Assembly (NCBI RefSeq): GCF_019039035.1
Contig: NZ_JAHNZT010000018.1
Coordinates: 62,001-126,000, forward strand
From: Citreicoccus inhibens
GTDB lineage: Bacteria > Myxococcota > Myxococcia > Myxococcales > Myxococcaceae
DNA length: 64,000 nt
Reading direction: 5' to 3'
This document shows, piece after piece, positions 1 to 64,000 of the stretch. A model generated the notes under the pieces. The model did no database searches and had not been told where the DNA came from. It was given only the letters and a program-made list of their open reading frames with translations. The number at the start of each line of letters is the position of its first letter. Within the stretch, counting starts at the first letter, position 1. A program made the position numbers and the translations under genes.

Positions 1-2
1 CC

Positions 3-521
3 ATGAAGAAGCATCTGCTGCTGCTGCCGCTGCTGCTGCTGGCGGTCTCCGGCTGTTTCTCCCGTTCCATCGAGCCAGACCGAATCCTGCCCAAGGACAT
101 CCCGGCGGGGATGGTCGTCACGGTCGTCGCCAGCAGCCCCCAGAACCCGGACCTCTACGTGGGCTACGTCGTGGACGCCAACACCGCCGCTGTTCTCCTC
201 CAGCGCGAGTCCAGCAGCCTCGACGAGTTGGCCGTCTGGCTGCGCCGCTCGACCGGCAACACGCCGAGACTTCAAGCGCAGGCGCAGGCGCAGCACACCG
301 CGTCCGGTGCCTCCGCGCCGTCCGCCGTGGCGACCTGCATCGACGCGGCGGGCAAGCCCTGCTCGCTCATCGCCAACGCGGGTGACGTCCCCGGCAAGGG
401 CGGCGGCCCAGGCCCCACAGGCACCGAGTGGAGGAGGTACATCTACCAGCTCTCGCGCTTCATCATCTCCAACAACCTGCCCTACAAGACCCTGGAGCAG
501 GTGACGCACGTCGCGAAGTAG
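3..521 (+). CDS. Exported lipoprotein of unknown function
   Basis: The 172-residue protein starts with Lys-Lys, a leucine-rich hydrophobic stretch and a VSGC lipobox, so it should be processed by signal peptidase II and lipidated at Cys18. The mature part has no motif I recognise. It contains a Gln-Ala-rich segment at about residues 90-100 and a Gly/Pro-rich stretch at about 130-140. The start is two bases from the window edge, so the ribosome binding site cannot be seen. A strong hairpin follows the stop. It could be an envelope accessory lipoprotein, but nothing in the sequence fixes its function. Confidence 0.75.
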   Translation: MKKHLLLLPLLLLAVSGCFSRSIEPDRILPKDIPAGMVVTVVASSPQNPDLYVGYVVDANTAAVLLQRESSSLDELAVWLRRSTGNTPRLQAQAQAQHTASGASAPSAVATCIDAAGKPCSLIANAGDVPGKGGGPGPTGTEWRRYIYQLSRFIISNNLPYKTLEQVTHVAK

Positions 522-531
522 CGCGAAAGAA

Positions 532-562
532 AGCCCCCGGTGCCAGCGTGACACCGGGGGCT
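532..562 (+). terminator. Intrinsic terminator-like hairpin
   Basis: A perfect 11-bp inverted repeat (AGCCCCCGGTG / CACCGGGGGCT) with a 9-nt loop starts 11 bases after the stop of the lipoprotein gene. Only a short T run follows. By position it should end transcription of that gene; it could also act on the leftward helicase transcript. Confidence 0.7.
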
Positions 563-652
563 TGGGCAGGGCCGTGGTAGGGGCACTCGAAAGCGCCACG
601 GCCCACCGCCCACAAGAACGAGGCGCGCCGCACTCCTTCGCCAGGTTCGCCG

Positions 653-3600
653 TCACTCCGTCGCGGCGCGCCCCTGGGTGAGCGCCTCGACGTAGGCCGT
701 GGCCACCGCGAGGAACCGCCCGCCCCGCACGCCCGTCAGGTACTGGCGCTTCATGGCGCGCGTGGCCCCCACGTAGAACATGGCGCGGCGGATCCGCTCG
801 TTCTCCCGCGCGCCGCGCTGGCGGGCCCCGGCCATCCACGCCTCGATGGCGTCCAGCGCCTCCAACCCCGCGAAGAAGACGACGGGGCACTCGTGGCCCT
901 TGCACGAGAAGACCGTGGTGGCGCGCACATGGTCCACGCCCGTGACGCGGAAGTCCGCCGCGTCTCGGCCCCCCTTGCCACCGTAGGCCTCGGCCGGAAC
1001 GCCCGCGCGCTGGAGCGCCTGGGTGAAGGTGGCCGGCATCACCGGCGCCACCACGAGGATGTCTCCCGGCTTCACGCCCTCCTCGCGCACCAGCCGCGCC
1101 ACCTCCTTGGCCACCCAGCGCGCCTCGCTCGTCGTGGAGGCGAAGCCGCGCACGGTGGGCACCACGCCGCCGCGCTCGGTGGACTGCACGCGGTAGAGCC
1201 CTTCCAGCGTCTCCTCGGGGAGCCACACGAGCCCCTCGCGCGCCAATTCCCCCACCTTCATGTACTCGCGCATCCCGGGGTCACCCACGGCGTGCTGGCG
1301 CAAGGGGTCCAGCACCACGTTGAAGGCCACGTCGAGGATGTCGCGCGTGGCGCGGAACGTCTCCTTCAGCACGCGGGTGCGGCCTCGGAAGGACAGGCCC
1401 TCCGGGAGCTGCTCCTTGAGCAACTCGATGGGCACCTGGCCGTAGACGTTCTGCGAGTCATCCATGAAGAGCTGGAAGCAGCGCGCCTCCTTCCCGTCCT
1501 CGGTGAGGTGCGGGCGCACGAGCCCGTAGAGCGTGGCCAGCGCCTTGGCGTCCATGTCCTGCGCCTCGTCCACGAAGACGGCGTCGAAGCTGCCGGGCTC
1601 GGGCCGGCGCAGCGCGCCCACGTGCCGCACCGTCACCTGGGTGCGCAGCTCGCGCACCCGCTCCGCTCCCGCGCGCTGCGTGAGCGCCTCCTTCAACAGC
1701 ACCTCCACCAGCGGCGCCAGCGAGCGGTTGTAGAAGGACACCAGCACACGCGCGCGGGGGTGTTCGAGCAGGTAGCGCGCCACCCAGTTCGTCAGCACGT
1801 ACGTCTTGCCGCTGCCCGCCACGCCGCGCACCAGGTGGTGGCCTCCGTCGAAGTTGCGCTCGAAGAGGGACACCTGCTCCTGCGTGAAGAGCGGCTGCGA
1901 GCCCTTGGCGCCTTCAATCTCTCCCCCCAGGCCCGAGGGGACGAGGGGCGGCGGTGGAGGCGGTGGAGGACGCGGCTGCGGGGCGAGCGGCTCCAGGCGC
2001 GGCACGTCGCCGGGGTGCACGCGCACGCGAGGCAGGAGCGACAGAAAGCGCGTGGCCACGGGAGAGGCGCGGGCCTCGGCGCGAGACGCCAGCACGAGGA
2101 GATAGTCCTGCGCGCGGCTGGCGGCCACGTTGAGGATGGGCACCAGCGCGTGCGCCGGAAACGGACGCCCACCGGCCACCGTGTCCACCATCACCACGTC
2201 GTACTGGGTGCCCTGCTGCCGGTGGATGGTGGAGGCGCTGAAGACGTCCGAGCGCAGCCCCGCGGCCGTCCCCAACCGACGCAGCAGCGCGGCCTGGGCG
2301 CGATACGGCGTCACGCACAACACCGTGAGGCCCGAGCGCACCGCCTGCCGAGCCAGGGACACGGCAAGGTCCGCGGACAGCTCGCGCTGATAACCCGAGC
2401 CCGTCTCGCCGCGTCCGTGCGTGAGGCGGCGCGCGTCTCGGGTGAGGCCGTCCAACACCAGCCACGCGGCGCGCAGCGGGAAGGCAGGCACCGGCGCGGG
2501 ACGCTCCGCGCGCTGACGCACGAGCTCACCATCCTCCAAGGCGCCGCCGTAACAGAACTGGCTCACGACGCGGGCAATCTCGGGGTGCATGCGGTGCTGC
2601 GTGCGCAGCAGCATCACGTCCGAGCGCGCCGCGTCTCGCACCGCGTCCTCCAGGTGCGACAGGCCGCTGGCGCGCAGCCAGCGCTGCGTGCCCTTGCCCA
2701 CGCCCTCGGCCGCGCGGCTCACGGGGCCAATCTGCTTGGGGTCTCCGGCCAGCGTCACCTGACGGGCCAGCGGCGCCATGAGCGCGGTGGCCGCGCGCGT
2801 CACCATGCCGGCCTCGTCCACCACCAGCCGCGCGAAGGTCTCCGCGCCCTCCAGCTCCGACACGAGCCGCAGCGCGCGGTGCACCGTGAGCACCATGAGG
2901 GGGCTCTCGCCCTTCTCGGCCTCGCGCAGCGTGGGGTCCTTCACCCGACCGCGAAGCAGCCGCAGCTCCGCCTGCATCCGGGCCAGCTCGTCGGCGGGGC
3001 CGCCTCGGGTGCGCTCCCGTGTCAGCTCGCGCTCGCGCTCCTGGATGGAGCTGCGCAGCTTGCTCGCCTTGGCCTCCTCCAGCGCCACGGTGGGCAGCTT
3101 CGAGAGCGCCTCGCTCGCGCCGGTGCCGCCGCGGAAGATGGTGCGCGCCAACGGGCGCAGGGGGATGGGCTCGCGCTCGAGGAGCGCGCTGACGCGCATC
3201 ACCAGCTCGTCCGCGGCGCGGTTGGTGGGCGCCACCGCGAGGATGCGCTCGTTCGGGAAGGAGCGCATCGCGCGGGCGATGAGGTCCGCCACCGCCGTCG
3301 TCTTGCCTGTACCGGGTGGGCCCCAGATGCTGCCCCAGGGCTGACGCCACAGCCGGTCCGCGGGCGTCCACTCCGCGTCACGGGGCGAGGGCGGCGCGGA
3401 GGGCTCCTCGCCACAGGCACGGCGCAGGGCCTGCGCCAGCGCGGGCTGACGGTCCGCGTACGCGGTCGCGGCCGTGCAGAGGGCCTCGGCGAAGTCGTAG
3501 GGCCGGTAGCACCAACGCTCCGCGACGAGCGCGCGGCGGTCCAGGTCCTCGCCCGAGTCCGACGCGGCGAACACGCGCCCCGACTCGAAGTCCAAATGGA

Positions 3601-4456
3601 CGATGTTACCGGCGAAGACGAGCTCCTCGCCCACGAAGCCGAGCAACGAGCCGCCCGTCCAATCCGGGTCCGCCGCGGGCACGGGCTGGAGGCCCACCAC
3701 GCCCGGCCCGGCCAGTCCCACGTCGCGTGCGTCCTGGATGCGCTGGGCTCGGTACTGGCTGCGCTCGGCGGCCAGGGCCTCGGCCAGTTCGGGGGGCAGG
3801 TACTCGGGCGGGTTCCACGCATCGCGGCGCCGGCCCGCGCCCACGGCCGCCTGCATCGCCTCCCGCTCGGCGCGCGTGGAGTCCACGGGGGCCGCGAGGT
3901 TCCGATCCACCTCGCGAATCTCAGGCGCCGTCACGCCCGCGTCCGGCTGGGGGAGCCTGAGAGGGCCCGTGGGCAGGCGCGGAGCACCAGACGCCTCGGC
4001 GTCGACCGCCTCTGGCTCCGCCAGCCTCCCGCCCCCACGCATCTCCGCGGACTCGCGCGGCGCAGCGGCCTCCGCGTCGAACGTCTCGGGCTCCGCCGCA
4101 CGCGCTCCGGGCGCGGCGACTCCCCGCTGCCGCGCCGTGGCTCGCGGCGTGGGGACCTCGGGGTCCGTCGAGTTCTCGTCGTGCCGGGCGCCTCCGCGCG
4201 CTGTCGCGGGCGCTCGCGGAGCGGCGGGCAAATCTACGTCGAACGTCTCCGCCGAGTTCGCCTGCCGGTGCGGACCGACGTGGTCGCGTGGGACGCGGGG
4301 CTCGGCCTTGGGGCGCACGCGCAGCACGGGCGCACCGGACGGCGAGGTCGGGTCCGCGTCGTACTCGACGCGCAACACGGGCACGGCGTCATCGGGAGCG
4401 CGCTCGTCCCGGGGCGCCTCCGGATGGGCTGGGTCCTCGTGCGTACGGCGCATCAT
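653..4456 (-). CDS. Giant double-helicase protein: UPF1/DNA2-like SF1 module fused to UvrD/Rep-like SF1 module
   Basis: A 1267-residue protein with two separate superfamily 1 helicase motors. Residues about 1-220 are low-complexity, Ala/Pro/Glu-rich and contain repeated TFDAEA-like units. The first motor has Walker A GPPGTGKT near residue 378, Walker B VVDEAG, the GDPKQIGP motif and the QHRMHPEI motif typical of UPF1/DNA2 helicases, then TIHRQQG and a SRAQ motif. After a proline-rich linker the second motor begins with GVAGSGKT near residue 876, then FVDEAQD, a CKGHE motif and YVGATRA, typical of UvrD/PcrA/Rep. It should be an ATP-driven nucleic-acid translocase, perhaps in repair. No nuclease motif was recognised. 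The start could be either of two adjacent ATGs. Confidence 0.85.
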   Translation of the reverse strand: MMRRTHEDPAHPEAPRDERAPDDAVPVLRVEYDADPTSPSGAPVLRVRPKAEPRVPRDHVGPHRQANSAETFDVDLPAAPRAPATARGGARHDENSTDPEVPTPRATARQRGVAAPGARAAEPETFDAEAAAPRESAEMRGGGRLAEPEAVDAEASGAPRLPTGPLRLPQPDAGVTAPEIREVDRNLAAPVDSTRAEREAMQAAVGAGRRRDAWNPPEYLPPELAEALAAERSQYRAQRIQDARDVGLAGPGVVGLQPVPAADPDWTGGSLLGFVGEELVFAGNIVHLDFESGRVFAASDSGEDLDRRALVAERWCYRPYDFAEALCTAATAYADRQPALAQALRRACGEEPSAPPSPRDAEWTPADRLWRQPWGSIWGPPGTGKTTAVADLIARAMRSFPNERILAVAPTNRAADELVMRVSALLEREPIPLRPLARTIFRGGTGASEALSKLPTVALEEAKASKLRSSIQERERELTRERTRGGPADELARMQAELRLLRGRVKDPTLREAEKGESPLMVLTVHRALRLVSELEGAETFARLVVDEAGMVTRAATALMAPLARQVTLAGDPKQIGPVSRAAEGVGKGTQRWLRASGLSHLEDAVRDAARSDVMLLRTQHRMHPEIARVVSQFCYGGALEDGELVRQRAERPAPVPAFPLRAAWLVLDGLTRDARRLTHGRGETGSGYQRELSADLAVSLARQAVRSGLTVLCVTPYRAQAALLRRLGTAAGLRSDVFSASTIHRQQGTQYDVVMVDTVAGGRPFPAHALVPILNVAASRAQDYLLVLASRAEARASPVATRFLSLLPRVRVHPGDVPRLEPLAPQPRPPPPPPPPLVPSGLGGEIEGAKGSQPLFTQEQVSLFERNFDGGHHLVRGVAGSGKTYVLTNWVARYLLEHPRARVLVSFYNRSLAPLVEVLLKEALTQRAGAERVRELRTQVTVRHVGALRRPEPGSFDAVFVDEAQDMDAKALATLYGLVRPHLTEDGKEARCFQLFMDDSQNVYGQVPIELLKEQLPEGLSFRGRTRVLKETFRATRDILDVAFNVVLDPLRQHAVGDPGMREYMKVGELAREGLVWLPEETLEGLYRVQSTERGGVVPTVRGFASTTSEARWVAKEVARLVREEGVKPGDILVVAPVMPATFTQALQRAGVPAEAYGGKGGRDAADFRVTGVDHVRATTVFSCKGHECPVVFFAGLEALDAIEAWMAGARQRGARENERIRRAMFYVGATRAMKRQYLTGVRGGRFLAVATAYVEALTQGRAATE

Positions 4457-4600
4457 GCGGAGCTGCCTTCGGCGCCGCCCATCCGCTCGGGCGGAATCAC
4501 CGGGGCGCGAAGCGAGCCAAGGTAGGGGACCCGAGGATCCCCGTCAACGCTCGTTCCGGGCGCACCGCGAGTCCCGGCGCGCCCGCCCCAACCTCGCGCC

Positions 4601-5740
4601 CTACAGCAGCTTGCACAGCAGGCCACCGCCCGTGTTCGGCGGACAGCCCGTGCCTCGGCAGTACACCGCCCCCGAGTTCGTGCTCGTCCCCCCCAGCGGC
4701 GACGGGATGGACACCTCGCAGGTGCTCGTGGCCACGTTGCCCGACGCGTCCCGCACCTCGTAGGTGAACGTGTAGACGCGGCCGTCTCCCAGCAGCGCCG
4801 ACTCCGCCCGCACGCGCGCGGACTTCCGGTCCGCGCTGAGCTGAATGTCGTCGCAGGTGACGAGCCGCAGGACGGACAGCGCGTCCTCGGCTTCGTCCGA
4901 GGACACCCGCACAATCGTCCCCGTCTGCGCCAAGGACAGCGTCCCTCCACAGTTGTCCACCGCCGGCAGCGCGCAGTCCGCCAGCGTGACGACGCGGTAG
5001 TCAGAGGCTGGGCTGCCCGGAAGCACCACGTGCCGGCTCGCGCCCGGCACCGGGGGCAGCACATCCGTCACCGTGACCGTGGCCGAACACGCGCTGGACG
5101 CCTCGCCATCCGACACCGTGAGCTCCACCGGGGTGGTGCCCAACACGAAGGGCCCCGGCGGGTCCTGGGTCACCGAGAGCAGGCCCGGCCGCTCGTCGGG
5201 GTCAAACGAGCCCTGGTCAATGGACGCCATCGCCCGGCACGACGCATCCGCGTTGACCGTGACCGCGTGACACATCGCCGTGGGCGCCTGGTTGCTCAGG
5301 CACGCACCACTCAGCGACGCCGACGCGACGTTGTTCGTCTCATCCACCTCTGGGAAGCGCCGGTCGTCGTCCGCCACCACGAACACCTGCGTCGTGCCGG
5401 GCGGCAGCGTGACCTCCACCTGGAACGCGCGGCGCTCCTGGCCCACCAGGAAGGGAATCGACACGCTCGCCAGCCGGAGCCCGAGCGCGGGGTCGCCCGC
5501 GTACACCCCGACGGTGGAGGCATCCACGCCGCTCACGAACTCGTTGACCACCACGGCGGACACGCGCTGCGTGCCGCCCTCGCAGGTGACGACGACCTCG
5601 GACGCGCTGAAGTCCAACCCGGAGGACGCGAGCGCCGAGACGCGCAGGCCCGGCTCCGCATCGGGGGGTTCGACACCGCAGCCTCCCAAGAGCAGCAGGA
5701 GAGAGGAGGGAATCCAACGGAGGGCTCGGCGATGGCGCAT
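4601..5740 (-). CDS. Lipoprotein with CARDB-like and HYR-like adhesion repeats
   Basis: The chosen start gives a 379-residue protein beginning MRHRRALRW with a leucine-rich signal and an LLGGC lipobox; an upstream in-frame ATG would add ten residues and weaken the signal. Residues about 35-120 resemble a CARDB/APHP domain (extracellular beta-sandwich with a DETNN motif). Residues about 130-230 resemble a HYR/Ig-like domain (VTVNADASC, SFDPDE, TPVELTVSDG). The C-terminus has paired cysteines (YCRGTGCPP). It is probably a surface-displayed lipoprotein of the kind that myxobacteria encode in large numbers. The ligand is unknown. It lies divergent to the YgiQ-like gene. Confidence 0.7.
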   Translation of the reverse strand: MRHRRALRWIPSSLLLLLGGCGVEPPDAEPGLRVSALASSGLDFSASEVVVTCEGGTQRVSAVVVNEFVSGVDASTVGVYAGDPALGLRLASVSIPFLVGQERRAFQVEVTLPPGTTQVFVVADDDRRFPEVDETNNVASASLSGACLSNQAPTAMCHAVTVNADASCRAMASIDQGSFDPDERPGLLSVTQDPPGPFVLGTTPVELTVSDGEASSACSATVTVTDVLPPVPGASRHVVLPGSPASDYRVVTLADCALPAVDNCGGTLSLAQTGTIVRVSSDEAEDALSVLRLVTCDDIQLSADRKSARVRAESALLGDGRVYTFTYEVRDASGNVATSTCEVSIPSPLGGTSTNSGAVYCRGTGCPPNTGGGLLCKLL

Positions 5741-6044
5741 GTTCGGCGTTCCTGGTGTGAGGGAATCCATCCGGACCAGGGCTCGCGGCCGGCCTCACGC
5801 CGCGCGGCCGGGCCCTGCCCCGGGGCGACCGTGTCTGGGTCCGCCCGACATTCCATCCGACTCGCGCCGAAGGCGATGGCACCCCAGTCGTAGACACCGT
5901 GCGCCGGGCTTCGCTCCGATAGGACTCTCGGGCCGGGTGAGTCGCACCCCGCCGGAATCCAGGAAACGCGGGAGCCTGGAGGGCCGCCCCCACCCAATGG
6001 GTTTGCGTCACGCCACGCCGGGGGTTTAGGAGGGGGTCCCCCCC
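5741..6044. promoter_or_regulatory. Divergent intergenic region
   Basis: About 300 bases separate the leftward lipoprotein from the rightward radical SAM gene, so both promoters should lie here. I see no obvious promoter boxes in this GC-rich DNA. The only clear element is the AGGAGG at 6028-6033 ahead of the downstream gene. Confidence 0.4.
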
Positions 6045-8060
6045 ATGGCAACTCCCGCCCGCCACGCCCACCCGTTCCTCCCCATCTCTCGCGCCGACAT
6101 GAAGGCTCGGGGCTGGGAGCAGTGCGACATCATCATCGTCACGGGGGACGCCTACGTGGACCACCCGGCCTTCGGGCCGGTGCTCATCGCTCGCTTCCTG
6201 GAGGGCCGGGGCTTCAAGGTGGGCCTCATCCCCCAGCCGGACTGGCACTCGGCCGAGCCCTTCCGCGCGCTCGGGCCGCCGCGCCTGTTCTTCGGGGTCG
6301 CCGCGGGCAACCTCGACTCCATGCTCAACCGGCTGACGGCGCAGAAGAAGAACCGCTCCGAGGACCAGTACAGCCCGGGCGGGCGCACCAGCTGCCGGCC
6401 GGACCGCGCCACCATCGTCTACGCGCAGCGCTGCCGCGAGGCGTACCCCGACGTGCCCATCGTGCTGGGCGGCATCGAGGCGAGCCTGCGCCGCATCGCG
6501 CACTACGACTACTGGAGCGACAAGGTGCGCCGCTCCATCCTCTTCGACGCCAAGGCGGACCTGCTCGTCTTCGGCATGGGCGAGCGCCCCATCTGGGAGA
6601 TCGCGGACCGGCTGCGCAACGGCGAGCGCGTGGAGGACCTGCGCGACATCCGCGGCACCGCGTACCTCATCAACGACGAGGCGATGCGCGCGCTGGAAGC
6701 AGACCCCGCCCGGCGCGCCGCGGACGACAAGGTCGTCGTGCTCCCCTCCTACGAAGAGGTGACGCAAGACGCGCGCGCCTTCGCGGTGATGAGCCGCGAC
6801 TTCCAGATGGAGACCAACCCGGGCAACGCGCGCCCGCTCGCGCAGCGCCATGGCAACCGCGCCATCTACATCAACCGGCCCGCGCGCCCGCTGGAGGACG
6901 GCACCGGCCTGCGCCCCGGCGAGCCGAGCACCGTGGCCATGGATGAGCTGTACGACCTGGCCTTCAACCGCGTGCCGCACCCGATGTACTCCGAGCGCAT
7001 CCCCGCCTACGAGACGGTGAAGCACTCCGTCGTGCTGATGCGCGGCTGCTTCGGCGGCTGCACCTTCTGCTCCATCACCGAGCACGAAGGCCGCGTCATC
7101 CAGAGCCGCTCCGCGGAGAGCGTGCTGCGCGAGGTGCGGGCGCTGCGGCGCATGGGCGACTTCCGCGGCACCATCACCGACCTCGGCGGCCCCACGGCCA
7201 ACATGTACAAGCTCAAGTGCAAGAGCGAGGACATCGAGCGCCGCTGCCGGAAGCTGTCCTGTGTGCACCCGGGCGTCTGCGAGAACCTGCAGACGGACCA
7301 CGGCCCGCTCATCGACGTGATGAAGCAGGTGCGCGCCGAGGCCGGCGTGAAGCACGTCTTCATCGCCAGCGGCGTGCGCTACGACCTGGCCGAGCGCTCC
7401 CCCGAGTACGTGAAGGAGCTGGCCGCGCACCACGTGGGCGGACAGCTCTCCGTGGCCCCCGAGCACGTATCGCCGCGCGTGCTGGAGAAGATGAAGAAGC
7501 CCGGCATCGAGAGCTTCGAGCGCTTCCAGCACATGTTCGCGTGCGCGAGCGAGGACGCGGGCAAGGAGCAGTACGACATCCCCTACTTCATCAGCGGCCA
7601 CCCGGGCTCCACGCTGGAGGACATGGTGGAGCTGGCGCTCTGGCTGAAGGAGAAGGGCAAGCGCCCGCGGCAGGTGCAGGACTTCATCCCCACGCCCATG
7701 GCCGTGGCGACGGCGATGTACCACACGGGCTTGGACCCGCTGAAGATGGAGCCCGTGTACACGGCGAAGGGCCTGCGCGAGAAGCGGCTCCAGAAGGCGC
7801 TGCTCCTCTACTGGAACCCGGAGCACTGGCCGCTGGCGCGCGAGGCCCTGAGGCAGGCGCGGCGCGAGGACCTCATCGGACGCGGGCCCCACGCGCTCGT
7901 TCCCCCGGAGTCTCCCGCCGAGGCCGCGCGTCGCCAGCGCACCGAGGCCGCCGAGGCGCGCGACGCGGGCGAGGACCTGCCTCGCGCGGCGTATCCCCGC
8001 CCCGTGCAGCCGCGTCCCTCCGCGGGACGTCCCGCGCGTCCAGGTCCCCGCTCGCGCTGA
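6045..8060 (+). CDS. YgiQ-family radical SAM protein
   Basis: A 671-residue protein typical in length and layout of the YgiQ/UPF0313 radical SAM family. It has an N-terminal domain ([14 protein letters not shown]), a conserved [18 protein letters not shown] segment and the iron-sulfur motif CFGGCTFC (Cys335, Cys339, Cys342). A YgiQ C-terminal region follows ([16 protein letters not shown]). The last 60 or so residues are Pro/Arg-rich and less conserved. These proteins bind a 4Fe-4S cluster and S-adenosylmethionine; the biological substrate is not established. AGGAGG lies 11 bases before the ATG. Confidence 0.9.
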
Positions 8061-8221
8061 GCGCACCCGCGTCCTCCCGCGCGCCACGGACACCGTGACG
8101 TCGGGGAGGGCCCGGTTCTCGGGGCGTGGGGGCGGCGGAAGGGCGCGGCGCACCTTCCTCAAGGCGGAGGGCTCGGCTACGGTGCGCCGCCCAACTTCCC
8201 CCACATCGAGGACACACCCCC

Positions 8222-8710
8222 ATGGCCAGGACCTCCCAGGAGCAGACGCAGGAGCGCCACGCGTTCCTCATCGACCTCTTCCGCACCCAGCCGGAACTCT
8301 CCCGGAATGAAGCGATGGACGCCTACAAGGACAAGTTCGGCGCCAGCATCAACCTGAAGACGTTCAGCCAGCTGCGCGACCAGATTCAGAAGGAGCTCGC
8401 GGAGATGGCCGCCGCCGAGACCGCCGAGCCGGAGACGACGGAGGAGACGCCGACGCCCGCCATCCACGACCCCGCGGCCGACCTGAAGTCCGCCGCCAGC
8501 TCCGACTCGCTCGGCGCCGCCAACGCCGCGCCCGCGAAGAAGCCCAAGGCCAAGGGCCCGGGCTCGCGCAACGTGTTCGTGGACGCGCCGCAGGAGCACC
8601 TGGTGTTCCTGGAGCGCATCGTGAACCAGCTCCAGGAGGCCGGCGCCTCCAACCTGCGCATCGACCACTCCACCGACCGATGGATGGTGCTCGTCGTCGA
8701 CGCGAAGTAG
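8222..8710 (+). CDS. Conserved small protein of unknown function
   Basis: The start at 8222 gives a 162-residue protein. The N-terminal 60 residues are helical and charged (QERHAFLIDLFRTQPELSRNEAMDAYKDKFG) and look like a small DNA-binding or winged-helix-like fold. A disordered Glu/Thr/Pro and Ala/Lys-rich middle follows (residues about 62-115). A compact C-terminal segment (HLVFLERIVNQLQEAGASNL) ends in VVDAK. I do not recognise the family. No signal peptide, so it is probably cytoplasmic. The longer upstream reading frame lacks a good initiation site and is less credible. Confidence 0.7.
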   Translation: MARTSQEQTQERHAFLIDLFRTQPELSRNEAMDAYKDKFGASINLKTFSQLRDQIQKELAEMAAAETAEPETTEETPTPAIHDPAADLKSAASSDSLGAANAAPAKKPKAKGPGSRNVFVDAPQEHLVFLERIVNQLQEAGASNLRIDHSTDRWMVLVVDAK

Positions 8711-8769
8711 TCATCAGCCGCCCGGCCCGCGGGCTGCCACCGGCGCTGTCCCTGGTGTCAGATGGGTGC

Positions 8770-9762
8770 ATGTCACGCACCCTCCTCGCGGGCCTCCTCT
8801 TGCTGTCCTCGTCGTGCGCCCATCACGCGGCCGCCCCTTCCTCGAGCGCCGCGCCCCCGAGCGCGCCCCGTGCGTGGCAGGCCCCGCTCTACCGCGACCA
8901 TCCGCTGGTGGGCCGCATCTGGGACGTGGCCCAGGGCCGCTTCGTGGACGAGCCCACCCTGCGCGAGTCGCTGCGCGCCGCCCGCTTCGTCCTCCTGGGC
9001 GAGCGGCATGATCAACCCGACCACCATCAACTCCAGGCCGAGCTCGTGCGTGCCCTCGCGAAGGACGCGCGCCCCGCGCTCGCCTTCGAGATGCTGGACA
9101 CCGCCCAGGCCCCCGCGGTGGCGGACGCGCTCGCCCACGCCCCGGGCGACGCGGACGCCCTGGCGCGGGCCGTGGACTGGGAGCGCAGCGGCTGGCCTGC
9201 CTGGAGCCTCTACCGCCCCGTCTTCGTCGCGGGACTGGAGGCGAAGCTGCCCATCGTCGCCGCGAACCTGCCGCGCGCCCAGGTGCGCCAGCTCGTGAAG
9301 GAAGGCCCCACCGCCCTGGAGCCCGCGCTGCGCGAGCGCCTGGGCCTGGACACGCCCGTGCCCGAGGACGAGGAGCGAGCGGTGAGGGCGGAGCTGGACC
9401 GCTCGCACTGCGGACAGCTCCCCGAAGCGATGATGGGCCCCATGGCGCTCGCCCAGCGCGCCCGGGACGCCTTCATGGCGGACCGCGTGCTCGCCGCCGC
9501 GACCGAGGCAGGCGCGGTGCTCATCACCGGCAATGGCCACGCACGCACCGACCGAGGCGTCCCCGCGCACCTCGCGCGCCGCGCGCCGCGCACGGCGGTG
9601 CGCAGCGTGGGCCTGGTGGAGGTCTCTCCTGACGCGCGTCATCCCCAGGACTACGCGCCCCTCTTCGACACGGCGCGCATTCCTTATGACTATGTCTGGT
9701 TCACCCCCGCCGTGCCGGAGGACGATCCGTGCGCGCCCCTGCGCAAAGCACGTCCTCAGTGA
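8770..9762 (+). CDS. ChaN-like haem-binding lipoprotein (EreA/ChaN/Tiki superfamily)
   Basis: A 330-residue protein starting MSRTLLAGLLLLSSSCAHH, a lipoprotein signal with Cys16 as the predicted lipidation site. The mature part carries the ChaN-type motif VLLGERHDQPDHH near the N-terminus, FEMLD soon after, and ITGNGHARTDRG near the C-terminus. These are the conserved Glu/His segments of the ChaN haem-binding family, related to the Tiki/EreA hydrolase fold. It is probably an envelope lipoprotein that binds haem or a metal. No iron-uptake genes are adjacent. Confidence 0.8.
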   Translation: MSRTLLAGLLLLSSSCAHHAAAPSSSAAPPSAPRAWQAPLYRDHPLVGRIWDVAQGRFVDEPTLRESLRAARFVLLGERHDQPDHHQLQAELVRALAKDARPALAFEMLDTAQAPAVADALAHAPGDADALARAVDWERSGWPAWSLYRPVFVAGLEAKLPIVAANLPRAQVRQLVKEGPTALEPALRERLGLDTPVPEDEERAVRAELDRSHCGQLPEAMMGPMALAQRARDAFMADRVLAAATEAGAVLITGNGHARTDRGVPAHLARRAPRTAVRSVGLVEVSPDARHPQDYAPLFDTARIPYDYVWFTPAVPEDDPCAPLRKARPQ

Positions 9763-9874
9763 AAGGACACCCCACTCCGCCCACGCTGCAAAGCTTCACA
9801 AAAACAAGGTCTGCCATCAAATAACGCAAGAGCAACAATTTCAGAAATCCAAGAAACCGCCTTGCGCGCGTCTT

Positions 9875-9904
9875 CACTCCATGTATTATAAATCATACGG
9901 AGTG
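9875..9904. repeat. AT-cored inverted repeat
   Basis: CACTCC and GGAGTG flank an 18-base AT-rich core containing TATTATAAAT. GGAGTGA recurs near 9996. The arrangement could be an operator overlapping a promoter in the AT-rich island. Confidence 0.4.
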
Positions 9905-10251
9905 AGGGAATCGCCTTGCCGCGGCCCGTCACTCTCCCTGAGGGGGGAATTCATGACTCGGTGGAAGTCGCGCCCCGGCGCCGATTCACACGGAGTGAAG
10001 TCTAGCCAGACCCGGCCCTGTGTACCCGGGCGGGCTCCTGGAAAGGCAGACCCAGGCATTTCTCAGTTCAGCGGCCCCTGACGCCAGTCCTGGCGACTCG
10101 GCCTCGAGCGCGGGCGGCCCCCCGCAAATCCAGACATCCCGCAGACGTCGACCTGCCTCCGCCGGAGGCGTGGTCAATGACATCCCATGCCTGAGGACGC
10201 ACGACGCGCACCGGACCCACCGGGGCCGTGGCGCCCCGGCGCGGGCGACGC

Positions 10252-10290
10252 TCCCTGTCGTCCTCACGTTCTTTGGCGACAGGGAACGTG
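10252..10290 (+). promoter_or_regulatory. Leader with two overlapping inverted repeats before Hint gene 1
   Basis: TCCCTGTCG (10252-10260) pairs with CGACAGGGA (10277-10285). CACGTT (10265-10270) can pair with AACGTG (10285-10290). The two pairings interlock and share one base, so they could be alternative or pseudoknotted. The start codon, with GGAGG just before it, follows at 10316. Pieces of the same leader (CTCCCTGTCG, GTCGTCCTCAC) recur before Hint gene 3. Confidence 0.4.
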
Positions 10291-10315
10291 GAACACCAAA
10301 ACCGCAGGAGGAAGC

Positions 10316-11248
10316 ATGCACAAGCTGTCTCTGCCGACCCTCGTTGTCGCCCTGGGCCTTGCCGCGCCGGCCATGGCGGCGTGGGCTCCGAGCTACTACC
10401 GCTGCACGTTCGATCAACTCAACAGCGATCAGGCCAAGGGCCGCCAGCAGTGGGCCAAGAAGTGGGCGGACGCGGATCCGTACAACATCTCCACGGGTAA
10501 GGATCAGCGCTTCTGGGCCACCGTGTATGACACGGATGCGCGCGACGCGCTGAACACCTATCAGACCTGGCTGTACCCGGTGTTCGTGGACCCCAACAAC
10601 AACTACGAGCCGTGGAAGGGGCCGGGAGCTCCGGGCACCACGACCGCGGGCTTCACGGGCGATCAGATCTTCGCGCTCAACTTCAACTCCAAGCCGGTGC
10701 AGATCCTCATGGACGGCGTCTGTGAGCCGGGCTGCTACACCCCGGACCAGCAGGTGCTCTTCCAGAGCGGCGCGCTGCCCATCGAGAAGGCCCAGGCGGG
10801 CGGCGTGGATGACCTGGTCACCCTGTCCAAGGACGCCTCCATGGACAAGGTGACGCTCGCGCCCAACACCGTGGAGCGCTACACGGTGGACAAGAACGCG
10901 GAGCGCCAGGAGATCCTCCGCTTCCGCATGGCGTCCGGCGGCAAGCTGTCCGTCACGCTCGAGCACCCGCTCGTCACCACGGACGGCACGCTCAAGAAGG
11001 CCAAGGAGTTCGTCATCGGTGAGCGCCTGGTCCGCCAGGACGGCACCCCGGACGAGATTGTCTCCATCCAGGGCGAGACCTGGTTCGGCAAGGCGTACAA
11101 CCTGCGCCCCACCAGCACGGACCTGACCTCCAACATCCTGGTCGCCGAGGGCTACCTCAACGGCTCCGCTCGGTTCCAGAGCGAGTACGTGGAGGAGCTC
11201 AACCGCCTCATCCTCCGCACCAACGTTCCGGACGCGCTCATCCCGTAG
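10316..11248 (+). CDS. Exported Hint-domain (hedgehog/intein-fold) protein, paralogue 1
   Basis: A 310-residue protein with a cleavable signal peptide (AxA site near residue 21) and GGAGGAAGC just before the ATG. Residues about 23-105 form a domain shared by all three paralogues (YRCTFDQLNSDQ, GRQ-WAKKW, YPVFVDPNNN, PWKGPGA). From Cys140 the sequence fits a Hint domain: CYTPDQQVL as block A, LEHPLVTTDG with His217 as block B, and YNLRPTSTDLTSNILVAEG as block F. There is no His-Asn end as in a splicing intein. The hedgehog-like inference is that Cys140 may self-cleave the Gly139-Cys140 bond. The tail FQSEYVEELNRLILR is conserved. Confidence 0.8.
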   Translation: MHKLSLPTLVVALGLAAPAMAAWAPSYYRCTFDQLNSDQAKGRQQWAKKWADADPYNISTGKDQRFWATVYDTDARDALNTYQTWLYPVFVDPNNNYEPWKGPGAPGTTTAGFTGDQIFALNFNSKPVQILMDGVCEPGCYTPDQQVLFQSGALPIEKAQAGGVDDLVTLSKDASMDKVTLAPNTVERYTVDKNAERQEILRFRMASGGKLSVTLEHPLVTTDGTLKKAKEFVIGERLVRQDGTPDEIVSIQGETWFGKAYNLRPTSTDLTSNILVAEGYLNGSARFQSEYVEELNRLILRTNVPDALIP

Positions 11249-11341
11249 TCCCGGCCGCTGTCTGACTCACGCTGATCCGGACGGCTCCCGCGCTCCCCGC
11301 GGGGGTCCGTCCGCCCATTCCCAGCCATCCGAGGCCTCGCC

Positions 11342-12124
11342 ATGGCACGCCGTGCCCGCTCGAAGTCCGTGCTGTCCTTGATTGCCTGCGCGCTGGCCGT
11401 GGCCGCGGGCTTCGCCTGGCTGCGCCTCCGCGCTCCCGAGCCCGTGCCGCCCCCCGTCGCCGTCGCCCAGACGCCCGCGCCTCGGCTGCCTTTGCCCTCG
11501 TTCGAGGGGCCCTCGCCCACCGTGCCGGGCCGCCCCCTGGACACCCCCCATCCCGTGGTCGTGGGCACGCCGCTCGAAACCCAGACACCCACGCCGCAAG
11601 CCCTGGCACGTCCCGGCTCGCCGCTGGATTCCATGCGCCAGCGCGTCATGGCCCAGAACCCGGACCTCGCCCGCTTCCGCCAATTGCAGCGCAAGGTGCT
11701 GCGCCGCGCGGACGAGACGCAATCCCTCCAGGCGCTCTACCAGGATCGCAAGGTCATCGAGGCGGCGAAGAAGGACCTGCTGTCCGAAGGACAGACGCGC
11801 TTCGATGACGACGCCCAGTTCCGCCGGCTCTATCAGGTCGAGTACCTGGGCATGAGCATCGAGTGGAAGGACAACCCCGAGCGCCCCGCGCTGATGAAGG
11901 ACGTCGAGGAGCTCATCCTCGCCCAGAACATCAAGCCCGACATGGACCTGGAGCTGCGGCGCTCGCTCGCGGGCGACAAGGTCGAGCTGTTCATGGTCAT
12001 GCTGCACAACGACCGGCCCCGGGCCGAGGCGCTCCTCGCGCAGGCGCAGGGCACCCGGCTGGCGCCGCTGTTGGAGAACGCCCGCGTCCGCTTCGACGCG
12101 CTGTGGGCGCTCGCGAACAAGTAG
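11342..12124 (+). CDS. Membrane-anchored protein, paralogue A of a pair
   Basis: A 260-residue protein with one hydrophobic segment near residues 13-28, then a long Pro-rich linker to about residue 90. A helical C-terminal domain contains NPDLARFRQLQRKVL, AAKKDLLSEG, EYLGM, LRRSLAGDKVEL and LHNDRPRAE. The protein encoded at 13925-14743 has the same layout and many of the same motifs, so the two are paralogues. The topology suggests an inner-membrane anchor with a periplasmic helical domain. I do not recognise the family. Its place between a Hint protein and a protease points to a role in the same exported system (inference). Confidence 0.75.
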   Translation: MARRARSKSVLSLIACALAVAAGFAWLRLRAPEPVPPPVAVAQTPAPRLPLPSFEGPSPTVPGRPLDTPHPVVVGTPLETQTPTPQALARPGSPLDSMRQRVMAQNPDLARFRQLQRKVLRRADETQSLQALYQDRKVIEAAKKDLLSEGQTRFDDDAQFRRLYQVEYLGMSIEWKDNPERPALMKDVEELILAQNIKPDMDLELRRSLAGDKVELFMVMLHNDRPRAEALLAQAQGTRLAPLLENARVRFDALWALANK

Positions 12125-12216
12125 CGCCCATCCCTTTTCCCCACCCCACACCCCGACCTCGGGCCCTTCAGGGCCCGGGGCGACGGACGGCTGTAGTCAC
12201 CCCAGGAGGCTGTTTC

Positions 12217-13803
12217 ATGCAAGCAAGGACGTCGAAGAAGAGTGTCGCTTCCCGCCGGCTGATGATGGCGCTCGCCATGTCGCTGGCCCTTCCCGCCGCC
12301 GCCGCGGACACGCGCGGCACGGGCGAGCTGGCCCCCCGGCTCCTGCCGCGCAAGGGGCTGCATGACCTGCGCGCCGACGTGGCCATTCCCCGCGTCGTGG
12401 TGAAGTTCCATGAGGGCACCCACGTGCGCGTGCGCGATGGCCGCCTCTCCCAGTTCGCCGCCGAGCGCAGCGCGCGCGAGGGCAACCAGCTCACCGCCCG
12501 CGGTCTGTCCGCCTTCCAGGTCCAGTCGGACGTGGACGCGCTGGTGCGTCTGGCCGGGGACGAGCCCCGCGCGCTCGGCATGGATCGCCTGTTCAAGGCC
12601 GAGGAGCGCCTGCTGGACGCGCGCCGCAGCGAGGGCGAGCTGCGCGGTGGCCAGGAGCTGGCCGACCTGAACCTCTACGTGGAGCTGCCCATGCGCGCGG
12701 GCACCACCTTCGCGGACGTGCAGGCCCTGGTGGCCCGCCTGGACGCGCTGCCCAGCGTGGAGACGGCGTACGCCGAGCCCGTCACCGAGCCCGCGGCCCT
12801 CACCGGGCCCACGACCGCGGCGCCCTTCAGCTTCAGCGCGGTGGGCAACCTCCAGGGCAGCCAGGGCTACCTGGGCGCGGCGCCCAACGGCGTCGAGGCG
12901 CTCTACGCCTGGACCGTGGCCGGTGGCACCGCCGCGGGCGTCAACATCGTGGACGTGGAAGGCGCCTGGCGCACCACGCACGAGGACCTGCCGGCCTTCT
13001 TCCACATGGGCGGCACGCAGTTCAATGACCCGGCGTGGCGCAACCACGGCACCGCGGTGATGGGTGAGATGGTGGGCCGCAACAACGGCGTGGGCGTGAC
13101 GGGCATCGCCCACGGCGCCTCGCCGGGCTTCGAGGCCATTGGCGCCCAGAGCGCCGCGAGCGCCATCGCCAACGCCGCCGTCGCGGCGGGCCCGGGCAAC
13201 GTCGTCCTCATCGAGCTGCACCGCCAGGGCCCCGCGGACGCCACGCCCTGCACCTGCAACTTCGGCCAGTGCAACTACATCGCCATGGAGTACTGGCAGG
13301 CCGAGTTCGACGCCATCAGCCAGGCCACCTTGAACGGCACGTCCGTGGTGGAGGCCGCGGGCAACGGCAGCGTGAACATGGATGACCCGGCGTACGGCGG
13401 CCTCTTCAACCGCGACACGCGCGACTCCGGCGCCATCGTCGTGGCCGCCGGCTCCGCCAATGGCCGCGTGCCCATGTGCTGGACCAACTTCGGCGGTCGC
13501 CCGGACGTGAACGGCTGGGGCGAGAACGTCGTCTCCACCGGCTACGGCGACCTCTACAACGGCGGCACCGAGGACAGCTGGTACACCGGCACGTTCAGCG
13601 GCACGTCCAGCGCGTCCCCCATCGTCACGGGCACCGTGGCGGTCATCCAGGGCGCCCTGCGTGGCCACGGCCGCTTCCCGCTGAGCCCGCTCGCGCTGCG
13701 TGACGTGCTCTCCAGCACGGGCAGCGCCCAGGCCGCGGACGCGCGCCGCATTGGCAACCGCCCCAACCTGCGCGCCGCGCTCACCCGCCTCAACCTCTTC
13801 TAG
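12217..13803 (+). CDS. Subtilisin-like (S8 family) secreted serine protease
   Basis: A 528-residue protein with a perfect AGGAGG 7 bases before the ATG and a signal peptide (Ala-rich, AAA-D site near residue 29). Residues about 45-195 look like a propeptide. The catalytic triad can be read as Asp246 (NIVDVEG), His277 (NHGTAVMG) and Ser464 (SGTSSASP). GTSSASP replaces the common GTSMASP. A Cys cluster (CTCNFGQC) lies in the catalytic domain, suggesting a disulfide. It is probably secreted and active outside the cytoplasm. It could process the neighbouring Hint proteins or feed on external protein; the sequence cannot decide. Confidence 0.88.
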   Translation: MQARTSKKSVASRRLMMALAMSLALPAAAADTRGTGELAPRLLPRKGLHDLRADVAIPRVVVKFHEGTHVRVRDGRLSQFAAERSAREGNQLTARGLSAFQVQSDVDALVRLAGDEPRALGMDRLFKAEERLLDARRSEGELRGGQELADLNLYVELPMRAGTTFADVQALVARLDALPSVETAYAEPVTEPAALTGPTTAAPFSFSAVGNLQGSQGYLGAAPNGVEALYAWTVAGGTAAGVNIVDVEGAWRTTHEDLPAFFHMGGTQFNDPAWRNHGTAVMGEMVGRNNGVGVTGIAHGASPGFEAIGAQSAASAIANAAVAAGPGNVVLIELHRQGPADATPCTCNFGQCNYIAMEYWQAEFDAISQATLNGTSVVEAAGNGSVNMDDPAYGGLFNRDTRDSGAIVVAAGSANGRVPMCWTNFGGRPDVNGWGENVVSTGYGDLYNGGTEDSWYTGTFSGTSSASPIVTGTVAVIQGALRGHGRFPLSPLALRDVLSSTGSAQAADARRIGNRPNLRAALTRLNLF

Positions 13804-13810
13804 TCGCTCC

Positions 13811-13838
13811 ACGCCCCGGCGCCCCCACGCCGGGGCGT
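13811..13838 (+). terminator. GC-rich hairpin after the protease gene
   Basis: A perfect 11-bp inverted repeat (ACGCCCCGGCG / CGCCGGGGCGT) with a 6-nt loop begins 8 bases after the protease stop. There is no strong T run, so termination may be partial. Confidence 0.55.
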
Positions 13839-13924
13839 GAAGGCGGCGGCGGCCCTGCTCCCTCTCTTCCGGAACGGGGCCGCCGCCTCCCCGTCGTCCG
13901 TCCCCTGTTTCACCCGAGCCGACC

Positions 13925-14743
13925 ATGTCCCTTCCCACCCAGCCGCCACAGAAGAAGAAGACACTCTTGGGCGTGGGGGCCGCGGGCCTTCTCGCCGCCG
14001 CGGGCTTCGCCGCGTGGAGCCTGCTGCATCCGGCCCCGCCGCCGCCCGCGCCCGAAGTGGCCACCGCCCAGGCTCCGGCTCCCGCCACGCCCAGCCCCGC
14101 GCCGCGCACGAGCCCGCGCAGCGCGCCCGAGCAGCAGCCCTCGGCCGTGGTCATCACCGAGCCGCGCCACGCGGGCGACAGCGCGGACAAGGGCCGCCCG
14201 CGCATGTTCGTGGATGACCTGCGCGACAAGATGATGGAGCGGCACCCGGACCTCGCGGAGTTCCGCACGCTCCAGCGCAAGGTGCTCCAGACGCCCGCCG
14301 AGCGCGAGCGACTCCACGCGGTCTACCGAGACCGCGAGCAGCTCGACGCGGCCAAGAAGGACCTCCTGGCCGAGTCGGAGACCACCTTCAACGACGACAA
14401 CCAATTCCTGCGCCTGTACCGCACCGAGTACCTGGGCATGGCGCTCGAATGGGCCGAGAACCCCGAGCGCGCGCACGTGCTCGACACGGTCGAGTCGCTG
14501 GTGACGGCGCAGAACCTCAACGCCACCCAGGACCAGGCCCTGCGACGCTCGCTGTCCGGGGACAAGGTGGAGTTGATGATGATCCTCCTCCACAACGACC
14601 GCCCGCGCGCCGAGCAGCTCATCGCCCAGGCCCAGGCCCAGGGCAGTGAGTACGCGAACCTCCTCGTCTATGCCCGGACGCGTTTCGACGCGCTCTGGGC
14701 CCTGGCGAGGCAGCAGCAGCAACAACCGCAACCCAACCCATGA
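13925..14743 (+). CDS. Membrane-anchored protein, paralogue B of a pair
   Basis: A 272-residue protein with a hydrophobic segment near residues 18-36, a Pro/Ala-rich linker, then the same helical domain as the protein at 11342-12124 (HPDLAEFRTLQRKVL, AAKKDLLAES, EYLGM, LRRSLSGDKVEL, LHNDRPRAE). It ends in a poly-Gln tail (QQQQQPQPNP). The function is unknown. The stop codon overlaps the ATG of the next gene (ATGA), so the two are probably translationally coupled. Confidence 0.75.
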   Translation: MSLPTQPPQKKKTLLGVGAAGLLAAAGFAAWSLLHPAPPPPAPEVATAQAPAPATPSPAPRTSPRSAPEQQPSAVVITEPRHAGDSADKGRPRMFVDDLRDKMMERHPDLAEFRTLQRKVLQTPAERERLHAVYRDREQLDAAKKDLLAESETTFNDDNQFLRLYRTEYLGMALEWAENPERAHVLDTVESLVTAQNLNATQDQALRRSLSGDKVELMMILLHNDRPRAEQLIAQAQAQGSEYANLLVYARTRFDALWALARQQQQQPQPNP

Positions 14744-16083
14744 GGCGTCTCCGAATGTCTTTCAATCAGCGGTGGTGGCTTTCCTTCGGCATCCTGTGCC
14801 TCGGCACGTCGTGCGGACCGGCGTCCGAGGACGTGCAGCAATCCCTCGCACCCGTCGTCCACAGCCAGGAGCTCGGCGACGGCGTGCTGCTCCAGTTTGG
14901 CACCACCGGCACGGACCGCCCGTCGGCCGTCACCCAGGCCCCCGACGGGAGCCTCTACCTCGTGGGCAACACCGACGGCGCGCTCGGCGAGCCGTCCGAG
15001 CAGAGCGCCGGGCAGGACATCTTCATCGCCAAGCTGGCCAGCAACCTCCTGTTCACCTGGGCCCACCAGCTCGGCTCGCGCGGGGACGACTCCGCGTGGG
15101 ACGTCGTCGCGGCCAGCGACGGCTCGGCCTACGTGGTGGGCCTCACCTCGGACTCGATGCCCGGACAGATGACCGCGGGCGGCTCGGACATCTTCGCCAC
15201 CCGCTATGACGCCAATGGCAACCGCGCGTGGATCTTCCAGCGAGGCACCGCGGGCGAGGACTACGCGCTGAGCGCGACGCTGCGCCCCAATGACAACCTC
15301 CTGATGGCGGGGGCGGCGCAGAACGCGGAGAACTACGACTTCGACGTGGTGATGGATGAGCTGAACCTCTCGGGCCAGCCGGTGGGCCGCGCCGCGTTCG
15401 GCTCCTCCAACTTCGCCAATGACCGCGGCGAGGGCGTGTGCACGCGCGCGGACGGCGCGTCCTGGGTGGTGGGCTCCACCCAGGGCTCCATGGGCTCGAA
15501 CACCGCCGCGGGCTCCACGGACGTCTTCGTCCGCCAACTCGACGGCAGCTTCGCCACCCTGTGGACCCGCCAGAAGGGCACGCCCGACATCGACGCGGCC
15601 CTGGAGGTCGCGCGTGACGGCTCCGATCGCATCTACGTGCTGGCCATGTCCTACAGCAACCTGGAGACGGGCCAGTCGGAGAACGACGGCATCCCCAATG
15701 CCTTCCTCATGCGCTACGACGCCAACAACGGCGACCTGAAGTGGGTCAAGCGCATTGGCGCGGCCAACAAGATGAGCCTCGCCACCGGCCTCGTCGTGGA
15801 CGCGCAGGGCTACGCGTACGTCGCCGGCTGGACCACGGGGCAGATGACGCTCGACGCCAACCACGGCGGCACGGACGCCTTCGTCGCCAAGTTCGATCGC
15901 TATGGCAACCGCGTGCGCGCCTGGCAGTGGGGCACGAGCGCGGACGATGACGCGCGCGACATCGTGCTGACGAGCGCGACCACGGCGGTGGCGGTGGGAA
16001 CGACCAGCGGAGAACTCGCCGGCCCGGGCTCCAACTCGGGCGGCCAGGACGTGTTCGCCGTGAAGTTCGCGACGACACCGTAG
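14740..16083 (+). CDS. Beta-propeller (SBBP-repeat-like) lipoprotein
   Basis: A 447-residue protein with a lipoprotein signal (LCLGTSC lipobox, Cys near residue 25). The mature part is a run of propeller-like repeats of about 50-60 residues (LFTWAHQLGSRGDDSAWDV, SDGSAYVVG, GGSDIFATRYDANGN, AQGYAYVAGWTTG, GGTDAFVAKFDRYGN). This is the pattern of SBBP/delta-60-type beta-propellers. It is probably exposed on the cell surface or in the periplasm as a binding platform. The start overlaps the upstream stop; a second ATG five codons later is also possible. Confidence 0.8.
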   Translation: MRRLRMSFNQRWWLSFGILCLGTSCGPASEDVQQSLAPVVHSQELGDGVLLQFGTTGTDRPSAVTQAPDGSLYLVGNTDGALGEPSEQSAGQDIFIAKLASNLLFTWAHQLGSRGDDSAWDVVAASDGSAYVVGLTSDSMPGQMTAGGSDIFATRYDANGNRAWIFQRGTAGEDYALSATLRPNDNLLMAGAAQNAENYDFDVVMDELNLSGQPVGRAAFGSSNFANDRGEGVCTRADGASWVVGSTQGSMGSNTAAGSTDVFVRQLDGSFATLWTRQKGTPDIDAALEVARDGSDRIYVLAMSYSNLETGQSENDGIPNAFLMRYDANNGDLKWVKRIGAANKMSLATGLVVDAQGYAYVAGWTTGQMTLDANHGGTDAFVAKFDRYGNRVRAWQWGTSADDDARDIVLTSATTAVAVGTTSGELAGPGSNSGGQDVFAVKFATTP

Positions 16084-16118
16084 CAGCGCAACACCAACCA
16101 GATAGGGGAGTAGACACG

Positions 16119-17066
16119 ATGAAGAAACTCACCGCAGTCCTCGGGGCGTTGGTGCTGTCCACGCCCGCGTTCGCAGCCTGGGCGCCCTCCAACTACCGGT
16201 GTACTTTCGATCAGCTCAACTCGGATCAAGCCTATGGCCGGCAGAAGTGGGCCAAGCGCTGGCAGCAGCAGAACCCGTACGCCACCACGCAGTGGAACGG
16301 GCTCGACATGCGCTACTGGCACTCGTCCTACTCGCAGGAGGCCAACGAGGCCGCCGGCATGGCGACGCCGGTGTGGCTGTACCCCATCTACGTCGACCCC
16401 AACAACATGTACTCGCCCTGGAAGGGCCCGGGCGCGTACGGCAGCACCACGGCCGCCTACACGGGGATGCAGATCCAACAGGACGTGCCCTACACGTTCA
16501 AGCCCGCCGCCATCCAGATGGACGGCCTCTGCGAGCCCGGGTGCTACGCCCCGGACCAGGAGATCCTCCTGTCCAGCGGCCCCATGGGCATCCAGAGCGC
16601 GCTCGAGTCCGGCCAGATGGACCTGGTGACGCTCACCCCTGACGCCACGTTCTCCGCGCTGACGTTCATGGACAACACGGTCGAGCACTACACGCTGGAC
16701 CGTGACGCGGCCGACCAGGAGCTCGTCACCTTCCACACCGAGTCCGGCGGCGTGCTGCGCGTCACCACCGAGCACCCGCTCGTCGTCCCCGAGGGCAACC
16801 TCAAGCGGGCGCGCGAGCTGGGCGTGGGGGACCGCCTGGTGAACCAGGATGGCAAGTTCGAAGTCATCGTCTCGGTGGAGAAGTCCATCGAGCGCACGCG
16901 CGTGTACAACGTGCGCCCGGTCACCACGGACTACACCTCCAACATCGTCGTCGCGCAGGGCTTCCTCAGCGGCTCGCAGCGCTTCCAGAGCGAGTACGTG
17001 GAGGAGATGAACCGCCTCATCCTCCGCGACAACGTCCCGGACTCCGTCATCCCGTTCACGCCCTGA
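16119..17066 (+). CDS. Exported Hint-domain protein, paralogue 2
   Basis: A 315-residue protein with a signal peptide (LSTPAFA-A) and GGGGAG 8 bases before the ATG. Residues about 20-110 match the N-terminal domain of the other two copies (APSNYRCTFDQLNSDQ, QKWAKRW, YPIYVDPNNMY, PWKGPGA). The Hint module runs from Cys142 (CYAPDQEIL) through TEHPLVVPEGNL with His219 to VYNVRPVTTDYTSNIVVAQG. As in the paralogues, no terminal His-Asn is present, so hedgehog-type self-cleavage is more plausible than splicing. The gene lies 35 bases after the propeller gene and is probably co-transcribed. Confidence 0.8.
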   Translation: MKKLTAVLGALVLSTPAFAAWAPSNYRCTFDQLNSDQAYGRQKWAKRWQQQNPYATTQWNGLDMRYWHSSYSQEANEAAGMATPVWLYPIYVDPNNMYSPWKGPGAYGSTTAAYTGMQIQQDVPYTFKPAAIQMDGLCEPGCYAPDQEILLSSGPMGIQSALESGQMDLVTLTPDATFSALTFMDNTVEHYTLDRDAADQELVTFHTESGGVLRVTTEHPLVVPEGNLKRARELGVGDRLVNQDGKFEVIVSVEKSIERTRVYNVRPVTTDYTSNIVVAQGFLSGSQRFQSEYVEEMNRLILRDNVPDSVIPFTP

Positions 17067-17123
17067 GCGCCTGTCATTGAAGGCCGGGGCGCGCCCGCGC
17101 GGGCGCTCCGGTCGCTGAACCAG

Positions 17124-17162
17124 ACCGGGCACCGCCGTGGAGCTCCACGCGCGGTGCCCGGT
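17124..17162 (+). terminator. Long hairpin between Hint genes 2 and 3
   Basis: ACCGGGCACCGC pairs with GCGGTGCCCGGT, and CGTGG with CCACG inside it around an AGCT loop. This gives about 17 bp of stem with a one-base bulge. It is followed by GTCGCGTCCTG, not a T run, so it may be a processing or attenuation structure instead of a terminator. Confidence 0.5.
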
Positions 17163-17219
17163 CGCGTCCTGTCGTGGCACTCCCTGTCGCACCCGCCCGT
17201 CGTCCTCACCGAGGAAGCC

Positions 17220-18263
17220 ATGCGCAATGCCTTGTCACCATCGCTGCTCATCCTGACCCTGGGTGGCTCGCTCACCGCCGCCGCCGTCGAAGCCCCTCCG
17301 CAGTCCGACCTCCCCCAAGCCTTGCTGATGCAGAGCGACCCCAACGATCCGGGAGGCGGGGGCGGCGGGGGCGGCGGCGGCACCTGGGTCCCCTACAACT
17401 ACCGATGCACGTACGATCAGCTCAACATCGACCAGGGCAATGGGCGGCAGAAGTGGGCCAAGCGCTGGCAGCAGGGCAATCCCTACGGCCTCACGCAGTG
17501 GGGGGGCCTGGACATGCGGTTCTGGGACTCCGCCTTCTCGATGGAGGCGAACAACGCCGCGCTGGCGGGCACCTGGCTGTATCCGGTGTACGTGGACCCC
17601 AACAACACCTACGCCCCCTGGCCCGGGCCCGGCGCCCCGGGCTCCGCGACGGCGGGCTACAGCGGCGCGCAGATCCAGAACCTGGCCGGCACCTACAAGC
17701 CCGTCGCCGTGCAGATGGACGCCCTCTGCGAGCCCGGCTGCTACACGCCGGACCAGGAGGTGCTCCTGTCCACCGGGCCCCTGCCCATTGGCGAGGCCCT
17801 GGCCACCGGCCGGCGTGACCTGGTGACGCTCACGCCCGACGCCACCTTCGCGTCGCTCACCTTCATGGACAACCCGGTGGAGCACTACACGCTGGATCAG
17901 CGAATCTCCGAGCAGGAGATCGTCACCTTCCACACCGGGTCCGGCGGCGTGCTGCGCGTCACCACCGAGCACCCGCTCGTCGTCCCCGAGGGCAACCTCA
18001 AGAAGGCGCGCGAGCTGGGCGTGGGCGACGCGCTCGTCACCCAGAGCGGCAAGTCCGACGCCATCGTCTCCGTGGAGAAGTCACTCGAGTGGGTCCGCGC
18101 GCACAACGTGCGCCCCGTCACCGCCGACCCCACGTCCAACATCCTCGTGGCCCAGGGATTCCTCAGCGGCTCGCAGCGCTTCCAGAGCGAGTATGTGAAT
18201 GAGCTGAACCGGCTGCTCCTGCGAGCCAACGTCCCGGATTCTGTCCTCCCCGCCCGCCCCTAG
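17220..18263 (+). CDS. Exported Hint-domain protein, paralogue 3, with polyglycine linker
   Basis: The chosen start gives 347 residues with a signal-like N-terminus and GAGGAAG upstream. Unlike the other two copies it has an insert of about 30 residues after the signal, ending in a run of ten glycines (residues 45-54). The shared domain follows (YRCTYDQLNIDQ, QKWAKRW, YPVYVDPNNTY). The Hint module starts at Cys174 (CYTPDQEVL), with TEHPLVVPEGNL (His251) and AHNVRPVTADPTSNILVAQG. The C-terminal motif FQSEYVNELNRLLLRANVPD is nearly the same in all three. The Gly run looks like a flexible spacer or anchor. Confidence 0.8.
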   Translation: MRNALSPSLLILTLGGSLTAAAVEAPPQSDLPQALLMQSDPNDPGGGGGGGGGGTWVPYNYRCTYDQLNIDQGNGRQKWAKRWQQGNPYGLTQWGGLDMRFWDSAFSMEANNAALAGTWLYPVYVDPNNTYAPWPGPGAPGSATAGYSGAQIQNLAGTYKPVAVQMDALCEPGCYTPDQEVLLSTGPLPIGEALATGRRDLVTLTPDATFASLTFMDNPVEHYTLDQRISEQEIVTFHTGSGGVLRVTTEHPLVVPEGNLKKARELGVGDALVTQSGKSDAIVSVEKSLEWVRAHNVRPVTADPTSNILVAQGFLSGSQRFQSEYVNELNRLLLRANVPDSVLPARP

Positions 18264-18308
18264 ACATCGCCAGCATTCACCTCAAGTGCGTCAATAATTA
18301 CCCTGAGA

Positions 18309-18339
18309 CACGGCCCGGAATGACACCTTCCGGGCCGTG
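18309..18339. terminator. Bidirectional terminator between convergent genes
   Basis: A perfect 12-bp inverted repeat (CACGGCCCGGAA / TTCCGGGCCGTG) with a 7-nt loop sits between the stop of Hint gene 3 and the stop of the leftward gene at 18358. The position suits termination of both transcripts. Confidence 0.75.
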
Positions 18340-18357
18340 AAAGGACTCACCCGGGCG

Positions 18358-19539
18358 TCACATGCCCATGGGGTCCATGCCCAGGATCAGCGAGCCGTTG
18401 TTCGTGTACAGGTTGTAGCTCTGGTTGATACCGCCCCAGCTGGCGATGGTCAGCCACCAGGTCTTCTTGAAGATCCAGAAGCCAATCCGGACATACAGCT
18501 TGAGGGTACCGGCCAGGGCGTTCAGGTTGAGCGTGGCCTTCAAGGTCCAGTCGAGGGAGTAGAAGGGCCAGAACAGCTCGGCGTAGGCCGGCAGGTTGAT
18601 GTTGATGAGGGTCAGGCTGCCCTCGACACCAAAGCCCGCGATGATGATGTCCACGCCCGCGGAGGCCGTGACGTTCGCCCAGCCACCCGGGGTGGCGGTC
18701 AGGCGGGCCACGGTGGGGCCAATCTGGCCCGTCACGGTCAGCTTCACGCCGCCGCTGACGGACGCCGCGACGCGCACGGGAACGGGGCCGACCATGAACG
18801 TCTTCGAGGCGGAGAAGAACGTGCGGCTCCAGTTGATGGGCGTGATTTCGAAGCTGTAGAAGAGGTTGCCGGACCAGATCTGCTGGCCCATGGCGTACAC
18901 CTTCGCGGTGCCGCTGTTGTTGCCGCCCTGCTGGCCGGAAATCTCAGCGCGCCCTCGGACAATCTCCTTCTGGAAGCTGAACGCGGTGGCCGTCACCTTG
19001 CCTTCGGCATAGGCCTCCACGCGCTTCTCGCCCACGCCCGTGGACGGCGTGGCCGTCATGGACGCGTCGATGACATAGCCCGCGCCGAACAGGCTGTTGC
19101 CCAGGCCCTCGTTGCGGAAATAGCTCTTGGTGAAGGGCTGGTTGCCCGTGGGCAGCGACGCGCTGTCGTTGGTGACCGTCACCGCCGGCTGGACGTTCTG
19201 CGTGTTGGCCTCGGGGATGACCCCTTGGTCAATCGAGATGTTCGGCTTGCCATCCGCCGGGTCGGTGCCCAGCGTGCCGTGGGTCAGCGAGACCTCCTGA
19301 TTGATGATGAGCTGCTGCTCGGACGCCGTGTAGTTGGGCGAGAACGGGTACGAGGACTTCCAGGGATAGTTGTTGTCCAGCTGGTAGCCAGACGGATACG
19401 TCGTCGCCGGGAACGCGCCGGTGTCCACCGTATAGACAACCGGATCGGAATACGACGGCACCTGCGCCAGCGCGACCTGAGGAACCACGACGGCACAAAC
19501 CGCCGCGGCGACGCCGGATAACAGACGCAACTTATGCAT
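18358..19539 (-). CDS. Exported beta-rich protein of unknown function
   Basis: The start at 19539 has GGAGGGGG upstream and gives 393 residues with a clear signal peptide (VVPQVALAQ). The mature protein is rich in Thr, Ser, Asn and aromatic residues with alternating hydrophobic positions (ATLNLNALAGTLKLYVRIGF, SLTLINI), which suggests extended beta structure. There are no cysteines after the signal and no lipobox. I do not recognise the family. It could be a secreted beta-sandwich or a repetitive surface protein. The upstream DNA is AT-rich. Confidence 0.7.
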   Translation of the reverse strand: MHKLRLLSGVAAAVCAVVVPQVALAQVPSYSDPVVYTVDTGAFPATTYPSGYQLDNNYPWKSSYPFSPNYTASEQQLIINQEVSLTHGTLGTDPADGKPNISIDQGVIPEANTQNVQPAVTVTNDSASLPTGNQPFTKSYFRNEGLGNSLFGAGYVIDASMTATPSTGVGEKRVEAYAEGKVTATAFSFQKEIVRGRAEISGQQGGNNSGTAKVYAMGQQIWSGNLFYSFEITPINWSRTFFSASKTFMVGPVPVRVAASVSGGVKLTVTGQIGPTVARLTATPGGWANVTASAGVDIIIAGFGVEGSLTLININLPAYAELFWPFYSLDWTLKATLNLNALAGTLKLYVRIGFWIFKKTWWLTIASWGGINQSYNLYTNNGSLILGMDPMGM

Positions 19540-19786
19540 GGGACCCCCTCCTGCTTGGTTTTGTCTCCGCTTACATTGCAAAACGCGGAAACAATGCGGG
19601 TCATACTTTCGCAACGCATGAAGTGTCAATTCGATTTCACTAAGAGTGCGTCAGTTTTATGGCGCTCCTGACAGATTTTTAAACCCTGACCGGGGCCCTC
19701 TCCTGGCATGACACCCCGCAAAAACTCGCATGAATCTTTCGAGACGCACTAGGCGTGAGGCCGGCGAGCATGCTAGCGATTGGGGC
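19540..19786. promoter_or_regulatory. AT-rich divergent promoter region
   Basis: The stretch 19556-19690 is AT-rich for this genome (for example GTCAATTCGATTTCACTAAG and CTGACAGATTTTTAAACC). It lies between two divergent exported-protein genes and should hold their promoters. Confidence 0.45.
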
Positions 19787-21754
19787 ATGCGCATGCCCTG
19801 GAAGCGTCATCACAGCCTCCTGTTGTTGCTCGCCGTGGTGCTGGGAATCGTGGGCTGGTGGGGAGCGAGCCGCGCGGACGAGGACTCCGGGACTCCGCCC
19901 GTGGCGGATGCCCGGCCCACCGCGCGGCCGCCGCGGCCCGCGGCCTCACCGGATGAGCCCGAGCCCACGCGCACGCCCGATGGCACGCGCGCGTGGGTGC
20001 CGGGCCAGCAGTTCCGTTACGCGGTGGACACCACGCAGCAGGTGACGTTCGTGGCGTCGCAGGCGGGCGCCCAGGTGCCACCGGGGATGCGCTTCCATGT
20101 GCAGGGCGAGTGGCGCGTGGGCATCACCGGAGCGCGGGACACGGGGGTCGAGGCGCGGGCGGCGCTGCTGCTGACGGACCTATCCGTGACGGTGGAGGGG
20201 CGAGACGCGCTGGAGCCGCAGATGCGCGCCGCGCTGACGACGAGCCTGGCGCTGCCCATCTTCCTGACGATGGAGCGCACGGGCGCGGTGCGGACCGTCC
20301 ACGTGGAGCCGGGGCTGGACGTGCTCGCCCAGGGCATCCTGCGCTCGCTGGTGGCCTCCACCCAGTTCGTGGTGGCGGGCGCGCCGAAAGAGAGCTGGGA
20401 GAGCGACGAGCAGGACGCGACGGGGCTCTACCGGGCCGCGTACCGCCGCCTGGGCGCGAAGCGCTTCGAGAAGTCGAAGCGGGGCTACACGCACGTGGCC
20501 ACCTCGCAGGGACTCCAAGAGGTGGACGCGAGCAAGTTGCGCCTGGATGCGCGCACCCGCGCCGTCATCGACGTGGGTGACGACGTGTGGCCCGAGCTGC
20601 TGGAGGGCGACGAGCAGCTCGGCGTGGATGCGGGCGACGGCATGCCCAAGGTGAGCCACTCGCTGCACGTGAGCCTGAAGCTGCTGGAGCGCGGGCGCGA
20701 CTCGACGCTGGTGGGCCTGTTGGACCGGGAGCGCTCGCGGTTGACCGCGGTGCCGCTCGCCAGCTTCCAGTCCGCGCCGCAGGATCCCAAGGAGCAGTAC
20801 CGCCGGCTGCTCGCGGGCAAGCGCTTCGACGACCTGGTGAAGGACCTGCGCTCGCTGCCCAAGGACGAGAAGGAGCGCGACGACGCGCGCACGCACGCGC
20901 TGGAGCAGTTGCGCGCCCTGTTCCTCCTGGAGCCCAAGGAGGCGGCCAAGGTGCCCGGCCTCTTGCATGAGGGGATGGAGCCGCTGGCGGCCAGCCCGAT
21001 GCTGGGCGCGCTGTCCGCGGCGAGCACCCCCGAGGCCCTGAGCGCGCTGTCCAAGGTGGTGGATGACGCCGCCGTGGGCGTGCCGGTGCGCACGGACGCG
21101 GTGGCCGCGCTCGGCATGGCGGAGACGCCGTCCACCGAGGGCATCCAGGCGTTGAGGGACCTGGGCAACGACACGCACCCGGAGCTGCGCGACACGGCGG
21201 CGCTGGCGCTGGGCAACTCCGCCTTCCAGCTGCGCGACGACGACGCGAGTGGCGCGGACGCACTGTCCCGCGAGCTGGGCACGCGCTACCGCGCGGCGAA
21301 GTCCCCCGAGGACCAGGCGCTCCTCCTGCGCGCGCTGGGCAACACGCGTGACCCGGGGGCGCTGACCACCCTCCGGGAGGCGCTGGCTTCGCCCTCCGTC
21401 CCCGTGCGACAGGCGGCGGTGGAAGCGCTGCGGCTGGTGCCCGAGGCGGAGGCGGACCGCCTGCTCGCCTCGCGCATGCTGGAGGACCCTTCGCCGGACG
21501 TGCGCAAGAGCGCCGTGTTCGCCGCGAGCTTCCGCGCCCTGCCCCCCTTGCTGCCCACCCTGGGGACGGTGCTCCAGCGAGACACCGCGGACGCGGTGCG
21601 GGCCGCGGTCGTCGGCCTCCTGGGCGCGAACCTGGGCGCGCTGCCCCAGGCGCTCCCCCTGCTGACCTGGACGAGCCAGCACGACACCAACCCCAACATC
21701 CGCCAGTCCGCGCTCGGCTTCCTGGGGGCGCTGGCGAGCGCGCAGCATCCCTGA
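19787..21754 (+). CDS. Membrane-anchored HEAT-repeat protein
   Basis: The chosen start gives 655 residues beginning MRMPWKRHHSLLLLLAVVLG, a signal anchor or uncleaved signal; an ATG 57 bases upstream is possible. A beta-rich N-terminal half (WVPGQQFRYAVDTTQQVTF and LTDLSVTVEG) recalls large lipid-transfer/vitellogenin-type beta domains, but this is tentative. Residues about 380-650 are HEAT-like helical repeats with regular LRDTAALALGN, VRQAAVEALRLV and VRKSAVFAASF units. It is probably a periplasmic scaffold. Function unknown. Confidence 0.7.
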   Translation: MRMPWKRHHSLLLLLAVVLGIVGWWGASRADEDSGTPPVADARPTARPPRPAASPDEPEPTRTPDGTRAWVPGQQFRYAVDTTQQVTFVASQAGAQVPPGMRFHVQGEWRVGITGARDTGVEARAALLLTDLSVTVEGRDALEPQMRAALTTSLALPIFLTMERTGAVRTVHVEPGLDVLAQGILRSLVASTQFVVAGAPKESWESDEQDATGLYRAAYRRLGAKRFEKSKRGYTHVATSQGLQEVDASKLRLDARTRAVIDVGDDVWPELLEGDEQLGVDAGDGMPKVSHSLHVSLKLLERGRDSTLVGLLDRERSRLTAVPLASFQSAPQDPKEQYRRLLAGKRFDDLVKDLRSLPKDEKERDDARTHALEQLRALFLLEPKEAAKVPGLLHEGMEPLAASPMLGALSAASTPEALSALSKVVDDAAVGVPVRTDAVAALGMAETPSTEGIQALRDLGNDTHPELRDTAALALGNSAFQLRDDDASGADALSRELGTRYRAAKSPEDQALLLRALGNTRDPGALTTLREALASPSVPVRQAAVEALRLVPEAEADRLLASRMLEDPSPDVRKSAVFAASFRALPPLLPTLGTVLQRDTADAVRAAVVGLLGANLGALPQALPLLTWTSQHDTNPNIRQSALGFLGALASAQHP

Positions 21755-21803
21755 CGTTCCTGTCACGAGCGGGCGCGAGGCGGCTGCGTTAGAAGGGAGC
21801 CCC

Positions 21804-23039
21804 GTGTCCGCTCCTTCCTCGCCGCGCTTCGCCTCGTTCCGGGCCTTCTCGCACCGCGACTACGCGGCCATCTGGACGGGCACCCTGGTGTCCAACATCG
21901 GCACGTGGATGGAGTCCATCGCGCTGGGCGTCCACGTCACCCAGGTGACGGGCGAGGCGGCCTGGACGGGCGCGGTCGCGTCGCTGACGTACCTGCCGTC
22001 CCTCGTGTTGTCCCCGCTGGGCGGCGTGCTGGCGGACCGGTTCGACCGGCGCGCGTTCCTCTCCGTGTGCGTGGGTGCGCAGGCGTTGCTCGCGGCGTTG
22101 CTCGCGGCGCTGGCCTACACGGACCACCTCACCGTGCCGGCCATCGCCATCGTGTCGCTGCTCAATGGCAGCCTCAACAGCATCTTCGTCCCGGCGGCCA
22201 CGGGCCTCATCGCCGCGGTCGTCCCCGCCGAGGACCTGCACAGCGCGCTGAGCCTGGACTCGGCGCAGTTCAACCTGGGCCGCATCGTGGGGCCCGCGCT
22301 GGCGGCGCTGGTGCTGGCCGCGGGCGGCATCACCTGGGCGCTGCTCATCAACGCGCTGTCCTTTGGCGCGGTGCTGCTGGCCATGACGCGCGTGCGCGGC
22401 GGCGCGCTCCCCGCGGCCACGCGCCGCGAGCCCCTGTGGCGAGGCCTGGCGGACGGCGCGCGACTGGCCTGGGAGGACCCGGGCATCTTCCTCGCGCTGC
22501 TCGCGGTGCTGGGGGTGGGCCTGCTCATCACCCCGTTCATCGGGCTGGTGCCCGTCTTCGCGCTGCGCGTGCTGAACCTGGGCAGCTCGGCCACCGCGAT
22601 GCTGGTGACGGCGCAGGGCACGGGCGCGGTCATCGCGGCCTTCCTCGCCAGCGCGGCGGCGAGACGCATCGGACAGCGCAGGCTCCTGGAGGGCGCGCTC
22701 GTGGTGCTGGGGCCGGCGACCGCGCTCTACTGGCTGTCCCCCACCCTGCCCATGGCGACCGCGGCCCTGTTCGTCCTGGGCGCGGTGTACCTGTTGACGT
22801 TCAGCGGCTTGAAGACGGTGTGTCAGGCGCGCGCGCCGCTCGCGCTCCAGGCGCGCATCAGCAGCCTGTTCACCGTGTTCATCAACCTGGGCTACACGGT
22901 GGGCGTCGCGGGGCAGGCGGAGCTGGCGGACCGGCTGGGCGTGCGCCTCGTCACCGCCACCGCGGCGCTCGGCTTCTTCGTCCTGGTGCTGACCACGCGC
23001 GCGCTCAGCCCCCGGGGCCTGGCGTCCCTGGGCACCTGA
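21804..23039 (+). CDS. MFS transporter (EntS/MFS_3-like)
   Basis: A 411-residue protein with about 12 hydrophobic segments and a GTG start preceded by AAGGGAG. The N-terminal FSHRDYAAIWTGTLVSNIGTWMESIALGVHV segment and the VLADRFDRR loop are typical of the MFS_3/EntS drug and siderophore exporter group. It probably exports a small molecule across the inner membrane. Its stop lies 3 bases from the stop of the leftward AmCP operon. It may serve the biosynthetic cluster, though the cluster also has an EmrAB-type pair. Confidence 0.85.
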   Translation: MSAPSSPRFASFRAFSHRDYAAIWTGTLVSNIGTWMESIALGVHVTQVTGEAAWTGAVASLTYLPSLVLSPLGGVLADRFDRRAFLSVCVGAQALLAALLAALAYTDHLTVPAIAIVSLLNGSLNSIFVPAATGLIAAVVPAEDLHSALSLDSAQFNLGRIVGPALAALVLAAGGITWALLINALSFGAVLLAMTRVRGGALPAATRREPLWRGLADGARLAWEDPGIFLALLAVLGVGLLITPFIGLVPVFALRVLNLGSSATAMLVTAQGTGAVIAAFLASAAARRIGQRRLLEGALVVLGPATALYWLSPTLPMATAALFVLGAVYLLTFSGLKTVCQARAPLALQARISSLFTVFINLGYTVGVAGQAELADRLGVRLVTATAALGFFVLVLTTRALSPRGLASLGT

Positions 23040-23042
23040 GCC

Positions 23043-24122
23043 TCACGTGGGGGACGGTGTCCCCTTCGGGGGCAGCAGGGCCAGCACGCGCGTCAGCACC
23101 GCCACGCCCTCCTCGTACTCGGGCACGGTGATGTGCTCGTGAGGCGTGTGGTCCAGCGAGGAGTCCCCAGGGCCGTACGCCACGATGGGGACGTTCCACG
23201 CGGACGCCACGGTGTTCCAGTCCGAGGTGCCGGTCTTCAACCGCAGCGTGGGCCGCGCGTTCCGCTCGCGGATGGCCTGCTTGAAGGCGCGTGACAGCGC
23301 ATCGTGGCCCGCCGTGGAGACCGCGGCCTTGCGCGACACCGTCCGCACGGTGACCGAGGGCACCTCGCTCAACAGCGCGAGGAGTTGCTCCACGTCGGTG
23401 GAAGGCCCCGTGCGGATGCTGACCGCGGCGGTGGCCCACTCCTCCTCGTCCGTGGCCCCGGTGTGGAAGGCGTTGAGCGAGGGGAGGTGCTGCTCGAACA
23501 AGGACGTGCGCTCGCGGTTCCACGCGTCGCACGCGCGCCTGAGCAGATTCCAGGCCTCCACCACGTGCTCGGCGGACGCGCGGTAGTCCCGACTGGCCGT
23601 GTGCCGCCGCGCCGCGCGGTGCTCCAGGTCCAAGCGCAACAGGCCCTTGTAGCCAATCGTCACCGCATGCGCGCCGCTCGGCTCGCCGTTGATGACGTAA
23701 TCAGGTGCGTAGCGCTCCTTCACGTGGAAGGCGCCCCGGGTGATGGCCACCTCTTCCTCCACGCAGCCCAGGAGCAGGAACCTCTTCCCGGCGCGCTCGG
23801 ACGCCGTCAGCGACTCCACCGCCTCGACGAACGCGGCGATGGCGCCCTTCGCGTCCACCGCGCCCCGGCCATAGAGCGTGTCACCGTCCATGCGGACGGG
23901 CACCTCGCCGGGAACGGTGTCGATGTGGCCCAGGAGCGCGATGACGGTGTCCCCCTCCCCGTGGCTCGCGATGGCGTTGCCCACCTCGTCGGTGTGCGCG
24001 CGCCAGCCCTGGCGGCCCAGCCGCTCGACGAGGGCGCGCGAGAAGGCCTGCTCGTGATGGCTCGGGCTGTAGTGCTCGACCATCCACCGCAACAACGCGA
24101 TGCTCGGCTCACGCGCCTGCAT
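23043..24122 (-). CDS. lysK: LysK-type deacylase (M20 family), releases the product from LysW
   Basis: A 359-residue M20-family metallohydrolase of the LysK/ArgE group. Metal-site motifs can be read as GHIDTVPG (His), GRGAVDAKG (Asp), GCVEEE (catalytic and metal Glu), INGEPSG (Glu) and a late LDHTPHEH (His). In AmCP pathways LysK cuts the amide between the finished amino acid and the C-terminal Glu of LysW. It is the last gene of the ten-gene operon and overlaps the kinase gene by 14 bases. A longer upstream frame lies inside the kinase gene and is rejected. ArgE-like activity on a free N-acyl amino acid is the alternative. Confidence 0.88.
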   Translation of the reverse strand: MQAREPSIALLRWMVEHYSPSHHEQAFSRALVERLGRQGWRAHTDEVGNAIASHGEGDTVIALLGHIDTVPGEVPVRMDGDTLYGRGAVDAKGAIAAFVEAVESLTASERAGKRFLLLGCVEEEVAITRGAFHVKERYAPDYVINGEPSGAHAVTIGYKGLLRLDLEHRAARRHTASRDYRASAEHVVEAWNLLRRACDAWNRERTSLFEQHLPSLNAFHTGATDEEEWATAAVSIRTGPSTDVEQLLALLSEVPSVTVRTVSRKAAVSTAGHDALSRAFKQAIRERNARPTLRLKTGTSDWNTVASAWNVPIVAYGPGDSSLDHTPHEHITVPEYEEGVAVLTRVLALLPPKGTPSPT

Positions 24123-24975
24123 CCGCCACCGCCCTTCCCGGCTGGGTGAACCGCGTGCCCCCCAGTCCCTCCAGCGCGCAGAACACGGGCCGCGCCGCGC
24201 GAGCGGCGCTGACATGCACCACGGGCACCCCGCCCTCCAGCGCTCGCGCCGCGGCCTCCAACTTGTAGCGCATCCGCCCACGCGCCAGCCGCATGCTGCC
24301 GCGCGCATCGTCGCTCTCGCGCACCAGCGAGGAGGGCTCCGCGGGGTCCGCCAGGAGCCCGGGCACGTTGGACAGCATCACCAGCGCCCGCGCGCCCAGC
24401 CTCACCGCGAGCGCGGCGGCCACCTGATCCGCGTCCACGTTCACCAGCACATGGTCCGCAGTGACCGCCGGGGGACAGATGACGGGCACCTGCCCCACGG
24501 ACGCGAGCGCGTCGAGCAACGCGACGTTGATGTCGGTCACCTCCCCGGCCAGATGCTCCCGGTCGATGCGCACGCGCCCCTCCTCTTGGAGCTTCAGCGG
24601 AGCGCGCCGATTCGCGGTCAGCACCCGGCCGTCCGCGCCACACAACCCCACCGCGGATACGCCCCGAGCGAGCAGCGCGAGGACCACGGCCTTGTTCACC
24701 TCGCCCACCCACGCCATGGTGAGCGCGCGCAGGGTGGGCGCGTCGGTGAGGCGCACCACGTTGCCGCTCACCGTCGTCGCCTCGCGGCGCGCGAGCCCCA
24801 GCGAGGACAAGAGCCGCTCGCCCGCGTCCGAGCCCCCGTTGACGACGACCACGCGCTCGCCTCGCCGGGTCAGCTCGGCGATGTCCTCGCAGGCGCCGTC
24901 CAGGTCCACGCCCGCGGCCCCGCCAATCTTCACCACCACGGGAGGACCCGCGTGGCCAACGGACGTGGCGCTCAT
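24109..24975 (-). CDS. lysZ: LysZ-type kinase (LysW-gamma-glutamyl/aminoadipate kinase)
   Basis: A 288-residue amino-acid kinase family protein. KIGGAAG at residues 16-22 fits the phosphate-binding region, with NGGSDAGE, GLCGADGR, NVDADQVAAALA and LSNVPGLL downstream, as in N-acetylglutamate kinase and LysZ. In AmCP pathways it phosphorylates the side-chain carboxylate of the amino acid held on LysW. It overlaps lysK downstream, and its start overlaps the SDR stop by 4 bases (ATGA). Primary-metabolism ArgB is the alternative, but the operon partners favour LysZ. Confidence 0.9.
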   Translation of the reverse strand: MSATSVGHAGPPVVVKIGGAAGVDLDGACEDIAELTRRGERVVVVNGGSDAGERLLSSLGLARREATTVSGNVVRLTDAPTLRALTMAWVGEVNKAVVLALLARGVSAVGLCGADGRVLTANRRAPLKLQEEGRVRIDREHLAGEVTDINVALLDALASVGQVPVICPPAVTADHVLVNVDADQVAAALAVRLGARALVMLSNVPGLLADPAEPSSLVRESDDARGSMRLARGRMRYKLEAAARALEGGVPVVHVSAARAARPVFCALEGLGGTRFTQPGRAVADAGA

Positions 24976-25745
24976 CCCATCACGCTCGCGCCACCATCCA
25001 CGAGTTGCACCGTGCCCGTGATGAAGGACGCGCGCTCGCTGGCGAGGAACACGGCCGCGGCGGCGAACTCGTCCGCGCGCCCCACGCGCTTCATGGGGAT
25101 GTGCGCGGCCATGGCGCGCAGCCCCGCGTCCAGGTCGCCCGAGGCGCCCGCGGTGCGCTCCACCGGCGGCGTGCGCGTGTAGCCGGGCGCCAGCACGTTG
25201 ACGGTGATGCCCGAGTCGCCCAGCTCCTGCACCAGCGCCTGGGCGAACGCGACGATGCCCGAGCGCGCGAAGCCGGACAGCGCGAACCGGGCCACCGGGC
25301 GCACCACCGTCTCGGAGGTGATGAAGAGCAAGCGCCCCCAGCCCGCCCGCTTCATGTACGGCAGCGCCGCGAGCGCCAACCCGATGGGCGGCAGGAGCAC
25401 CGCGTTCGTCGCGTCGCGGTAGTCGTCCACGTCGAAGCCCGTGGCGGGTCCCGGCGGGGGTCCCCCGCTGTTCGTCACCACGATGTGCGGGCCGCCCAGC
25501 TTGCCGGACACCAGCTCCACCCAGCGGCGCATGGCCGCCCCGTCCCGGACATCCATGGGAGAGGCGAGCACCCGACCTCGGCCCACCGCGGTGAGCATGC
25601 GCTCCGCGCGCGCGAGGCGCTCGGGGTCACGCGCCGCGATGGCCACGTGCGCGCCTTCCTTCACCAGCTCTTCGGCCACCGCGAGCCCCAGACCGCTGGA
25701 GCCTCCGGCGACGAGCGCGACCTTATTGGCGAGTCCCAGTTCCAA
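24972..25745 (-). CDS. Short-chain dehydrogenase/reductase with degenerate active site
   Basis: A 257-residue classical-length SDR. The cofactor motif AGGSSGLG (residues 13-20), the N-terminal fold and ITVNVLAPGYTRT are intact. A Ser is present at 144 (ITSET). The usual YxxxK is missing: at the expected spacing the sequence reads Ser157-GFA-Arg161. Such variants form a known subgroup of FabG-like SDRs with unusual chemistry. In this operon it could reduce the ketone left by the transketolase, or it may no longer be a standard reductase. It overlaps the sulfotransferase gene by 23 bases. Confidence 0.85.
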   Translation of the reverse strand: MELGLANKVALVAGGSSGLGLAVAEELVKEGAHVAIAARDPERLARAERMLTAVGRGRVLASPMDVRDGAAMRRWVELVSGKLGGPHIVVTNSGGPPPGPATGFDVDDYRDATNAVLLPPIGLALAALPYMKRAGWGRLLFITSETVVRPVARFALSGFARSGIVAFAQALVQELGDSGITVNVLAPGYTRTPPVERTAGASGDLDAGLRAMAAHIPMKRVGRADEFAAAAVFLASERASFITGTVQLVDGGASVMG

Positions 25746-26670
25746 GCACGTCCCTCCTGGAGTCGGCGACGGGGGCGGCGCCGGAGAAGTAGCCGTAGCG
25801 CGCCATCAGCGGCCAGGCCATGGCCAGCGTGGTGGCGCGGGCCGAGGCGGACAGCTCGCCCCGCCATGCATCGTCTTCGCCGCGCAGCAACGTGGGGCCG
25901 CTGCGGAAGCGGTCCGGATTGCCGGTGACGGTGTGATTCGTTCCCAGCACCACCGTGCGCCCATCCACCGGATTGCGCGCGCGGTCCACGCCCATCCGGT
26001 CGAGCAGCGTGTCCACCGTCGCGCCCGGCGCCGCGATGAAGTCCTCGTAGCGAAGGAAGACGGACGCGCTCGGGTGGCGGCGCGTCACCTCCTCCGACGC
26101 GACGTTGAAGCCCACCCAGTACGCGGTGCTGCGGGCCGCGGACATGGGGACGACGTACTGCTTCGTCTTCGTCCACGAGTGCGTCACCGCGCGCGGGTCG
26201 CGCACCAGGTGCAGGTACAGCGGGCGAATGCCTTCCACGTGCGGGAGCAGCGCCGCCTCGGAGGGGAACTTGCCGCTGTCCACCAGCACCGTGCTGCCCG
26301 TCGCGTCCGCGATGGTGCGGTAGGTCCGCGCGAGGAAGGCCGCGTGCTCGCGCAGTGGCGTGGACTCGCCCGCCTCGTCCAGGACGCGCCACGTGTGTCG
26401 GGTGCGCACGGCGGCCTGCTGCCGCTTCACCACGTCCGCCGCGCGCGCGGGCCCCTCGAGGACGGCCTTCCAGATGGCGCAGTCCACCAACTGCGTGCCG
26501 CAGCCGCACAAGGTGTTGGAGCCGTGGCCGTACGCGTTCTTCCAGAGGAAGCTCAGCTCGCCCACGTGGAAGGCGCCCGGCAGCTCATTGAGCACGTTGC
26601 CGAGGATGGTGCTGCCGCTGCGGCACCAGCCGGTGATGTAGAGGACCGTGAGCACGGGCGCGTCCGCCAT
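25723..26670 (-). CDS. PAPS-dependent sulfotransferase
   Basis: A 315-residue protein (ATG start at 26670; a GTG two codons earlier overlaps the shell-protein stop). The 5-prime phosphosulfate-binding loop is GWCRSGST near the N-terminus. The 3-prime phosphate motif LHLVRDPRAVTHSW lies mid-protein. It also has the CGCG...C cluster seen in related bacterial sulfotransferases. It should transfer sulfate from PAPS to a hydroxyl. In azinomycin/vazabitide-type pathways sulfation of an AmCP-bound hydroxyl makes a leaving group for ring closure, a plausible role here (inference). Confidence 0.85.
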   Translation of the reverse strand: MADAPVLTVLYITGWCRSGSTILGNVLNELPGAFHVGELSFLWKNAYGHGSNTLCGCGTQLVDCAIWKAVLEGPARAADVVKRQQAAVRTRHTWRVLDEAGESTPLREHAAFLARTYRTIADATGSTVLVDSGKFPSEAALLPHVEGIRPLYLHLVRDPRAVTHSWTKTKQYVVPMSAARSTAYWVGFNVASEEVTRRHPSASVFLRYEDFIAAPGATVDTLLDRMGVDRARNPVDGRTVVLGTNHTVTGNPDRFRSGPTLLRGEDDAWRGELSASARATTLAMAWPLMARYGYFSGAAPVADSRRDVLGTGTRQ

Positions 26671-26672
26671 CG

Positions 26673-27530
26673 TCACACCAACGCGGTGACGAAGAAGTGG
26701 GTGGGCAGGTGCACCGTGAGGGCCGTGTAGACCTCGCCGTACGCGGCCAGCCCCTCGCGCGGGAAGATGCCCGGCGGCGGCTGCGCGAAGCGGATGACCG
26801 AGCGGCCGCTGTCGAACAACGTGGCTGCGGCGGTGAAGTCCCCCACGATGACGGTGCCCGGGCTCACCATGCGCGTGCGGCAGATGCGAACCCCCATGCT
26901 GGCCAGGTCACCCAGGAGCCCGTTCTGGCCCACGAGGTGCGCGTAGAAGTCGAGCGAGTTGATGATGATGCCGTCCGCGGAGCCGCCCATCTGCTCCACC
27001 TCGGCGCACGCCGCCAGGAGCGAGGCCACGGGCGTCTTGCGCGGCGGCAGGCGGCGGATGCCCGGCGTCTCCAGCAGGCCCCGCACGCGCTCGCCGCCCT
27101 TGCCGATGCACAGCGCCTGGTTCTCCGCGGTGTTGAGACGCACGAGCAGGCGGAAGTCGATGAACTGCGCCAGCGCCTCGCGGTCCTCCAACAGCGGCCG
27201 AGGCACCTGGATCCACGCGGTGGTGGGCTTCAGGGCCATCTGGTCCTGATGGAACTCGAAGGCCGCCTCGGGACGCAGCTCCACGTCCTCCACCTTCACG
27301 GTGGGCGCGGTGCGCGGGTGCGTCTCGTACCAATAGGGCACGGGGTCCTTCTCCGCGCGCGCCACCTTGAACATGCCGCGCACCGCGATGCGCGGGCGGC
27401 GTTTGAAGCCGGGGAAGGCGTCGGTGATGGTCGTGTTGAACGAGACGGACGCCTGCGCGCCTTGCTGGTGGCACGCCTCCGCGAAGGCCCTGCCGGGAGA
27501 CACGTCCGCCGTCGTGACAAGCGAGCTCAT
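26673..27530 (-). CDS. Encapsulin-like protein with HK97 capsid fold in a biosynthetic operon
   Basis: A 285-residue protein with the hallmarks of an HK97-type major capsid protein. The long-helix segment is FIDFRLLVRLNTAENQALC (123-141), followed by GLLETPGI (151-158). An A-domain segment has ADGIIINSLDFYAHL (185-199), VRICRTRMVSPGTVIVGDF (214-232) and AATLFDSG (235-242). It is preceded by AAAGGA. No portal, terminase, prohead protease or tail gene lies nearby, so it is not a prophage capsid. I recall natural-product or family 3 encapsulins found beside AmCP, SDR and sulfotransferase genes; this gene fits that description. It may form a shell around, or a scaffold for, the pathway enzymes (inference). 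Confidence 0.82.
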   Translation of the reverse strand: MSSLVTTADVSPGRAFAEACHQQGAQASVSFNTTITDAFPGFKRRPRIAVRGMFKVARAEKDPVPYWYETHPRTAPTVKVEDVELRPEAAFEFHQDQMALKPTTAWIQVPRPLLEDREALAQFIDFRLLVRLNTAENQALCIGKGGERVRGLLETPGIRRLPPRKTPVASLLAACAEVEQMGGSADGIIINSLDFYAHLVGQNGLLGDLASMGVRICRTRMVSPGTVIVGDFTAAATLFDSGRSVIRFAQPPPGIFPREGLAAYGEVYTALTVHLPTHFFVTALV

Positions 27531-27542
27531 GGGATTCCTTTC

Positions 27543-28583
27543 CTAGAGGGGATGCAGCCCCCGGAAGCCGAGTCCCTCGGTCTCCGGACGCCCGAGCATG
27601 AGGTTGAGCGCGTGCACCGCCGTGCCTGACGCGCCCTTCACCAGGTTGTCGATGGCGGCGTTGACCACGATGCGTCCGCGCTCGGCATCCACGGACACCG
27701 CGAGGTCGCAGTGGTTGGTGCCGGTCAGCGGGCCCGGCTCCGGGAACGGCGACGCGGCGGAGTTGGGGCGCAAGAGCCGCACGAACGGCTTGTCCCGGTA
27801 GGCCATGGCGAGCACGCGCGCCACCTCGGCCTCGTCCACGGGGCGCGATGCGAACGCATGCACGGTGGCCAGGATGCCGCGCACGGCCGGCACGGCGGTG
27901 GCGCTGAAGTGGACGGTGGGCCGCACGCCCGTGACGCGCGAGACGACGTCCTCCAGCTCGCCCGTGTGCCGATGCCCCACGGGCCGGAAGCAGCGCAGCG
28001 CATTGGCGCGCTCGGGATGATGCGAGGAGCGCCCCGGCGTGGAGCCGCCGCCCGACGAGCCCGTCTTCGCGTCCACCACGACCTCGGGCTTCACCACGCC
28101 CGCGCGAATCAACGGGATGAGGGCCAGGAGCCCCGCGTGCGCCATGCACCCCGGGATGCAGACGAAGCGCGCGCCCGCGAGCGACTCGCCCATCCACTCT
28201 GGCAGCCCATACACGAACGTGGGCAGGCCCGGGGGGCGCGTGTTCTGCGGGTACCAGCGCGCATGCCCCTCGGCGTCCAGGCGGAAGTCCGCGCTCAGGT
28301 CCACCACGCGCTCGGCCAGGGGGGCCACGCGCGCCCAGCGCTGGAGCAGCTCGCCCGAGGGCAGACAGCTCACCAGCACGTCGCACGGCTCCAGCGCGTC
28401 ATGGGGCGCGTAGCGCAGCGCGCTCATCCCCCGGAGGTGCGGGTGCGGGAAGTCCAACCGCTTGCCCGCGAACTGGCCGGAGGTGGCCTGCACCACCTCC
28501 ACGGCCGGATGCGCCAGCAAGAGGCGCAGCACCTCGCCGCCGGTGTAGCCCGCCGCGCCCAGTACCGCCACGCGCACCGTCAT
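27543..28583 (-). CDS. lysY: LysY/ArgC-type acyl-phosphate reductase
   Basis: A 346-residue protein starting MTVRVAVLGAAGYTGGE, a Rossmann NADPH motif. The catalytic Cys lies in IPGCMAHAG, where ArgC/LysY usually have PGCYPT. SSGGGSTPGRSSHHPE and the late DNLVKGASG motif are typical of the family. It should reduce the LysW-bound acyl phosphate to the semialdehyde, the substrate expected for the transketolase. The start overlaps the LysX stop (ATGA). A shell-protein gene follows 12 bases downstream. Confidence 0.92.
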   Translation of the reverse strand: MTVRVAVLGAAGYTGGEVLRLLLAHPAVEVVQATSGQFAGKRLDFPHPHLRGMSALRYAPHDALEPCDVLVSCLPSGELLQRWARVAPLAERVVDLSADFRLDAEGHARWYPQNTRPPGLPTFVYGLPEWMGESLAGARFVCIPGCMAHAGLLALIPLIRAGVVKPEVVVDAKTGSSGGGSTPGRSSHHPERANALRCFRPVGHRHTGELEDVVSRVTGVRPTVHFSATAVPAVRGILATVHAFASRPVDEAEVARVLAMAYRDKPFVRLLRPNSAASPFPEPGPLTGTNHCDLAVSVDAERGRIVVNAAIDNLVKGASGTAVHALNLMLGRPETEGLGFRGLHPL

Positions 28584-29422
28584 CGCCGGACTCCCAGCAC
28601 GTGCTCGGCGATGAGGTCCGGCAGCGGGATGCCCGTCTGCTCGATGCTCCGACCGAACTCCACGCAGTGGTTCAGCTCGTTGACGTAGACCTCGCCCTCG
28701 CGCGTCTCCAGCAGGTCCACCGCAACGATGTCGCCGCCCACCGCCGCCGCGGCCTCTTCTGCCAGCTTCGCGTGCGCGGCGGGGACCTCGTAGCGCTCCG
28801 GCACCGCGCCGCGCGCCGTGTTGGTGATCCAATGCTCGGAGCGTCGGCGCATGCCGCCCACCGCGCGCCCCATCACGTACACGCGCAAGTCATAGCCCGG
28901 CTTGTCGATGTACTGCTGCACGAGCGCCACGTGGTCCTGCGCGCCGCCCGTGCCGAAGCGCGTGGACAGGATTCCCTCGGCGGCGCTGCGCGAGTCGATG
29001 CGCGCCACCATGCGACCCCACGAGCCCAGCACCGGCTTCGTCACCACGGGGTAGCCCCGCCGCTCGATCTCCGCGAGGCACGCTTCCTCATCGAAGGCCA
29101 CGAACGACCAGGGCTGCCGCACGCCGCGCGCCGCCAGCGCCGCGGACGTCAGGGCCTTGTCTCCGCAAGTGGAGATGGCGCGCGCGCTGTTGAGCACGCG
29201 TGCCCCCTTCACCTCCAGGAAGGTGGCCAGGTAGCGCGCCCGCGTGAAGGACATGCTGCGCATGAGCACCGTGTCGCTCTCGGACCAGGGCCGTTTGTCC
29301 AACGACAGCACGAGGTCCGCGTCCTGGTGCATGTGCACGACGCAGTCCCGCCGGCGGAGGGCGTCGTGAATCAGCCGCTCCTCGGCGCGCAGGCGCGTGT
29401 AGACGAGGTCGATCGTCGCCAT
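28580..29422 (-). CDS. lysX: LysX-type ATP-grasp ligase (amino acid to LysW)
   Basis: A 280-residue RimK/LysX-family ATP-grasp protein. VVTKPVLGSWGRMVARI is the ATP-binding lid region. YIDKPGYDLRVYVMG and VYVNELNHCVEFGRSIEQTG are the C-terminal ATP/metal-binding segments, very like LysX. It should join the alpha-amine of glutamate or aminoadipate to the C-terminal Glu of LysW, protecting the amine and giving the enzymes a protein handle. I cannot tell Glu from aminoadipate specificity by eye. It lies 7 bases after lysW. Confidence 0.92.
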   Translation of the reverse strand: MATIDLVYTRLRAEERLIHDALRRRDCVVHMHQDADLVLSLDKRPWSESDTVLMRSMSFTRARYLATFLEVKGARVLNSARAISTCGDKALTSAALAARGVRQPWSFVAFDEEACLAEIERRGYPVVTKPVLGSWGRMVARIDSRSAAEGILSTRFGTGGAQDHVALVQQYIDKPGYDLRVYVMGRAVGGMRRRSEHWITNTARGAVPERYEVPAAHAKLAEEAAAAVGGDIVAVDLLETREGEVYVNELNHCVEFGRSIEQTGIPLPDLIAEHVLGVRR

Positions 29423-29429
29423 GGGCCGA

Positions 29430-29624
29430 CTACTCGCCCCAGTCTTCCTCGACCTCGGGCGCCTCGGCCAGACGCAGTGGATTGAGCCCCACCACCTCCA
29501 GCTCCGCGTCGCAGCCCTCGCACGTCACGACCTCGCCCATCATCCGGTTCCCCCCCGGGACATCCAGCGCACACAGGGGACACGGGCTGCCACTCAGGGC
29601 GTCCATCTGCTTTTGCGGCTGCAT
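29430..29624 (-). CDS. lysW: Amino-group carrier protein LysW
   Basis: A 64-residue acidic zinc-ribbon protein. The zinc ligands are Cys15, Cys18, Cys35 and Cys38 (CPLC and CEGC). The C-terminal half (ELEVVGLNPLRL) and the invariant EDWGE end match LysW closely; Glu64 should carry the substrate through its side chain. Residues 1-11 and 21-30 are less conserved. The ATG directly follows the transketolase stop (TGAATG), and AGGAGGAG lies just before it. Confidence 0.95.
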   Translation of the reverse strand: MQPQKQMDALSGSPCPLCALDVPGGNRMMGEVVTCEGCDAELEVVGLNPLRLAEAPEVEEDWGE

Positions 29625-30662
29625 TCAACTCCTCCTCGTGACTGGTCCAACCGCCGCCATCCGGGGACGCGGCAGCGCGCTCAACACGCGCTCCGCCACC
29701 TGCGCCCCCTCCAAACCGTGTCCGGCCAGCAACGACTCGTGCGAGCCGGCCGTCGCGTCGTAGCGGTCCTGAAGCCCCACGCGCACCACGCGCCGGCCCA
29801 GGCCCACCGCGCCCACCGTCTCGCAGACCGCGCCCCCCAGGCCGCCCAGGACGTTGTGCTCCTCCACCGTCACCAGCAGCCGCGTGCGCTCCGCCGTCTC
29901 CAGCACCGCCGCCTCATCCAGCGGCTTGAGCGTGTGCACGTTCAACACGCGCGCCGACACACCTCGCGCCTCCAACAGTCGCGCCGACTCCAGCGCCACC
30001 GCCACGCCCACCTCGCCGTGCGCCAGGAGGCCCACGTCCTCGCCCTCGCGCAGGCACTGCGCGCGTCCCAGCTCGAAGGGACCGCGGGGCACGTCGTGCC
30101 GCGTGACGCGGTTGCGCCCCAGGCGCAGGTACACCGGGCCGTCGTGCTGAAGCATCGCGCGCGTGGCCTGCACCGTCTCCAGGCCGTCCATGGGGGACAC
30201 CACCGTCATCCCCGGCATGGCCCGGAGGATGGCCAGGTCCTCCACCGCGTGGTGCGTGGGCCCGAAGAACGCGCCCGCCACGCCGCCGTAATCACACACG
30301 AGCTTCACGTTCGCGCGCCCGTACGCCATGCCCAGGCGCACCTGCTCGCACGCCCGCATCACCCCGAACGGCGCGAACGAGTGGGCGATCACCACGTGGC
30401 CCACGCGCGCCATACCGCACGCCACGTCCACGAGCGTCGCCTCGCAGATGCCCAGGTTGAAGTAGCGACCCGGGTGCCGAGACTCGAAAGGGTCCGCGCC
30501 GCCGCCCAGGTCCGCCTCCAGGAAGACGATGCGCGGGTCCAGCTCCGCGAAGCGCGCCGCCGCGTGGCGGAACACGAGCCGCGAGGCCAGCTCCGGGTGC
30601 TCGCGAAGCCACACCTCGGGCGTCTCCGCCAGGTCCGCGCCGGGCCGTGACGCCGAGCTCAT
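29625..30662 (-). CDS. Transketolase, C-terminal subunit (split enzyme)
   Basis: A 345-residue protein equal to the pyrimidine-binding and C-terminal domains of transketolase. FNLGICEATLVDVACG holds the Glu that activates thiamine diphosphate, HSFAPFG and THHAVEDLAILRAMPGMTV follow, and VEEHNVLGGLG is in the C-terminal domain. It must pair with the subunit encoded just upstream. In vazabitide-type AmCP pathways such a split transketolase transfers a two-carbon ketol to the LysW-bound semialdehyde. The start overlaps the upstream stop (ATGA), consistent with equal synthesis of the two subunits. Confidence 0.92.
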   Translation of the reverse strand: MSSASRPGADLAETPEVWLREHPELASRLVFRHAAARFAELDPRIVFLEADLGGGADPFESRHPGRYFNLGICEATLVDVACGMARVGHVVIAHSFAPFGVMRACEQVRLGMAYGRANVKLVCDYGGVAGAFFGPTHHAVEDLAILRAMPGMTVVSPMDGLETVQATRAMLQHDGPVYLRLGRNRVTRHDVPRGPFELGRAQCLREGEDVGLLAHGEVGVAVALESARLLEARGVSARVLNVHTLKPLDEAAVLETAERTRLLVTVEEHNVLGGLGGAVCETVGAVGLGRRVVRVGLQDRYDATAGSHESLLAGHGLEGAQVAERVLSALPRPRMAAVGPVTRRS

Positions 30663-31486
30663 GACGCCTCCTCGCCCACGGACGCGAGCGCCCGGCGCAG
30701 GTGCTCTGGTGAGAACACCGCGTAGTGCGGGCCCTTGCCGCGCAGCATGGGGACGCCCGCGCCCTTCTGCGTATGCGCCACGAGGGCCCGAGGCCGCTCG
30801 CCCCCCGACTCCCGCAACGCGGCGCTCAGCGCGGTCAGGTCGTGCCCGTCCACCTCGGCCGTCTGGAAGCCAAACGCCTCCAGCCGCCGCGCCAGCGCGG
30901 CCTGCGACAGGATGGACTCCGTGGGCCCGTCGTTCTGTCCACCGTTGCGATCCACGACGAGCGTCAGCGCGGAGAGCCGATGGTGCGCGGCCACTTGCAG
31001 CGCTTCCCAGTTGGAGCCCTCGCCCATCTCTCCGTCGCCGCACACCACGAAGGTCCGATTGGGCTCGCCCTTCAGCTGGTGCCCCAGCGTGAGCCCCACG
31101 CCCAATCCCAGCCCGTGCCCCAGGCTCCCCGTGGCGAACTCCACGCCCGGCACCGCCGCGTTGACGTGGCCCGTGTAGGGACTGCCCTCCGCGTTGTAGC
31201 GGCGCACCAGCTCCTCGGCGTCGAGGAAGCCGAACTCCGCCAGCGCCGCGTACATCCCCGCGGCCGCGTGGCCCTTGGACAGGATGAGGTGGTCTCGCGC
31301 CGGGGAGAGGGGCGCGCGCGGATCCACCCGCATCACCTCTCCCAGCAACACCACCAACAGCTCCACCACGGACAGCGAGCCCCCCAGATGACAGCCAGAC
31401 GGCGTGGCCGCCAGCCTCAAAATGAGCCGCCGCACCCGCCGGGCTCGCCGCTCCAATTGGGATGCATTCGCCGAGAGAGGAATCAT
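30659..31486 (-). CDS. Transketolase, N-terminal subunit (split enzyme)
   Basis: A 275-residue protein equal to the thiamine-pyrophosphate-binding domain of transketolase. GCHLGGSLSVVELL, SKGHAAAGMYAAL, GSLGHGLGLG and GDGEMGEGSNWEA with NGGQND (the diphosphate/Mg motif) are all present. It is the first gene of the ten-gene leftward operon. The ribosome binding site is weak. It could in principle act on primary sugar phosphates, but its translational coupling to the C-terminal subunit and lysW argues for a dedicated pathway enzyme. Confidence 0.92.
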   Translation of the reverse strand: MIPLSANASQLERRARRVRRLILRLAATPSGCHLGGSLSVVELLVVLLGEVMRVDPRAPLSPARDHLILSKGHAAAGMYAALAEFGFLDAEELVRRYNAEGSPYTGHVNAAVPGVEFATGSLGHGLGLGVGLTLGHQLKGEPNRTFVVCGDGEMGEGSNWEALQVAAHHRLSALTLVVDRNGGQNDGPTESILSQAALARRLEAFGFQTAEVDGHDLTALSAALRESGGERPRALVAHTQKGAGVPMLRGKGPHYAVFSPEHLRRALASVGEEAS

Positions 31487-31682
31487 GCCCGTTGCGTCGC
31501 TGGCGTCAGCCCTTGGCTCCGGCTGTGTGCTGGCACCCTAGGAAATCGCATCGTGTTACGTCAACGCGGATTTTCTCAATATTCGGATGTGCGAGAAAAA
31601 CCTGCCTTTACCGGTGACAACGCCATCACTACCGTGCCGCTTCCCGCGCCGCGATACGTCAATTCCTGCGAGGAGATTCCAG
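31487..31682. promoter_or_regulatory. Divergent promoter region of the biosynthetic cluster
   Basis: This 196-base gap separates the leftward AmCP operon from the rightward NRPS operon, so both main promoters should be here. It includes an AT-rich tract (GGATTTTCTCAATATTCGG near 31568). AGGAG at 31671-31675 sits 7 bases before the ligase ATG. No regulator gene is adjacent. Confidence 0.55.
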
Positions 31683-33362
31683 ATGGGACAGCGATTCCAG
31701 AACCCAGCGGCCCAGACGCACGGCGCCCGCTATCGGCGGCGCGGTTGGTGGCGTGACGCCACGATTGTGGATGACCTTCGGCGCGCCGTGCAATCCCATC
31801 CAGGGAAGACAGCCATCATTGCCGCACGGTATTTTTCCAAGGATGTGACACGTCTGACCTTTGCGGACCTGAGCCGTTATATGGATCGCTTCGCCGGGGC
31901 GTTGCTGTCACTGGGGGTGGGTCGCGAGGACATCGTCGCGGTGCAGCTCCCCAATGGGTGGCAGTTCTCCGCGCTGGCGCTGGCGTGCGCGCGCGTGGGC
32001 GCGGTCATCGCGCCCATTCCTCCGGACTACCGCCGGCGTGAGGTGGAGTTCATCCTCGGGCGCACCGAGGCGTCCGTGTACATCGGGCCGCAGGCATGGG
32101 CGGGCTACACGCATCGCGACATGGCGCGGGACATCGCGGGGGTGCTGCCCTCACTGCGGCACCGCGTGTTCCTGGGCGCCGAGGGCGCGCTGGCGCCGGG
32201 GGAGCTGGACTTCGACGCCACCTTCGTCGCGCGCGCCTGGGAGGAGGAGCGGCCCGCCGCGGAGCTGGACGCGCGCGAGGCCCGCGCGGACGAGGTCTGC
32301 AATGTCCTCTACACGTCCGGCACCACGGGGGAACCCAAGGGCGTCATCCACTCGCACAACACCAACTACGGCATCACCCGGGCCCTGGGGGAAACGCTGT
32401 CACTGACGGGCGACGACGTCTTCTGCCTCCCCTCCCTGCTCACCGCCTCCACGGGATTCACCTATCTGTTCCAGCTCCCGGTGCAGCTGGGCGCCACGGC
32501 CGTCTACATGGACGTGGGTGACCCCGAGCTGACCCTCAAGCTCATCGAGGAGCACCGCGTCACCTTCTCGTATGGCATTCCCACCTACCTGATGAATGTC
32601 ATCGCGACGCAGCGCAAGCGTCCGCGCGACACCTCCTCGTTGCGAAAGCTGGCGACGGGCTCCATCCCCGTCCCGCCCCACCTCATCGCGGCCGTGAGGG
32701 AAATGTTCGGCATTCAACTGCACACACTGTGGGGAATGACCGAGAACGGCGCGGTCACCCTCACCCGTCAGGATGACCCGCCCGACTGGCCAGCCCACAG
32801 CGATGGCCGCCCCGTGGAGTGGATGGATGTCAGGATTGCCCCCGCCGTGGCCGAGGACGGGACGCCCTATCCAGACGGCACCGGCCGCTTGTTGGTGCGC
32901 GGTGCCAGCCAATGTCTGAGCTATTTCAAGCGTGACGACATCTATGCCGCCAGCGTGGACGCCGAGGGCTGGTTCGACACAGGCGACCTCGCCCGCGACG
33001 ACGGCCGGGGTGGCATCCGCATCGTCGGTCGCCTCAAGGATGTCATCTTTCGATATGGCTATAAGATTCCCGTCGTGGAAGTGGAGTCCGCGCTGTATTC
33101 CCATTCCAAGGTGAAGGAAGTCGCGGTGGTCGCGCACTCGGATGACACGATTGGCGGAGAGCGTGTCTGTGCCGTCGTCGTGACGCGAGAGGGCGAGGGC
33201 ACGCCCACCCTGGACGAGCTGCGCCAGCATCTGAAGCAGCAGGGCATGTCCAATCAGTACTGGCCGGACCGGCTGGAGCTGGTGGACGAGATGCCCAAGA
33301 CGGCCACCGGCAAGGTGCGCAAACACCTCTTGCGTGAGCAGCTCAAGGCGCGCGCGCGTTAG
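31683..33362 (+). CDS. Acyl/aryl-AMP ligase (ANL superfamily), predicted starter-acid loader
   Basis: A 559-residue stand-alone adenylating enzyme; the start has AGGAG 7 bases upstream. LYTSGTTGEPKGVIHSH is the phosphate-binding loop, LWGMTENGA is motif A5, and YKIPVVEVE and TATGKVRKHLL form the C-terminal motifs with the catalytic Lys. The N-terminal YRRRGWWRDATIVDDL resembles aryl- and cyclohexane-carboxylate ligases. It has no carrier domain, so the activated acid probably goes to the free carrier protein at 37443. The acid could be aromatic or aliphatic. CoA-ligase activity cannot be excluded. Confidence 0.85.
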   Translation: MGQRFQNPAAQTHGARYRRRGWWRDATIVDDLRRAVQSHPGKTAIIAARYFSKDVTRLTFADLSRYMDRFAGALLSLGVGREDIVAVQLPNGWQFSALALACARVGAVIAPIPPDYRRREVEFILGRTEASVYIGPQAWAGYTHRDMARDIAGVLPSLRHRVFLGAEGALAPGELDFDATFVARAWEEERPAAELDAREARADEVCNVLYTSGTTGEPKGVIHSHNTNYGITRALGETLSLTGDDVFCLPSLLTASTGFTYLFQLPVQLGATAVYMDVGDPELTLKLIEEHRVTFSYGIPTYLMNVIATQRKRPRDTSSLRKLATGSIPVPPHLIAAVREMFGIQLHTLWGMTENGAVTLTRQDDPPDWPAHSDGRPVEWMDVRIAPAVAEDGTPYPDGTGRLLVRGASQCLSYFKRDDIYAASVDAEGWFDTGDLARDDGRGGIRIVGRLKDVIFRYGYKIPVVEVESALYSHSKVKEVAVVAHSDDTIGGERVCAVVVTREGEGTPTLDELRQHLKQQGMSNQYWPDRLELVDEMPKTATGKVRKHLLREQLKARAR

Positions 33363-33408
33363 GACAAAACGACATTCAAAGACATCCTGTTAAGGTTCGG
33401 CGGGCGCC

Positions 33409-36400
33409 ATGACCCTCTCATCCCCCTCCGAGGCTTGGGACGTGCAGGACTCCGATGGGACACGGACGCGCGCCGCGCGCGCGCGCCGGGCCCCGCCCCT
33501 GACGGTGATTCCGCGCGAAGGGCCGCTGCGCCAGTCCTTCGCGCAGGAGCGTCTGTGGTTCCTCTCGCGGCTGGACGCGGGCGGCTTCTCCTACAACATC
33601 GCGTTCTTCGCGCGACTGGTGGGGCCACTGGACGCGGACGCCCTGGAGCAGGCCTTGCGCGCGCTGTGGCTGCGCCACGAGTCGCTGCGCACCACGTTCG
33701 GCGAGGAGGGCGGCCAGCCCGTGCAGCGCGTGGCGCCTGTGCCGGATACGGTGCTCGTCACGGAGACGCTGTCCGAGTACGCGAGCCCCGAGGCCCTGCG
33801 CGAGCGCGCCGAGCAGGAGGCCCAGCGCCCCTTCGACCTGGAGCGCGGCCCGGTGTTCCGCGCCACGCTCGTGAAGCTCGCACCGGACGCGCACGCGCTG
33901 CTCCTGGCCCAGCACCACATCGTGGGAGATGCGTGGTCCCTGGGCGTGCTCGCCCGCGAACTGGCCGCGCTCTATGGCGCGCTCACCCAAGGTGCCGAGC
34001 CGCGGCTCGCGCCGCTTCCGGTGCAGTACGCGGACTTTGCGCGGTGGCAGCGGGACTGGCTGGAGGCCGGCGCGCGGGACGAGCAGCTGTCCTGGTGGAT
34101 CCAACGACTGGCCGGCGTGTCTCCCGTGCTCGCGCTCCCCACGGACCGCCGCCGCCCTCCGGTGCAGACCTTCCGCGGCGCCAGCTTCCGCACGCACCTG
34201 CCCGCGGGGCTCACCGAGGCCCTCCAGCGGTGCGCCCGCGCGGAGGGTGTCACGCTGTTCATGACGCTGCTCGCGGCCTACCAGGTGCTGCTGGCGCGCT
34301 ACAGCGGGCAGGAGGACATCATCGTCGGCTCGCCCATCTCCGGCCGCGTGCGCCGCGAGCTGGAGGGCCTCATTGGCTTCTTCGTCAACACGCTGCCGCT
34401 GCACACGCGCGTCGCGCCCCAGGACACCTTCCACACCCTGCTGGGCCGCGTGCGTGAGCACTGCCTCGGCGCGTTCGCGAACCAGGACGTGCCCTTCGAG
34501 CACATCGTGGACGCGGTGCAGCCCACGCGTGACCTGAGCCGCACCCCGCTGTTCCAGGCGATGCTCACCCTCCAGCTCGGCTTCCCGGAGCTGACGCTCC
34601 CAGGGCTCGCCTCGGAGGAACTGGACTTCGAACCGGGCTTCGCCAAGTTCGACCTCACCCTGTTCATGCGCGAGACGCCGCAGGGGCTGGTGAACTTCTG
34701 GGAGTACAACACCGCCCTCTTCGACGAGGACACGGTGCGCCGCATGGCGGCCAACCACGTGCGGCTCCTGGAGGCCGTGGTGGCCCATCCCGAGGCGCGA
34801 CTGGGCACGCTGCCCCTCTTGTCGGACGCCGAGCGGCATCGGCTGCTCGTCGAGTGGGCCTCGCGGCGCGACGACTCGTTCGCCCCGGACCTCATCCACC
34901 ACTGGGTCCAGGCGCAGGTCCTCCGCACGCCGCACGCCGAGGCCGTCACCGACGGCACGCACACCCTCACCTACGCGCAGCTCGACGCGCGCGCCAACCA
35001 GCTCGCGTGGCACCTGCGCGCGCTGGGCGTTCCTCCGCTGGGCACCGTGGGGCTCTGCCTGGAGCGCGCAAGCCTGGACATGCCCGTCGCGGTGCTGGCG
35101 ACGATGAAGGCGGGGGCCGCGTTCCTCCCGTTGGACCCCAACCTCCCTGGGGAGCGGCTCGCGCTCATGCTGGAGGACACCGGCGCGCCCGTGGTGCTCG
35201 CGCACGCCGGACCGGCGCGCGCCCTGCCCGCGACGCTGCAGGCCCGCGTGGTCCGCCTGGAGCGGGCGGCCGAGGAGCTCGCCACCCGGCCCGCGCGCAC
35301 GCCCAGCGTGGACATCTCCCCCGAGGCCCCCTGCTACTTCGTCTACACCTCGGGCAGCACGGGCCGGCCCAAGGGCATCGTGATGTCCCACCGCGCGGTC
35401 GGGAACATGCTGGGCTGGCTGCTCCAGCGCGCGGTCAACCCCACGGCCACCACGCTCCAGTTCGCCTCGCTCAACTTCGATGTCTCCTTCCAGGAGATGT
35501 TCGGCACCTGGTGCTTGGGGGGCCGCGTCCTGCTCGTCTCCACCGAGACGCGGCGCGACCCCACCGCGCTGCTCCACCACCTGCTGCGCCACGGCGTGGA
35601 GCGCCTCTTCCTGCCCTTCGTCGCGCTCCAGTCACTCGCCGATGCCGCGCTGAGCGAGGAGCGCCTGCCTCCGCTCAACGAGGTCATCACCGCGGGCGAG
35701 CAACTCCAGGTGACGCCCGCGCTCGTGTCGCTCTTCGAGCGGCTCCCAGGCTGCGTGCTGGAGAACCAGTACGGCCCCTCGGAGGCGCACGTCGTCACCG
35801 CGTGGCGGGCCCGCGGCGCGCCGAGCACGTGGCCCTCGCTGCCGCCCATCGGCGAGCCCATCCCCAACCTCCAGGTGCTGGTGCTCGATGACCACGGGCA
35901 GCTCAGCCCCATCGGCGTCCCCGGCGAGGTGCACGTGGGCGGCGCCAGCCTCGCGCACGGCTATCACGGGCGGCCGGACCTCACCGCCGACCGCTTCGTC
36001 CCCTCGCGCTTCGGCACCACGCCGGGCGCGCGGCTGTACCGCACGGGAGACCAGGCGCGCTGGCTCGCGGACGGCACGCTGGAGTTCCTCGGCCGCCGTG
36101 ATGGGCAGGTGAAGCTGCGCGGCTTCCGCATCGAGCTGGGCGAGGTGGAGGCCGTGCTGCGCGCCCAGCCGGGCGTGAAGGACGCCATCGTCGTGGTGCG
36201 CGAAGACTCGCCCGGAGCCCGCCGACTCGTGGGCTACGTCGTCCTGCCCGCGTCCGCATGGGAGCCCGAGTCCTTGCGCGCGGCCCTCGCGCGGCGCCTG
36301 CCCGAGTACATGCTGCCCTCGGCCTTGGTGCGACTGGATGTCCTGCCGCTCATGCCCACCGGGAAGGTGGACCGCAAGGGCCTGCCCGTTCCTGCTCTGA

Positions 36401-37401
36401 GCCAGTCCCTCGGGGGCACCCACGTCGCGCCACGCACGGAGCTGGAGCAACGGCTCACGCAGGTGTGGGAGGAGGTGCTGGGCACGCGGCCCATCGGCGT
36501 GACGGATTCGTTCTTCGCCTTGGGCGGCCACTCGCTGTCCGCGCTGCGCCTGCTGTCACGCATCCGAGGGCTGACGGGCCGAGCGCTGCCGGTGGCCACC
36601 CTCTTCGAGCACCCCACCGTCGAGACGCTCGCTGCGCACTTGCGGCACGCCTCGCGCGAGGTGTCTCCGCTCGTGGAGCTGCGCGGCGGCGCGGCGCACC
36701 CGCCCTTCTTCTGCGTCCACCCCGTGGGCGGCACCGTGCTCAGCTACGCGGAGCTGGTGCGCGCGCTCGGCCCCGAGCGGCCTCTCTATGGTCTCCAGGC
36801 ACGCGGCCTGGAGGGCGAGGCCGCGCCGCTGCTCACGATTCCAGCGATGGCCGAGCACTACCTCTCCGCGGTGCGCGCACGCCAGCCCCATGGCCCGTAC
36901 CTGCTCGGCGGTTGGTCCATGGGGGGCTCCATCGCGTGGGAGATGGCCACGCGGCTCACCCAACAAGGAGAGCAGGTCGCGCTGCTCGCGCTCATCGACA
37001 CCTATGCGCGACCTTTCGCCGAGGGACAGACGCCCGACTTGGAGCGGGAGCGCAGCCGCTTCGGCGCGCTCTTCTACGAGGACCTGCTGCGCGCCACCGG
37101 GCGCTCGCCCAGCGACACCGAACCGCTCCAGTCCCTGCGCCATGTCTTCGAGGCGAACCTCATGGCCGCGTGGACCTACGAGACGCCGACGTACTCCGGC
37201 CCCGTGCTGTCGTTGGAGTCCAGCGCGTCACCGCGCCCCCACGAGTGGGAGCACGTGGCCACGGGCCCGCTGGAGGTCCACGTCATCCCCGGCGACCACT
37301 ACTCCATCCTCCAGCCCGGGAGCGTGGAGGTGCTCGCGGCGCATCTGCGCGCGGCCTTCCCACGCGCCTTCCTCTCGCGGAATAAACGAGATAATTCTTA
37401 A
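33409..37401 (+). CDS. Single-module NRPS: C-A-PCP-TE
   Basis: A 1330-residue protein. The condensation domain has HHIVGDAWS near residue 170 (HHxxxDG with Gly replaced by Ala). The adenylation domain has YTSGSTGRPKGIVMSH near 644. Its specificity positions read by eye as D-V-Q-F-I-A-Q-V-V plus the invariant Lys, close to the proline set (DVQFIAHVVK) except Gln for His. The carrier has GGHSL near 1039. The thioesterase has GWSMG near 1168 and GDHYS near 1295. There is no epimerase. It resembles the last module of the big NRPS and may be a separated copy of a terminal module. Confidence 0.92.
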   Translation: MTLSSPSEAWDVQDSDGTRTRAARARRAPPLTVIPREGPLRQSFAQERLWFLSRLDAGGFSYNIAFFARLVGPLDADALEQALRALWLRHESLRTTFGEEGGQPVQRVAPVPDTVLVTETLSEYASPEALRERAEQEAQRPFDLERGPVFRATLVKLAPDAHALLLAQHHIVGDAWSLGVLARELAALYGALTQGAEPRLAPLPVQYADFARWQRDWLEAGARDEQLSWWIQRLAGVSPVLALPTDRRRPPVQTFRGASFRTHLPAGLTEALQRCARAEGVTLFMTLLAAYQVLLARYSGQEDIIVGSPISGRVRRELEGLIGFFVNTLPLHTRVAPQDTFHTLLGRVREHCLGAFANQDVPFEHIVDAVQPTRDLSRTPLFQAMLTLQLGFPELTLPGLASEELDFEPGFAKFDLTLFMRETPQGLVNFWEYNTALFDEDTVRRMAANHVRLLEAVVAHPEARLGTLPLLSDAERHRLLVEWASRRDDSFAPDLIHHWVQAQVLRTPHAEAVTDGTHTLTYAQLDARANQLAWHLRALGVPPLGTVGLCLERASLDMPVAVLATMKAGAAFLPLDPNLPGERLALMLEDTGAPVVLAHAGPARALPATLQARVVRLERAAEELATRPARTPSVDISPEAPCYFVYTSGSTGRPKGIVMSHRAVGNMLGWLLQRAVNPTATTLQFASLNFDVSFQEMFGTWCLGGRVLLVSTETRRDPTALLHHLLRHGVERLFLPFVALQSLADAALSEERLPPLNEVITAGEQLQVTPALVSLFERLPGCVLENQYGPSEAHVVTAWRARGAPSTWPSLPPIGEPIPNLQVLVLDDHGQLSPIGVPGEVHVGGASLAHGYHGRPDLTADRFVPSRFGTTPGARLYRTGDQARWLADGTLEFLGRRDGQVKLRGFRIELGEVEAVLRAQPGVKDAIVVVREDSPGARRLVGYVVLPASAWEPESLRAALARRLPEYMLPSALVRLDVLPLMPTGKVDRKGLPVPALSQSLGGTHVAPRTELEQRLTQVWEEVLGTRPIGVTDSFFALGGHSLSALRLLSRIRGLTGRALPVATLFEHPTVETLAAHLRHASREVSPLVELRGGAAHPPFFCVHPVGGTVLSYAELVRALGPERPLYGLQARGLEGEAAPLLTIPAMAEHYLSAVRARQPHGPYLLGGWSMGGSIAWEMATRLTQQGEQVALLALIDTYARPFAEGQTPDLERERSRFGALFYEDLLRATGRSPSDTEPLQSLRHVFEANLMAAWTYETPTYSGPVLSLESSASPRPHEWEHVATGPLEVHVIPGDHYSILQPGSVEVLAAHLRAAFPRAFLSRNKRDNS

Positions 37402-37442
37402 ATTCGTAACATTCAGACATCCGTGCACTCAAGGAGCAACCC

Positions 37443-37712
37443 GTGAGTACCGACACCGTCCTCCGCACGTCCATGGAGCAGAAGCTGGCCGATTACTGGC
37501 GCGACTCATTGGGGGTGGAGGTGGTGAGGCCGACGGACCACTTCCTGGAGATTGGCGGCAACTCGTTGCTCGCCACCATGTTGGCCAACCGCATCGAGGA
37601 CGAGCTGGGCGTGCAGGTCTCCATGGTGGACCTGTTCAACACGCTGGAGCACGTGGCCTCGCTCTGCGAGCAGCTCCTGCAGGAACAGGGCGGCTCGGCC
37701 CCCGCGGCCTGA
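37443..37712 (+). CDS. Free-standing carrier protein (PCP/ACP)
   Basis: An 89-residue protein with GTG start and AAGGAG 6 bases upstream. FLEIGGNSLLATMLANRI is the phosphopantetheine site, with the Ser in GGNSL. It is predicted to accept the starter acid from the ligase at 31683 and offer it to the first condensation domain of the following NRPS. A role as a carrier for the released amino acid is the alternative. Confidence 0.9.
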   Translation: MSTDTVLRTSMEQKLADYWRDSLGVEVVRPTDHFLEIGGNSLLATMLANRIEDELGVQVSMVDLFNTLEHVASLCEQLLQEQGGSAPAA

Positions 37713-37789
37713 GCACGCGAGCGCGCCGGAGGCACCTCTCGCGCGCCTGACCGTCCCTCTCCCCTCTCTTCCACATCCCGAGCCGCGCC

Positions 37790-40700
37790 ATGAACGAGCA
37801 CCCTGGGTCCCCGCTCCCGCGAGACACGCAGTCGGCTGGCGCGCTCGCGCCGGCGGCGCCCCCGCCCAAGCCCGCGCGTCGAGCCCCGCCCGTCGTCCCG
37901 GTGTCCCGCCAGGGCACGTTGCCGTTGTCGTTCGCGCAGCTCCGGCTGTGGTTCATCGATCAGCTCGCGCCGGAGAACTCCTCGTACAACGTCTCGTACT
38001 TCATGCGGCTCACGGGCCCGCTGAACGCGCCCGCGCTGGAGCGAGCCTTCGTCGCGTGGGTCCAGCGACACGAGGCCCTGCGCACCCACTTCGAGGAGGT
38101 GGATGGCCGTCCCGAGCAGCGCATCGCGCCGCACCTGGACGTGGCGCTGCCCGTGGAGGCGCTCGACGCGACCGGGGCCGAGGACGCGGCCATCGCGCTG
38201 CGTCGGTTGGCCGAGGCGGAGGTTCGCCGGCCCTTCCAGCTGAAGCAGGGCCCGATGTTCCGTGCGCGGCTGATCCAACTGGCGCCGCAGGTGCACGCGC
38301 TGCTCTTCACCGTTCACCACATCATCTGCGACGTCTGGTCGCTGGGCTTGATGGAGCGCGAGCTGAAGGCGCTCTACGTGGCCGCGCTCGCGGGCGCCGA
38401 GCCCACGCTCCCACCGCTCACCGTGCAGTACGCGGACTATGTCGCGTGGCAGCGCGAGTGGATGCGTGGGGACGTGTTGGAGGGGCAGCTCGCCTGGTGG
38501 AAGGCGCAGCTCGCGGGCGCGCCGGCCTCGCTCGACCTGCCCACGGATCGCCCGCGACCTCCAGTGCAGTCCTCGCGCGGTGCGCGCTACCGCGTGGCCC
38601 TGCCCGCCACTCTGTCCACCGACCTCCAGACGCTGAGCCGCAAGGAGGGAGTCACCTCCTTCATGACGCTGCTCGCGGGCTTCCAGGCCCTGCTCGCGCG
38701 CTACAGTGGCCAGTCGGACATCGTGGTGGGCACGCCCATCGCGGCGCGAGGCCGGCGCGAGTTGGAGGGCGTCTTCGGCTTCTTCGCCAACACGCTGGCG
38801 CTGCGCGTGGAGGTCTCCGGCGAGCAGGACTTCCGCACCCTGCTGGCGCAGGTGCGCAAGGTCTGCCTCGGGGCCTACGCGCATCCGGATGTCCCGCTGG
38901 AGCAGTTGGTGGAGGCGCTCCAGCCCGTGCGCGACCTGAGCCGCACGCCGCTGTTCCAGGTCATGTTCATCCAGGAGAGCGGTGCGTCCGCGCTCCAGCT
39001 CCCCGGCGTGGCCGTGGAGGAGTTGGAGTTCGAGCCGGGCGTGTCGCGCTTCGACCTCGCCGTCTTCATGCGCGAGACGCCGGACGGAATCCGGAGCTGG
39101 TGGGAGTACAACACCGACCTCTTCGACGAGGCGACCGTGGCGCGCATGGCCGCGCACTACGCCCGGCTGCTGGAGGGCGCGGTCGCGCAGCCGTCGCGTC
39201 CGCTGGCCTCGCTGCCGCTGCTCTCCGAGGCAGAGCGTCACCAGCTCCTCGTCGAGTGGAATGACTCGGCGGTGTCCGTGCCTCCCGCGCCGGGCGCGCA
39301 CTCCCTCTTCGAGGAAGCGGTGCGCCGCGCCCCGGGCGCCATCGCGGTCCGCTTCGAGGAGACCACCCTCACCTACGACGCGCTCAATCAGCACGCCAAC
39401 CGACTGGCGCACCTGCTGCGCGAGCATGGCGTGGGCCCGGACGCGCCCGTCGCGCTGTGCGTCGAGCGCTCGCTCTCGCTGCCCATCGCGCTGCTCGCCA
39501 TCCTCAAGGCCGGTGGCGCGTATTGTCCGCTCGACCCGGCCTATCCGCCCGAGCGACTGGCCCTCATGCTCCAGTCCTCGCGCGCGAAGCTGCTCCTCAC
39601 GCAGCGACACCTGGAGCCTTCGCTCCCGCGCGACGTGGCGCCGGTGCTCCTGCTGGACGATGACGCCCCGGCACTCGCCGCGCAGCCGGGCACCAACCCG
39701 GCGCCCATCTCGGGCCCGGATCACCTCGCCTACGTCATCTTCACCAGCGGCTCCACGGGCGTGCCCAAGGCCGTGGCCATGCCGCACCGCCAGCTCCTCA
39801 ACCTCATCCACTGGCAGAACCTGCGCTCCACCGCGCCGCGCGCACGGACGCTCCAGTTCTCCGCGCTCAGCTTCGACGTCTGCTTCCAGGAGCTGCTCCC
39901 CACGCTCGTGGCGGGGGGCGAGGTCGTCCTCCTCACTGACGACGTCCGCCGCGATACCCACGCGCTGCTGCACCTGCTGCGCGAGCGCGCCGTGGAGCGC
40001 CTCTTCCTCCCCTTCGTCGCACTCCAGCACCTCGCGGAGGTGAGCGCGGAAGAGGGCCTGCTGCCGCTGCACCTGCTCGAAATCAACACGGCCGGCGAGC
40101 AGCTCCGCCTCACGCCCGCGCTGCGGCGGATGCTCCGCGCGCTGCCCGCGTGCGCCCTGGACAATCACTACGGCCCCACCGAGACGCACGCGGGCACCGC
40201 CTTCATGCTGCGCGGCGCGCCCGAGTCGTGGCCGGACCTGCCGCCCATTGGCAAGCCCATCACCAACGCGCGCATCTACCTGTTGGACGCGTACCTCCAG
40301 CCCGTGCCCCTCGGCGTCCCGGGCGAGCTGTACATCGGCGGCAAGCAGCTCGCGCGCGGCTATCTCCACCGGCCCGACCTCACCGCCGAGCGCTTCCTCC
40401 CGGACTGCCACGCGCCCACGCCCGGCGAGCGCATGTACCGCACGGGTGACTTCGCCCGCTTCCTCCCGTCCGGGGACATCGAGTTCCTCGGCCGCCGCGA
40501 CGCGCAGGTGAAGGTGCGCGGCTATCGCGTGGAGCTTCACGAAGTGGAGGCCGCCCTCTCCGCGGTGGAGGGAGTCCAGGACGTGGCTGTCGTCGCCCGC
40601 GACGAGGCGGGCCTGGGCAAGCAGCTCTTCGCCTACGTCGTCCCGAAGCCCGGCATCACGCTCGACACCGCGACGCTGCGCTCGGCGCTCAAGGGCCGCC

Positions 40701-43700
40701 TGCCCGAGTACATGGTGCCGGCGGCCTTCACGACCCTGGCCGCCTTCCCTCTCACGCCCAGCGGCAAGCTGGATCGCAAGGCGCTCCCCACACCGGTCCT
40801 CGCCTCGGACGAGGAGTCCTTCGTCGCGCCGCGCACGCCCGTGGAAACTGCGGTCGCGTCGCTCTGGGCCCAGCTGCTGCACCTGCCGCGCGTGGGCGTC
40901 AGCGACAACTTCTTCGAGCGCGGCGGACACTCGCTGCTCGCCACCCAGGTGGTGTCGCGGCTGCGCACGCGCTTCCTCGTCGACCTGCCCCTGCGCGCCC
41001 TCTTCGAGCACCCCACCGTCGAGGAGCTGGCCCACCATCTCCAGTCCCTGGTGGGTCCGCAGGCGTCTGCTTCAACGTTGCCGCCCGCGCCCCCCCTCGT
41101 CGCGAAGCCGCGCACGGGTCCCCTCCCGTTGTCCTTCGCGCAGCAGCGCCTCTGGTTCATCCACCAGTTCGACACCGCGTCATTCGCGTACAACCTCCCG
41201 CTGTTCCTCCAGCTGCGAGGCCCGCTGGACGTTGGCGCCCTGGAGCAGGGCTTCTCCTCGCTGATTCAGCGCCACGAGGCCCTGCGCACCACGTTCACCC
41301 AGGTCGACAGTCGCCCCGTCCAGGTCCTCTCTCCCGTCGTCGACTTCGTCCTTGCGTCGCGGCGCATCGACTCTTTGGACGAAGCGCTCCGGCTCGCGGA
41401 GGAGGAGGTCCGCCGCCCGTTCGACTTGCGCCAGGGACCGCTCGTTCGCGCGTCGCTGCTCCAGGTCGAGCCGCACCACCACGTCCTGCTGATCACGCTG
41501 CATCACATCGTCTGTGACGGCTGGTCGCTCGATGTCCTCCAGCGCGAACTGGCCGCCTTCTACACCGCGTTCTCCCAGGGCCAGCCGGCCCCCGTCCTCC
41601 CTTCGCTGTCCGTCCAGTACGCCGACTTCTCCCGGTGGCAGCGCGAGTGGTTGACGGGGACCGTCCTCGACTCGCTCCTCGCCAGTTGGAAGCAGCGCCT
41701 CGCGGGAGCACCTCCCGCGCTGGAGCTGCCCACGGACCTGCCTCGCCCGCCCGTCCAGTCCTTCCGAGGCGCGCACCTGCCCGTCTCGCTCCCGCCTGAG
41801 CTGTCGGGCGCGCTGGATGCGCTGTGCCGCCAGCACGGCGTCACGCCCTTCATGGCACTGCTCGCGTCCTTCCACGCGCTGCTCTCGCGCTATTCGGGCC
41901 AGGACGACATCGTGGTGGGCGCGCCCATCGCGGGGCGCACCCAACCGGAGCTGGAGCCGCTCATCGGCTTCTTCGCCAACACCGTCCCGCTTCGGCTCCA
42001 CCTGCCGAACGGCACGACCTTCGCGCAGCTGCTCGGCCGCGCCCGCGAGGCCTCGCTCGCCGCGTTCGCGCATCAGGAGCTTCCCTTCGAGCAGCTCGTG
42101 GACGCGCTCGGACTGGAGCGGGACCTCAGCCGCACGCCGCTGTTCCAGGTGATGTTCGTGCTCCAGAACGCGGCCACCGCCACGCTGGAGCTGCCCGGCA
42201 TCACCGCTTCGACGCTCGACGTGGAGACGGGGATGTCGAAGTTCGACCTCACCCTCTTCGCGCAGCCGACGCCCACGGGCCTCTCCTTCCTCTGGGAGTA
42301 CAACCTCGACCTCTTCACGCGAACGACCGTCGAGCGCATGGCCGACCACCATGCGCGACTCCTCGCCAGCGCGCTCGCCCGGCCCGACAGCCGCATCAGC
42401 GACCTGCCCTTGCTGTCCGAGGCCGAGCGCCACCAACTCCTGGTCGAGTGGAATCGCAACGAGGCCGACTTCCCGCGCGACGCCACGCTGCACGGCCTGG
42501 TGGAAGCCCAGGTGCGGCGCACGCCGGACGCCGTCGCCGTCATCAGCACGGAGAAGCGGCTCACCTACCGCGAGCTGGACGCGCGGGCGAATCAGCTCGC
42601 GCATCGGCTGCGCGGAATGGGCGTGGGCCCAGAGGTCCGAGTGGGCCTGTGCGTGGAGCGCACCGCGGACATGGTGGTGGGCGTCCTCGGCATCTTGAAG
42701 GCGGGCGGCGCGTACGTCCCGCTCGATCCGAACTACCCCAAGGAGCGACTGGCATGGCTGCTCCAGGACGCTCGCGGCCCCGCGCTGGTGGCGCACTCGC
42801 GCCTGCTGGCCACGCTGCCCGAGCACCCCGCGCCCGCCGTCTGCCTGGACACCGACCCCGAGCTGCCACACCAGCCCGAGCACGCGCCCGACGTGGAGGT
42901 GCTGCCAGAGAACCTCTCGTACCTCATCTACACATCGGGCAGCACGGGCCGGCCCAAGGGCGTGGCCATCGCGCACCGCAACGCGGTGGCTGTCATTCAA
43001 TGGTCCCTGGACACCTATGACCGCGCCGCGCTGCAAGGCGTGCTCGCCTCCACCAGCCTGAACTTCGACATGTCGGTGTTCGAGCTGTTCGCACCCTTGT
43101 CGTGCGGCGGCAGCGTGGTGGTGGCGCGCAATGCGTTGCACCTCGCCGAGCTGCCCGCGGCCCACGAGGTCACCCTCATCGACACGGTGCCCTCGGCGAT
43201 GGCGCTGCTCGTCCAACAGGGCGCGGTGCCACCCCACGCGCACATCGTGAACCTGGGAGGCGAAGCCATTCCCGGCACGCTCGCGCGCCTCGTGTACAGC
43301 GTGCCCACGGTGCACAAGCTGTACAACCTCTACGGCCCCTCGGAGGACACCACCTTCTCCACGGTGTCGCGGGTAGGCGTGGAACGAGAGCCCGACATCG
43401 GGCGACCGCTGTCGAACACGCGCGCCTACCTGCTCGATGCCCAGCTCCAGCCCGTGCCCGTGGGCGTCGTGGGAGAGTTGTACCTCGCGGGCGAGGGCAC
43501 CACGCGCGGCTACCTCCTGCGGCCCGACCTGACCGCGGAGCGGTACATCCCCGCGCCCTACGGGCCGCCGGGCAGCCGCATGTACCGCACGGGCGACCGC
43601 GTGAAGTACCGAGCCGACGGCGTGCTCGAGTACCTGGGCCGCGCGGACTTCCAGGTGAAGATTCGCGGCTTCCGCGTCGAGTTGGGAGAGATTGAGACCG

Positions 43701-46700
43701 CGCTCCGCGCCCACGACGCGGTGAAGGACGTGGTCGTCGTCGCCGTGGATGAAGGCGTGGGCAAGCGACTGGTCGGCTACGTCGCGCCCAAGCCTGGGCA
43801 CACGCTCGACGCGGCCGACCTGAAGACGCGGCTGCGGCAATCGCTGCCCGAGTACATGGTCCCCGGCGCGCTCATCGTCCTGGACGCCCTGCCGCTCAAC
43901 CCCAACGGCAAGGTGGACCGCAAGGCCCTGCCCGCGCCGGAAGCCGCCCTCGACACCCGCGAGTTCGTGGCCCCCCGCACGCCGCTGGAGCAGGTGGTGG
44001 CCGACATCTGGGCGCCCCTGCTGGGACTGTCGCGACTGGGCGCGGAGGACAACTTCTTCGACCTGGGTGGCCACTCGCTCATGGCCACCCAAGCCGCCTC
44101 GCGCCTGCGGGAGACGCTGTCGATCGACTTCCCCGTGCGCCTCCTCTTCGAGGCTCGCACTGTCGAGGCGCTCGCCACTCGACTGGAGGACGTGCGCCAC
44201 GAGAACCAGCCCGCGCGCCTGCCGCCGCTCGTGCCGATGAAGCGCAGCCAGCGCTCACCGCAGTCCTTCGCGCAGCAGCGCTTGTGGTTCATCGCGCAGA
44301 TCGACGCCACGGGCCACGCGTACCACGTCCCCATGTTCTCGCGGCTGCGGGGCCCGATTGACGACACCGCGCTGGAGAAGTCGATCGCGCTGATCGTGCA
44401 GCGGCACGGCGTGCTGCGCACCGTCTTCACCGAGGAGAACGGGCAACCCCTCCAGCACGTCCTGCCCGCGATGTCCGTCGCGCTCCAGCGTGAGACGTTG
44501 AGCCTCGCGGAGGGCCAGGATGTGCCCCAGGCCATCCGCGCCCGTGCCGAGCGAGCGATTCGCCAGCCGTTCGACCTGCGCCAGGGCCCGCTGCTGCGGG
44601 CCATTCTCGTCCGCGTGGACGCGGAGGACCATGTCCTCCTGTTCGCGTTCCACCACATCATCTTCGATGGCTGGTCCATCGACGTGCTCTCGAAGGAGCT
44701 GAGCGCCGCGTACACCCACTTCGCGAACGGAGCAGAGCCCTCGCTTCCGCCGCTGCCCATCCAGTACGCCGACTATGCGCAATGGCAGCGCTCCTGGCTC
44801 CAGGGCGACGCGCTCGACTCCGACATCGCCTGGTGGAAGCACCAGCTCGCCGGCGCCCCTCCCATCCTGGAGCTGCCCACCGACAGGCCCAGGCCTCCAG
44901 TCCACTCCTTCCACGGCGCCAACATCCGCGTCCCGCTTCCCTCTCCCCTCCACTCCTCCCTTCTCCACCTCGCGAGGCAAGAGGGCTCCACCCTCTTCAT
45001 GTCTCTCCTCGCCGGCTTCCAGCTCCTCCTCTCGCGCTACTCCGGCCAGGACGATGTCGTCGTCGGCTCGCCCATCTCCGGCCGCAATCGTCGCGAGGTC
45101 GAGGGCCTCCTCGGCTTCTTCGTCAACACCCTCGCCCTTCGTGCGCAACCGGCCCCGGACTCGTCCTTCCGCCTCTTCCTGCGCCACGTCCGCGAAGCCT
45201 GCCTCGGAGCCTTCGCACATCAGGACATCCCCTTCGAGCAGCTCGTCGATGCGCTCAAACCACCTCGCGACCTGAGCCGCACCCCGCTGTTCCAGGTCAT
45301 GTTCGTCCTCCAGGGCGCGGCTTCACCGCTCTCCCTGCCGGGTGCCCCGGGCGAGGAGTTCGCCTTCCAGACCGGCGTCTCTCGCTTCGACTTGATGCTC
45401 TACGTCCGCGAGACGCCTCGGGGCCTGGAGGCGTTCTGGGAGTTCAACACCGCCCTCTTCGACGAGGCCACGGTGCGCCGCATGGCGGACCACTACGTCC
45501 GCCTCCTCGAAGCCGCGACCACCCAGCCCGACTCGCCCCTCTCCCGCCTCACGCTCCTCTCCCAGCAGGAGCGCCACCAGCTCCTCGTCGACTGGAACGA
45601 TGCCCGTCCGGAGGCTCCGCGCCTCATCCACCACCTCGTGGAAGCCCAGGCCGCGCGCACGCCCGACGCCGTCGCGGTCACCCACGGCTCGGACTCCCTC
45701 ACCTACGCGCAGCTCGATGCCCGCGCCAATCAGCTCGCGCACCACCTGCGTGCGCTCGGCGTCTCGCCTCTCGACACCGTCGGCCTCTGCCTGGAGCGCT
45801 CCAGCCTCGACATGCCCGTCGCCGTCCTCGCCTCCCTCAAGGCTGGCGCCGCCTATCTCCCGCTCGACCCGTCCTATCCCGCCGAGCGCCTCGCCTTCAT
45901 GCTCGAGGACACGTCCGCGCCGATGGTCCTCGCGCACACCCTCTTCGCCGCGTCACTCCCGTCCTCGACGCAGGCCCGCATCGTTCGCCTCGACGAGCAC
46001 GCGGCGGACATCGCTCGCTGCCCCACGCATTCGCTCGCGTTGGAGCTGTCCGCCGAGATGCCCTGCTACGTCATCTACACGTCGGGCAGCACCGGCAAGC
46101 CCAAGGGCATCGTCATGCCTCACCGGGCCGCGTCGAACATGCTGACGTGGCAGCTGCCGCGCAGCCGGCAGCCCACGGGCACCACGCTTCAGTTCGCCTC
46201 GCTCAACTTCGACGTCTCGTTCCAGGAGCTGTTCGGCACCTGGGGCTGCGGCGGCACCCTGCTGCTCATCACATCCGAGCTGCGGAGGGATCCGCCGGCC
46301 TTGCTGCGCCACATGGCGCGGCATCAGGTGACCCGCCTGTTCGCGCCCTTCGTCGCGCTCCAGGCCCTCTGCGACGCCGCCACGCACGAGGCGGAGCTGC
46401 CGCCGCTCACCGAGCTCATCACCGCCGGTGAGCAACTCCAAGTGACGCCCGCGCTCGTCGCCGTCTTCGAGCGATTGCCCGAGTGCAGCCTGGAGAACCA
46501 ATACGGTCCCTCGGAGACCCACGTCGCCACCGCGTGGCTCGCGAAGGGCGCACCGAGAACGTGGCCCGCGCTGCCCCCCGTGGGCGTGCCCATCACGACC
46601 CTCTCGGTGTACATCCTCGACGCCTCGGGCGAGCCCAGCCCCATCGGCGTGCCGGGAGAAGTCTTCATCGGCGGAGAGAGCCTGGCCCTGGGCTATCACG

Positions 46701-49700
46701 CGCGGCCGGACCTCACCGCGGAGCGCTTCGTCCCGTCAGCGCTGGGCACCAAGCCAGGAGCTCGCCTCTATCGCACGGGAGACAAGGCGCGCTGGTTGGC
46801 CCACCAGAACATCGAGTTCCTCGGACGACTCGATGGACAGGTGAAGCTGCGCGGCTTCCGCATCGAACTGGGCGAGGTGGAGTCCGCCCTGCGCGCCCTG
46901 CCCCATGTCCAGGACGCGGTGGCCGTGGTGCGCGAGGACATCCCAGGTCGTCGGCAGCTCGTCGGCTACGTCATGGGTCCCGCCACCGAATGGGACACGG
47001 ACCGCGCGCGTCGAACCCTGGCTCGGCAGCTCCCCGAGTACATGGTTCCCGCCGCGCTCGTCCGGCTGGACGCACTGCCACTGCTGCCCAGCGGGAAGGT
47101 GCACCGAGGCGGCTTGCCCGCGGTCAGCGGTGACGGGCTGGCAGCGCGCGCCTTCGTTCCAGCCCGCACCGCGTTGGAGAAGGTCATCGCGGACATCTGG
47201 GCGCCGCTGCTGGGCGTCTCGGAGGTTGGCGCGAGAGACCACTTCTTCGAGCTGGGTGGACACTCGCTGCTGGCCACCCAGGTGGCATCGCGGCTGAGAG
47301 AGGCCCTCCAGACGGACTTCCCCATCCGACTCCTCTTCGAGCTGCCCAACCTCTCGGACCTCGCGGCGCGGCTCGAAACGTTGCGACAAGATGCTCCCGG
47401 CGTTCGCGCGCCCGCGCCCATCGCGGTGCCACGCGACGTCGTCGTGCCGCAGTCGTTCGCGCAGCAGCGCCTGTGGTTCATCGCGCAGATCGACCGGACG
47501 GGCCACTCGTACAACGTGCCCATCTTCACGCGGCTCAAGGGCACCCTGAATGTCCAGGCCCTGGAGCGCACCCTGCGCGAGCTGATCCGCCGACACGAAG
47601 TCCTCCGCACCACCTTCGCGGAGGTGGATGGGCAGCCCGTCCAGTGCATCGCGCCCGACCTGCCCTTCTCGCTGGTCGTGAAACCGCTCGCGGAGGATGA
47701 CCGCGACGACAACGCCATCCGAGCCCACGCGGAGCACGAAGTCCGCCAGCCGTTCGACTTGCGCCACGGCCCACTCTTCCGAGCCTCCGTGCTGCGCGTC
47801 CACGAAGACGACCACGTCGTCCTGCTCAACTTCCACCACACCATCTTCGATGGCTGGTCCATCGACGTGCTCTCGAAGGAGCTGAGCGCCGCGTACACCC
47901 ACTTCGCGAACGGAGCAGAGCCCTCGCTTCCGCCGCTGCCCATCCAGTACGCCGACTATGCGCAATGGCAGCGCTCCTGGCTCCAGGGCGACGCGCTCGA
48001 CTCCGACATTGCCTGGTGGAAGCACCAGCTCGCCGGCGCCCCTCCCATCCTGGAGCTGCCCACCGACAGGCCCAGGCCTCCGGTCCACTCCTTCCACGGC
48101 GCCAACATCCGCGTCCCGCTTCCCTCTCCCCTCCACTCCTCCCTTCTCCACCTCGCGAGGCAAGAGGGCTCCACCCTCTTCATGTCTCTCCTCGCCGGCT
48201 TCCAGCTCCTCCTCTCGCGCTACTCCGGCCAGGACGATGTCGTCGTCGGCTCGCCCATCTCCGGCCGCAATCGTCGCGAGGTCGAGGGCCTCCTCGGCTT
48301 CTTCGTCAACACCCTCGCCCTTCGCGCGCAACCGGCCCCGGACTCGTCCTTCCGCCTCTTCCTGCGCCACGTCCGCGAAGCCTGCCTCGGAGCCTTCGCA
48401 CATCAGGACATCCCCTTCGAACAGCTCGTCGATGCGCTCAAACCACCTCGCGACCTGAGCCGCACCCCGCTGTTCCAGGTCATGTTCGTCCTCCAGGGCG
48501 CGGCTTCACCGCTCTCCCTGCCGGGGCTGCCCGGAGAAGAGATCTCCTTCCAGACCGGCGTCTCTCGCTTCGACCTCATGCTCTTCATGAGAGAGACCCG
48601 AAAGGGCCTGGAGGCGTTCTGGGAGTTCAACACCGCCCTCTTCGACGAGGCCACGGTGCGCCGCATGGCGGACCACTACGTCCGCCTCCTCGAAGCCGCG
48701 ACCGCCCAGCCCGACTCGCCCCTCTCCCGCCTCACGCTCCTCTCCCAGCAGGAGCGCCACCAGCTCCTCGTCGACTGGAACGACACGCGCGTCACCTCCG
48801 CGTCACCGCACCTCATCCACCAGCTCGTGGAAGCCCAGGCCGCGCGCACGCCCGACGCCGTCGCGGTCACCCACGGCTCGGACTCCCTCACCTACGCGCA
48901 GCTCGATGCCCGCGCCAATCAGCTCGCGCACCACCTGCGCTCGCTCGGCGTCTCGCCTCTCGACACCGTCGGCCTCTGCCTGGAGCGCTCCAGCCTCGAC
49001 ATGCCCGTCGCCGTCCTCGCCTCTCTCAAGGCTGGCGCCGCCTATCTCCCGCTCGACCCCTCCTATCCCGCCGAGCGCCTCGCCTTCATGCTCGAGGACA
49101 CGTCCGCGCCGATGGTCCTCGCGCACACCCTCTTCGCCGCGTCACTCCCGTCCTCGACGCAGGCCCGCATCGTTCGTCTCGACGAGCACGCGGCGGACAT
49201 CGCCCACTGCCCCACGCATTCGCTCGCGTTGGAGCTGTCCCCCGAGACGCCCTGCTACTTCGTCTACACGTCGGGCAGCACCGGCAAGCCCAAGGGCATC
49301 GTCATGTCCCACCGCGCGGTGGGCTACATGCTCGACTGGCTCACCCCGCGCCACGTCCTGCCCACGGGCACCACGCTTCAGTTCGCCTCGCTCAACTTCG
49401 ACGTCTCGTTCCAGGAGCTGTTCGGCACCTGGCGCCTGGGGGGGCGCGTGTTGCTCGTGACGAGCACGCTGCGCCAGGACCCCGTGGAAATGCTGCGGTA
49501 CATGGTGCGCCACCAGGTGGATCGCCTGTATCTGCCCTTCGTCGCGCTCCAAGCGCTCTGCGACGCCGCCGCGCACGAGCCCGAGCTTCCACCGCTCGTC
49601 GAGGTCATCACCGCCGGGGAGCAACTCCAGGTGACGCCCGCGCTCGTCGCCTTCTTCGAGCGACTGCCCGGCTGCATCCTGGAGAATCAATACGGCCCCT

Positions 49701-51415
49701 CGGAGGCACACGCCGTCTCTACCTGGAGGGCCTCGGGTCCGCCGAGCACATGGCCCGCGCTGCCGCCCGTCGGCGTGCCCATGCCGCGCGTGCAGCTCTA
49801 CGTCTTGGATACGCGAGGGGAGCCCTGCCCCATCGGCGTCCCCGGCGAGATCTTCGTCGGCGGAGAGACCCTCGCCCACGGCTATCACGCGCGGCCCGAC
49901 CTCACCGCGGACCGGTTCATTCCCTCGCACCTGGACAGCACACCGGGAGCACGGCTCTACCGCACCGGAGACAAGGCCCGCTGGCTGGCCAACGGGAACC
50001 TCGAGTTCCTCGGGCGCCTCGATGGACAGGTGAAGCTGCGCGGCTTCCGCATCGAACTGGGTGAGGTGGAGTCCGCCCTGCGCGCAGCAGCCGGCGTGAA
50101 GGACGCCATCGTCGTCGTGCGCGAGGACACGCCCGGCGTCCGCCGCCTCGTGGGCTACCTCATCCTGTCCCCCGAGACGCCCTGGGAGCCCGAGGCCCTG
50201 CGCACATCGCTGGCGCGCAGACTCCCCGAGTACATGGTGCCCGCCGCGCTCGTCCGGCTGGACACCCTGCCGCTCATGCCCAGCGGAAAGGTGAACCGAG
50301 GCGCCCTTCCACCACCCGACGCGAGTCAGGACAGCAGCCTCCAGCGGATGGCCCCGCGCACCGCCTTGGAACTCCAGCTCGCGCGCATCTTCGAGGAAGT
50401 GCTCGGAGTCTCATCCCTCGGCGTGCGCGACAGCTTCTTCGAGCTGGGCGGCCACTCTCTCCTCGCCGTGCGGCTCTTGGCCCGCGTGCGCGAGGCGACC
50501 GGCCGCGCGCTCCCCGTCGCCACCCTCTTCCAGAACGCCAACGTGGAGTCGCTCGCCGCGGTGCTGCGTCAGGCCGCGGAGGGCCCGCGCGCGGACGGGT
50601 CTCCGCTCGTGGAGTTCCGAGGCGGCAAGCAACAGCGCCCCTTCTTCTGCGTCCATGCCGTCGGGGGCAATGTCCTCAGCTACATCGAGCTGGCCCGAGC
50701 CCTGGGAGACACGCAGCCCTTCTACGGACTCCAGGCGCGCGGACTGGAGGGCGACGTACCGCCCTGCCAGAGCATCCCGGAGATGGCCACCCTCTATCTC
50801 GCCGCGATACGCGCCGTGCAGCCCCAGGGGCCGTATCTGCTCGGCGGCTGGTCGCTCGGAGGCTCCATCGCGCTGGAGATGGCGCAGCAACTCCGTGAGC
50901 AAGGTGAAGAGGTCGAGCTGCTCGTCCTCATCGACACCTACGCGCGGCTCATCCCCAAGGGAGAGACACCGAACCTCCAGGTCGAGGCCACGCGAGCGAG
51001 CACGCTGTTCTACCAAGACCTCTTGCGCGCGGCCGGTCACGCGCTGCCGCTGCCCGACGCGGAGCTGGAGCAACTGGAGCCCTCGCGCCGACTCCAGCTC
51101 CTCGAGGAAGCCAGCCGAGCCACCGCCGGGCAGCCGCTCCAGGCCCTGCGAGACGTCTTCCAGACCCACCTGCTGCTGGGCTGGACGTACGAGCCACGCG
51201 CATATCAGGGACGCGTCCTGCTCCTCGAAGCGAGTGAACCCGCCCGCACGCGAGGCTGGGAGGAGTTCATCACCGGTCCGTTGGAGATCCAGACCATCCC
51301 CGGCGACCACTACTCCATCCTGCGAGGCGCACGCGTCCAGCAACTCGCCACCGCGCTGCGCACGGCCCTGGAGAAAGCCCGAGCCCCCCGACCGGAGCAG
51401 GCCCGCTCGGCCTGA
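37790..51415 (+). CDS. Four-module NRPS: (C-A-PCP)x4-TE
   Basis: A 4541-residue synthetase. Approximate active-site positions: C1 HHIICDVWS 176, A1 649, PCP1 1044; C2 HHIVCDGWS 1238, A2 1713, PCP2 2093; C3 HHIIFDGWS 2288, A3 2760, PCP3 3154; C4 HHTIFDGWS 3349, A4 3824, PCP4 4218; TE Ser in GWSLG 4353, His in GDHYS 4506. Specificity positions by eye: A1 D-V-Q-F-N-A-H-A-G, A2 D-M-F-D-N-G-L-T-F (loosely the Ala type DLFNNALTYK), A3 D-V-Q-F-I-A-Q-V-A, A4 D-V-Q-Y-I-A-Q-A-V. A3 and A4 look proline-like and A1 is related. Starting with a C domain suggests an N-acylated peptide. There are no epimerase or methyltransferase domains. Modules 3 and 4 share a near-identical 1.6-kb repeat. Confidence 0.95.
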   Translation: MNEHPGSPLPRDTQSAGALAPAAPPPKPARRAPPVVPVSRQGTLPLSFAQLRLWFIDQLAPENSSYNVSYFMRLTGPLNAPALERAFVAWVQRHEALRTHFEEVDGRPEQRIAPHLDVALPVEALDATGAEDAAIALRRLAEAEVRRPFQLKQGPMFRARLIQLAPQVHALLFTVHHIICDVWSLGLMERELKALYVAALAGAEPTLPPLTVQYADYVAWQREWMRGDVLEGQLAWWKAQLAGAPASLDLPTDRPRPPVQSSRGARYRVALPATLSTDLQTLSRKEGVTSFMTLLAGFQALLARYSGQSDIVVGTPIAARGRRELEGVFGFFANTLALRVEVSGEQDFRTLLAQVRKVCLGAYAHPDVPLEQLVEALQPVRDLSRTPLFQVMFIQESGASALQLPGVAVEELEFEPGVSRFDLAVFMRETPDGIRSWWEYNTDLFDEATVARMAAHYARLLEGAVAQPSRPLASLPLLSEAERHQLLVEWNDSAVSVPPAPGAHSLFEEAVRRAPGAIAVRFEETTLTYDALNQHANRLAHLLREHGVGPDAPVALCVERSLSLPIALLAILKAGGAYCPLDPAYPPERLALMLQSSRAKLLLTQRHLEPSLPRDVAPVLLLDDDAPALAAQPGTNPAPISGPDHLAYVIFTSGSTGVPKAVAMPHRQLLNLIHWQNLRSTAPRARTLQFSALSFDVCFQELLPTLVAGGEVVLLTDDVRRDTHALLHLLRERAVERLFLPFVALQHLAEVSAEEGLLPLHLLEINTAGEQLRLTPALRRMLRALPACALDNHYGPTETHAGTAFMLRGAPESWPDLPPIGKPITNARIYLLDAYLQPVPLGVPGELYIGGKQLARGYLHRPDLTAERFLPDCHAPTPGERMYRTGDFARFLPSGDIEFLGRRDAQVKVRGYRVELHEVEAALSAVEGVQDVAVVARDEAGLGKQLFAYVVPKPGITLDTATLRSALKGRLPEYMVPAAFTTLAAFPLTPSGKLDRKALPTPVLASDEESFVAPRTPVETAVASLWAQLLHLPRVGVSDNFFERGGHSLLATQVVSRLRTRFLVDLPLRALFEHPTVEELAHHLQSLVGPQASASTLPPAPPLVAKPRTGPLPLSFAQQRLWFIHQFDTASFAYNLPLFLQLRGPLDVGALEQGFSSLIQRHEALRTTFTQVDSRPVQVLSPVVDFVLASRRIDSLDEALRLAEEEVRRPFDLRQGPLVRASLLQVEPHHHVLLITLHHIVCDGWSLDVLQRELAAFYTAFSQGQPAPVLPSLSVQYADFSRWQREWLTGTVLDSLLASWKQRLAGAPPALELPTDLPRPPVQSFRGAHLPVSLPPELSGALDALCRQHGVTPFMALLASFHALLSRYSGQDDIVVGAPIAGRTQPELEPLIGFFANTVPLRLHLPNGTTFAQLLGRAREASLAAFAHQELPFEQLVDALGLERDLSRTPLFQVMFVLQNAATATLELPGITASTLDVETGMSKFDLTLFAQPTPTGLSFLWEYNLDLFTRTTVERMADHHARLLASALARPDSRISDLPLLSEAERHQLLVEWNRNEADFPRDATLHGLVEAQVRRTPDAVAVISTEKRLTYRELDARANQLAHRLRGMGVGPEVRVGLCVERTADMVVGVLGILKAGGAYVPLDPNYPKERLAWLLQDARGPALVAHSRLLATLPEHPAPAVCLDTDPELPHQPEHAPDVEVLPENLSYLIYTSGSTGRPKGVAIAHRNAVAVIQWSLDTYDRAALQGVLASTSLNFDMSVFELFAPLSCGGSVVVARNALHLAELPAAHEVTLIDTVPSAMALLVQQGAVPPHAHIVNLGGEAIPGTLARLVYSVPTVHKLYNLYGPSEDTTFSTVSRVGVEREPDIGRPLSNTRAYLLDAQLQPVPVGVVGELYLAGEGTTRGYLLRPDLTAERYIPAPYGPPGSRMYRTGDRVKYRADGVLEYLGRADFQVKIRGFRVELGEIETALRAHDAVKDVVVVAVDEGVGKRLVGYVAPKPGHTLDAADLKTRLRQSLPEYMVPGALIVLDALPLNPNGKVDRKALPAPEAALDTREFVAPRTPLEQVVADIWAPLLGLSRLGAEDNFFDLGGHSLMATQAASRLRETLSIDFPVRLLFEARTVEALATRLEDVRHENQPARLPPLVPMKRSQRSPQSFAQQRLWFIAQIDATGHAYHVPMFSRLRGPIDDTALEKSIALIVQRHGVLRTVFTEENGQPLQHVLPAMSVALQRETLSLAEGQDVPQAIRARAERAIRQPFDLRQGPLLRAILVRVDAEDHVLLFAFHHIIFDGWSIDVLSKELSAAYTHFANGAEPSLPPLPIQYADYAQWQRSWLQGDALDSDIAWWKHQLAGAPPILELPTDRPRPPVHSFHGANIRVPLPSPLHSSLLHLARQEGSTLFMSLLAGFQLLLSRYSGQDDVVVGSPISGRNRREVEGLLGFFVNTLALRAQPAPDSSFRLFLRHVREACLGAFAHQDIPFEQLVDALKPPRDLSRTPLFQVMFVLQGAASPLSLPGAPGEEFAFQTGVSRFDLMLYVRETPRGLEAFWEFNTALFDEATVRRMADHYVRLLEAATTQPDSPLSRLTLLSQQERHQLLVDWNDARPEAPRLIHHLVEAQAARTPDAVAVTHGSDSLTYAQLDARANQLAHHLRALGVSPLDTVGLCLERSSLDMPVAVLASLKAGAAYLPLDPSYPAERLAFMLEDTSAPMVLAHTLFAASLPSSTQARIVRLDEHAADIARCPTHSLALELSAEMPCYVIYTSGSTGKPKGIVMPHRAASNMLTWQLPRSRQPTGTTLQFASLNFDVSFQELFGTWGCGGTLLLITSELRRDPPALLRHMARHQVTRLFAPFVALQALCDAATHEAELPPLTELITAGEQLQVTPALVAVFERLPECSLENQYGPSETHVATAWLAKGAPRTWPALPPVGVPITTLSVYILDASGEPSPIGVPGEVFIGGESLALGYHARPDLTAERFVPSALGTKPGARLYRTGDKARWLAHQNIEFLGRLDGQVKLRGFRIELGEVESALRALPHVQDAVAVVREDIPGRRQLVGYVMGPATEWDTDRARRTLARQLPEYMVPAALVRLDALPLLPSGKVHRGGLPAVSGDGLAARAFVPARTALEKVIADIWAPLLGVSEVGARDHFFELGGHSLLATQVASRLREALQTDFPIRLLFELPNLSDLAARLETLRQDAPGVRAPAPIAVPRDVVVPQSFAQQRLWFIAQIDRTGHSYNVPIFTRLKGTLNVQALERTLRELIRRHEVLRTTFAEVDGQPVQCIAPDLPFSLVVKPLAEDDRDDNAIRAHAEHEVRQPFDLRHGPLFRASVLRVHEDDHVVLLNFHHTIFDGWSIDVLSKELSAAYTHFANGAEPSLPPLPIQYADYAQWQRSWLQGDALDSDIAWWKHQLAGAPPILELPTDRPRPPVHSFHGANIRVPLPSPLHSSLLHLARQEGSTLFMSLLAGFQLLLSRYSGQDDVVVGSPISGRNRREVEGLLGFFVNTLALRAQPAPDSSFRLFLRHVREACLGAFAHQDIPFEQLVDALKPPRDLSRTPLFQVMFVLQGAASPLSLPGLPGEEISFQTGVSRFDLMLFMRETRKGLEAFWEFNTALFDEATVRRMADHYVRLLEAATAQPDSPLSRLTLLSQQERHQLLVDWNDTRVTSASPHLIHQLVEAQAARTPDAVAVTHGSDSLTYAQLDARANQLAHHLRSLGVSPLDTVGLCLERSSLDMPVAVLASLKAGAAYLPLDPSYPAERLAFMLEDTSAPMVLAHTLFAASLPSSTQARIVRLDEHAADIAHCPTHSLALELSPETPCYFVYTSGSTGKPKGIVMSHRAVGYMLDWLTPRHVLPTGTTLQFASLNFDVSFQELFGTWRLGGRVLLVTSTLRQDPVEMLRYMVRHQVDRLYLPFVALQALCDAAAHEPELPPLVEVITAGEQLQVTPALVAFFERLPGCILENQYGPSEAHAVSTWRASGPPSTWPALPPVGVPMPRVQLYVLDTRGEPCPIGVPGEIFVGGETLAHGYHARPDLTADRFIPSHLDSTPGARLYRTGDKARWLANGNLEFLGRLDGQVKLRGFRIELGEVESALRAAAGVKDAIVVVREDTPGVRRLVGYLILSPETPWEPEALRTSLARRLPEYMVPAALVRLDTLPLMPSGKVNRGALPPPDASQDSSLQRMAPRTALELQLARIFEEVLGVSSLGVRDSFFELGGHSLLAVRLLARVREATGRALPVATLFQNANVESLAAVLRQAAEGPRADGSPLVEFRGGKQQRPFFCVHAVGGNVLSYIELARALGDTQPFYGLQARGLEGDVPPCQSIPEMATLYLAAIRAVQPQGPYLLGGWSLGGSIALEMAQQLREQGEEVELLVLIDTYARLIPKGETPNLQVEATRASTLFYQDLLRAAGHALPLPDAELEQLEPSRRLQLLEEASRATAGQPLQALRDVFQTHLLLGWTYEPRAYQGRVLLLEASEPARTRGWEEFITGPLEIQTIPGDHYSILRGARVQQLATALRTALEKARAPRPEQARSA
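44659..46243 (+). repeat. Intragenic direct repeat, copy 1 (C3-A3)
   Basis: Nearly identical to 47842-49432. The block 44659-45342 has only a handful of mismatches against copy 2. Divergence is concentrated at 45343-45430, 45600-45630 and 46117-46171. The left part has an offset of 3183 bases (1061 codons) and the right part 3189. Confidence 0.9.
47842..49432 (+). repeat. Intragenic direct repeat, copy 2 (C4-A4)
   Basis: Partner of 44659-46243. It covers the second half of the condensation domain and the N-terminal part of the adenylation domain, ending just after the LNFDVSFQELFGTW motif, so part of the specificity pocket lies beyond the repeat. Confidence 0.9.
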
Positions 51416-51424
51416 GGCGCCACC

Positions 51425-53050
51425 ATGTCCACGGCTCCCGCGCCCACCTATCCCGCGAACAAGTGGCTCATCACCGCGTCGGTGTCCTTCGGCACGTTGA
51501 TGGCGGCCATCGACGCGTCCATCGTCAACGTGGCGCTGTCCCAGATTCGCGCCTCGGTGGGCGCCACCACGCAGGAAATCACCTGGGCCTCCACCAGCTA
51601 CTCCATCGCCACGGTGATGGTGATGCCGCTGTCGGCCTTCCTCGGGCGCATGTTTGGACAGAAGCGCTCGTACCTCACGTGCCTCGCCCTCTTTATCGGC
51701 GGCTCGTTCCTCTGCGGCCTCGCGTGGAGCCTGCCGGTGCTCATCCTCTTCCGCTTCATCCAGGGGCTGGGCGCGGGCGCGCTCCCGCCCACCGAGCAAG
51801 CCATCCTCCGGCAGACCTTCCCACCCGAGGAGCAGGCCATGGCCATGGCCATCTTCACCATGGTCATCACCGTGGGCCCGGCGGTGGGCCCCACGCTCGG
51901 CGGCTACATCGTCGACAACTTCCATTGGTCGTGGATCTTCTTCATCAACCTGCCCCTGGGCTTCATCGGGCTGTTGATGGTGGGCCGCTTCGTGGAAGAG
52001 CCCGAGGACGTGCGCCTCGCGCTGCGCACCGCCGCCGAGGAGCAGCGCCGCAACATGGACTGGTCCGGAATCATCCTCATGTGCGTGGGGATGGCCTCGC
52101 TCCAGTTCGTCTTCGAGGAGGGCCAGAGCCACGACTGGTTCGAGTCCCCTGAAATCGTCGCCGTGGCCCTGGTCGCCGCCGTGACCCTGCCCGCCTTCGT
52201 GCTGCGTGAACTCACCGCGCCGGTGCCCGCCGTCAACCTGCGCCTGTTCAAGGACCCTGTCTTCACCTCGGGCACGGTGCTCGGCGGACTGATGTTCTTC
52301 ATCCTCGTGTCGAGCATGTTCCTGCTGCCGCTCTTCATGCAGGAGCTGCTGGGCTTCACCGCGATGCAATCCGGCCTGGCGCTCATGCCACGCACGCTGG
52401 TGATGATCGTCACCATGCCCCTGGTAGGACGGCTGTACTCACGCGTCCCGCCGCAGGTGCTCATCAGCTCGGGGCTGCTCATCGCGGGCCTGGGCGTGTA
52501 CCGCTGCGCCAGCTTCACCTTGGACACCGGCGCCCTGGACATCGTCACCGCCATCTTCCTCCAGGGGCTCGGCACCAGCTTGCTCTTCGTGCCGCTCAAC
52601 ACCGTCGCGTTCGATGGCATCCCTCGACCCAAGCTCGCGGACGCCTCGGGGCTCAACACGCTCTTGCGTCAGCTCTCCAGCTCCGTGGGGTTGGCGGTGT
52701 TCGCCGCGCTCCTGGCGCGCTACACGGCGCAGGCGCACGTGGGCGTCTCCGCGCAGCTCGCCTCGGACCGCATCGAGGTCATCGAGCGCGTGGCGCAATA
52801 CAAGGCCAGCTTCATGGCCAAGGGCATGGACGCGCTCAGCGCGCACGAGGCCAGCCTGCGCCTCCTGGCGGGCTCCGCGCTGAGGCAGGCCACGGTGCTC
52901 GCCTTCGACAAGCTGTTCCTCCTGGGCGCGCTGCTGTTCCTGCTGGCCGTGCCCCTCATGCTCTTCCTTCGGACCGCGCCCAAGGTCGCCGCCAGCGTCC
53001 CGGCGCCGACCCCCGCGCCGCCGAAGGCTCACGTGGACGTGGAGATTTGA
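51425..53050 (+). CDS. EmrB/QacA-type MFS exporter (DHA2 family, 14 TM)
   Basis: A 541-residue membrane protein with about 14 hydrophobic segments. TLMAAIDASIVNVALSQI near the N-terminus, GRMFGQKR in the first loop and GPAVGPTLGGYIVDNFHWSWIF (motif C) are typical of DHA2 drug:H+ antiporters. The gene starts 10 bases after the NRPS stop and is followed 5 bases later by an EmrA-like gene. It is probably the product exporter and self-resistance pump of the cluster. Confidence 0.92.
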   Translation: MSTAPAPTYPANKWLITASVSFGTLMAAIDASIVNVALSQIRASVGATTQEITWASTSYSIATVMVMPLSAFLGRMFGQKRSYLTCLALFIGGSFLCGLAWSLPVLILFRFIQGLGAGALPPTEQAILRQTFPPEEQAMAMAIFTMVITVGPAVGPTLGGYIVDNFHWSWIFFINLPLGFIGLLMVGRFVEEPEDVRLALRTAAEEQRRNMDWSGIILMCVGMASLQFVFEEGQSHDWFESPEIVAVALVAAVTLPAFVLRELTAPVPAVNLRLFKDPVFTSGTVLGGLMFFILVSSMFLLPLFMQELLGFTAMQSGLALMPRTLVMIVTMPLVGRLYSRVPPQVLISSGLLIAGLGVYRCASFTLDTGALDIVTAIFLQGLGTSLLFVPLNTVAFDGIPRPKLADASGLNTLLRQLSSSVGLAVFAALLARYTAQAHVGVSAQLASDRIEVIERVAQYKASFMAKGMDALSAHEASLRLLAGSALRQATVLAFDKLFLLGALLFLLAVPLMLFLRTAPKVAASVPAPTPAPPKAHVDVEI

Positions 53051-53054
53051 CGCG

Positions 53055-54350
53055 ATGACCGCGAAACCCAGGCTGGTCGAGAACGAAGGCAAGGGCACGG
53101 CGGAAGGCGGGGGCGCGGCGCCCACGCGCAAGGGACGCCAGGGCGCGCTCGCCCTCGGTGTCCTCACGAGCGCCATGCTCCTGGGCCTGGGCGGCTACAA
53201 GCTGCTCACGCTCGGCCAGGAGTCCACCGACAACGCGCAGGTCGAAGCGGACGTGGTGCCGGTGCACGCCCGCGTCGCCGGACAGGTGCTGCGCGTGCGC
53301 GTGGCCGACAACAGCCACGTCTCCCAAGGCGATGTCCTGGTGGAGTTGGATCCCGCGGACCTTACGCTCGCCGAGCGACAAGCCGAGGCCGAGCTGGAGT
53401 CCGCGCGCGCCCAAGCAGACGCGGCCCAAGCCCAGGTCACCGTCGCCGAGGCCGGCGCCCGCGGAGGCCACTCCACCGCGCGCGCCCAGGTATCGGCCTC
53501 TGCCGCCGAGGTGAACCGAGCCGAGTCGCTGGTCGCCGTCGCCCGAGCCCAGCTCGCCCGCGCGGAGGCCGACGCCGGACGCGCCAGCGTGGAGCTGGAG
53601 CGCGTGGGAACCCTCAAGTCCGATGGTGCCTTGTCCCAAGCGGAGCTGGACGATGCCCACGCCGCGCAAGCCTCGGCACAGGCCGCGCTGGATGCGGCGC
53701 GCGCACAGCTCGCCTCTGCGGAGCAGGCCCGAGTCGCCGCCACCAGCCACGTGGCGGAGGCCCAGGGTCAGCTCGACCAGAGCGCCCCCGTGGACGCGAA
53801 GATCGCCGTCGCCCGCGCGAGCGCCGCGCTGACCCAGGCCCGGATGCGCTCCGCCGAGGCCACGCTCGCCCAGGCCCGGCTCCAGGTCGAGCGCACGCGC
53901 ATCCTCGCCCCAGCGGACGGCGTGGTGTCTCGGCTGGGCGCGCGCGTGGGTCAGCTCGTGTCCGCGGGACAGGCCGTGGCCCAGCTCGTCCCGACGCGCA
54001 CCTACGTCGTGGCCAACTTCAAGGAGACGCAGGTGGGCCGCATGCGCGCCGGCCAGCGCGCGGAGGTGACGGTGGATGCCTTCTCCGGCCACAAGCTGGT
54101 GGGCCGCGTGGAGAGCCTCTCGGGGGGCACCGGCGCGCGCTTCGCCCTGCTGCCCCCGGACAACGCCTCCGGGAACTTCGTGAAGGTGGTGCAGCGCGTG
54201 CCCGTGCGCATCGCGTGGGACGCGGCCCCCGAGGACCTCACCTTGCGCGCGGGCCTCTCCGTGGAGGTCACCGTGTTCACCGACAGCGCCACGCCCCCGG
54301 CCTCACCGCCACGGGAGGCGCGGGGCGTGAGCGCCACGACGCCTCCCTGA
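53055..54350 (+). CDS. EmrA/HlyD-type membrane fusion protein
   Basis: A 431-residue protein with one N-terminal hydrophobic segment (ALGVLTSAMLLGLGGYKLL). STDNAQVEADVVPVHARVAGQV is the lipoyl/barrel-sandwich half typical of EmrA. A long Ala/Glu/Gln-rich coiled coil spans about residues 110-280, then LAPADGVVSRLG completes the lipoyl domain. It should bridge the EmrB-like pump to an outer-membrane channel. No TolC-like gene is next to it. It ends 10 bases from a convergent gene. Confidence 0.92.
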   Translation: MTAKPRLVENEGKGTAEGGGAAPTRKGRQGALALGVLTSAMLLGLGGYKLLTLGQESTDNAQVEADVVPVHARVAGQVLRVRVADNSHVSQGDVLVELDPADLTLAERQAEAELESARAQADAAQAQVTVAEAGARGGHSTARAQVSASAAEVNRAESLVAVARAQLARAEADAGRASVELERVGTLKSDGALSQAELDDAHAAQASAQAALDAARAQLASAEQARVAATSHVAEAQGQLDQSAPVDAKIAVARASAALTQARMRSAEATLAQARLQVERTRILAPADGVVSRLGARVGQLVSAGQAVAQLVPTRTYVVANFKETQVGRMRAGQRAEVTVDAFSGHKLVGRVESLSGGTGARFALLPPDNASGNFVKVVQRVPVRIAWDAAPEDLTLRAGLSVEVTVFTDSATPPASPPREARGVSATTPP

Positions 54351-54360
54351 TGCAGCACCT

Positions 54361-57066
54361 TCAGGGCTGGCGCGGCTGGGCCAGGAAGGCGGACGTGCTC
54401 GCCTGCTGCGTGTTCCGGAACGCGATGCACAGGTCCATCGCCTCCAGGATTTTCGCCAGCGACCGCGCCCCGCCCTCGGCGTGCTGGCTGCGCTCCCGGT
54501 AGAAGGCGCTCACCTCGGCGCGGTGCTCGGCGTCGCAGTACCCATCCGTGACGAAGAAGAGCCCACGCACCAGCTCACCGGGGAGTCTCGCCGCGAGCGC
54601 GTCGTAGTGCTCCTTCACGAACGCATAGACGGTGTCGCGCGTGCGGTAGTCGGAGGAGGTCTGCGCCACGACAGAGAAGATCGTCTCTCGCGGGTCGAAC
54701 TCGTCGGAGAGCAGCAACAGCGGGAGCTGCGTGCGGATCAACTCCGGACGCGTGATGCGCCCCAGCGCGGTGAGGAGCCTGTCGCGCACCGCCCAGTCCT
54801 TCTCCGTGCGCAGCGCCTGGAGCAGTTGGGCCTGCCACGCCGCGTCCGCGTTCACCGAGGCAATCGACAGCACCGTCTCCACCATGTCGGCCGCCACCGC
54901 GCCATGGTCCGCCATCCACTTCTGCGCCAGCACCCGCGCCTGCGCGCCGAGCACCGGGTCCTCGCCCACGCGGCCCACCAGTTGGGTGAGCTGCACGCGC
55001 AGCAAACGGACGTCCTCCGAATCATCCTTCCCCGGCACCAGCCCCAGCTTGCGCGCCCGCGCGCCGTACAGCTCGCGCACCAGCCGGACCCGCGCCTCGC
55101 GCTCGGCGTCCGTGCGCAACACGATGGGGCGCGCGAGGTCCAGCAGCGACTGCGACGTCATCACCTCCATCCGGTCCGAATCCTTGAAGCGCGACAACAG
55201 CCCGAGCGCCTCCGCCGTGGGCAGCACCCCCGCCTCCGCCAGGGCCTGCGCATCGCCGAGCAGCGCCATGCGTTCGGTGCGCGTCAGGTGCTTCAGCCCC
55301 TCGGCCTTGAGCCCCTCCCACGCCTTGCCCGTCACATGGGCGCGCAAGTACCCCGCGCCCTCCGCGTTGGGATAGACCCAGCCCGGACACGCCGTGGCCC
55401 CTGGCAGCGGCAGCGTGGCCTCCTCGGACTCCAGCACCGTGCAGGTCCGCAGCGTCTGGTCCTTCACGCCGTACTTGAGGCACAGCGGCACCTTCCAGGA
55501 CTGCGCGGCGGCCCCGGTCGAGCCCAGGGGCAGGTAGCGCTGCTGCCGCAGCGTCACGCGCGGCGCGGGCCCCGTGCAGTCCAGCGAGACGCTCACCAAC
55601 GGCGCTCCGCCCTGGTCCATGAACGAGCCCAACACCGGACCCACGTCGCGGCCCGCCGCCGCGGACAGCGCGGACAAGAAGTCCCCCGACGTCGCGGTCC
55701 CGCCCGCATGCGCGCGCACATAGCGCTGGATGCCCTGCCGGAACGTGTCGCGCCCCAGCCACTCCTCCGCCATGGTGAGCACCGAGCTGCCCTTGCCATA
55801 CGTGATGCCGTCGAACGCGCTCGAGATGTCATCCACGGACGCGATGGGCTGACGCAGATGCCGCGCGGCCACCAACCGGTCGCTGTTGAGGGCGCGGCCC
55901 CGGACCTTCATCTGCTCCAGCGGCGCCTGCCACGACGGCTGCCACCCATCCACGATGCGCAGGGAGATCCACGACGCAAAGGACTCGTTGAGCCACAGGT
56001 CATCCCACCAACTCGGGGTCACGAGGTTGCCGAACCACTGATGCCCCAGCTCGTGCGCCTGGATGATGGCGAACGAGCGCTGCCGGTCGATGCTGTCGGC
56101 GCCCGGCGGCGCCAGCATGAGGGCCGACTGGAAGGTGATGAGCCCCGGGTGCTCCATCGCGCCCGAGTGGTGCGCCACCGACAGCACATCCAGCTTCTCG
56201 TACGGATAGGGCATCCCGAAGTAGTCCTCGATGCGCGCGAGCAGTTCGGGCGTCACCTTCGCCGCGTACTCGGCCTCCGCCACTCGGCCCCTCGGGGTGA
56301 TGACCCGCGTCCGCACGTGCTTCTGGCCTGCCGGTCCAGCCTCCGCGACCTGGAACGGCCCCACGCCAAAGGCAATCAAGTAGCTGGGCAAGGGCTGCGT
56401 CCGCGCGAAGCGCACGACCTTGCCGCCTCCGGCCTCCTCGGACTCCGCTTCCACGTCCGTGTTCGACACCGCCATGACGCCCGCGGGCACGTGGAGCGTG
56501 AGCTGCCAGGGCACCTTGAAGCCCGGCTCATCGAAGGAGGGGAACACGCGGCGCGCGCCCAGCGGCTCGAACTGGGTATAGACATACCAATCACCGCCCT
56601 CCTCCACGCGAAAGGCGCCATGCGTCTCCGAGGAGGAGGCGGCGCCCTGATAGACAATGTGCATCCGCGCGGCTCCCGGCGCGAGCGGACGCCCGAGCGA
56701 GAACCCCAACCACGGCGCCTCGGCCCGGCCCAGCGTCACGGGGATGGATTGCCCCGCTTGCTCCAGCGAGGCGGACTTCACCGTGAGCGCCTCGCCGTGC
56801 AGCCACACCACGGACGCAGGCGCGGACACCTCCAACGCGATGTCCACCACGCCCTCGAAGGTGGGCGACTTGGGGTCCACCGTCAGCTCCGCCGCGTAGC
56901 CCGTGGGACGGACGCCCTCGGGAATGCGCAGGGCCGGCGCCGGAGGAAACTCGGCCTTCGCCACGACCGCGCGCGAGGACGGGGCCTCATTCGACGCGAG
57001 GCCCGAGCGCTGGGGAGCGCCACAGGCGACGAGCACGGAACACAGCAGGAGCAAGCGTCTGGACAT
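54361..57066 (-). CDS. M1-family zinc aminopeptidase lipoprotein
   Basis: The start at 57066 gives 901 residues beginning MSRRLLLLCSVLVACGA, a lipoprotein signal with Cys15; a longer frame to 57168 lacks this and is rejected. The zinc site is HELGHQWFGN with the third ligand in WLNESFASW. The exopeptidase motif reads GAMEHPGLITF where GAMEN is usual. The transition-state Tyr is in ITYGKGSS. A C-terminal HEAT/ERAP-like helical region follows. It should remove N-terminal residues from peptides at the cell envelope. It is convergent with the exporter genes and probably not part of the cluster. Confidence 0.9.
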   Translation of the reverse strand: MSRRLLLLCSVLVACGAPQRSGLASNEAPSSRAVVAKAEFPPAPALRIPEGVRPTGYAAELTVDPKSPTFEGVVDIALEVSAPASVVWLHGEALTVKSASLEQAGQSIPVTLGRAEAPWLGFSLGRPLAPGAARMHIVYQGAASSSETHGAFRVEEGGDWYVYTQFEPLGARRVFPSFDEPGFKVPWQLTLHVPAGVMAVSNTDVEAESEEAGGGKVVRFARTQPLPSYLIAFGVGPFQVAEAGPAGQKHVRTRVITPRGRVAEAEYAAKVTPELLARIEDYFGMPYPYEKLDVLSVAHHSGAMEHPGLITFQSALMLAPPGADSIDRQRSFAIIQAHELGHQWFGNLVTPSWWDDLWLNESFASWISLRIVDGWQPSWQAPLEQMKVRGRALNSDRLVAARHLRQPIASVDDISSAFDGITYGKGSSVLTMAEEWLGRDTFRQGIQRYVRAHAGGTATSGDFLSALSAAAGRDVGPVLGSFMDQGGAPLVSVSLDCTGPAPRVTLRQQRYLPLGSTGAAAQSWKVPLCLKYGVKDQTLRTCTVLESEEATLPLPGATACPGWVYPNAEGAGYLRAHVTGKAWEGLKAEGLKHLTRTERMALLGDAQALAEAGVLPTAEALGLLSRFKDSDRMEVMTSQSLLDLARPIVLRTDAEREARVRLVRELYGARARKLGLVPGKDDSEDVRLLRVQLTQLVGRVGEDPVLGAQARVLAQKWMADHGAVAADMVETVLSIASVNADAAWQAQLLQALRTEKDWAVRDRLLTALGRITRPELIRTQLPLLLLSDEFDPRETIFSVVAQTSSDYRTRDTVYAFVKEHYDALAARLPGELVRGLFFVTDGYCDAEHRAEVSAFYRERSQHAEGGARSLAKILEAMDLCIAFRNTQQASTSAFLAQPRQP

Positions 57067-57262
57067 CGGAATGGTCCTCTCGGCGACGGACAAGGCACGG
57101 CGGGTTGAACAGCGTTCGAGCATGGCTCCGCCAGGCCCACGGGCAGCGGGGCAGCAGAGGCAAGGCAATGACAGACAGCTCAGCCGCGGGGCACGCCCCC
57201 AGGGCGGGTGGCTATCTTTGAATCAAGAAGTCTGAATCAAGAAAAAGGAGGTCGCAGACACC
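57067..57262. promoter_or_regulatory. Divergent intergenic region
   Basis: Promoter space between the aminopeptidase and the small acidic ORF. It contains a direct duplication TGAATCAAGAA (near 57219 and 57232) just before a perfect AAGGAGGT at 57245-57252. Confidence 0.45.
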
Positions 57263-57448
57263 ATGCCCGACATCCCAGAAAGAGCGCCCCAGCCACCGAG
57301 CGAAGAAGAGCGCGAGCTCCAAGCCGGGGCCCTGGAGGAGGTCCCCGGCCACACGCCCCACGTGGCCGAGGGAGACGACGAGGATGCCCCCCAGCGGGAG
57401 CATCGCTATCCAGACCCCGACAAGACACCGGGCCGAGCGGAGGGCTGA
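57263..57448 (+). CDS. Small acidic hydrophilic protein
   Basis: A 61-residue ORF preceded by AAGGAGGT with 10-base spacing, among the best ribosome binding sites in the window. The peptide is rich in Glu, Asp, Pro and Arg (PSEEERELQ, EGDDEDAPQ), with no hydrophobic segment or cysteine, so it is likely disordered and cytoplasmic. I recognise no family. It ends 15 bases from the convergent ABC permease gene. The strong initiation site is the main reason to call it real. Confidence 0.6.
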   Translation: MPDIPERAPQPPSEEERELQAGALEEVPGHTPHVAEGDDEDAPQREHRYPDPDKTPGRAEG

Positions 57449-57463
57449 AGGCCCGCCCGCCGC

Positions 57464-59920
57464 TCAGTCTGCGCGCATGGCCAACAGCGGGTCCACCTGC
57501 GTGGCGCGCAGCGCGGGGATCCACGTGGCCAGGAGCGACACGCCCGTCACGACCAACGCCAGCCCCCCGAAGACGAGCGGATCCGTCGTGCTCACGCCAA
57601 AGAGCAGACTGGAGAGGACTCGCGTCGACGCCCAGGCGCCCACGAGCCCCACCGCCACGCCCAGCAACGCCAGACGCATGCCCTGCCCCACCACCAACCG
57701 CCGCACGTCCGCCGGGCGCGCCCCCAACGCCATGCGGATGCCCATCTCCCGCGTGCGCTGGCGCGCCATGGAGGCCATGACGCCAAAGAGCCCCACGGCC
57801 GCCAGCAACAAGGACATGCCCGCGAACATCCCCACCAGCAGCGACACGAAGCGAGGCCGAGAGGTCGCCTCCTCCACCCGCTGCGCCATCGTCCGGACCT
57901 CTCCCACGGCCAGCCCCTTGTCCAACTCGGCCACGGCGGCGCGCACCCCGGGCGCCAGGGCCCAGACATCTCCGCGCGCCCGCGCCGCGAAGGACATGAA
58001 GTAGAACGTGCGCTGCAGCGCGGGCACATAGACCTCGGGCCGACTGTCATTCCCCAGCCCGTCGTAGCGAACGTCCGCCACCACGCCCACCACCGTGAGC
58101 CAGGGGGTGGACTCGCCTCCCAAGCGGATGCGCTGCCCCACGGGATTCACGCCCCCCCAGAACCGGCGCACCGCGACCTCATTGACCAGCACCACCGGCT
58201 GCGTCTGCGCGGTGTCGGAGGTCGCGATGTCGCGCCCCTGGCGCAGTGGGATGCCCAGCGTCGTCAGATAACCCGGCGTGACGCTCTGGAATCCCACCGA
58301 GGGAATGTCCGCGGGAGATGCGACCGGGCGACCGTCGAGCTCCAATCCCTCTCGGATCCCCGCGCCACCGAGGGGCAGGTCCGTCACGGCCCCCACGCTC
58401 ATCACGCCAGGAAGGGCGGCCACCTGCTGGCGGACCTGCTCGAAGAACTCCGCCTGCCGCGCGGAGGAGTACTTGTCCGCGGGGAGCGAGAGCTTCCACG
58501 TGAGCAACGAGCCCACCTGGAAGCCCGGGTCCACCGCCTGCAAGCGCATCAGGCTGCGCATGAGGAGTCCCGCGCTGATGAGCAGCACCACCGCGAGCGC
58601 CACCTCGGCCACCACGAGCGCGTTGCGGGAGCGGCTCCGCGCCTCGGTCGCACGCCCATTGCCTCCGCGCCGGAGCACGAGGTTCAACTCGGGGGTGGAC
58701 GCCTGGAGCGCAGGCATGACACCAAACAGCAACCCCGTCAGCAGCGCCACGCCCGACGTAAAGGCAAGCACCCGCCCATCCATCCGCACCTCGCCCACTC
58801 GCAGCAGGTCGGGCGGCATGATGTGCAGCAAGCCATCCAGTCCCCACATCGCCAGCAACAACCCGACCCCTCCGGCCACCAGCGACAACAGCAGGCTCTC
58901 CAGCAACAGCTGCCGCACCAGCCGCCCTCGTCCAGCGCCCAGCGCCGTGCGCACCGCCAGCTCCTGGCTCCGCGACGCGGCACGCACGAGGAAGAGGCTG
59001 GCCACGTTCGCGCAAGCAATGGCCAGCACCAACCCCACCGCGCACAGCAGCACCCAGAGCACCGGCTGCGAGTCCCCCACCAGTTGCTCACGCAACGTCA
59101 CGAGCACGATGCCCGAGCGCGTGTTCTCGTCCGGATGGTCGCGCTCCAGCCGCGCCGCCAGGGTGGACATGACGCTCGCGGCCCGCTCAGGCGTCACGCC
59201 GGGCTTCAAGCGCCCCAGCACGCGCAGGAATGACGTGCCGCGCCGCTCGCTGAGGTCCTGCGCGCTCCCCAGCTCCAACTGGGGGATGTCCTTGATGAGC
59301 GCGGGCACCCACAGCTCGGGGGACGCCGAGCCCACGCCCTGCGGCACGATGGCCGGCAAGCCAAAATCAGGGGGCATCACCCCGAGGACCTCGTAGCTGC
59401 GCCCATCGAGCCGCACCGAACGACCGATGACTCCCGGGTCCCCACCAAAGCGCCGCACCCACAACCCATGGCTGAGCACCACCTCCAGCCGCGGCCCCTC
59501 CGCATCCGTGCGGGCCTGGAACGTGGTGCCCAGGAGCGGCGAGCGGCCCAGCACCTGGAAGTAGTTGGTGGACACGCTGGCCGCCGTCAACCGCTCGGGC
59601 GTGCCCTCCTCCGCGAGGCTCACCGGCAGCGAGGTGAAGGCCGCGAGCCCCTCGAAGACGTCGTTCTGCTCGCGCCAGTCCCGGAAGTTGGCGGGCGACA
59701 CCGACGTCCGCCCCTCCTCCGGGAAGTGGCTCCACAACACCATCAACCGCTCCGCCGAGGGGTAAGGCAGGGGCGCCAGGAGCACCGCGTTCACGACGCT
59801 GAACATGCCGGTGTTCGCCGCAATCCCCAGCGCCAGGGTCAGCACCGCCACCGCCGTGAACATCGGCTGACGCAACAGCGAACGCGCCGCGTGACGAACT
59901 TCCTGGATGACGTCCCACAT
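57464..59920 (-). CDS. MacB/FtsX-type ABC transporter permease (ADOP-like, duplicated)
   Basis: The start at 59920 has GAGGAGG just upstream and gives 818 residues. It begins WDVIQEVRHAARSLLRQPMFTAVAVLTLALGIAANT, the first TM of acidobacterial/myxobacterial duplicated permeases. It has two FtsX blocks (around residues 270-420 and 680-815) and two large extracytoplasmic MacB_PCD-like domains with the VLSHGLWVRRFGGDP motif. It lacks an ATPase domain, so it must work with a separate ATP-binding subunit not seen here. It probably extrudes a lipid or peptide or drives envelope remodelling. Confidence 0.88.
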   Translation of the reverse strand: MWDVIQEVRHAARSLLRQPMFTAVAVLTLALGIAANTGMFSVVNAVLLAPLPYPSAERLMVLWSHFPEEGRTSVSPANFRDWREQNDVFEGLAAFTSLPVSLAEEGTPERLTAASVSTNYFQVLGRSPLLGTTFQARTDAEGPRLEVVLSHGLWVRRFGGDPGVIGRSVRLDGRSYEVLGVMPPDFGLPAIVPQGVGSASPELWVPALIKDIPQLELGSAQDLSERRGTSFLRVLGRLKPGVTPERAASVMSTLAARLERDHPDENTRSGIVLVTLREQLVGDSQPVLWVLLCAVGLVLAIACANVASLFLVRAASRSQELAVRTALGAGRGRLVRQLLLESLLLSLVAGGVGLLLAMWGLDGLLHIMPPDLLRVGEVRMDGRVLAFTSGVALLTGLLFGVMPALQASTPELNLVLRRGGNGRATEARSRSRNALVVAEVALAVVLLISAGLLMRSLMRLQAVDPGFQVGSLLTWKLSLPADKYSSARQAEFFEQVRQQVAALPGVMSVGAVTDLPLGGAGIREGLELDGRPVASPADIPSVGFQSVTPGYLTTLGIPLRQGRDIATSDTAQTQPVVLVNEVAVRRFWGGVNPVGQRIRLGGESTPWLTVVGVVADVRYDGLGNDSRPEVYVPALQRTFYFMSFAARARGDVWALAPGVRAAVAELDKGLAVGEVRTMAQRVEEATSRPRFVSLLVGMFAGMSLLLAAVGLFGVMASMARQRTREMGIRMALGARPADVRRLVVGQGMRLALLGVAVGLVGAWASTRVLSSLLFGVSTTDPLVFGGLALVVTGVSLLATWIPALRATQVDPLLAMRAD

Positions 59921-60150
59921 CAAAACCTCCTCGCAAGCCCACCGGACCCAGCCCGCCACAGCAAGGGCCAGGCCAAGGTGGGAGCGCGCGGCAAGTCACC
60001 GGAATCCCTTCGCCAGACAGGGCCGGGACATGCCAGCCATGGGAACCCACTTCCCAGTTCCGAACAAGCGGGCGCCGCCCCGCCACGAATCTGGAGGCCC
60101 CCGGACTCCTGCCACGCTTGGACAACCCGGACATCTCGTAGAGTGCGCGC

Positions 60151-61773
60151 GTGGCGAGACTCGTGGCGATGTTTGGACCGTGCAGGGGCGTGGCGCGGAG
60201 GCTGGACGCGGCGCTGGTGATTGGCCGCGCCTGCGAGGGCGGCTGGCGGCTGAGGGATGAGCAGGTGAGCCGCGAGCACTGCGCCGTCGAGCCCAATGGC
60301 TCGGGGCACACGCTGCGCGACCTGGACTCCAGCCATGGCACCTGGCTCAACGGGCAGCGGCTCCTAGCCCCCGCGCGACTGCGCCCCGGAGACCAGGTCT
60401 CGGTGGGCGAGAGCATCCTCGTCTACGAGCCCACCTTCGACGCCCTGCGCGCGAGCGACGGCGAGTCCACGGTGGTGCTCACCCGGAGCAAGCCCACGGC
60501 CCCCCAGCGCGCGCCCCCTCCGGGTCCCGAGGTCCTCGCGAGGGCGGGCGAGCTGGCCCTTCGCATCGCGAGGCTCGGCACACCGGACGCGCTCGCGGAC
60601 ATGGCCTTCGAGGCCCTCGAGTCCGCGCTCCAGCCCACCGCCCTGGTCCTGCTGCGCTTCAGTCCCCGAGGCCCGCGCCCCCTCCAGACCTGGCCCACGG
60701 GCGCCCACCTCACGGTGAGCCGAGAACTGGTGGGCGGGGTGCTCAAGGAGGGCTGTGCGCTCGCGATGACGGAGCCCCAGTTTCGCGCCGAGCCCGAGGC
60801 GCGTCACGCCCGGCTGGCCCAGCGCGCCGCCCACGTGCTCTGCGCTCCGATGTACGCCGGAGGCGCGCCCGTGGGCGTGCTCTGCGCGGTCCGCGACGAG
60901 CCCTTCCAGGCCGAGGAACTGGCCCTGGCGGGAGCGCTCGCGGGGGTGGTGGGCACTGCCTTTTCGTCACTCGTTCCGCCCACGCCCGCCGCGCCATCCC
61001 CGCCCTTGGTGGCGACCAGCGCGACCCTGCGCGACGTCTTGCGCGCGGTGGATGCCGCCGCGCGACTCCACACGCCCGTGCTCCTGTCGGGCGAGCGGGG
61101 CACGGGCAAGCAATCCCTGGCACGAGCGCTCCACGCCCAAGGCCCCCGCGCGAGCGGCCCCTACGTGGCGCTGCGCTGTGGCGCCGACACCTCGGAGCGC
61201 GCGCTGCTGGACGCGCTCATCCAAGCCGAGGGCGGCACGCTGCTCCTCGCGGACGTGACCGCGCTGCCCGCGCCACTCCAGGAGCAGCTCGCGCGGGTGC
61301 TCAGAGAACAGGTCCTCCATCACGCGAGCGCTCGCGCGAGCACCCCGGTGGACGTGCGCGTCGTCGCGACGACCCGCGAGCCCGCGCGCGAGGCGGTCCG
61401 CGCGGGAGCGCTGCGCGAAGACCTCCACCAGGGCCTCACCGCCACGGCCCTGCACGTTCCCCCGCTGCGAGAGCGCCCCGACGACGTGCTCCCCTTGGCC
61501 GAGCACTTCCTGTCGCGGCTCGCCCCTTCGTTGGGCCACACCCCGCGCGGCTTCACGGACGAGGCCCGCGCGGCGTTGCGTGCCTTTGCGTGGCCCGGCA
61601 ACGCGCGCCAGGTCGCCAACGTCATCGAGCGGGCGCTGCTGCTCCTGCCTGGGACCTCGGCCTCCATCGGCGAGCGAGACCTCTTCCCAGAGGCACCCGC
61701 CCGCGAGCGCGCGCACGGGACGAAGGGCGAGGCGCGCGGAAGCTTCAGCTCGCCGCCGGCCACCGCGCGGTAA
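60151..61773 (+). CDS. FHA-GAF-AAA protein lacking the sigma-54 GAFTGA loop
   Basis: A 540-residue protein with GTG start. Residues about 20-95 are an FHA phosphothreonine-binding domain (SREHCAVE, LDSSHGTWLNG). Residues about 130-270 look like a GAF domain. Residues about 285-510 are an AAA core of the sigma-54 activator type with Walker A GERGTGKQ and a C-terminal lid (RPDDVLPLAEHFL, FAWPGNARQVANVIERA). The GAFTGA loop is deleted, Walker B reads LLLADVT instead of LFLDEI, and there is no C-terminal HTH. It is therefore probably not a working sigma-54 activator; it may be a kinase-linked signalling or decoy protein. Confidence 0.85.
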   Translation: MARLVAMFGPCRGVARRLDAALVIGRACEGGWRLRDEQVSREHCAVEPNGSGHTLRDLDSSHGTWLNGQRLLAPARLRPGDQVSVGESILVYEPTFDALRASDGESTVVLTRSKPTAPQRAPPPGPEVLARAGELALRIARLGTPDALADMAFEALESALQPTALVLLRFSPRGPRPLQTWPTGAHLTVSRELVGGVLKEGCALAMTEPQFRAEPEARHARLAQRAAHVLCAPMYAGGAPVGVLCAVRDEPFQAEELALAGALAGVVGTAFSSLVPPTPAAPSPPLVATSATLRDVLRAVDAAARLHTPVLLSGERGTGKQSLARALHAQGPRASGPYVALRCGADTSERALLDALIQAEGGTLLLADVTALPAPLQEQLARVLREQVLHHASARASTPVDVRVVATTREPAREAVRAGALREDLHQGLTATALHVPPLRERPDDVLPLAEHFLSRLAPSLGHTPRGFTDEARAALRAFAWPGNARQVANVIERALLLLPGTSASIGERDLFPEAPARERAHGTKGEARGSFSSPPATAR

Positions 61774-62113
61774 CCCGCGCCCGACGCGGCGGCCGGTACG
61801 CGCCCGAGGGCCGACGCTTCGACTTCTGCCGCAGGAACCGCGTGACGTGCCGGCGGCGGTAACACGTCATCAATCGGTCTTCGTCGTTGAGCAGGAGAAT
61901 CCACCCGCGTGACTGCCTCGCCAGGGAGGAGCCGCGCAGGTGCGCGGGCAGGTCTCGCTCCAGCACGGTCAGATGGGTGGCGCCACACGCGCGCGCGGGC
62001 GAGCCAAACTCGAGGATGAAGGCAACCACCTCCTCGCGGAGCCTCCACCGCGCGCACTGCTCGAGGAAGAGCTGGGTGAGGGAGAACATGGATGACGCGT
62101 GGCTCTGGCGCAT
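61745..62113 (-). CDS. Small basic protein, possibly DUF4258-like
   Basis: A 122-residue ORF whose ATG is preceded by AGGAGGT with 7-base spacing, which supports it as real. It overlaps the 3-prime end of the FHA-AAA gene by 29 bases on the opposite strand. The protein has a helical N-terminal half (SLTQLFLEQCARWRLREEVV), then LEFGSPAR and ILLLNDEDRLMTCYRRRH, a pattern like DUF4258/toxin-fold proteins. A very basic C-terminus (RRPSGAYRPPRRARV) follows. No antitoxin partner is evident. Family assignment is tentative. Confidence 0.6.
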   Translation of the reverse strand: MRQSHASSMFSLTQLFLEQCARWRLREEVVAFILEFGSPARACGATHLTVLERDLPAHLRGSSLARQSRGWILLLNDEDRLMTCYRRRHVTRFLRQKSKRRPSGAYRPPRRARVTARWPAAS

Positions 62114-62305
62114 GTCGACGACCTCCTGCCCTCCCCCACTACACATGCCGTTCCAACCCACGCGGCCCACGGATTCCGCACCCTTGCGAGGGCTTCCGAC
62201 CCCCGTGAGAGACATTCCGTCAATCGCTTGCCCCATTCCCCCTGCCAGCAAGACACCGGCCCCCCCCGTGGACGCCGTCACCCCGGTTGGGCTAGCAGGA
62301 GCCCC

Positions 62306-62908
62306 ATGCCGACGCTCGCCCTGGTCCGCCACGGCCAATCCCTCTGGAACCTCGAGAACCGCTTCACGGGCTCCGTGGATGTCCCGCTCACCGACCAGGG
62401 CCGCAAGGAGGCCCAACAGGCCGCGACGGCACTCCAAGGCATCACCTTCGACGTCGCGTACACCTCCGCGCTCAGCCGCGCGCAGGAGTCCCTCATCCTG
62501 CTGCTGGAGAGGCTGGGCCAGCTGCCCCCCATCATCCGGGACGCGGCCCTCAACGAGCGCAACTACGGCGACCTCCAGGGTCTGAACAAGGCGGACGCGG
62601 CGCGGCACTTTGGTGAGCCCCAAATCAAGCTGTGGCGCCGCTCCTACGACGTGCCACCGCCCAACGGTGAGTCCCTGCAGATGACCGCGGCGCGCGTGCT
62701 GCCCTTCTACGAGCGCGCCATCGCGGGCGACCTGCGCCTGGGCAAGAACGTGCTCGTGGTGGCGCATGGCAACTCCAATCGCTCGCTCATCATGAAGTTG
62801 GATGGACTGACGGGAGAGCAGGTCGTGGGCCTGGAGCTGGCCACGGGCAAGCCCGTCATCTACGAGATGTCGGTCGACGCGGCTGTCGTCGCCAAGCGGG
62901 TCCCTTAG
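62306..62908 (+). CDS. 2,3-bisphosphoglycerate-dependent phosphoglycerate mutase-like enzyme
   Basis: The start at 62306 (AGGAG just upstream) gives 200 residues. LVRHGQSLWNLENRFTG is the phosphohistidine motif, LNERNYGDLQGLNK holds the substrate-binding Glu, and VVAHGNSNRSLIMKL the second catalytic His. At 200 residues it is shorter than typical GpmA (about 250) but has the dPGM-specific segments, so it may be a short glycolytic mutase or a related phosphatase. It should be cytoplasmic. Confidence 0.88.
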   Translation: MPTLALVRHGQSLWNLENRFTGSVDVPLTDQGRKEAQQAATALQGITFDVAYTSALSRAQESLILLLERLGQLPPIIRDAALNERNYGDLQGLNKADAARHFGEPQIKLWRRSYDVPPPNGESLQMTAARVLPFYERAIAGDLRLGKNVLVVAHGNSNRSLIMKLDGLTGEQVVGLELATGKPVIYEMSVDAAVVAKRVP

Positions 62909-63052
62909 TTTCCAAGAAGCACGACGGGCCTTGCGCCCGGCCTGGCCCCTGCTGGGGCCTCCGCCAGGAAGGGGCCTGCCCTCCTCGGGGATTGAATGAG
63001 CAGGCCGCCTGCCCGTCTGACGCAGCGAGTACACGAAAACAAGGACGCCGCC

Positions 63053-63841
63053 ATGAAGGCCCTCACCCTCGCAGTTGTGATGCTCACCTCCGCCGCAGCC
63101 CTCGCGCAGCAGGCCCCGACCGTCGCGACGGGCACGCCCGCCCCCGCCGCGAAGTCCGCCGCGCCCACGGCTCCGGCCACCGCCGCCGCGAAGTCCGCCG
63201 CCCCCGCGGCCCCCGCCGCGCAGGCCCAGGGCTTCGGCCCGGACTCGGAGCTGATGCGCCGCCCGCCTCCTCCGGGTCGCCCCATCCCGGACGCGCCGGA
63301 CTACCGCGAGGGCGAGAACGAGCGCTACCGGGGACGTGGGCTCGTGGTGGTGGATCGCGACGCCGTGGGCCGCAAGCTGGCGCGCCTGGAGGAGCTGCTC
63401 GATGACGCGATGGATCGCCGCGACGGCCAGGCGGCACGCAAGGCCCTGCGCCGCGCCCAGGATGAGCTGGAGGAGCTCCAGGAGATGCTCGCCAACGCGG
63501 CGCCCATCAGCACGAACGGCCCGACCCGGCCGATCCCGCCGCCGCCCCCGGTCGTGCAGCCCATGCCGGACGCCTCCTTCCAGCGCCTCACCGCGGCCAT
63601 GGCGCGCGAGTCCTTCGCGGAGGACAAGATGCGCATCCTCACCAGCGCGACGTCGCGTGAGCACTTCGTGGTCGCCCAGGTGCTGCAGGTGCTCAACCAG
63701 TTCAGCTTCTCGCAGGACAAGCTCGAGGTGGTCCGCGCGATGAAGCCGGGCCTGCTGGACATGCAGAACAGCTACCAGCTCTACAACGCGTTCACGTTCT
63801 CCCCGGACAAGAAGCGCCTCCAGGAGATCCTCAACAACTGA
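63053..63841 (+). CDS. Exported DUF4476 protein
   Basis: The start at 63053 gives 262 residues with a signal peptide (MKALTLAVVMLTSAAALAQ). An Ala/Pro-rich low-complexity region with AKSAAP repeats (residues about 22-60) is followed by a coiled-coil segment (about 105-145, RLEELLDDAMD and ALRRAQDELEELQEML). The C-terminal 90 residues match the DUF4476 repeat pattern (FAEDKMRIL, FSQDKLEVV, FSPDKKRL). Function is unknown; this domain is common in myxobacterial exported proteins. Confidence 0.85.
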   Translation: MKALTLAVVMLTSAAALAQQAPTVATGTPAPAAKSAAPTAPATAAAKSAAPAAPAAQAQGFGPDSELMRRPPPPGRPIPDAPDYREGENERYRGRGLVVVDRDAVGRKLARLEELLDDAMDRRDGQAARKALRRAQDELEELQEMLANAAPISTNGPTRPIPPPPPVVQPMPDASFQRLTAAMARESFAEDKMRILTSATSREHFVVAQVLQVLNQFSFSQDKLEVVRAMKPGLLDMQNSYQLYNAFTFSPDKKRLQEILNN

Positions 63842-63867
63842 CGGACGCGCCCGCGGGCCGTCCTCCC

Positions 63868-63907
63868 GGGCGTCGCGGAGTCACCTCCGCGGCGCCCGTC
63901 GTGTTTT
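63868..63907. terminator. Intrinsic terminator between convergent genes
   Basis: GGGCGTCGCGGAG and CTCCGCGGCGCCC form a 13-bp stem (one mismatch) around a TCAC loop, followed by GTCGTGTTTT. It serves the DUF4476 gene. Confidence 0.75.
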
Positions 63908-64000
63908 CAGCGTCCGTGCAGCGCGGTCCAGATGGCACGGGACTCCGGCGCGCTCACGGGGGCATGGAGGCTGGCCATCACCCGCCCCTCGGCATCGAGC
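63907..64000 (-). CDS. C-terminal fragment of a leftward gene running off the window
   Basis: An open frame enters from the right edge and ends at a TGA at 63907-63909. The last residues read LDAEGRVMASLHAPVSAPESRAIWTALHGR, with normal codon use for this genome. Too short to identify. The terminator-like hairpin just downstream supports a real gene end. Confidence 0.5.
   Translation of the reverse strand, partial: LDAEGRVMASLHAPVSAPESRAIWTALHGR

Follow-up and report, generated by a model that had tools for sequence, protein, structure and literature searches.

A Family 3 encapsulin gene in a LysW-type peptide biosynthetic cluster of Citreicoccus inhibens and its pairing with LysW in split myxobacterial genomes

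Results

Gene neighborhood of the encapsulin

The window, i.e. the whole stretch of DNA that was analyzed, comprises 64,000 nucleotides of a contig from the myxobacterium Citreicoccus inhibens. It contains on the minus strand an intact open reading frame of 285 codons (26673-27530), which begins with ATG and has a coding-like GC3 of 0.95. The frame is embedded in a cassette of genes that are transcribed from the same strand. The first genes in the direction of transcription encode the N-terminal (ThDP) half of a transketolase (30659-31486; PF00456, 1e-28), its C-terminal half (29625-30662, start assigned by hand; PF02779/PF02780) and a LysW-type amino-group carrier protein of 64 amino acids with the C-terminus EDWGE (29430-29624; TIGR01206, 60.5 bits vs. 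a cut-off of 53.2). They are followed by a LysX-type ATP-grasp ligase, the enzyme type that loads the amino acid on LysW (28580-29422; PF22626 and PF08443, with TIGR00768 above cut-off), and an ArgC/LysY-type reductase, which gives the [LysW]-semialdehyde (27543-28586; TIGR01850, 315 bits vs. a cut-off of 234). Downstream of the frame at 26673-27530 are a sulfotransferase with a GTG start (25723-26676; Sulfotransfer_3, PF13469, 1.7e-10), an SDR oxidoreductase (24972-25745; PF13561, 2.2e-42) whose start overlaps the end of the sulfotransferase gene by 23 bases, a LysZ-type [LysW]-aminoadipate/glutamate kinase (24109-24975; NF010659, 240 bits vs. a cut-off of 223) and an M20 peptidase resembling [LysW]-amino acid hydrolases (23043-24122, start assigned by hand from the sequence). 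The latter matched PRK04443 with 354 bits (cut-off 363) and TIGR01902 with 280 bits, which is above cut-off.

The genes divergent from this cassette, all on the plus strand, encode an AMP-binding (acyl/amino acid adenylating) enzyme (31587-33362; PF00501), which is kept in every contiguous cluster, an NRPS module with the Pfam domain order C-A-T-TE (33409-37401), a stand-alone peptidyl carrier protein (37443-37712; PF00550), a four-module NRPS with its own thioesterase at the end (37790-51415; 4 C, 4 A, 4 T and 1 TE) and an MFS exporter (51425-53050; PF07690). Both NRPS proteins end in a thioesterase, which suggests two end points or products in the cluster. An MFS transporter on the plus strand (21804-23039; PF05977) is a conserved neighbor on the opposite side of the cassette. 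Further to the left of the cluster (13925-19629) are several long GC3-rich open reading frames without a family match, one of them with an SBBP repeat.

A preliminary description of this DNA had placed an HK97-fold, encapsulin-like protein inside a peptide biosynthetic cluster, overlapped or abutted by biosynthetic genes and with no phage genes around it. All of this was borne out. The stop of the gene overlaps the start of the sulfotransferase by 4 bases, its start lies 12 bases past the ArgC-like gene, and the LysW pathway, the sulfotransferase, the SDR and the NRPS genes surround it. Family scans of the flanking genes revealed no portal, protease, terminase or other phage structural or packaging gene. 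When the ten closest genes were scanned against PHROGs, the outcome was two matches to 'moron/auxiliary metabolic' families and two to families of unknown function; the protein itself had no PHROGs match even at E 10.

Family and predicted fold of the shell protein

The 285-residue protein matched the NCBIfam model NF041188, entitled "family 3 encapsulin nanocompartment shell protein", over its full length (model positions 1-266 of 266) and scored 358 bits, twice the cut-off of 180 (E 2e-107). In Pfam it matched PF05065 (Phage_capsid) with 9.7e-10; this was the only family reported at E values up to 10, and the marker of Family 1 encapsulins, PF04454 (Linocin_M18), was not matched. The nearest PDB chains by sequence belong to HK97 gp5 (4e-8 with the single sequence, ~1e-19 with a profile); a closely related chain did not turn up in the PDB version searched.

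An AlphaFold2 model computed from an alignment of 38 sequences predicts an HK97 fold with a pLDDT of 90.9 and a pTM of 0.87. It comprises an N-terminal helix (residues 12-26), an E-loop, a P-domain with its spine helix (117-142) and an A-domain; the protein contains no delta or scaffold domain. The best PDB match to this model in Foldseek is HK97 prohead I (8fqk; E 3e-19, TM 0.72-0.78). Family 1 encapsulins such as EncA of Myxococcus xanthus share with it the HK97 fold, the N-terminal helix and the small size but rank lower (E ~1e-10, 13% identity). The comparison of a predicted structure with encapsulins, proposed earlier as a check, thus came out as HK97-like. Together, these results leave little doubt that 26673-27530 is the gene of a Family 3 ('natural product') encapsulin.

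The alignment of Family 3 proteins spans classes with 42-98% identity. Three segments are invariant across it: SxGxxFAxA in the N-terminal helix, TAENQAL, and HLPTHF, which in the window protein occupies residues 274-279 near the C-terminus. Such invariance of SxGxxFAxA and HLPTHF across classes is unusual in a capsid protein and may reflect a shared binding site.

No ferritin-like or peroxidase gene, the cargo type of Family 1, is present near the window encapsulin. The same genome carries a Family 1 encapsulin gene on another contig (C22, 124188-124976), which is its sole PF04454 match (230 bits); hence genes for Family 1 and Family 3 encapsulins coexist in one genome.

Distribution of the encapsulin and its partners

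The encapsulin was found in 31 of 195 Myxococcota genomes, in 30 of them above cut-off and in one split over two contigs, and all of these proteins belong to the family of the window protein. An orthologous LysX (at least 71% identity) is present in every one of the 31 genomes. The only LysX without an encapsulin occurs in a genome (G139) that is 86% complete, in which the contig ends inside ArgC, before the position of the encapsulin. Encapsulin-free clusters with LysW and transketolase, which could have served for comparison, were not found in Myxococcota. The same neighbors accompany the encapsulin in at least 22 genomes.

Outside Myxococcota the family occurs in Catellatospora, Micromonospora, Allonocardiopsis, Nonomuraea, Trinickia, Ramlibacter and Paracidovorax, where the setting is different. 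One of these loci (L045) has the order A-T-reductase enzyme, aldo/keto reductase (AKR), sulfotransferase of a different family, encapsulin and MFS. The order AKR-sulfotransferase-encapsulin is present in all nine actinobacterial and beta-proteobacterial loci (L040-L048), and the A-T-reductase enzyme comes first in eight of them. The AKR of these loci has a highly conserved C-terminus, HRWDR.PT.WS. The sulfotransferases of myxobacterial and non-myxobacterial type are only marginally similar to each other (E 0.007). None of the nine loci has a LysW near the encapsulin, and LysW therefore cannot be a universal partner of Family 3 proteins.

Predicted chemistry of the cassette

Gene content and order of the cassette were observed directly; each chemical step described below is deduced from them. 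The predicted outcome of the pathway, which starts from glutamate bound to LysW, is a C7 unit of the 5-hydroxy-6-hydroxymethyl-pipecolate type. LysX would load glutamate on LysW, LysZ would phosphorylate it, and the ArgC/LysY-type enzyme would reduce it to LysW-glutamate semialdehyde. The split transketolase would then add a two-carbon ketol to the semialdehyde. The SDR may reduce the C6 ketone, after which the sulfotransferase would make a sulfate ester as leaving group. Once the M20 hydrolase has freed the amine, the amine would displace the sulfate and close a ring of the 5-hydroxy-6-hydroxymethyl-pipecolate type, which the adenylating enzyme, the carrier protein and the NRPS would use.

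The components resemble those of the azinomycin and vazabitide A pathways, which comprise LysW, LysX, kinase, reductase, a two-subunit transketolase and the sulfation logic (PMC9570651). In azinomycin biosynthesis the transketolase AziC5/C6 extends glutamate semialdehyde by two carbons, and the aziridine is formed when an amine displaces a sulfate (PMC9570651). The azinomycin and vazabitide A pathways lead to DADH by way of an aminotransferase, whereas the window cassette has an SDR in its place. No aminotransferase for the 6-amino group of DADH was found among the window genes scanned, which include some flanking open reading frames without a family match; this sets the pathway apart from the DADH route. 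To our knowledge the azinomycin and vazabitide A pathways have no encapsulin.

The myxobacterial and the non-myxobacterial settings have a common logic: a carrier-bound acid is reduced to an aldehyde, a second reductase follows, and then a sulfotransferase. This sequence of acid, aldehyde, alcohol and sulfate occurs with or without LysW.

Genomes in which LysW and encapsulin lie apart from the rest of the cassette

Eight genomes of the Myxococcus group (G114, G116, G117, G119, G120, G123, G128 and G130) have a split arrangement. Here the encapsulin gene follows directly after LysW, with a gap of 13 bases in the two loci measured (L052 and L061), and lies beside an NRPS; a methyltransferase gene is on the other side of the pair in the two loci scanned. 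The remaining pathway genes are in a second locus, which keeps the order transketolase halves, LysX, ArgC, sulfotransferase, SDR, LysZ and M20, and is without exactly two genes, namely LysW and the encapsulin. In G128, for example, the two loci have the positions 1.70 Mb and 6.41 Mb, and in G130 the positions 2.81 Mb and 8.37 Mb. A search of the whole genomes found one LysW per split genome, the one that adjoins the encapsulin. It follows that LysX of the second locus must use the LysW of the first.

In phylogenetic trees the pathway genes of the eight genomes are sister to the contiguous cassettes of the Myxococcus type (SH-aLRT 100). For the encapsulin of the same genomes this grouping is rejected (p-AU 0.002), and the protein is placed next to a different group (support 94/93). 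The simplest reading of these trees is complementary loss or replacement: a LysW-encapsulin pair with a separate origin would have taken the place of the native pair, the two genes of which are not adjacent in the cassette and would have been lost.

The persistence of the pair is suggestive of a functional unit of LysW and encapsulin in the split genomes. However, these genomes form one clade and represent one evolutionary event, and as evidence for such a unit they therefore have a small statistical weight.

Search for targeting signals

The terminal segments of the cassette enzymes were compared across orthologues for targeting peptides, and no universal terminal motif was found. The C-terminal motif (L/F/R)GTGT of the sulfotransferase has the look of a conserved tag behind a variable linker, but a targeting function was rejected. 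In every genome that has the motif except G116, it is encoded within the 23 bases that the sulfotransferase gene shares with the start of the SDR gene (TTGGAACTGGGACT; 25723-25745), an overlap that is conserved in most genomes. In Corallococcus an insertion separates the sulfotransferase and SDR genes, and LGTGT is lost; these insertions measure 0.2 to 1.7 kb (L037, L066-L069). In G116 (L086), where the overlap was undone by an apparent partial duplication, LGTGT is kept without the overlap by way of three synonymous changes, a weak hint at most.

Three further candidates were discarded. An N-terminal extension of the M20 hydrolase, considered as a loading domain, is explained by the overlapping LysZ reading frame and a start called too early. 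The N-terminal extension of LysW, 10-17 residues before the first cysteine, varies between groups. The basic C-terminal tail of the transketolase is present in most groups, but one group (G062, G064 and G129) lacks it and still keeps the encapsulin. Judged from gene linkage, the best cargo candidates are LysW, on account of the split genomes, and then the sulfotransferase, which is adjacent to the encapsulin everywhere else.

Discussion

The natural-product class of encapsulins mentioned in the preliminary description is already established. Family 3, the 'natural product encapsulins', goes back to Andreas and Giessen (2021, PMC8346489), who described 132 systems, mainly of Streptomyces and Myxococcus, and NF041188 covers the family in NCBIfam. 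According to these authors the proteins are annotated with PF05065 and occur in peptide clusters that also encode sulfotransferases, SDRs, NRPS/PKS and LysW-like amino-group carriers (PMC8346489). The window protein agrees with this description in sequence family, length, PF05065 annotation, lack of phage genes, peptide-cluster setting and myxobacterial host, and no feature sets it apart. The authors put forward the sequestration of reactive ketones or aldehydes as a possible function, without settling the role or the cargo (PMC8346489). Sequestration of reactive aldehydes or sulfate esters, as also suggested in the preliminary description, fits the gene content of the window; it is the same idea that has already been published as a hypothesis. 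We searched for assembly data on any Family 3 protein and found none.

Another myxobacterial Family 3 cluster is that for chloromyxamide in Myxococcus sp. MCy10608 (Gorges 2018, as cited in PMC8346489), and chloromyxamide is the only Family 3 cluster product named in PMC8346489 that has been studied experimentally. By its description, chloromyxamide contains 6-chloromethyl-5-methoxypipecolic acid, a C7 unit with the same skeleton as the one predicted here for the LysW pathway. On the same descriptive basis its likelier counterparts are the split-type genomes with a methyltransferase beside the LysW-encapsulin pair; a methyltransferase was not found in the window cassette.

As the explanation for these data we tentatively propose an icosahedral shell that holds or docks LysW with its covalently bound chain together with at least one late enzyme, the sulfotransferase and/or the SDR, a reading that we consider a real possibility, short of probable. 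The shell would keep the aldehyde, the hydroxyketone and the sulfate ester on the way to the C7 piperidine amino acid away from the cytosol. Family, predicted fold, gene content and order, co-occurrence and the split loci are the observations from which we infer assembly and cargo. LysW is the best candidate for a partner because the split genomes keep it with the encapsulin while the other pathway genes are elsewhere. Several results count against this explanation: no conserved targeting peptide was found in the cassette enzymes, the N-terminal extension of LysW varies, the split is a single evolutionary event, the non-myxobacterial loci have no LysW near the encapsulin, and the sulfotransferase of the split genomes is not beside the encapsulin.

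Alternatively, the cargo of the shell may be the sulfotransferase, either by itself or along with the SDR or AKR reductase, with LysW no more than a soluble substrate carrier whose linkage to the encapsulin gene in the split genomes is incidental. In favor of this idea, the adjacency of encapsulin and sulfotransferase is the one feature that myxobacterial clusters of the contiguous type have in common with the nine loci from actinobacteria and beta-proteobacteria, and the sulfotransferase ends in a variable, proline-rich tail. However, the conserved LGTGT end of this tail follows from the SDR start that overlaps it and disappears in Corallococcus with the overlap, the two sulfotransferase types are barely related, and in the eight split genomes the sulfotransferase is megabases away or on a different contig, while LysW stays with the encapsulin. 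We therefore consider this idea unlikely. The persistent linkage to LysW, which points to a role early in the pathway, also speaks against a shell that stores or sequesters the finished reactive product and so protects the producer instead of hosting biosynthetic steps. Exporters do flank the clusters, and the analogy with azinomycin implies that sulfate-activated amines act as alkylating agents (PMC9570651). Yet a peptide product is small, and no feature that would bind it is known; we consider product storage quite improbable.

The unusually strong conservation of SxG..FA.A, TAENQAL and HLPTHF would fit a domesticated capsid fold that has ceased to form closed shells and serves the LysW enzymes as a scaffold or partner. 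Against this stands the high-confidence prediction of a complete HK97 fold that includes the E-loop, the spine helix of the P-domain and the A-domain, and characterized encapsulins assemble into shells; we regard the scaffold as improbable. A capsid of a prophage, gene transfer agent or satellite that lies in the cluster by chance could account for the PF05065 match and for the phage HK97 proteins as closest folds. The locus contains neither a portal, protease or terminase nor a scaffold or delta domain, PHROGs gave no match to the protein, and its neighbors recur from genome to genome. The conserved biosynthetic context refutes a phage or gene-transfer-agent origin of the locus, and a chance insertion is extremely improbable.

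The protein class has been known since 2021; what is new here is the pairing of LysW with the encapsulin in the split genomes, together with the pathway assignment. The main text of PMC8346489 mentions neither this pairing nor the split arrangement. One may go a step further than a shell with LysW and a late enzyme and suppose that LysW and encapsulin are a functional unit, in which the shell takes in or docks the carrier with its chain, so that a protein-tethered intermediate instead of a free small molecule is compartmentalized, and which can serve pathway enzymes and two NRPS lines encoded megabases away; this we consider rather doubtful. The split genomes are a natural dissection of the cassette, and they narrow the search for cargo to one protein of 64 residues. 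Finally, the LysX cassette provides candidate genes for the as yet unexplained C7 pipecolic unit found in peptides of the chloromyxamide type.
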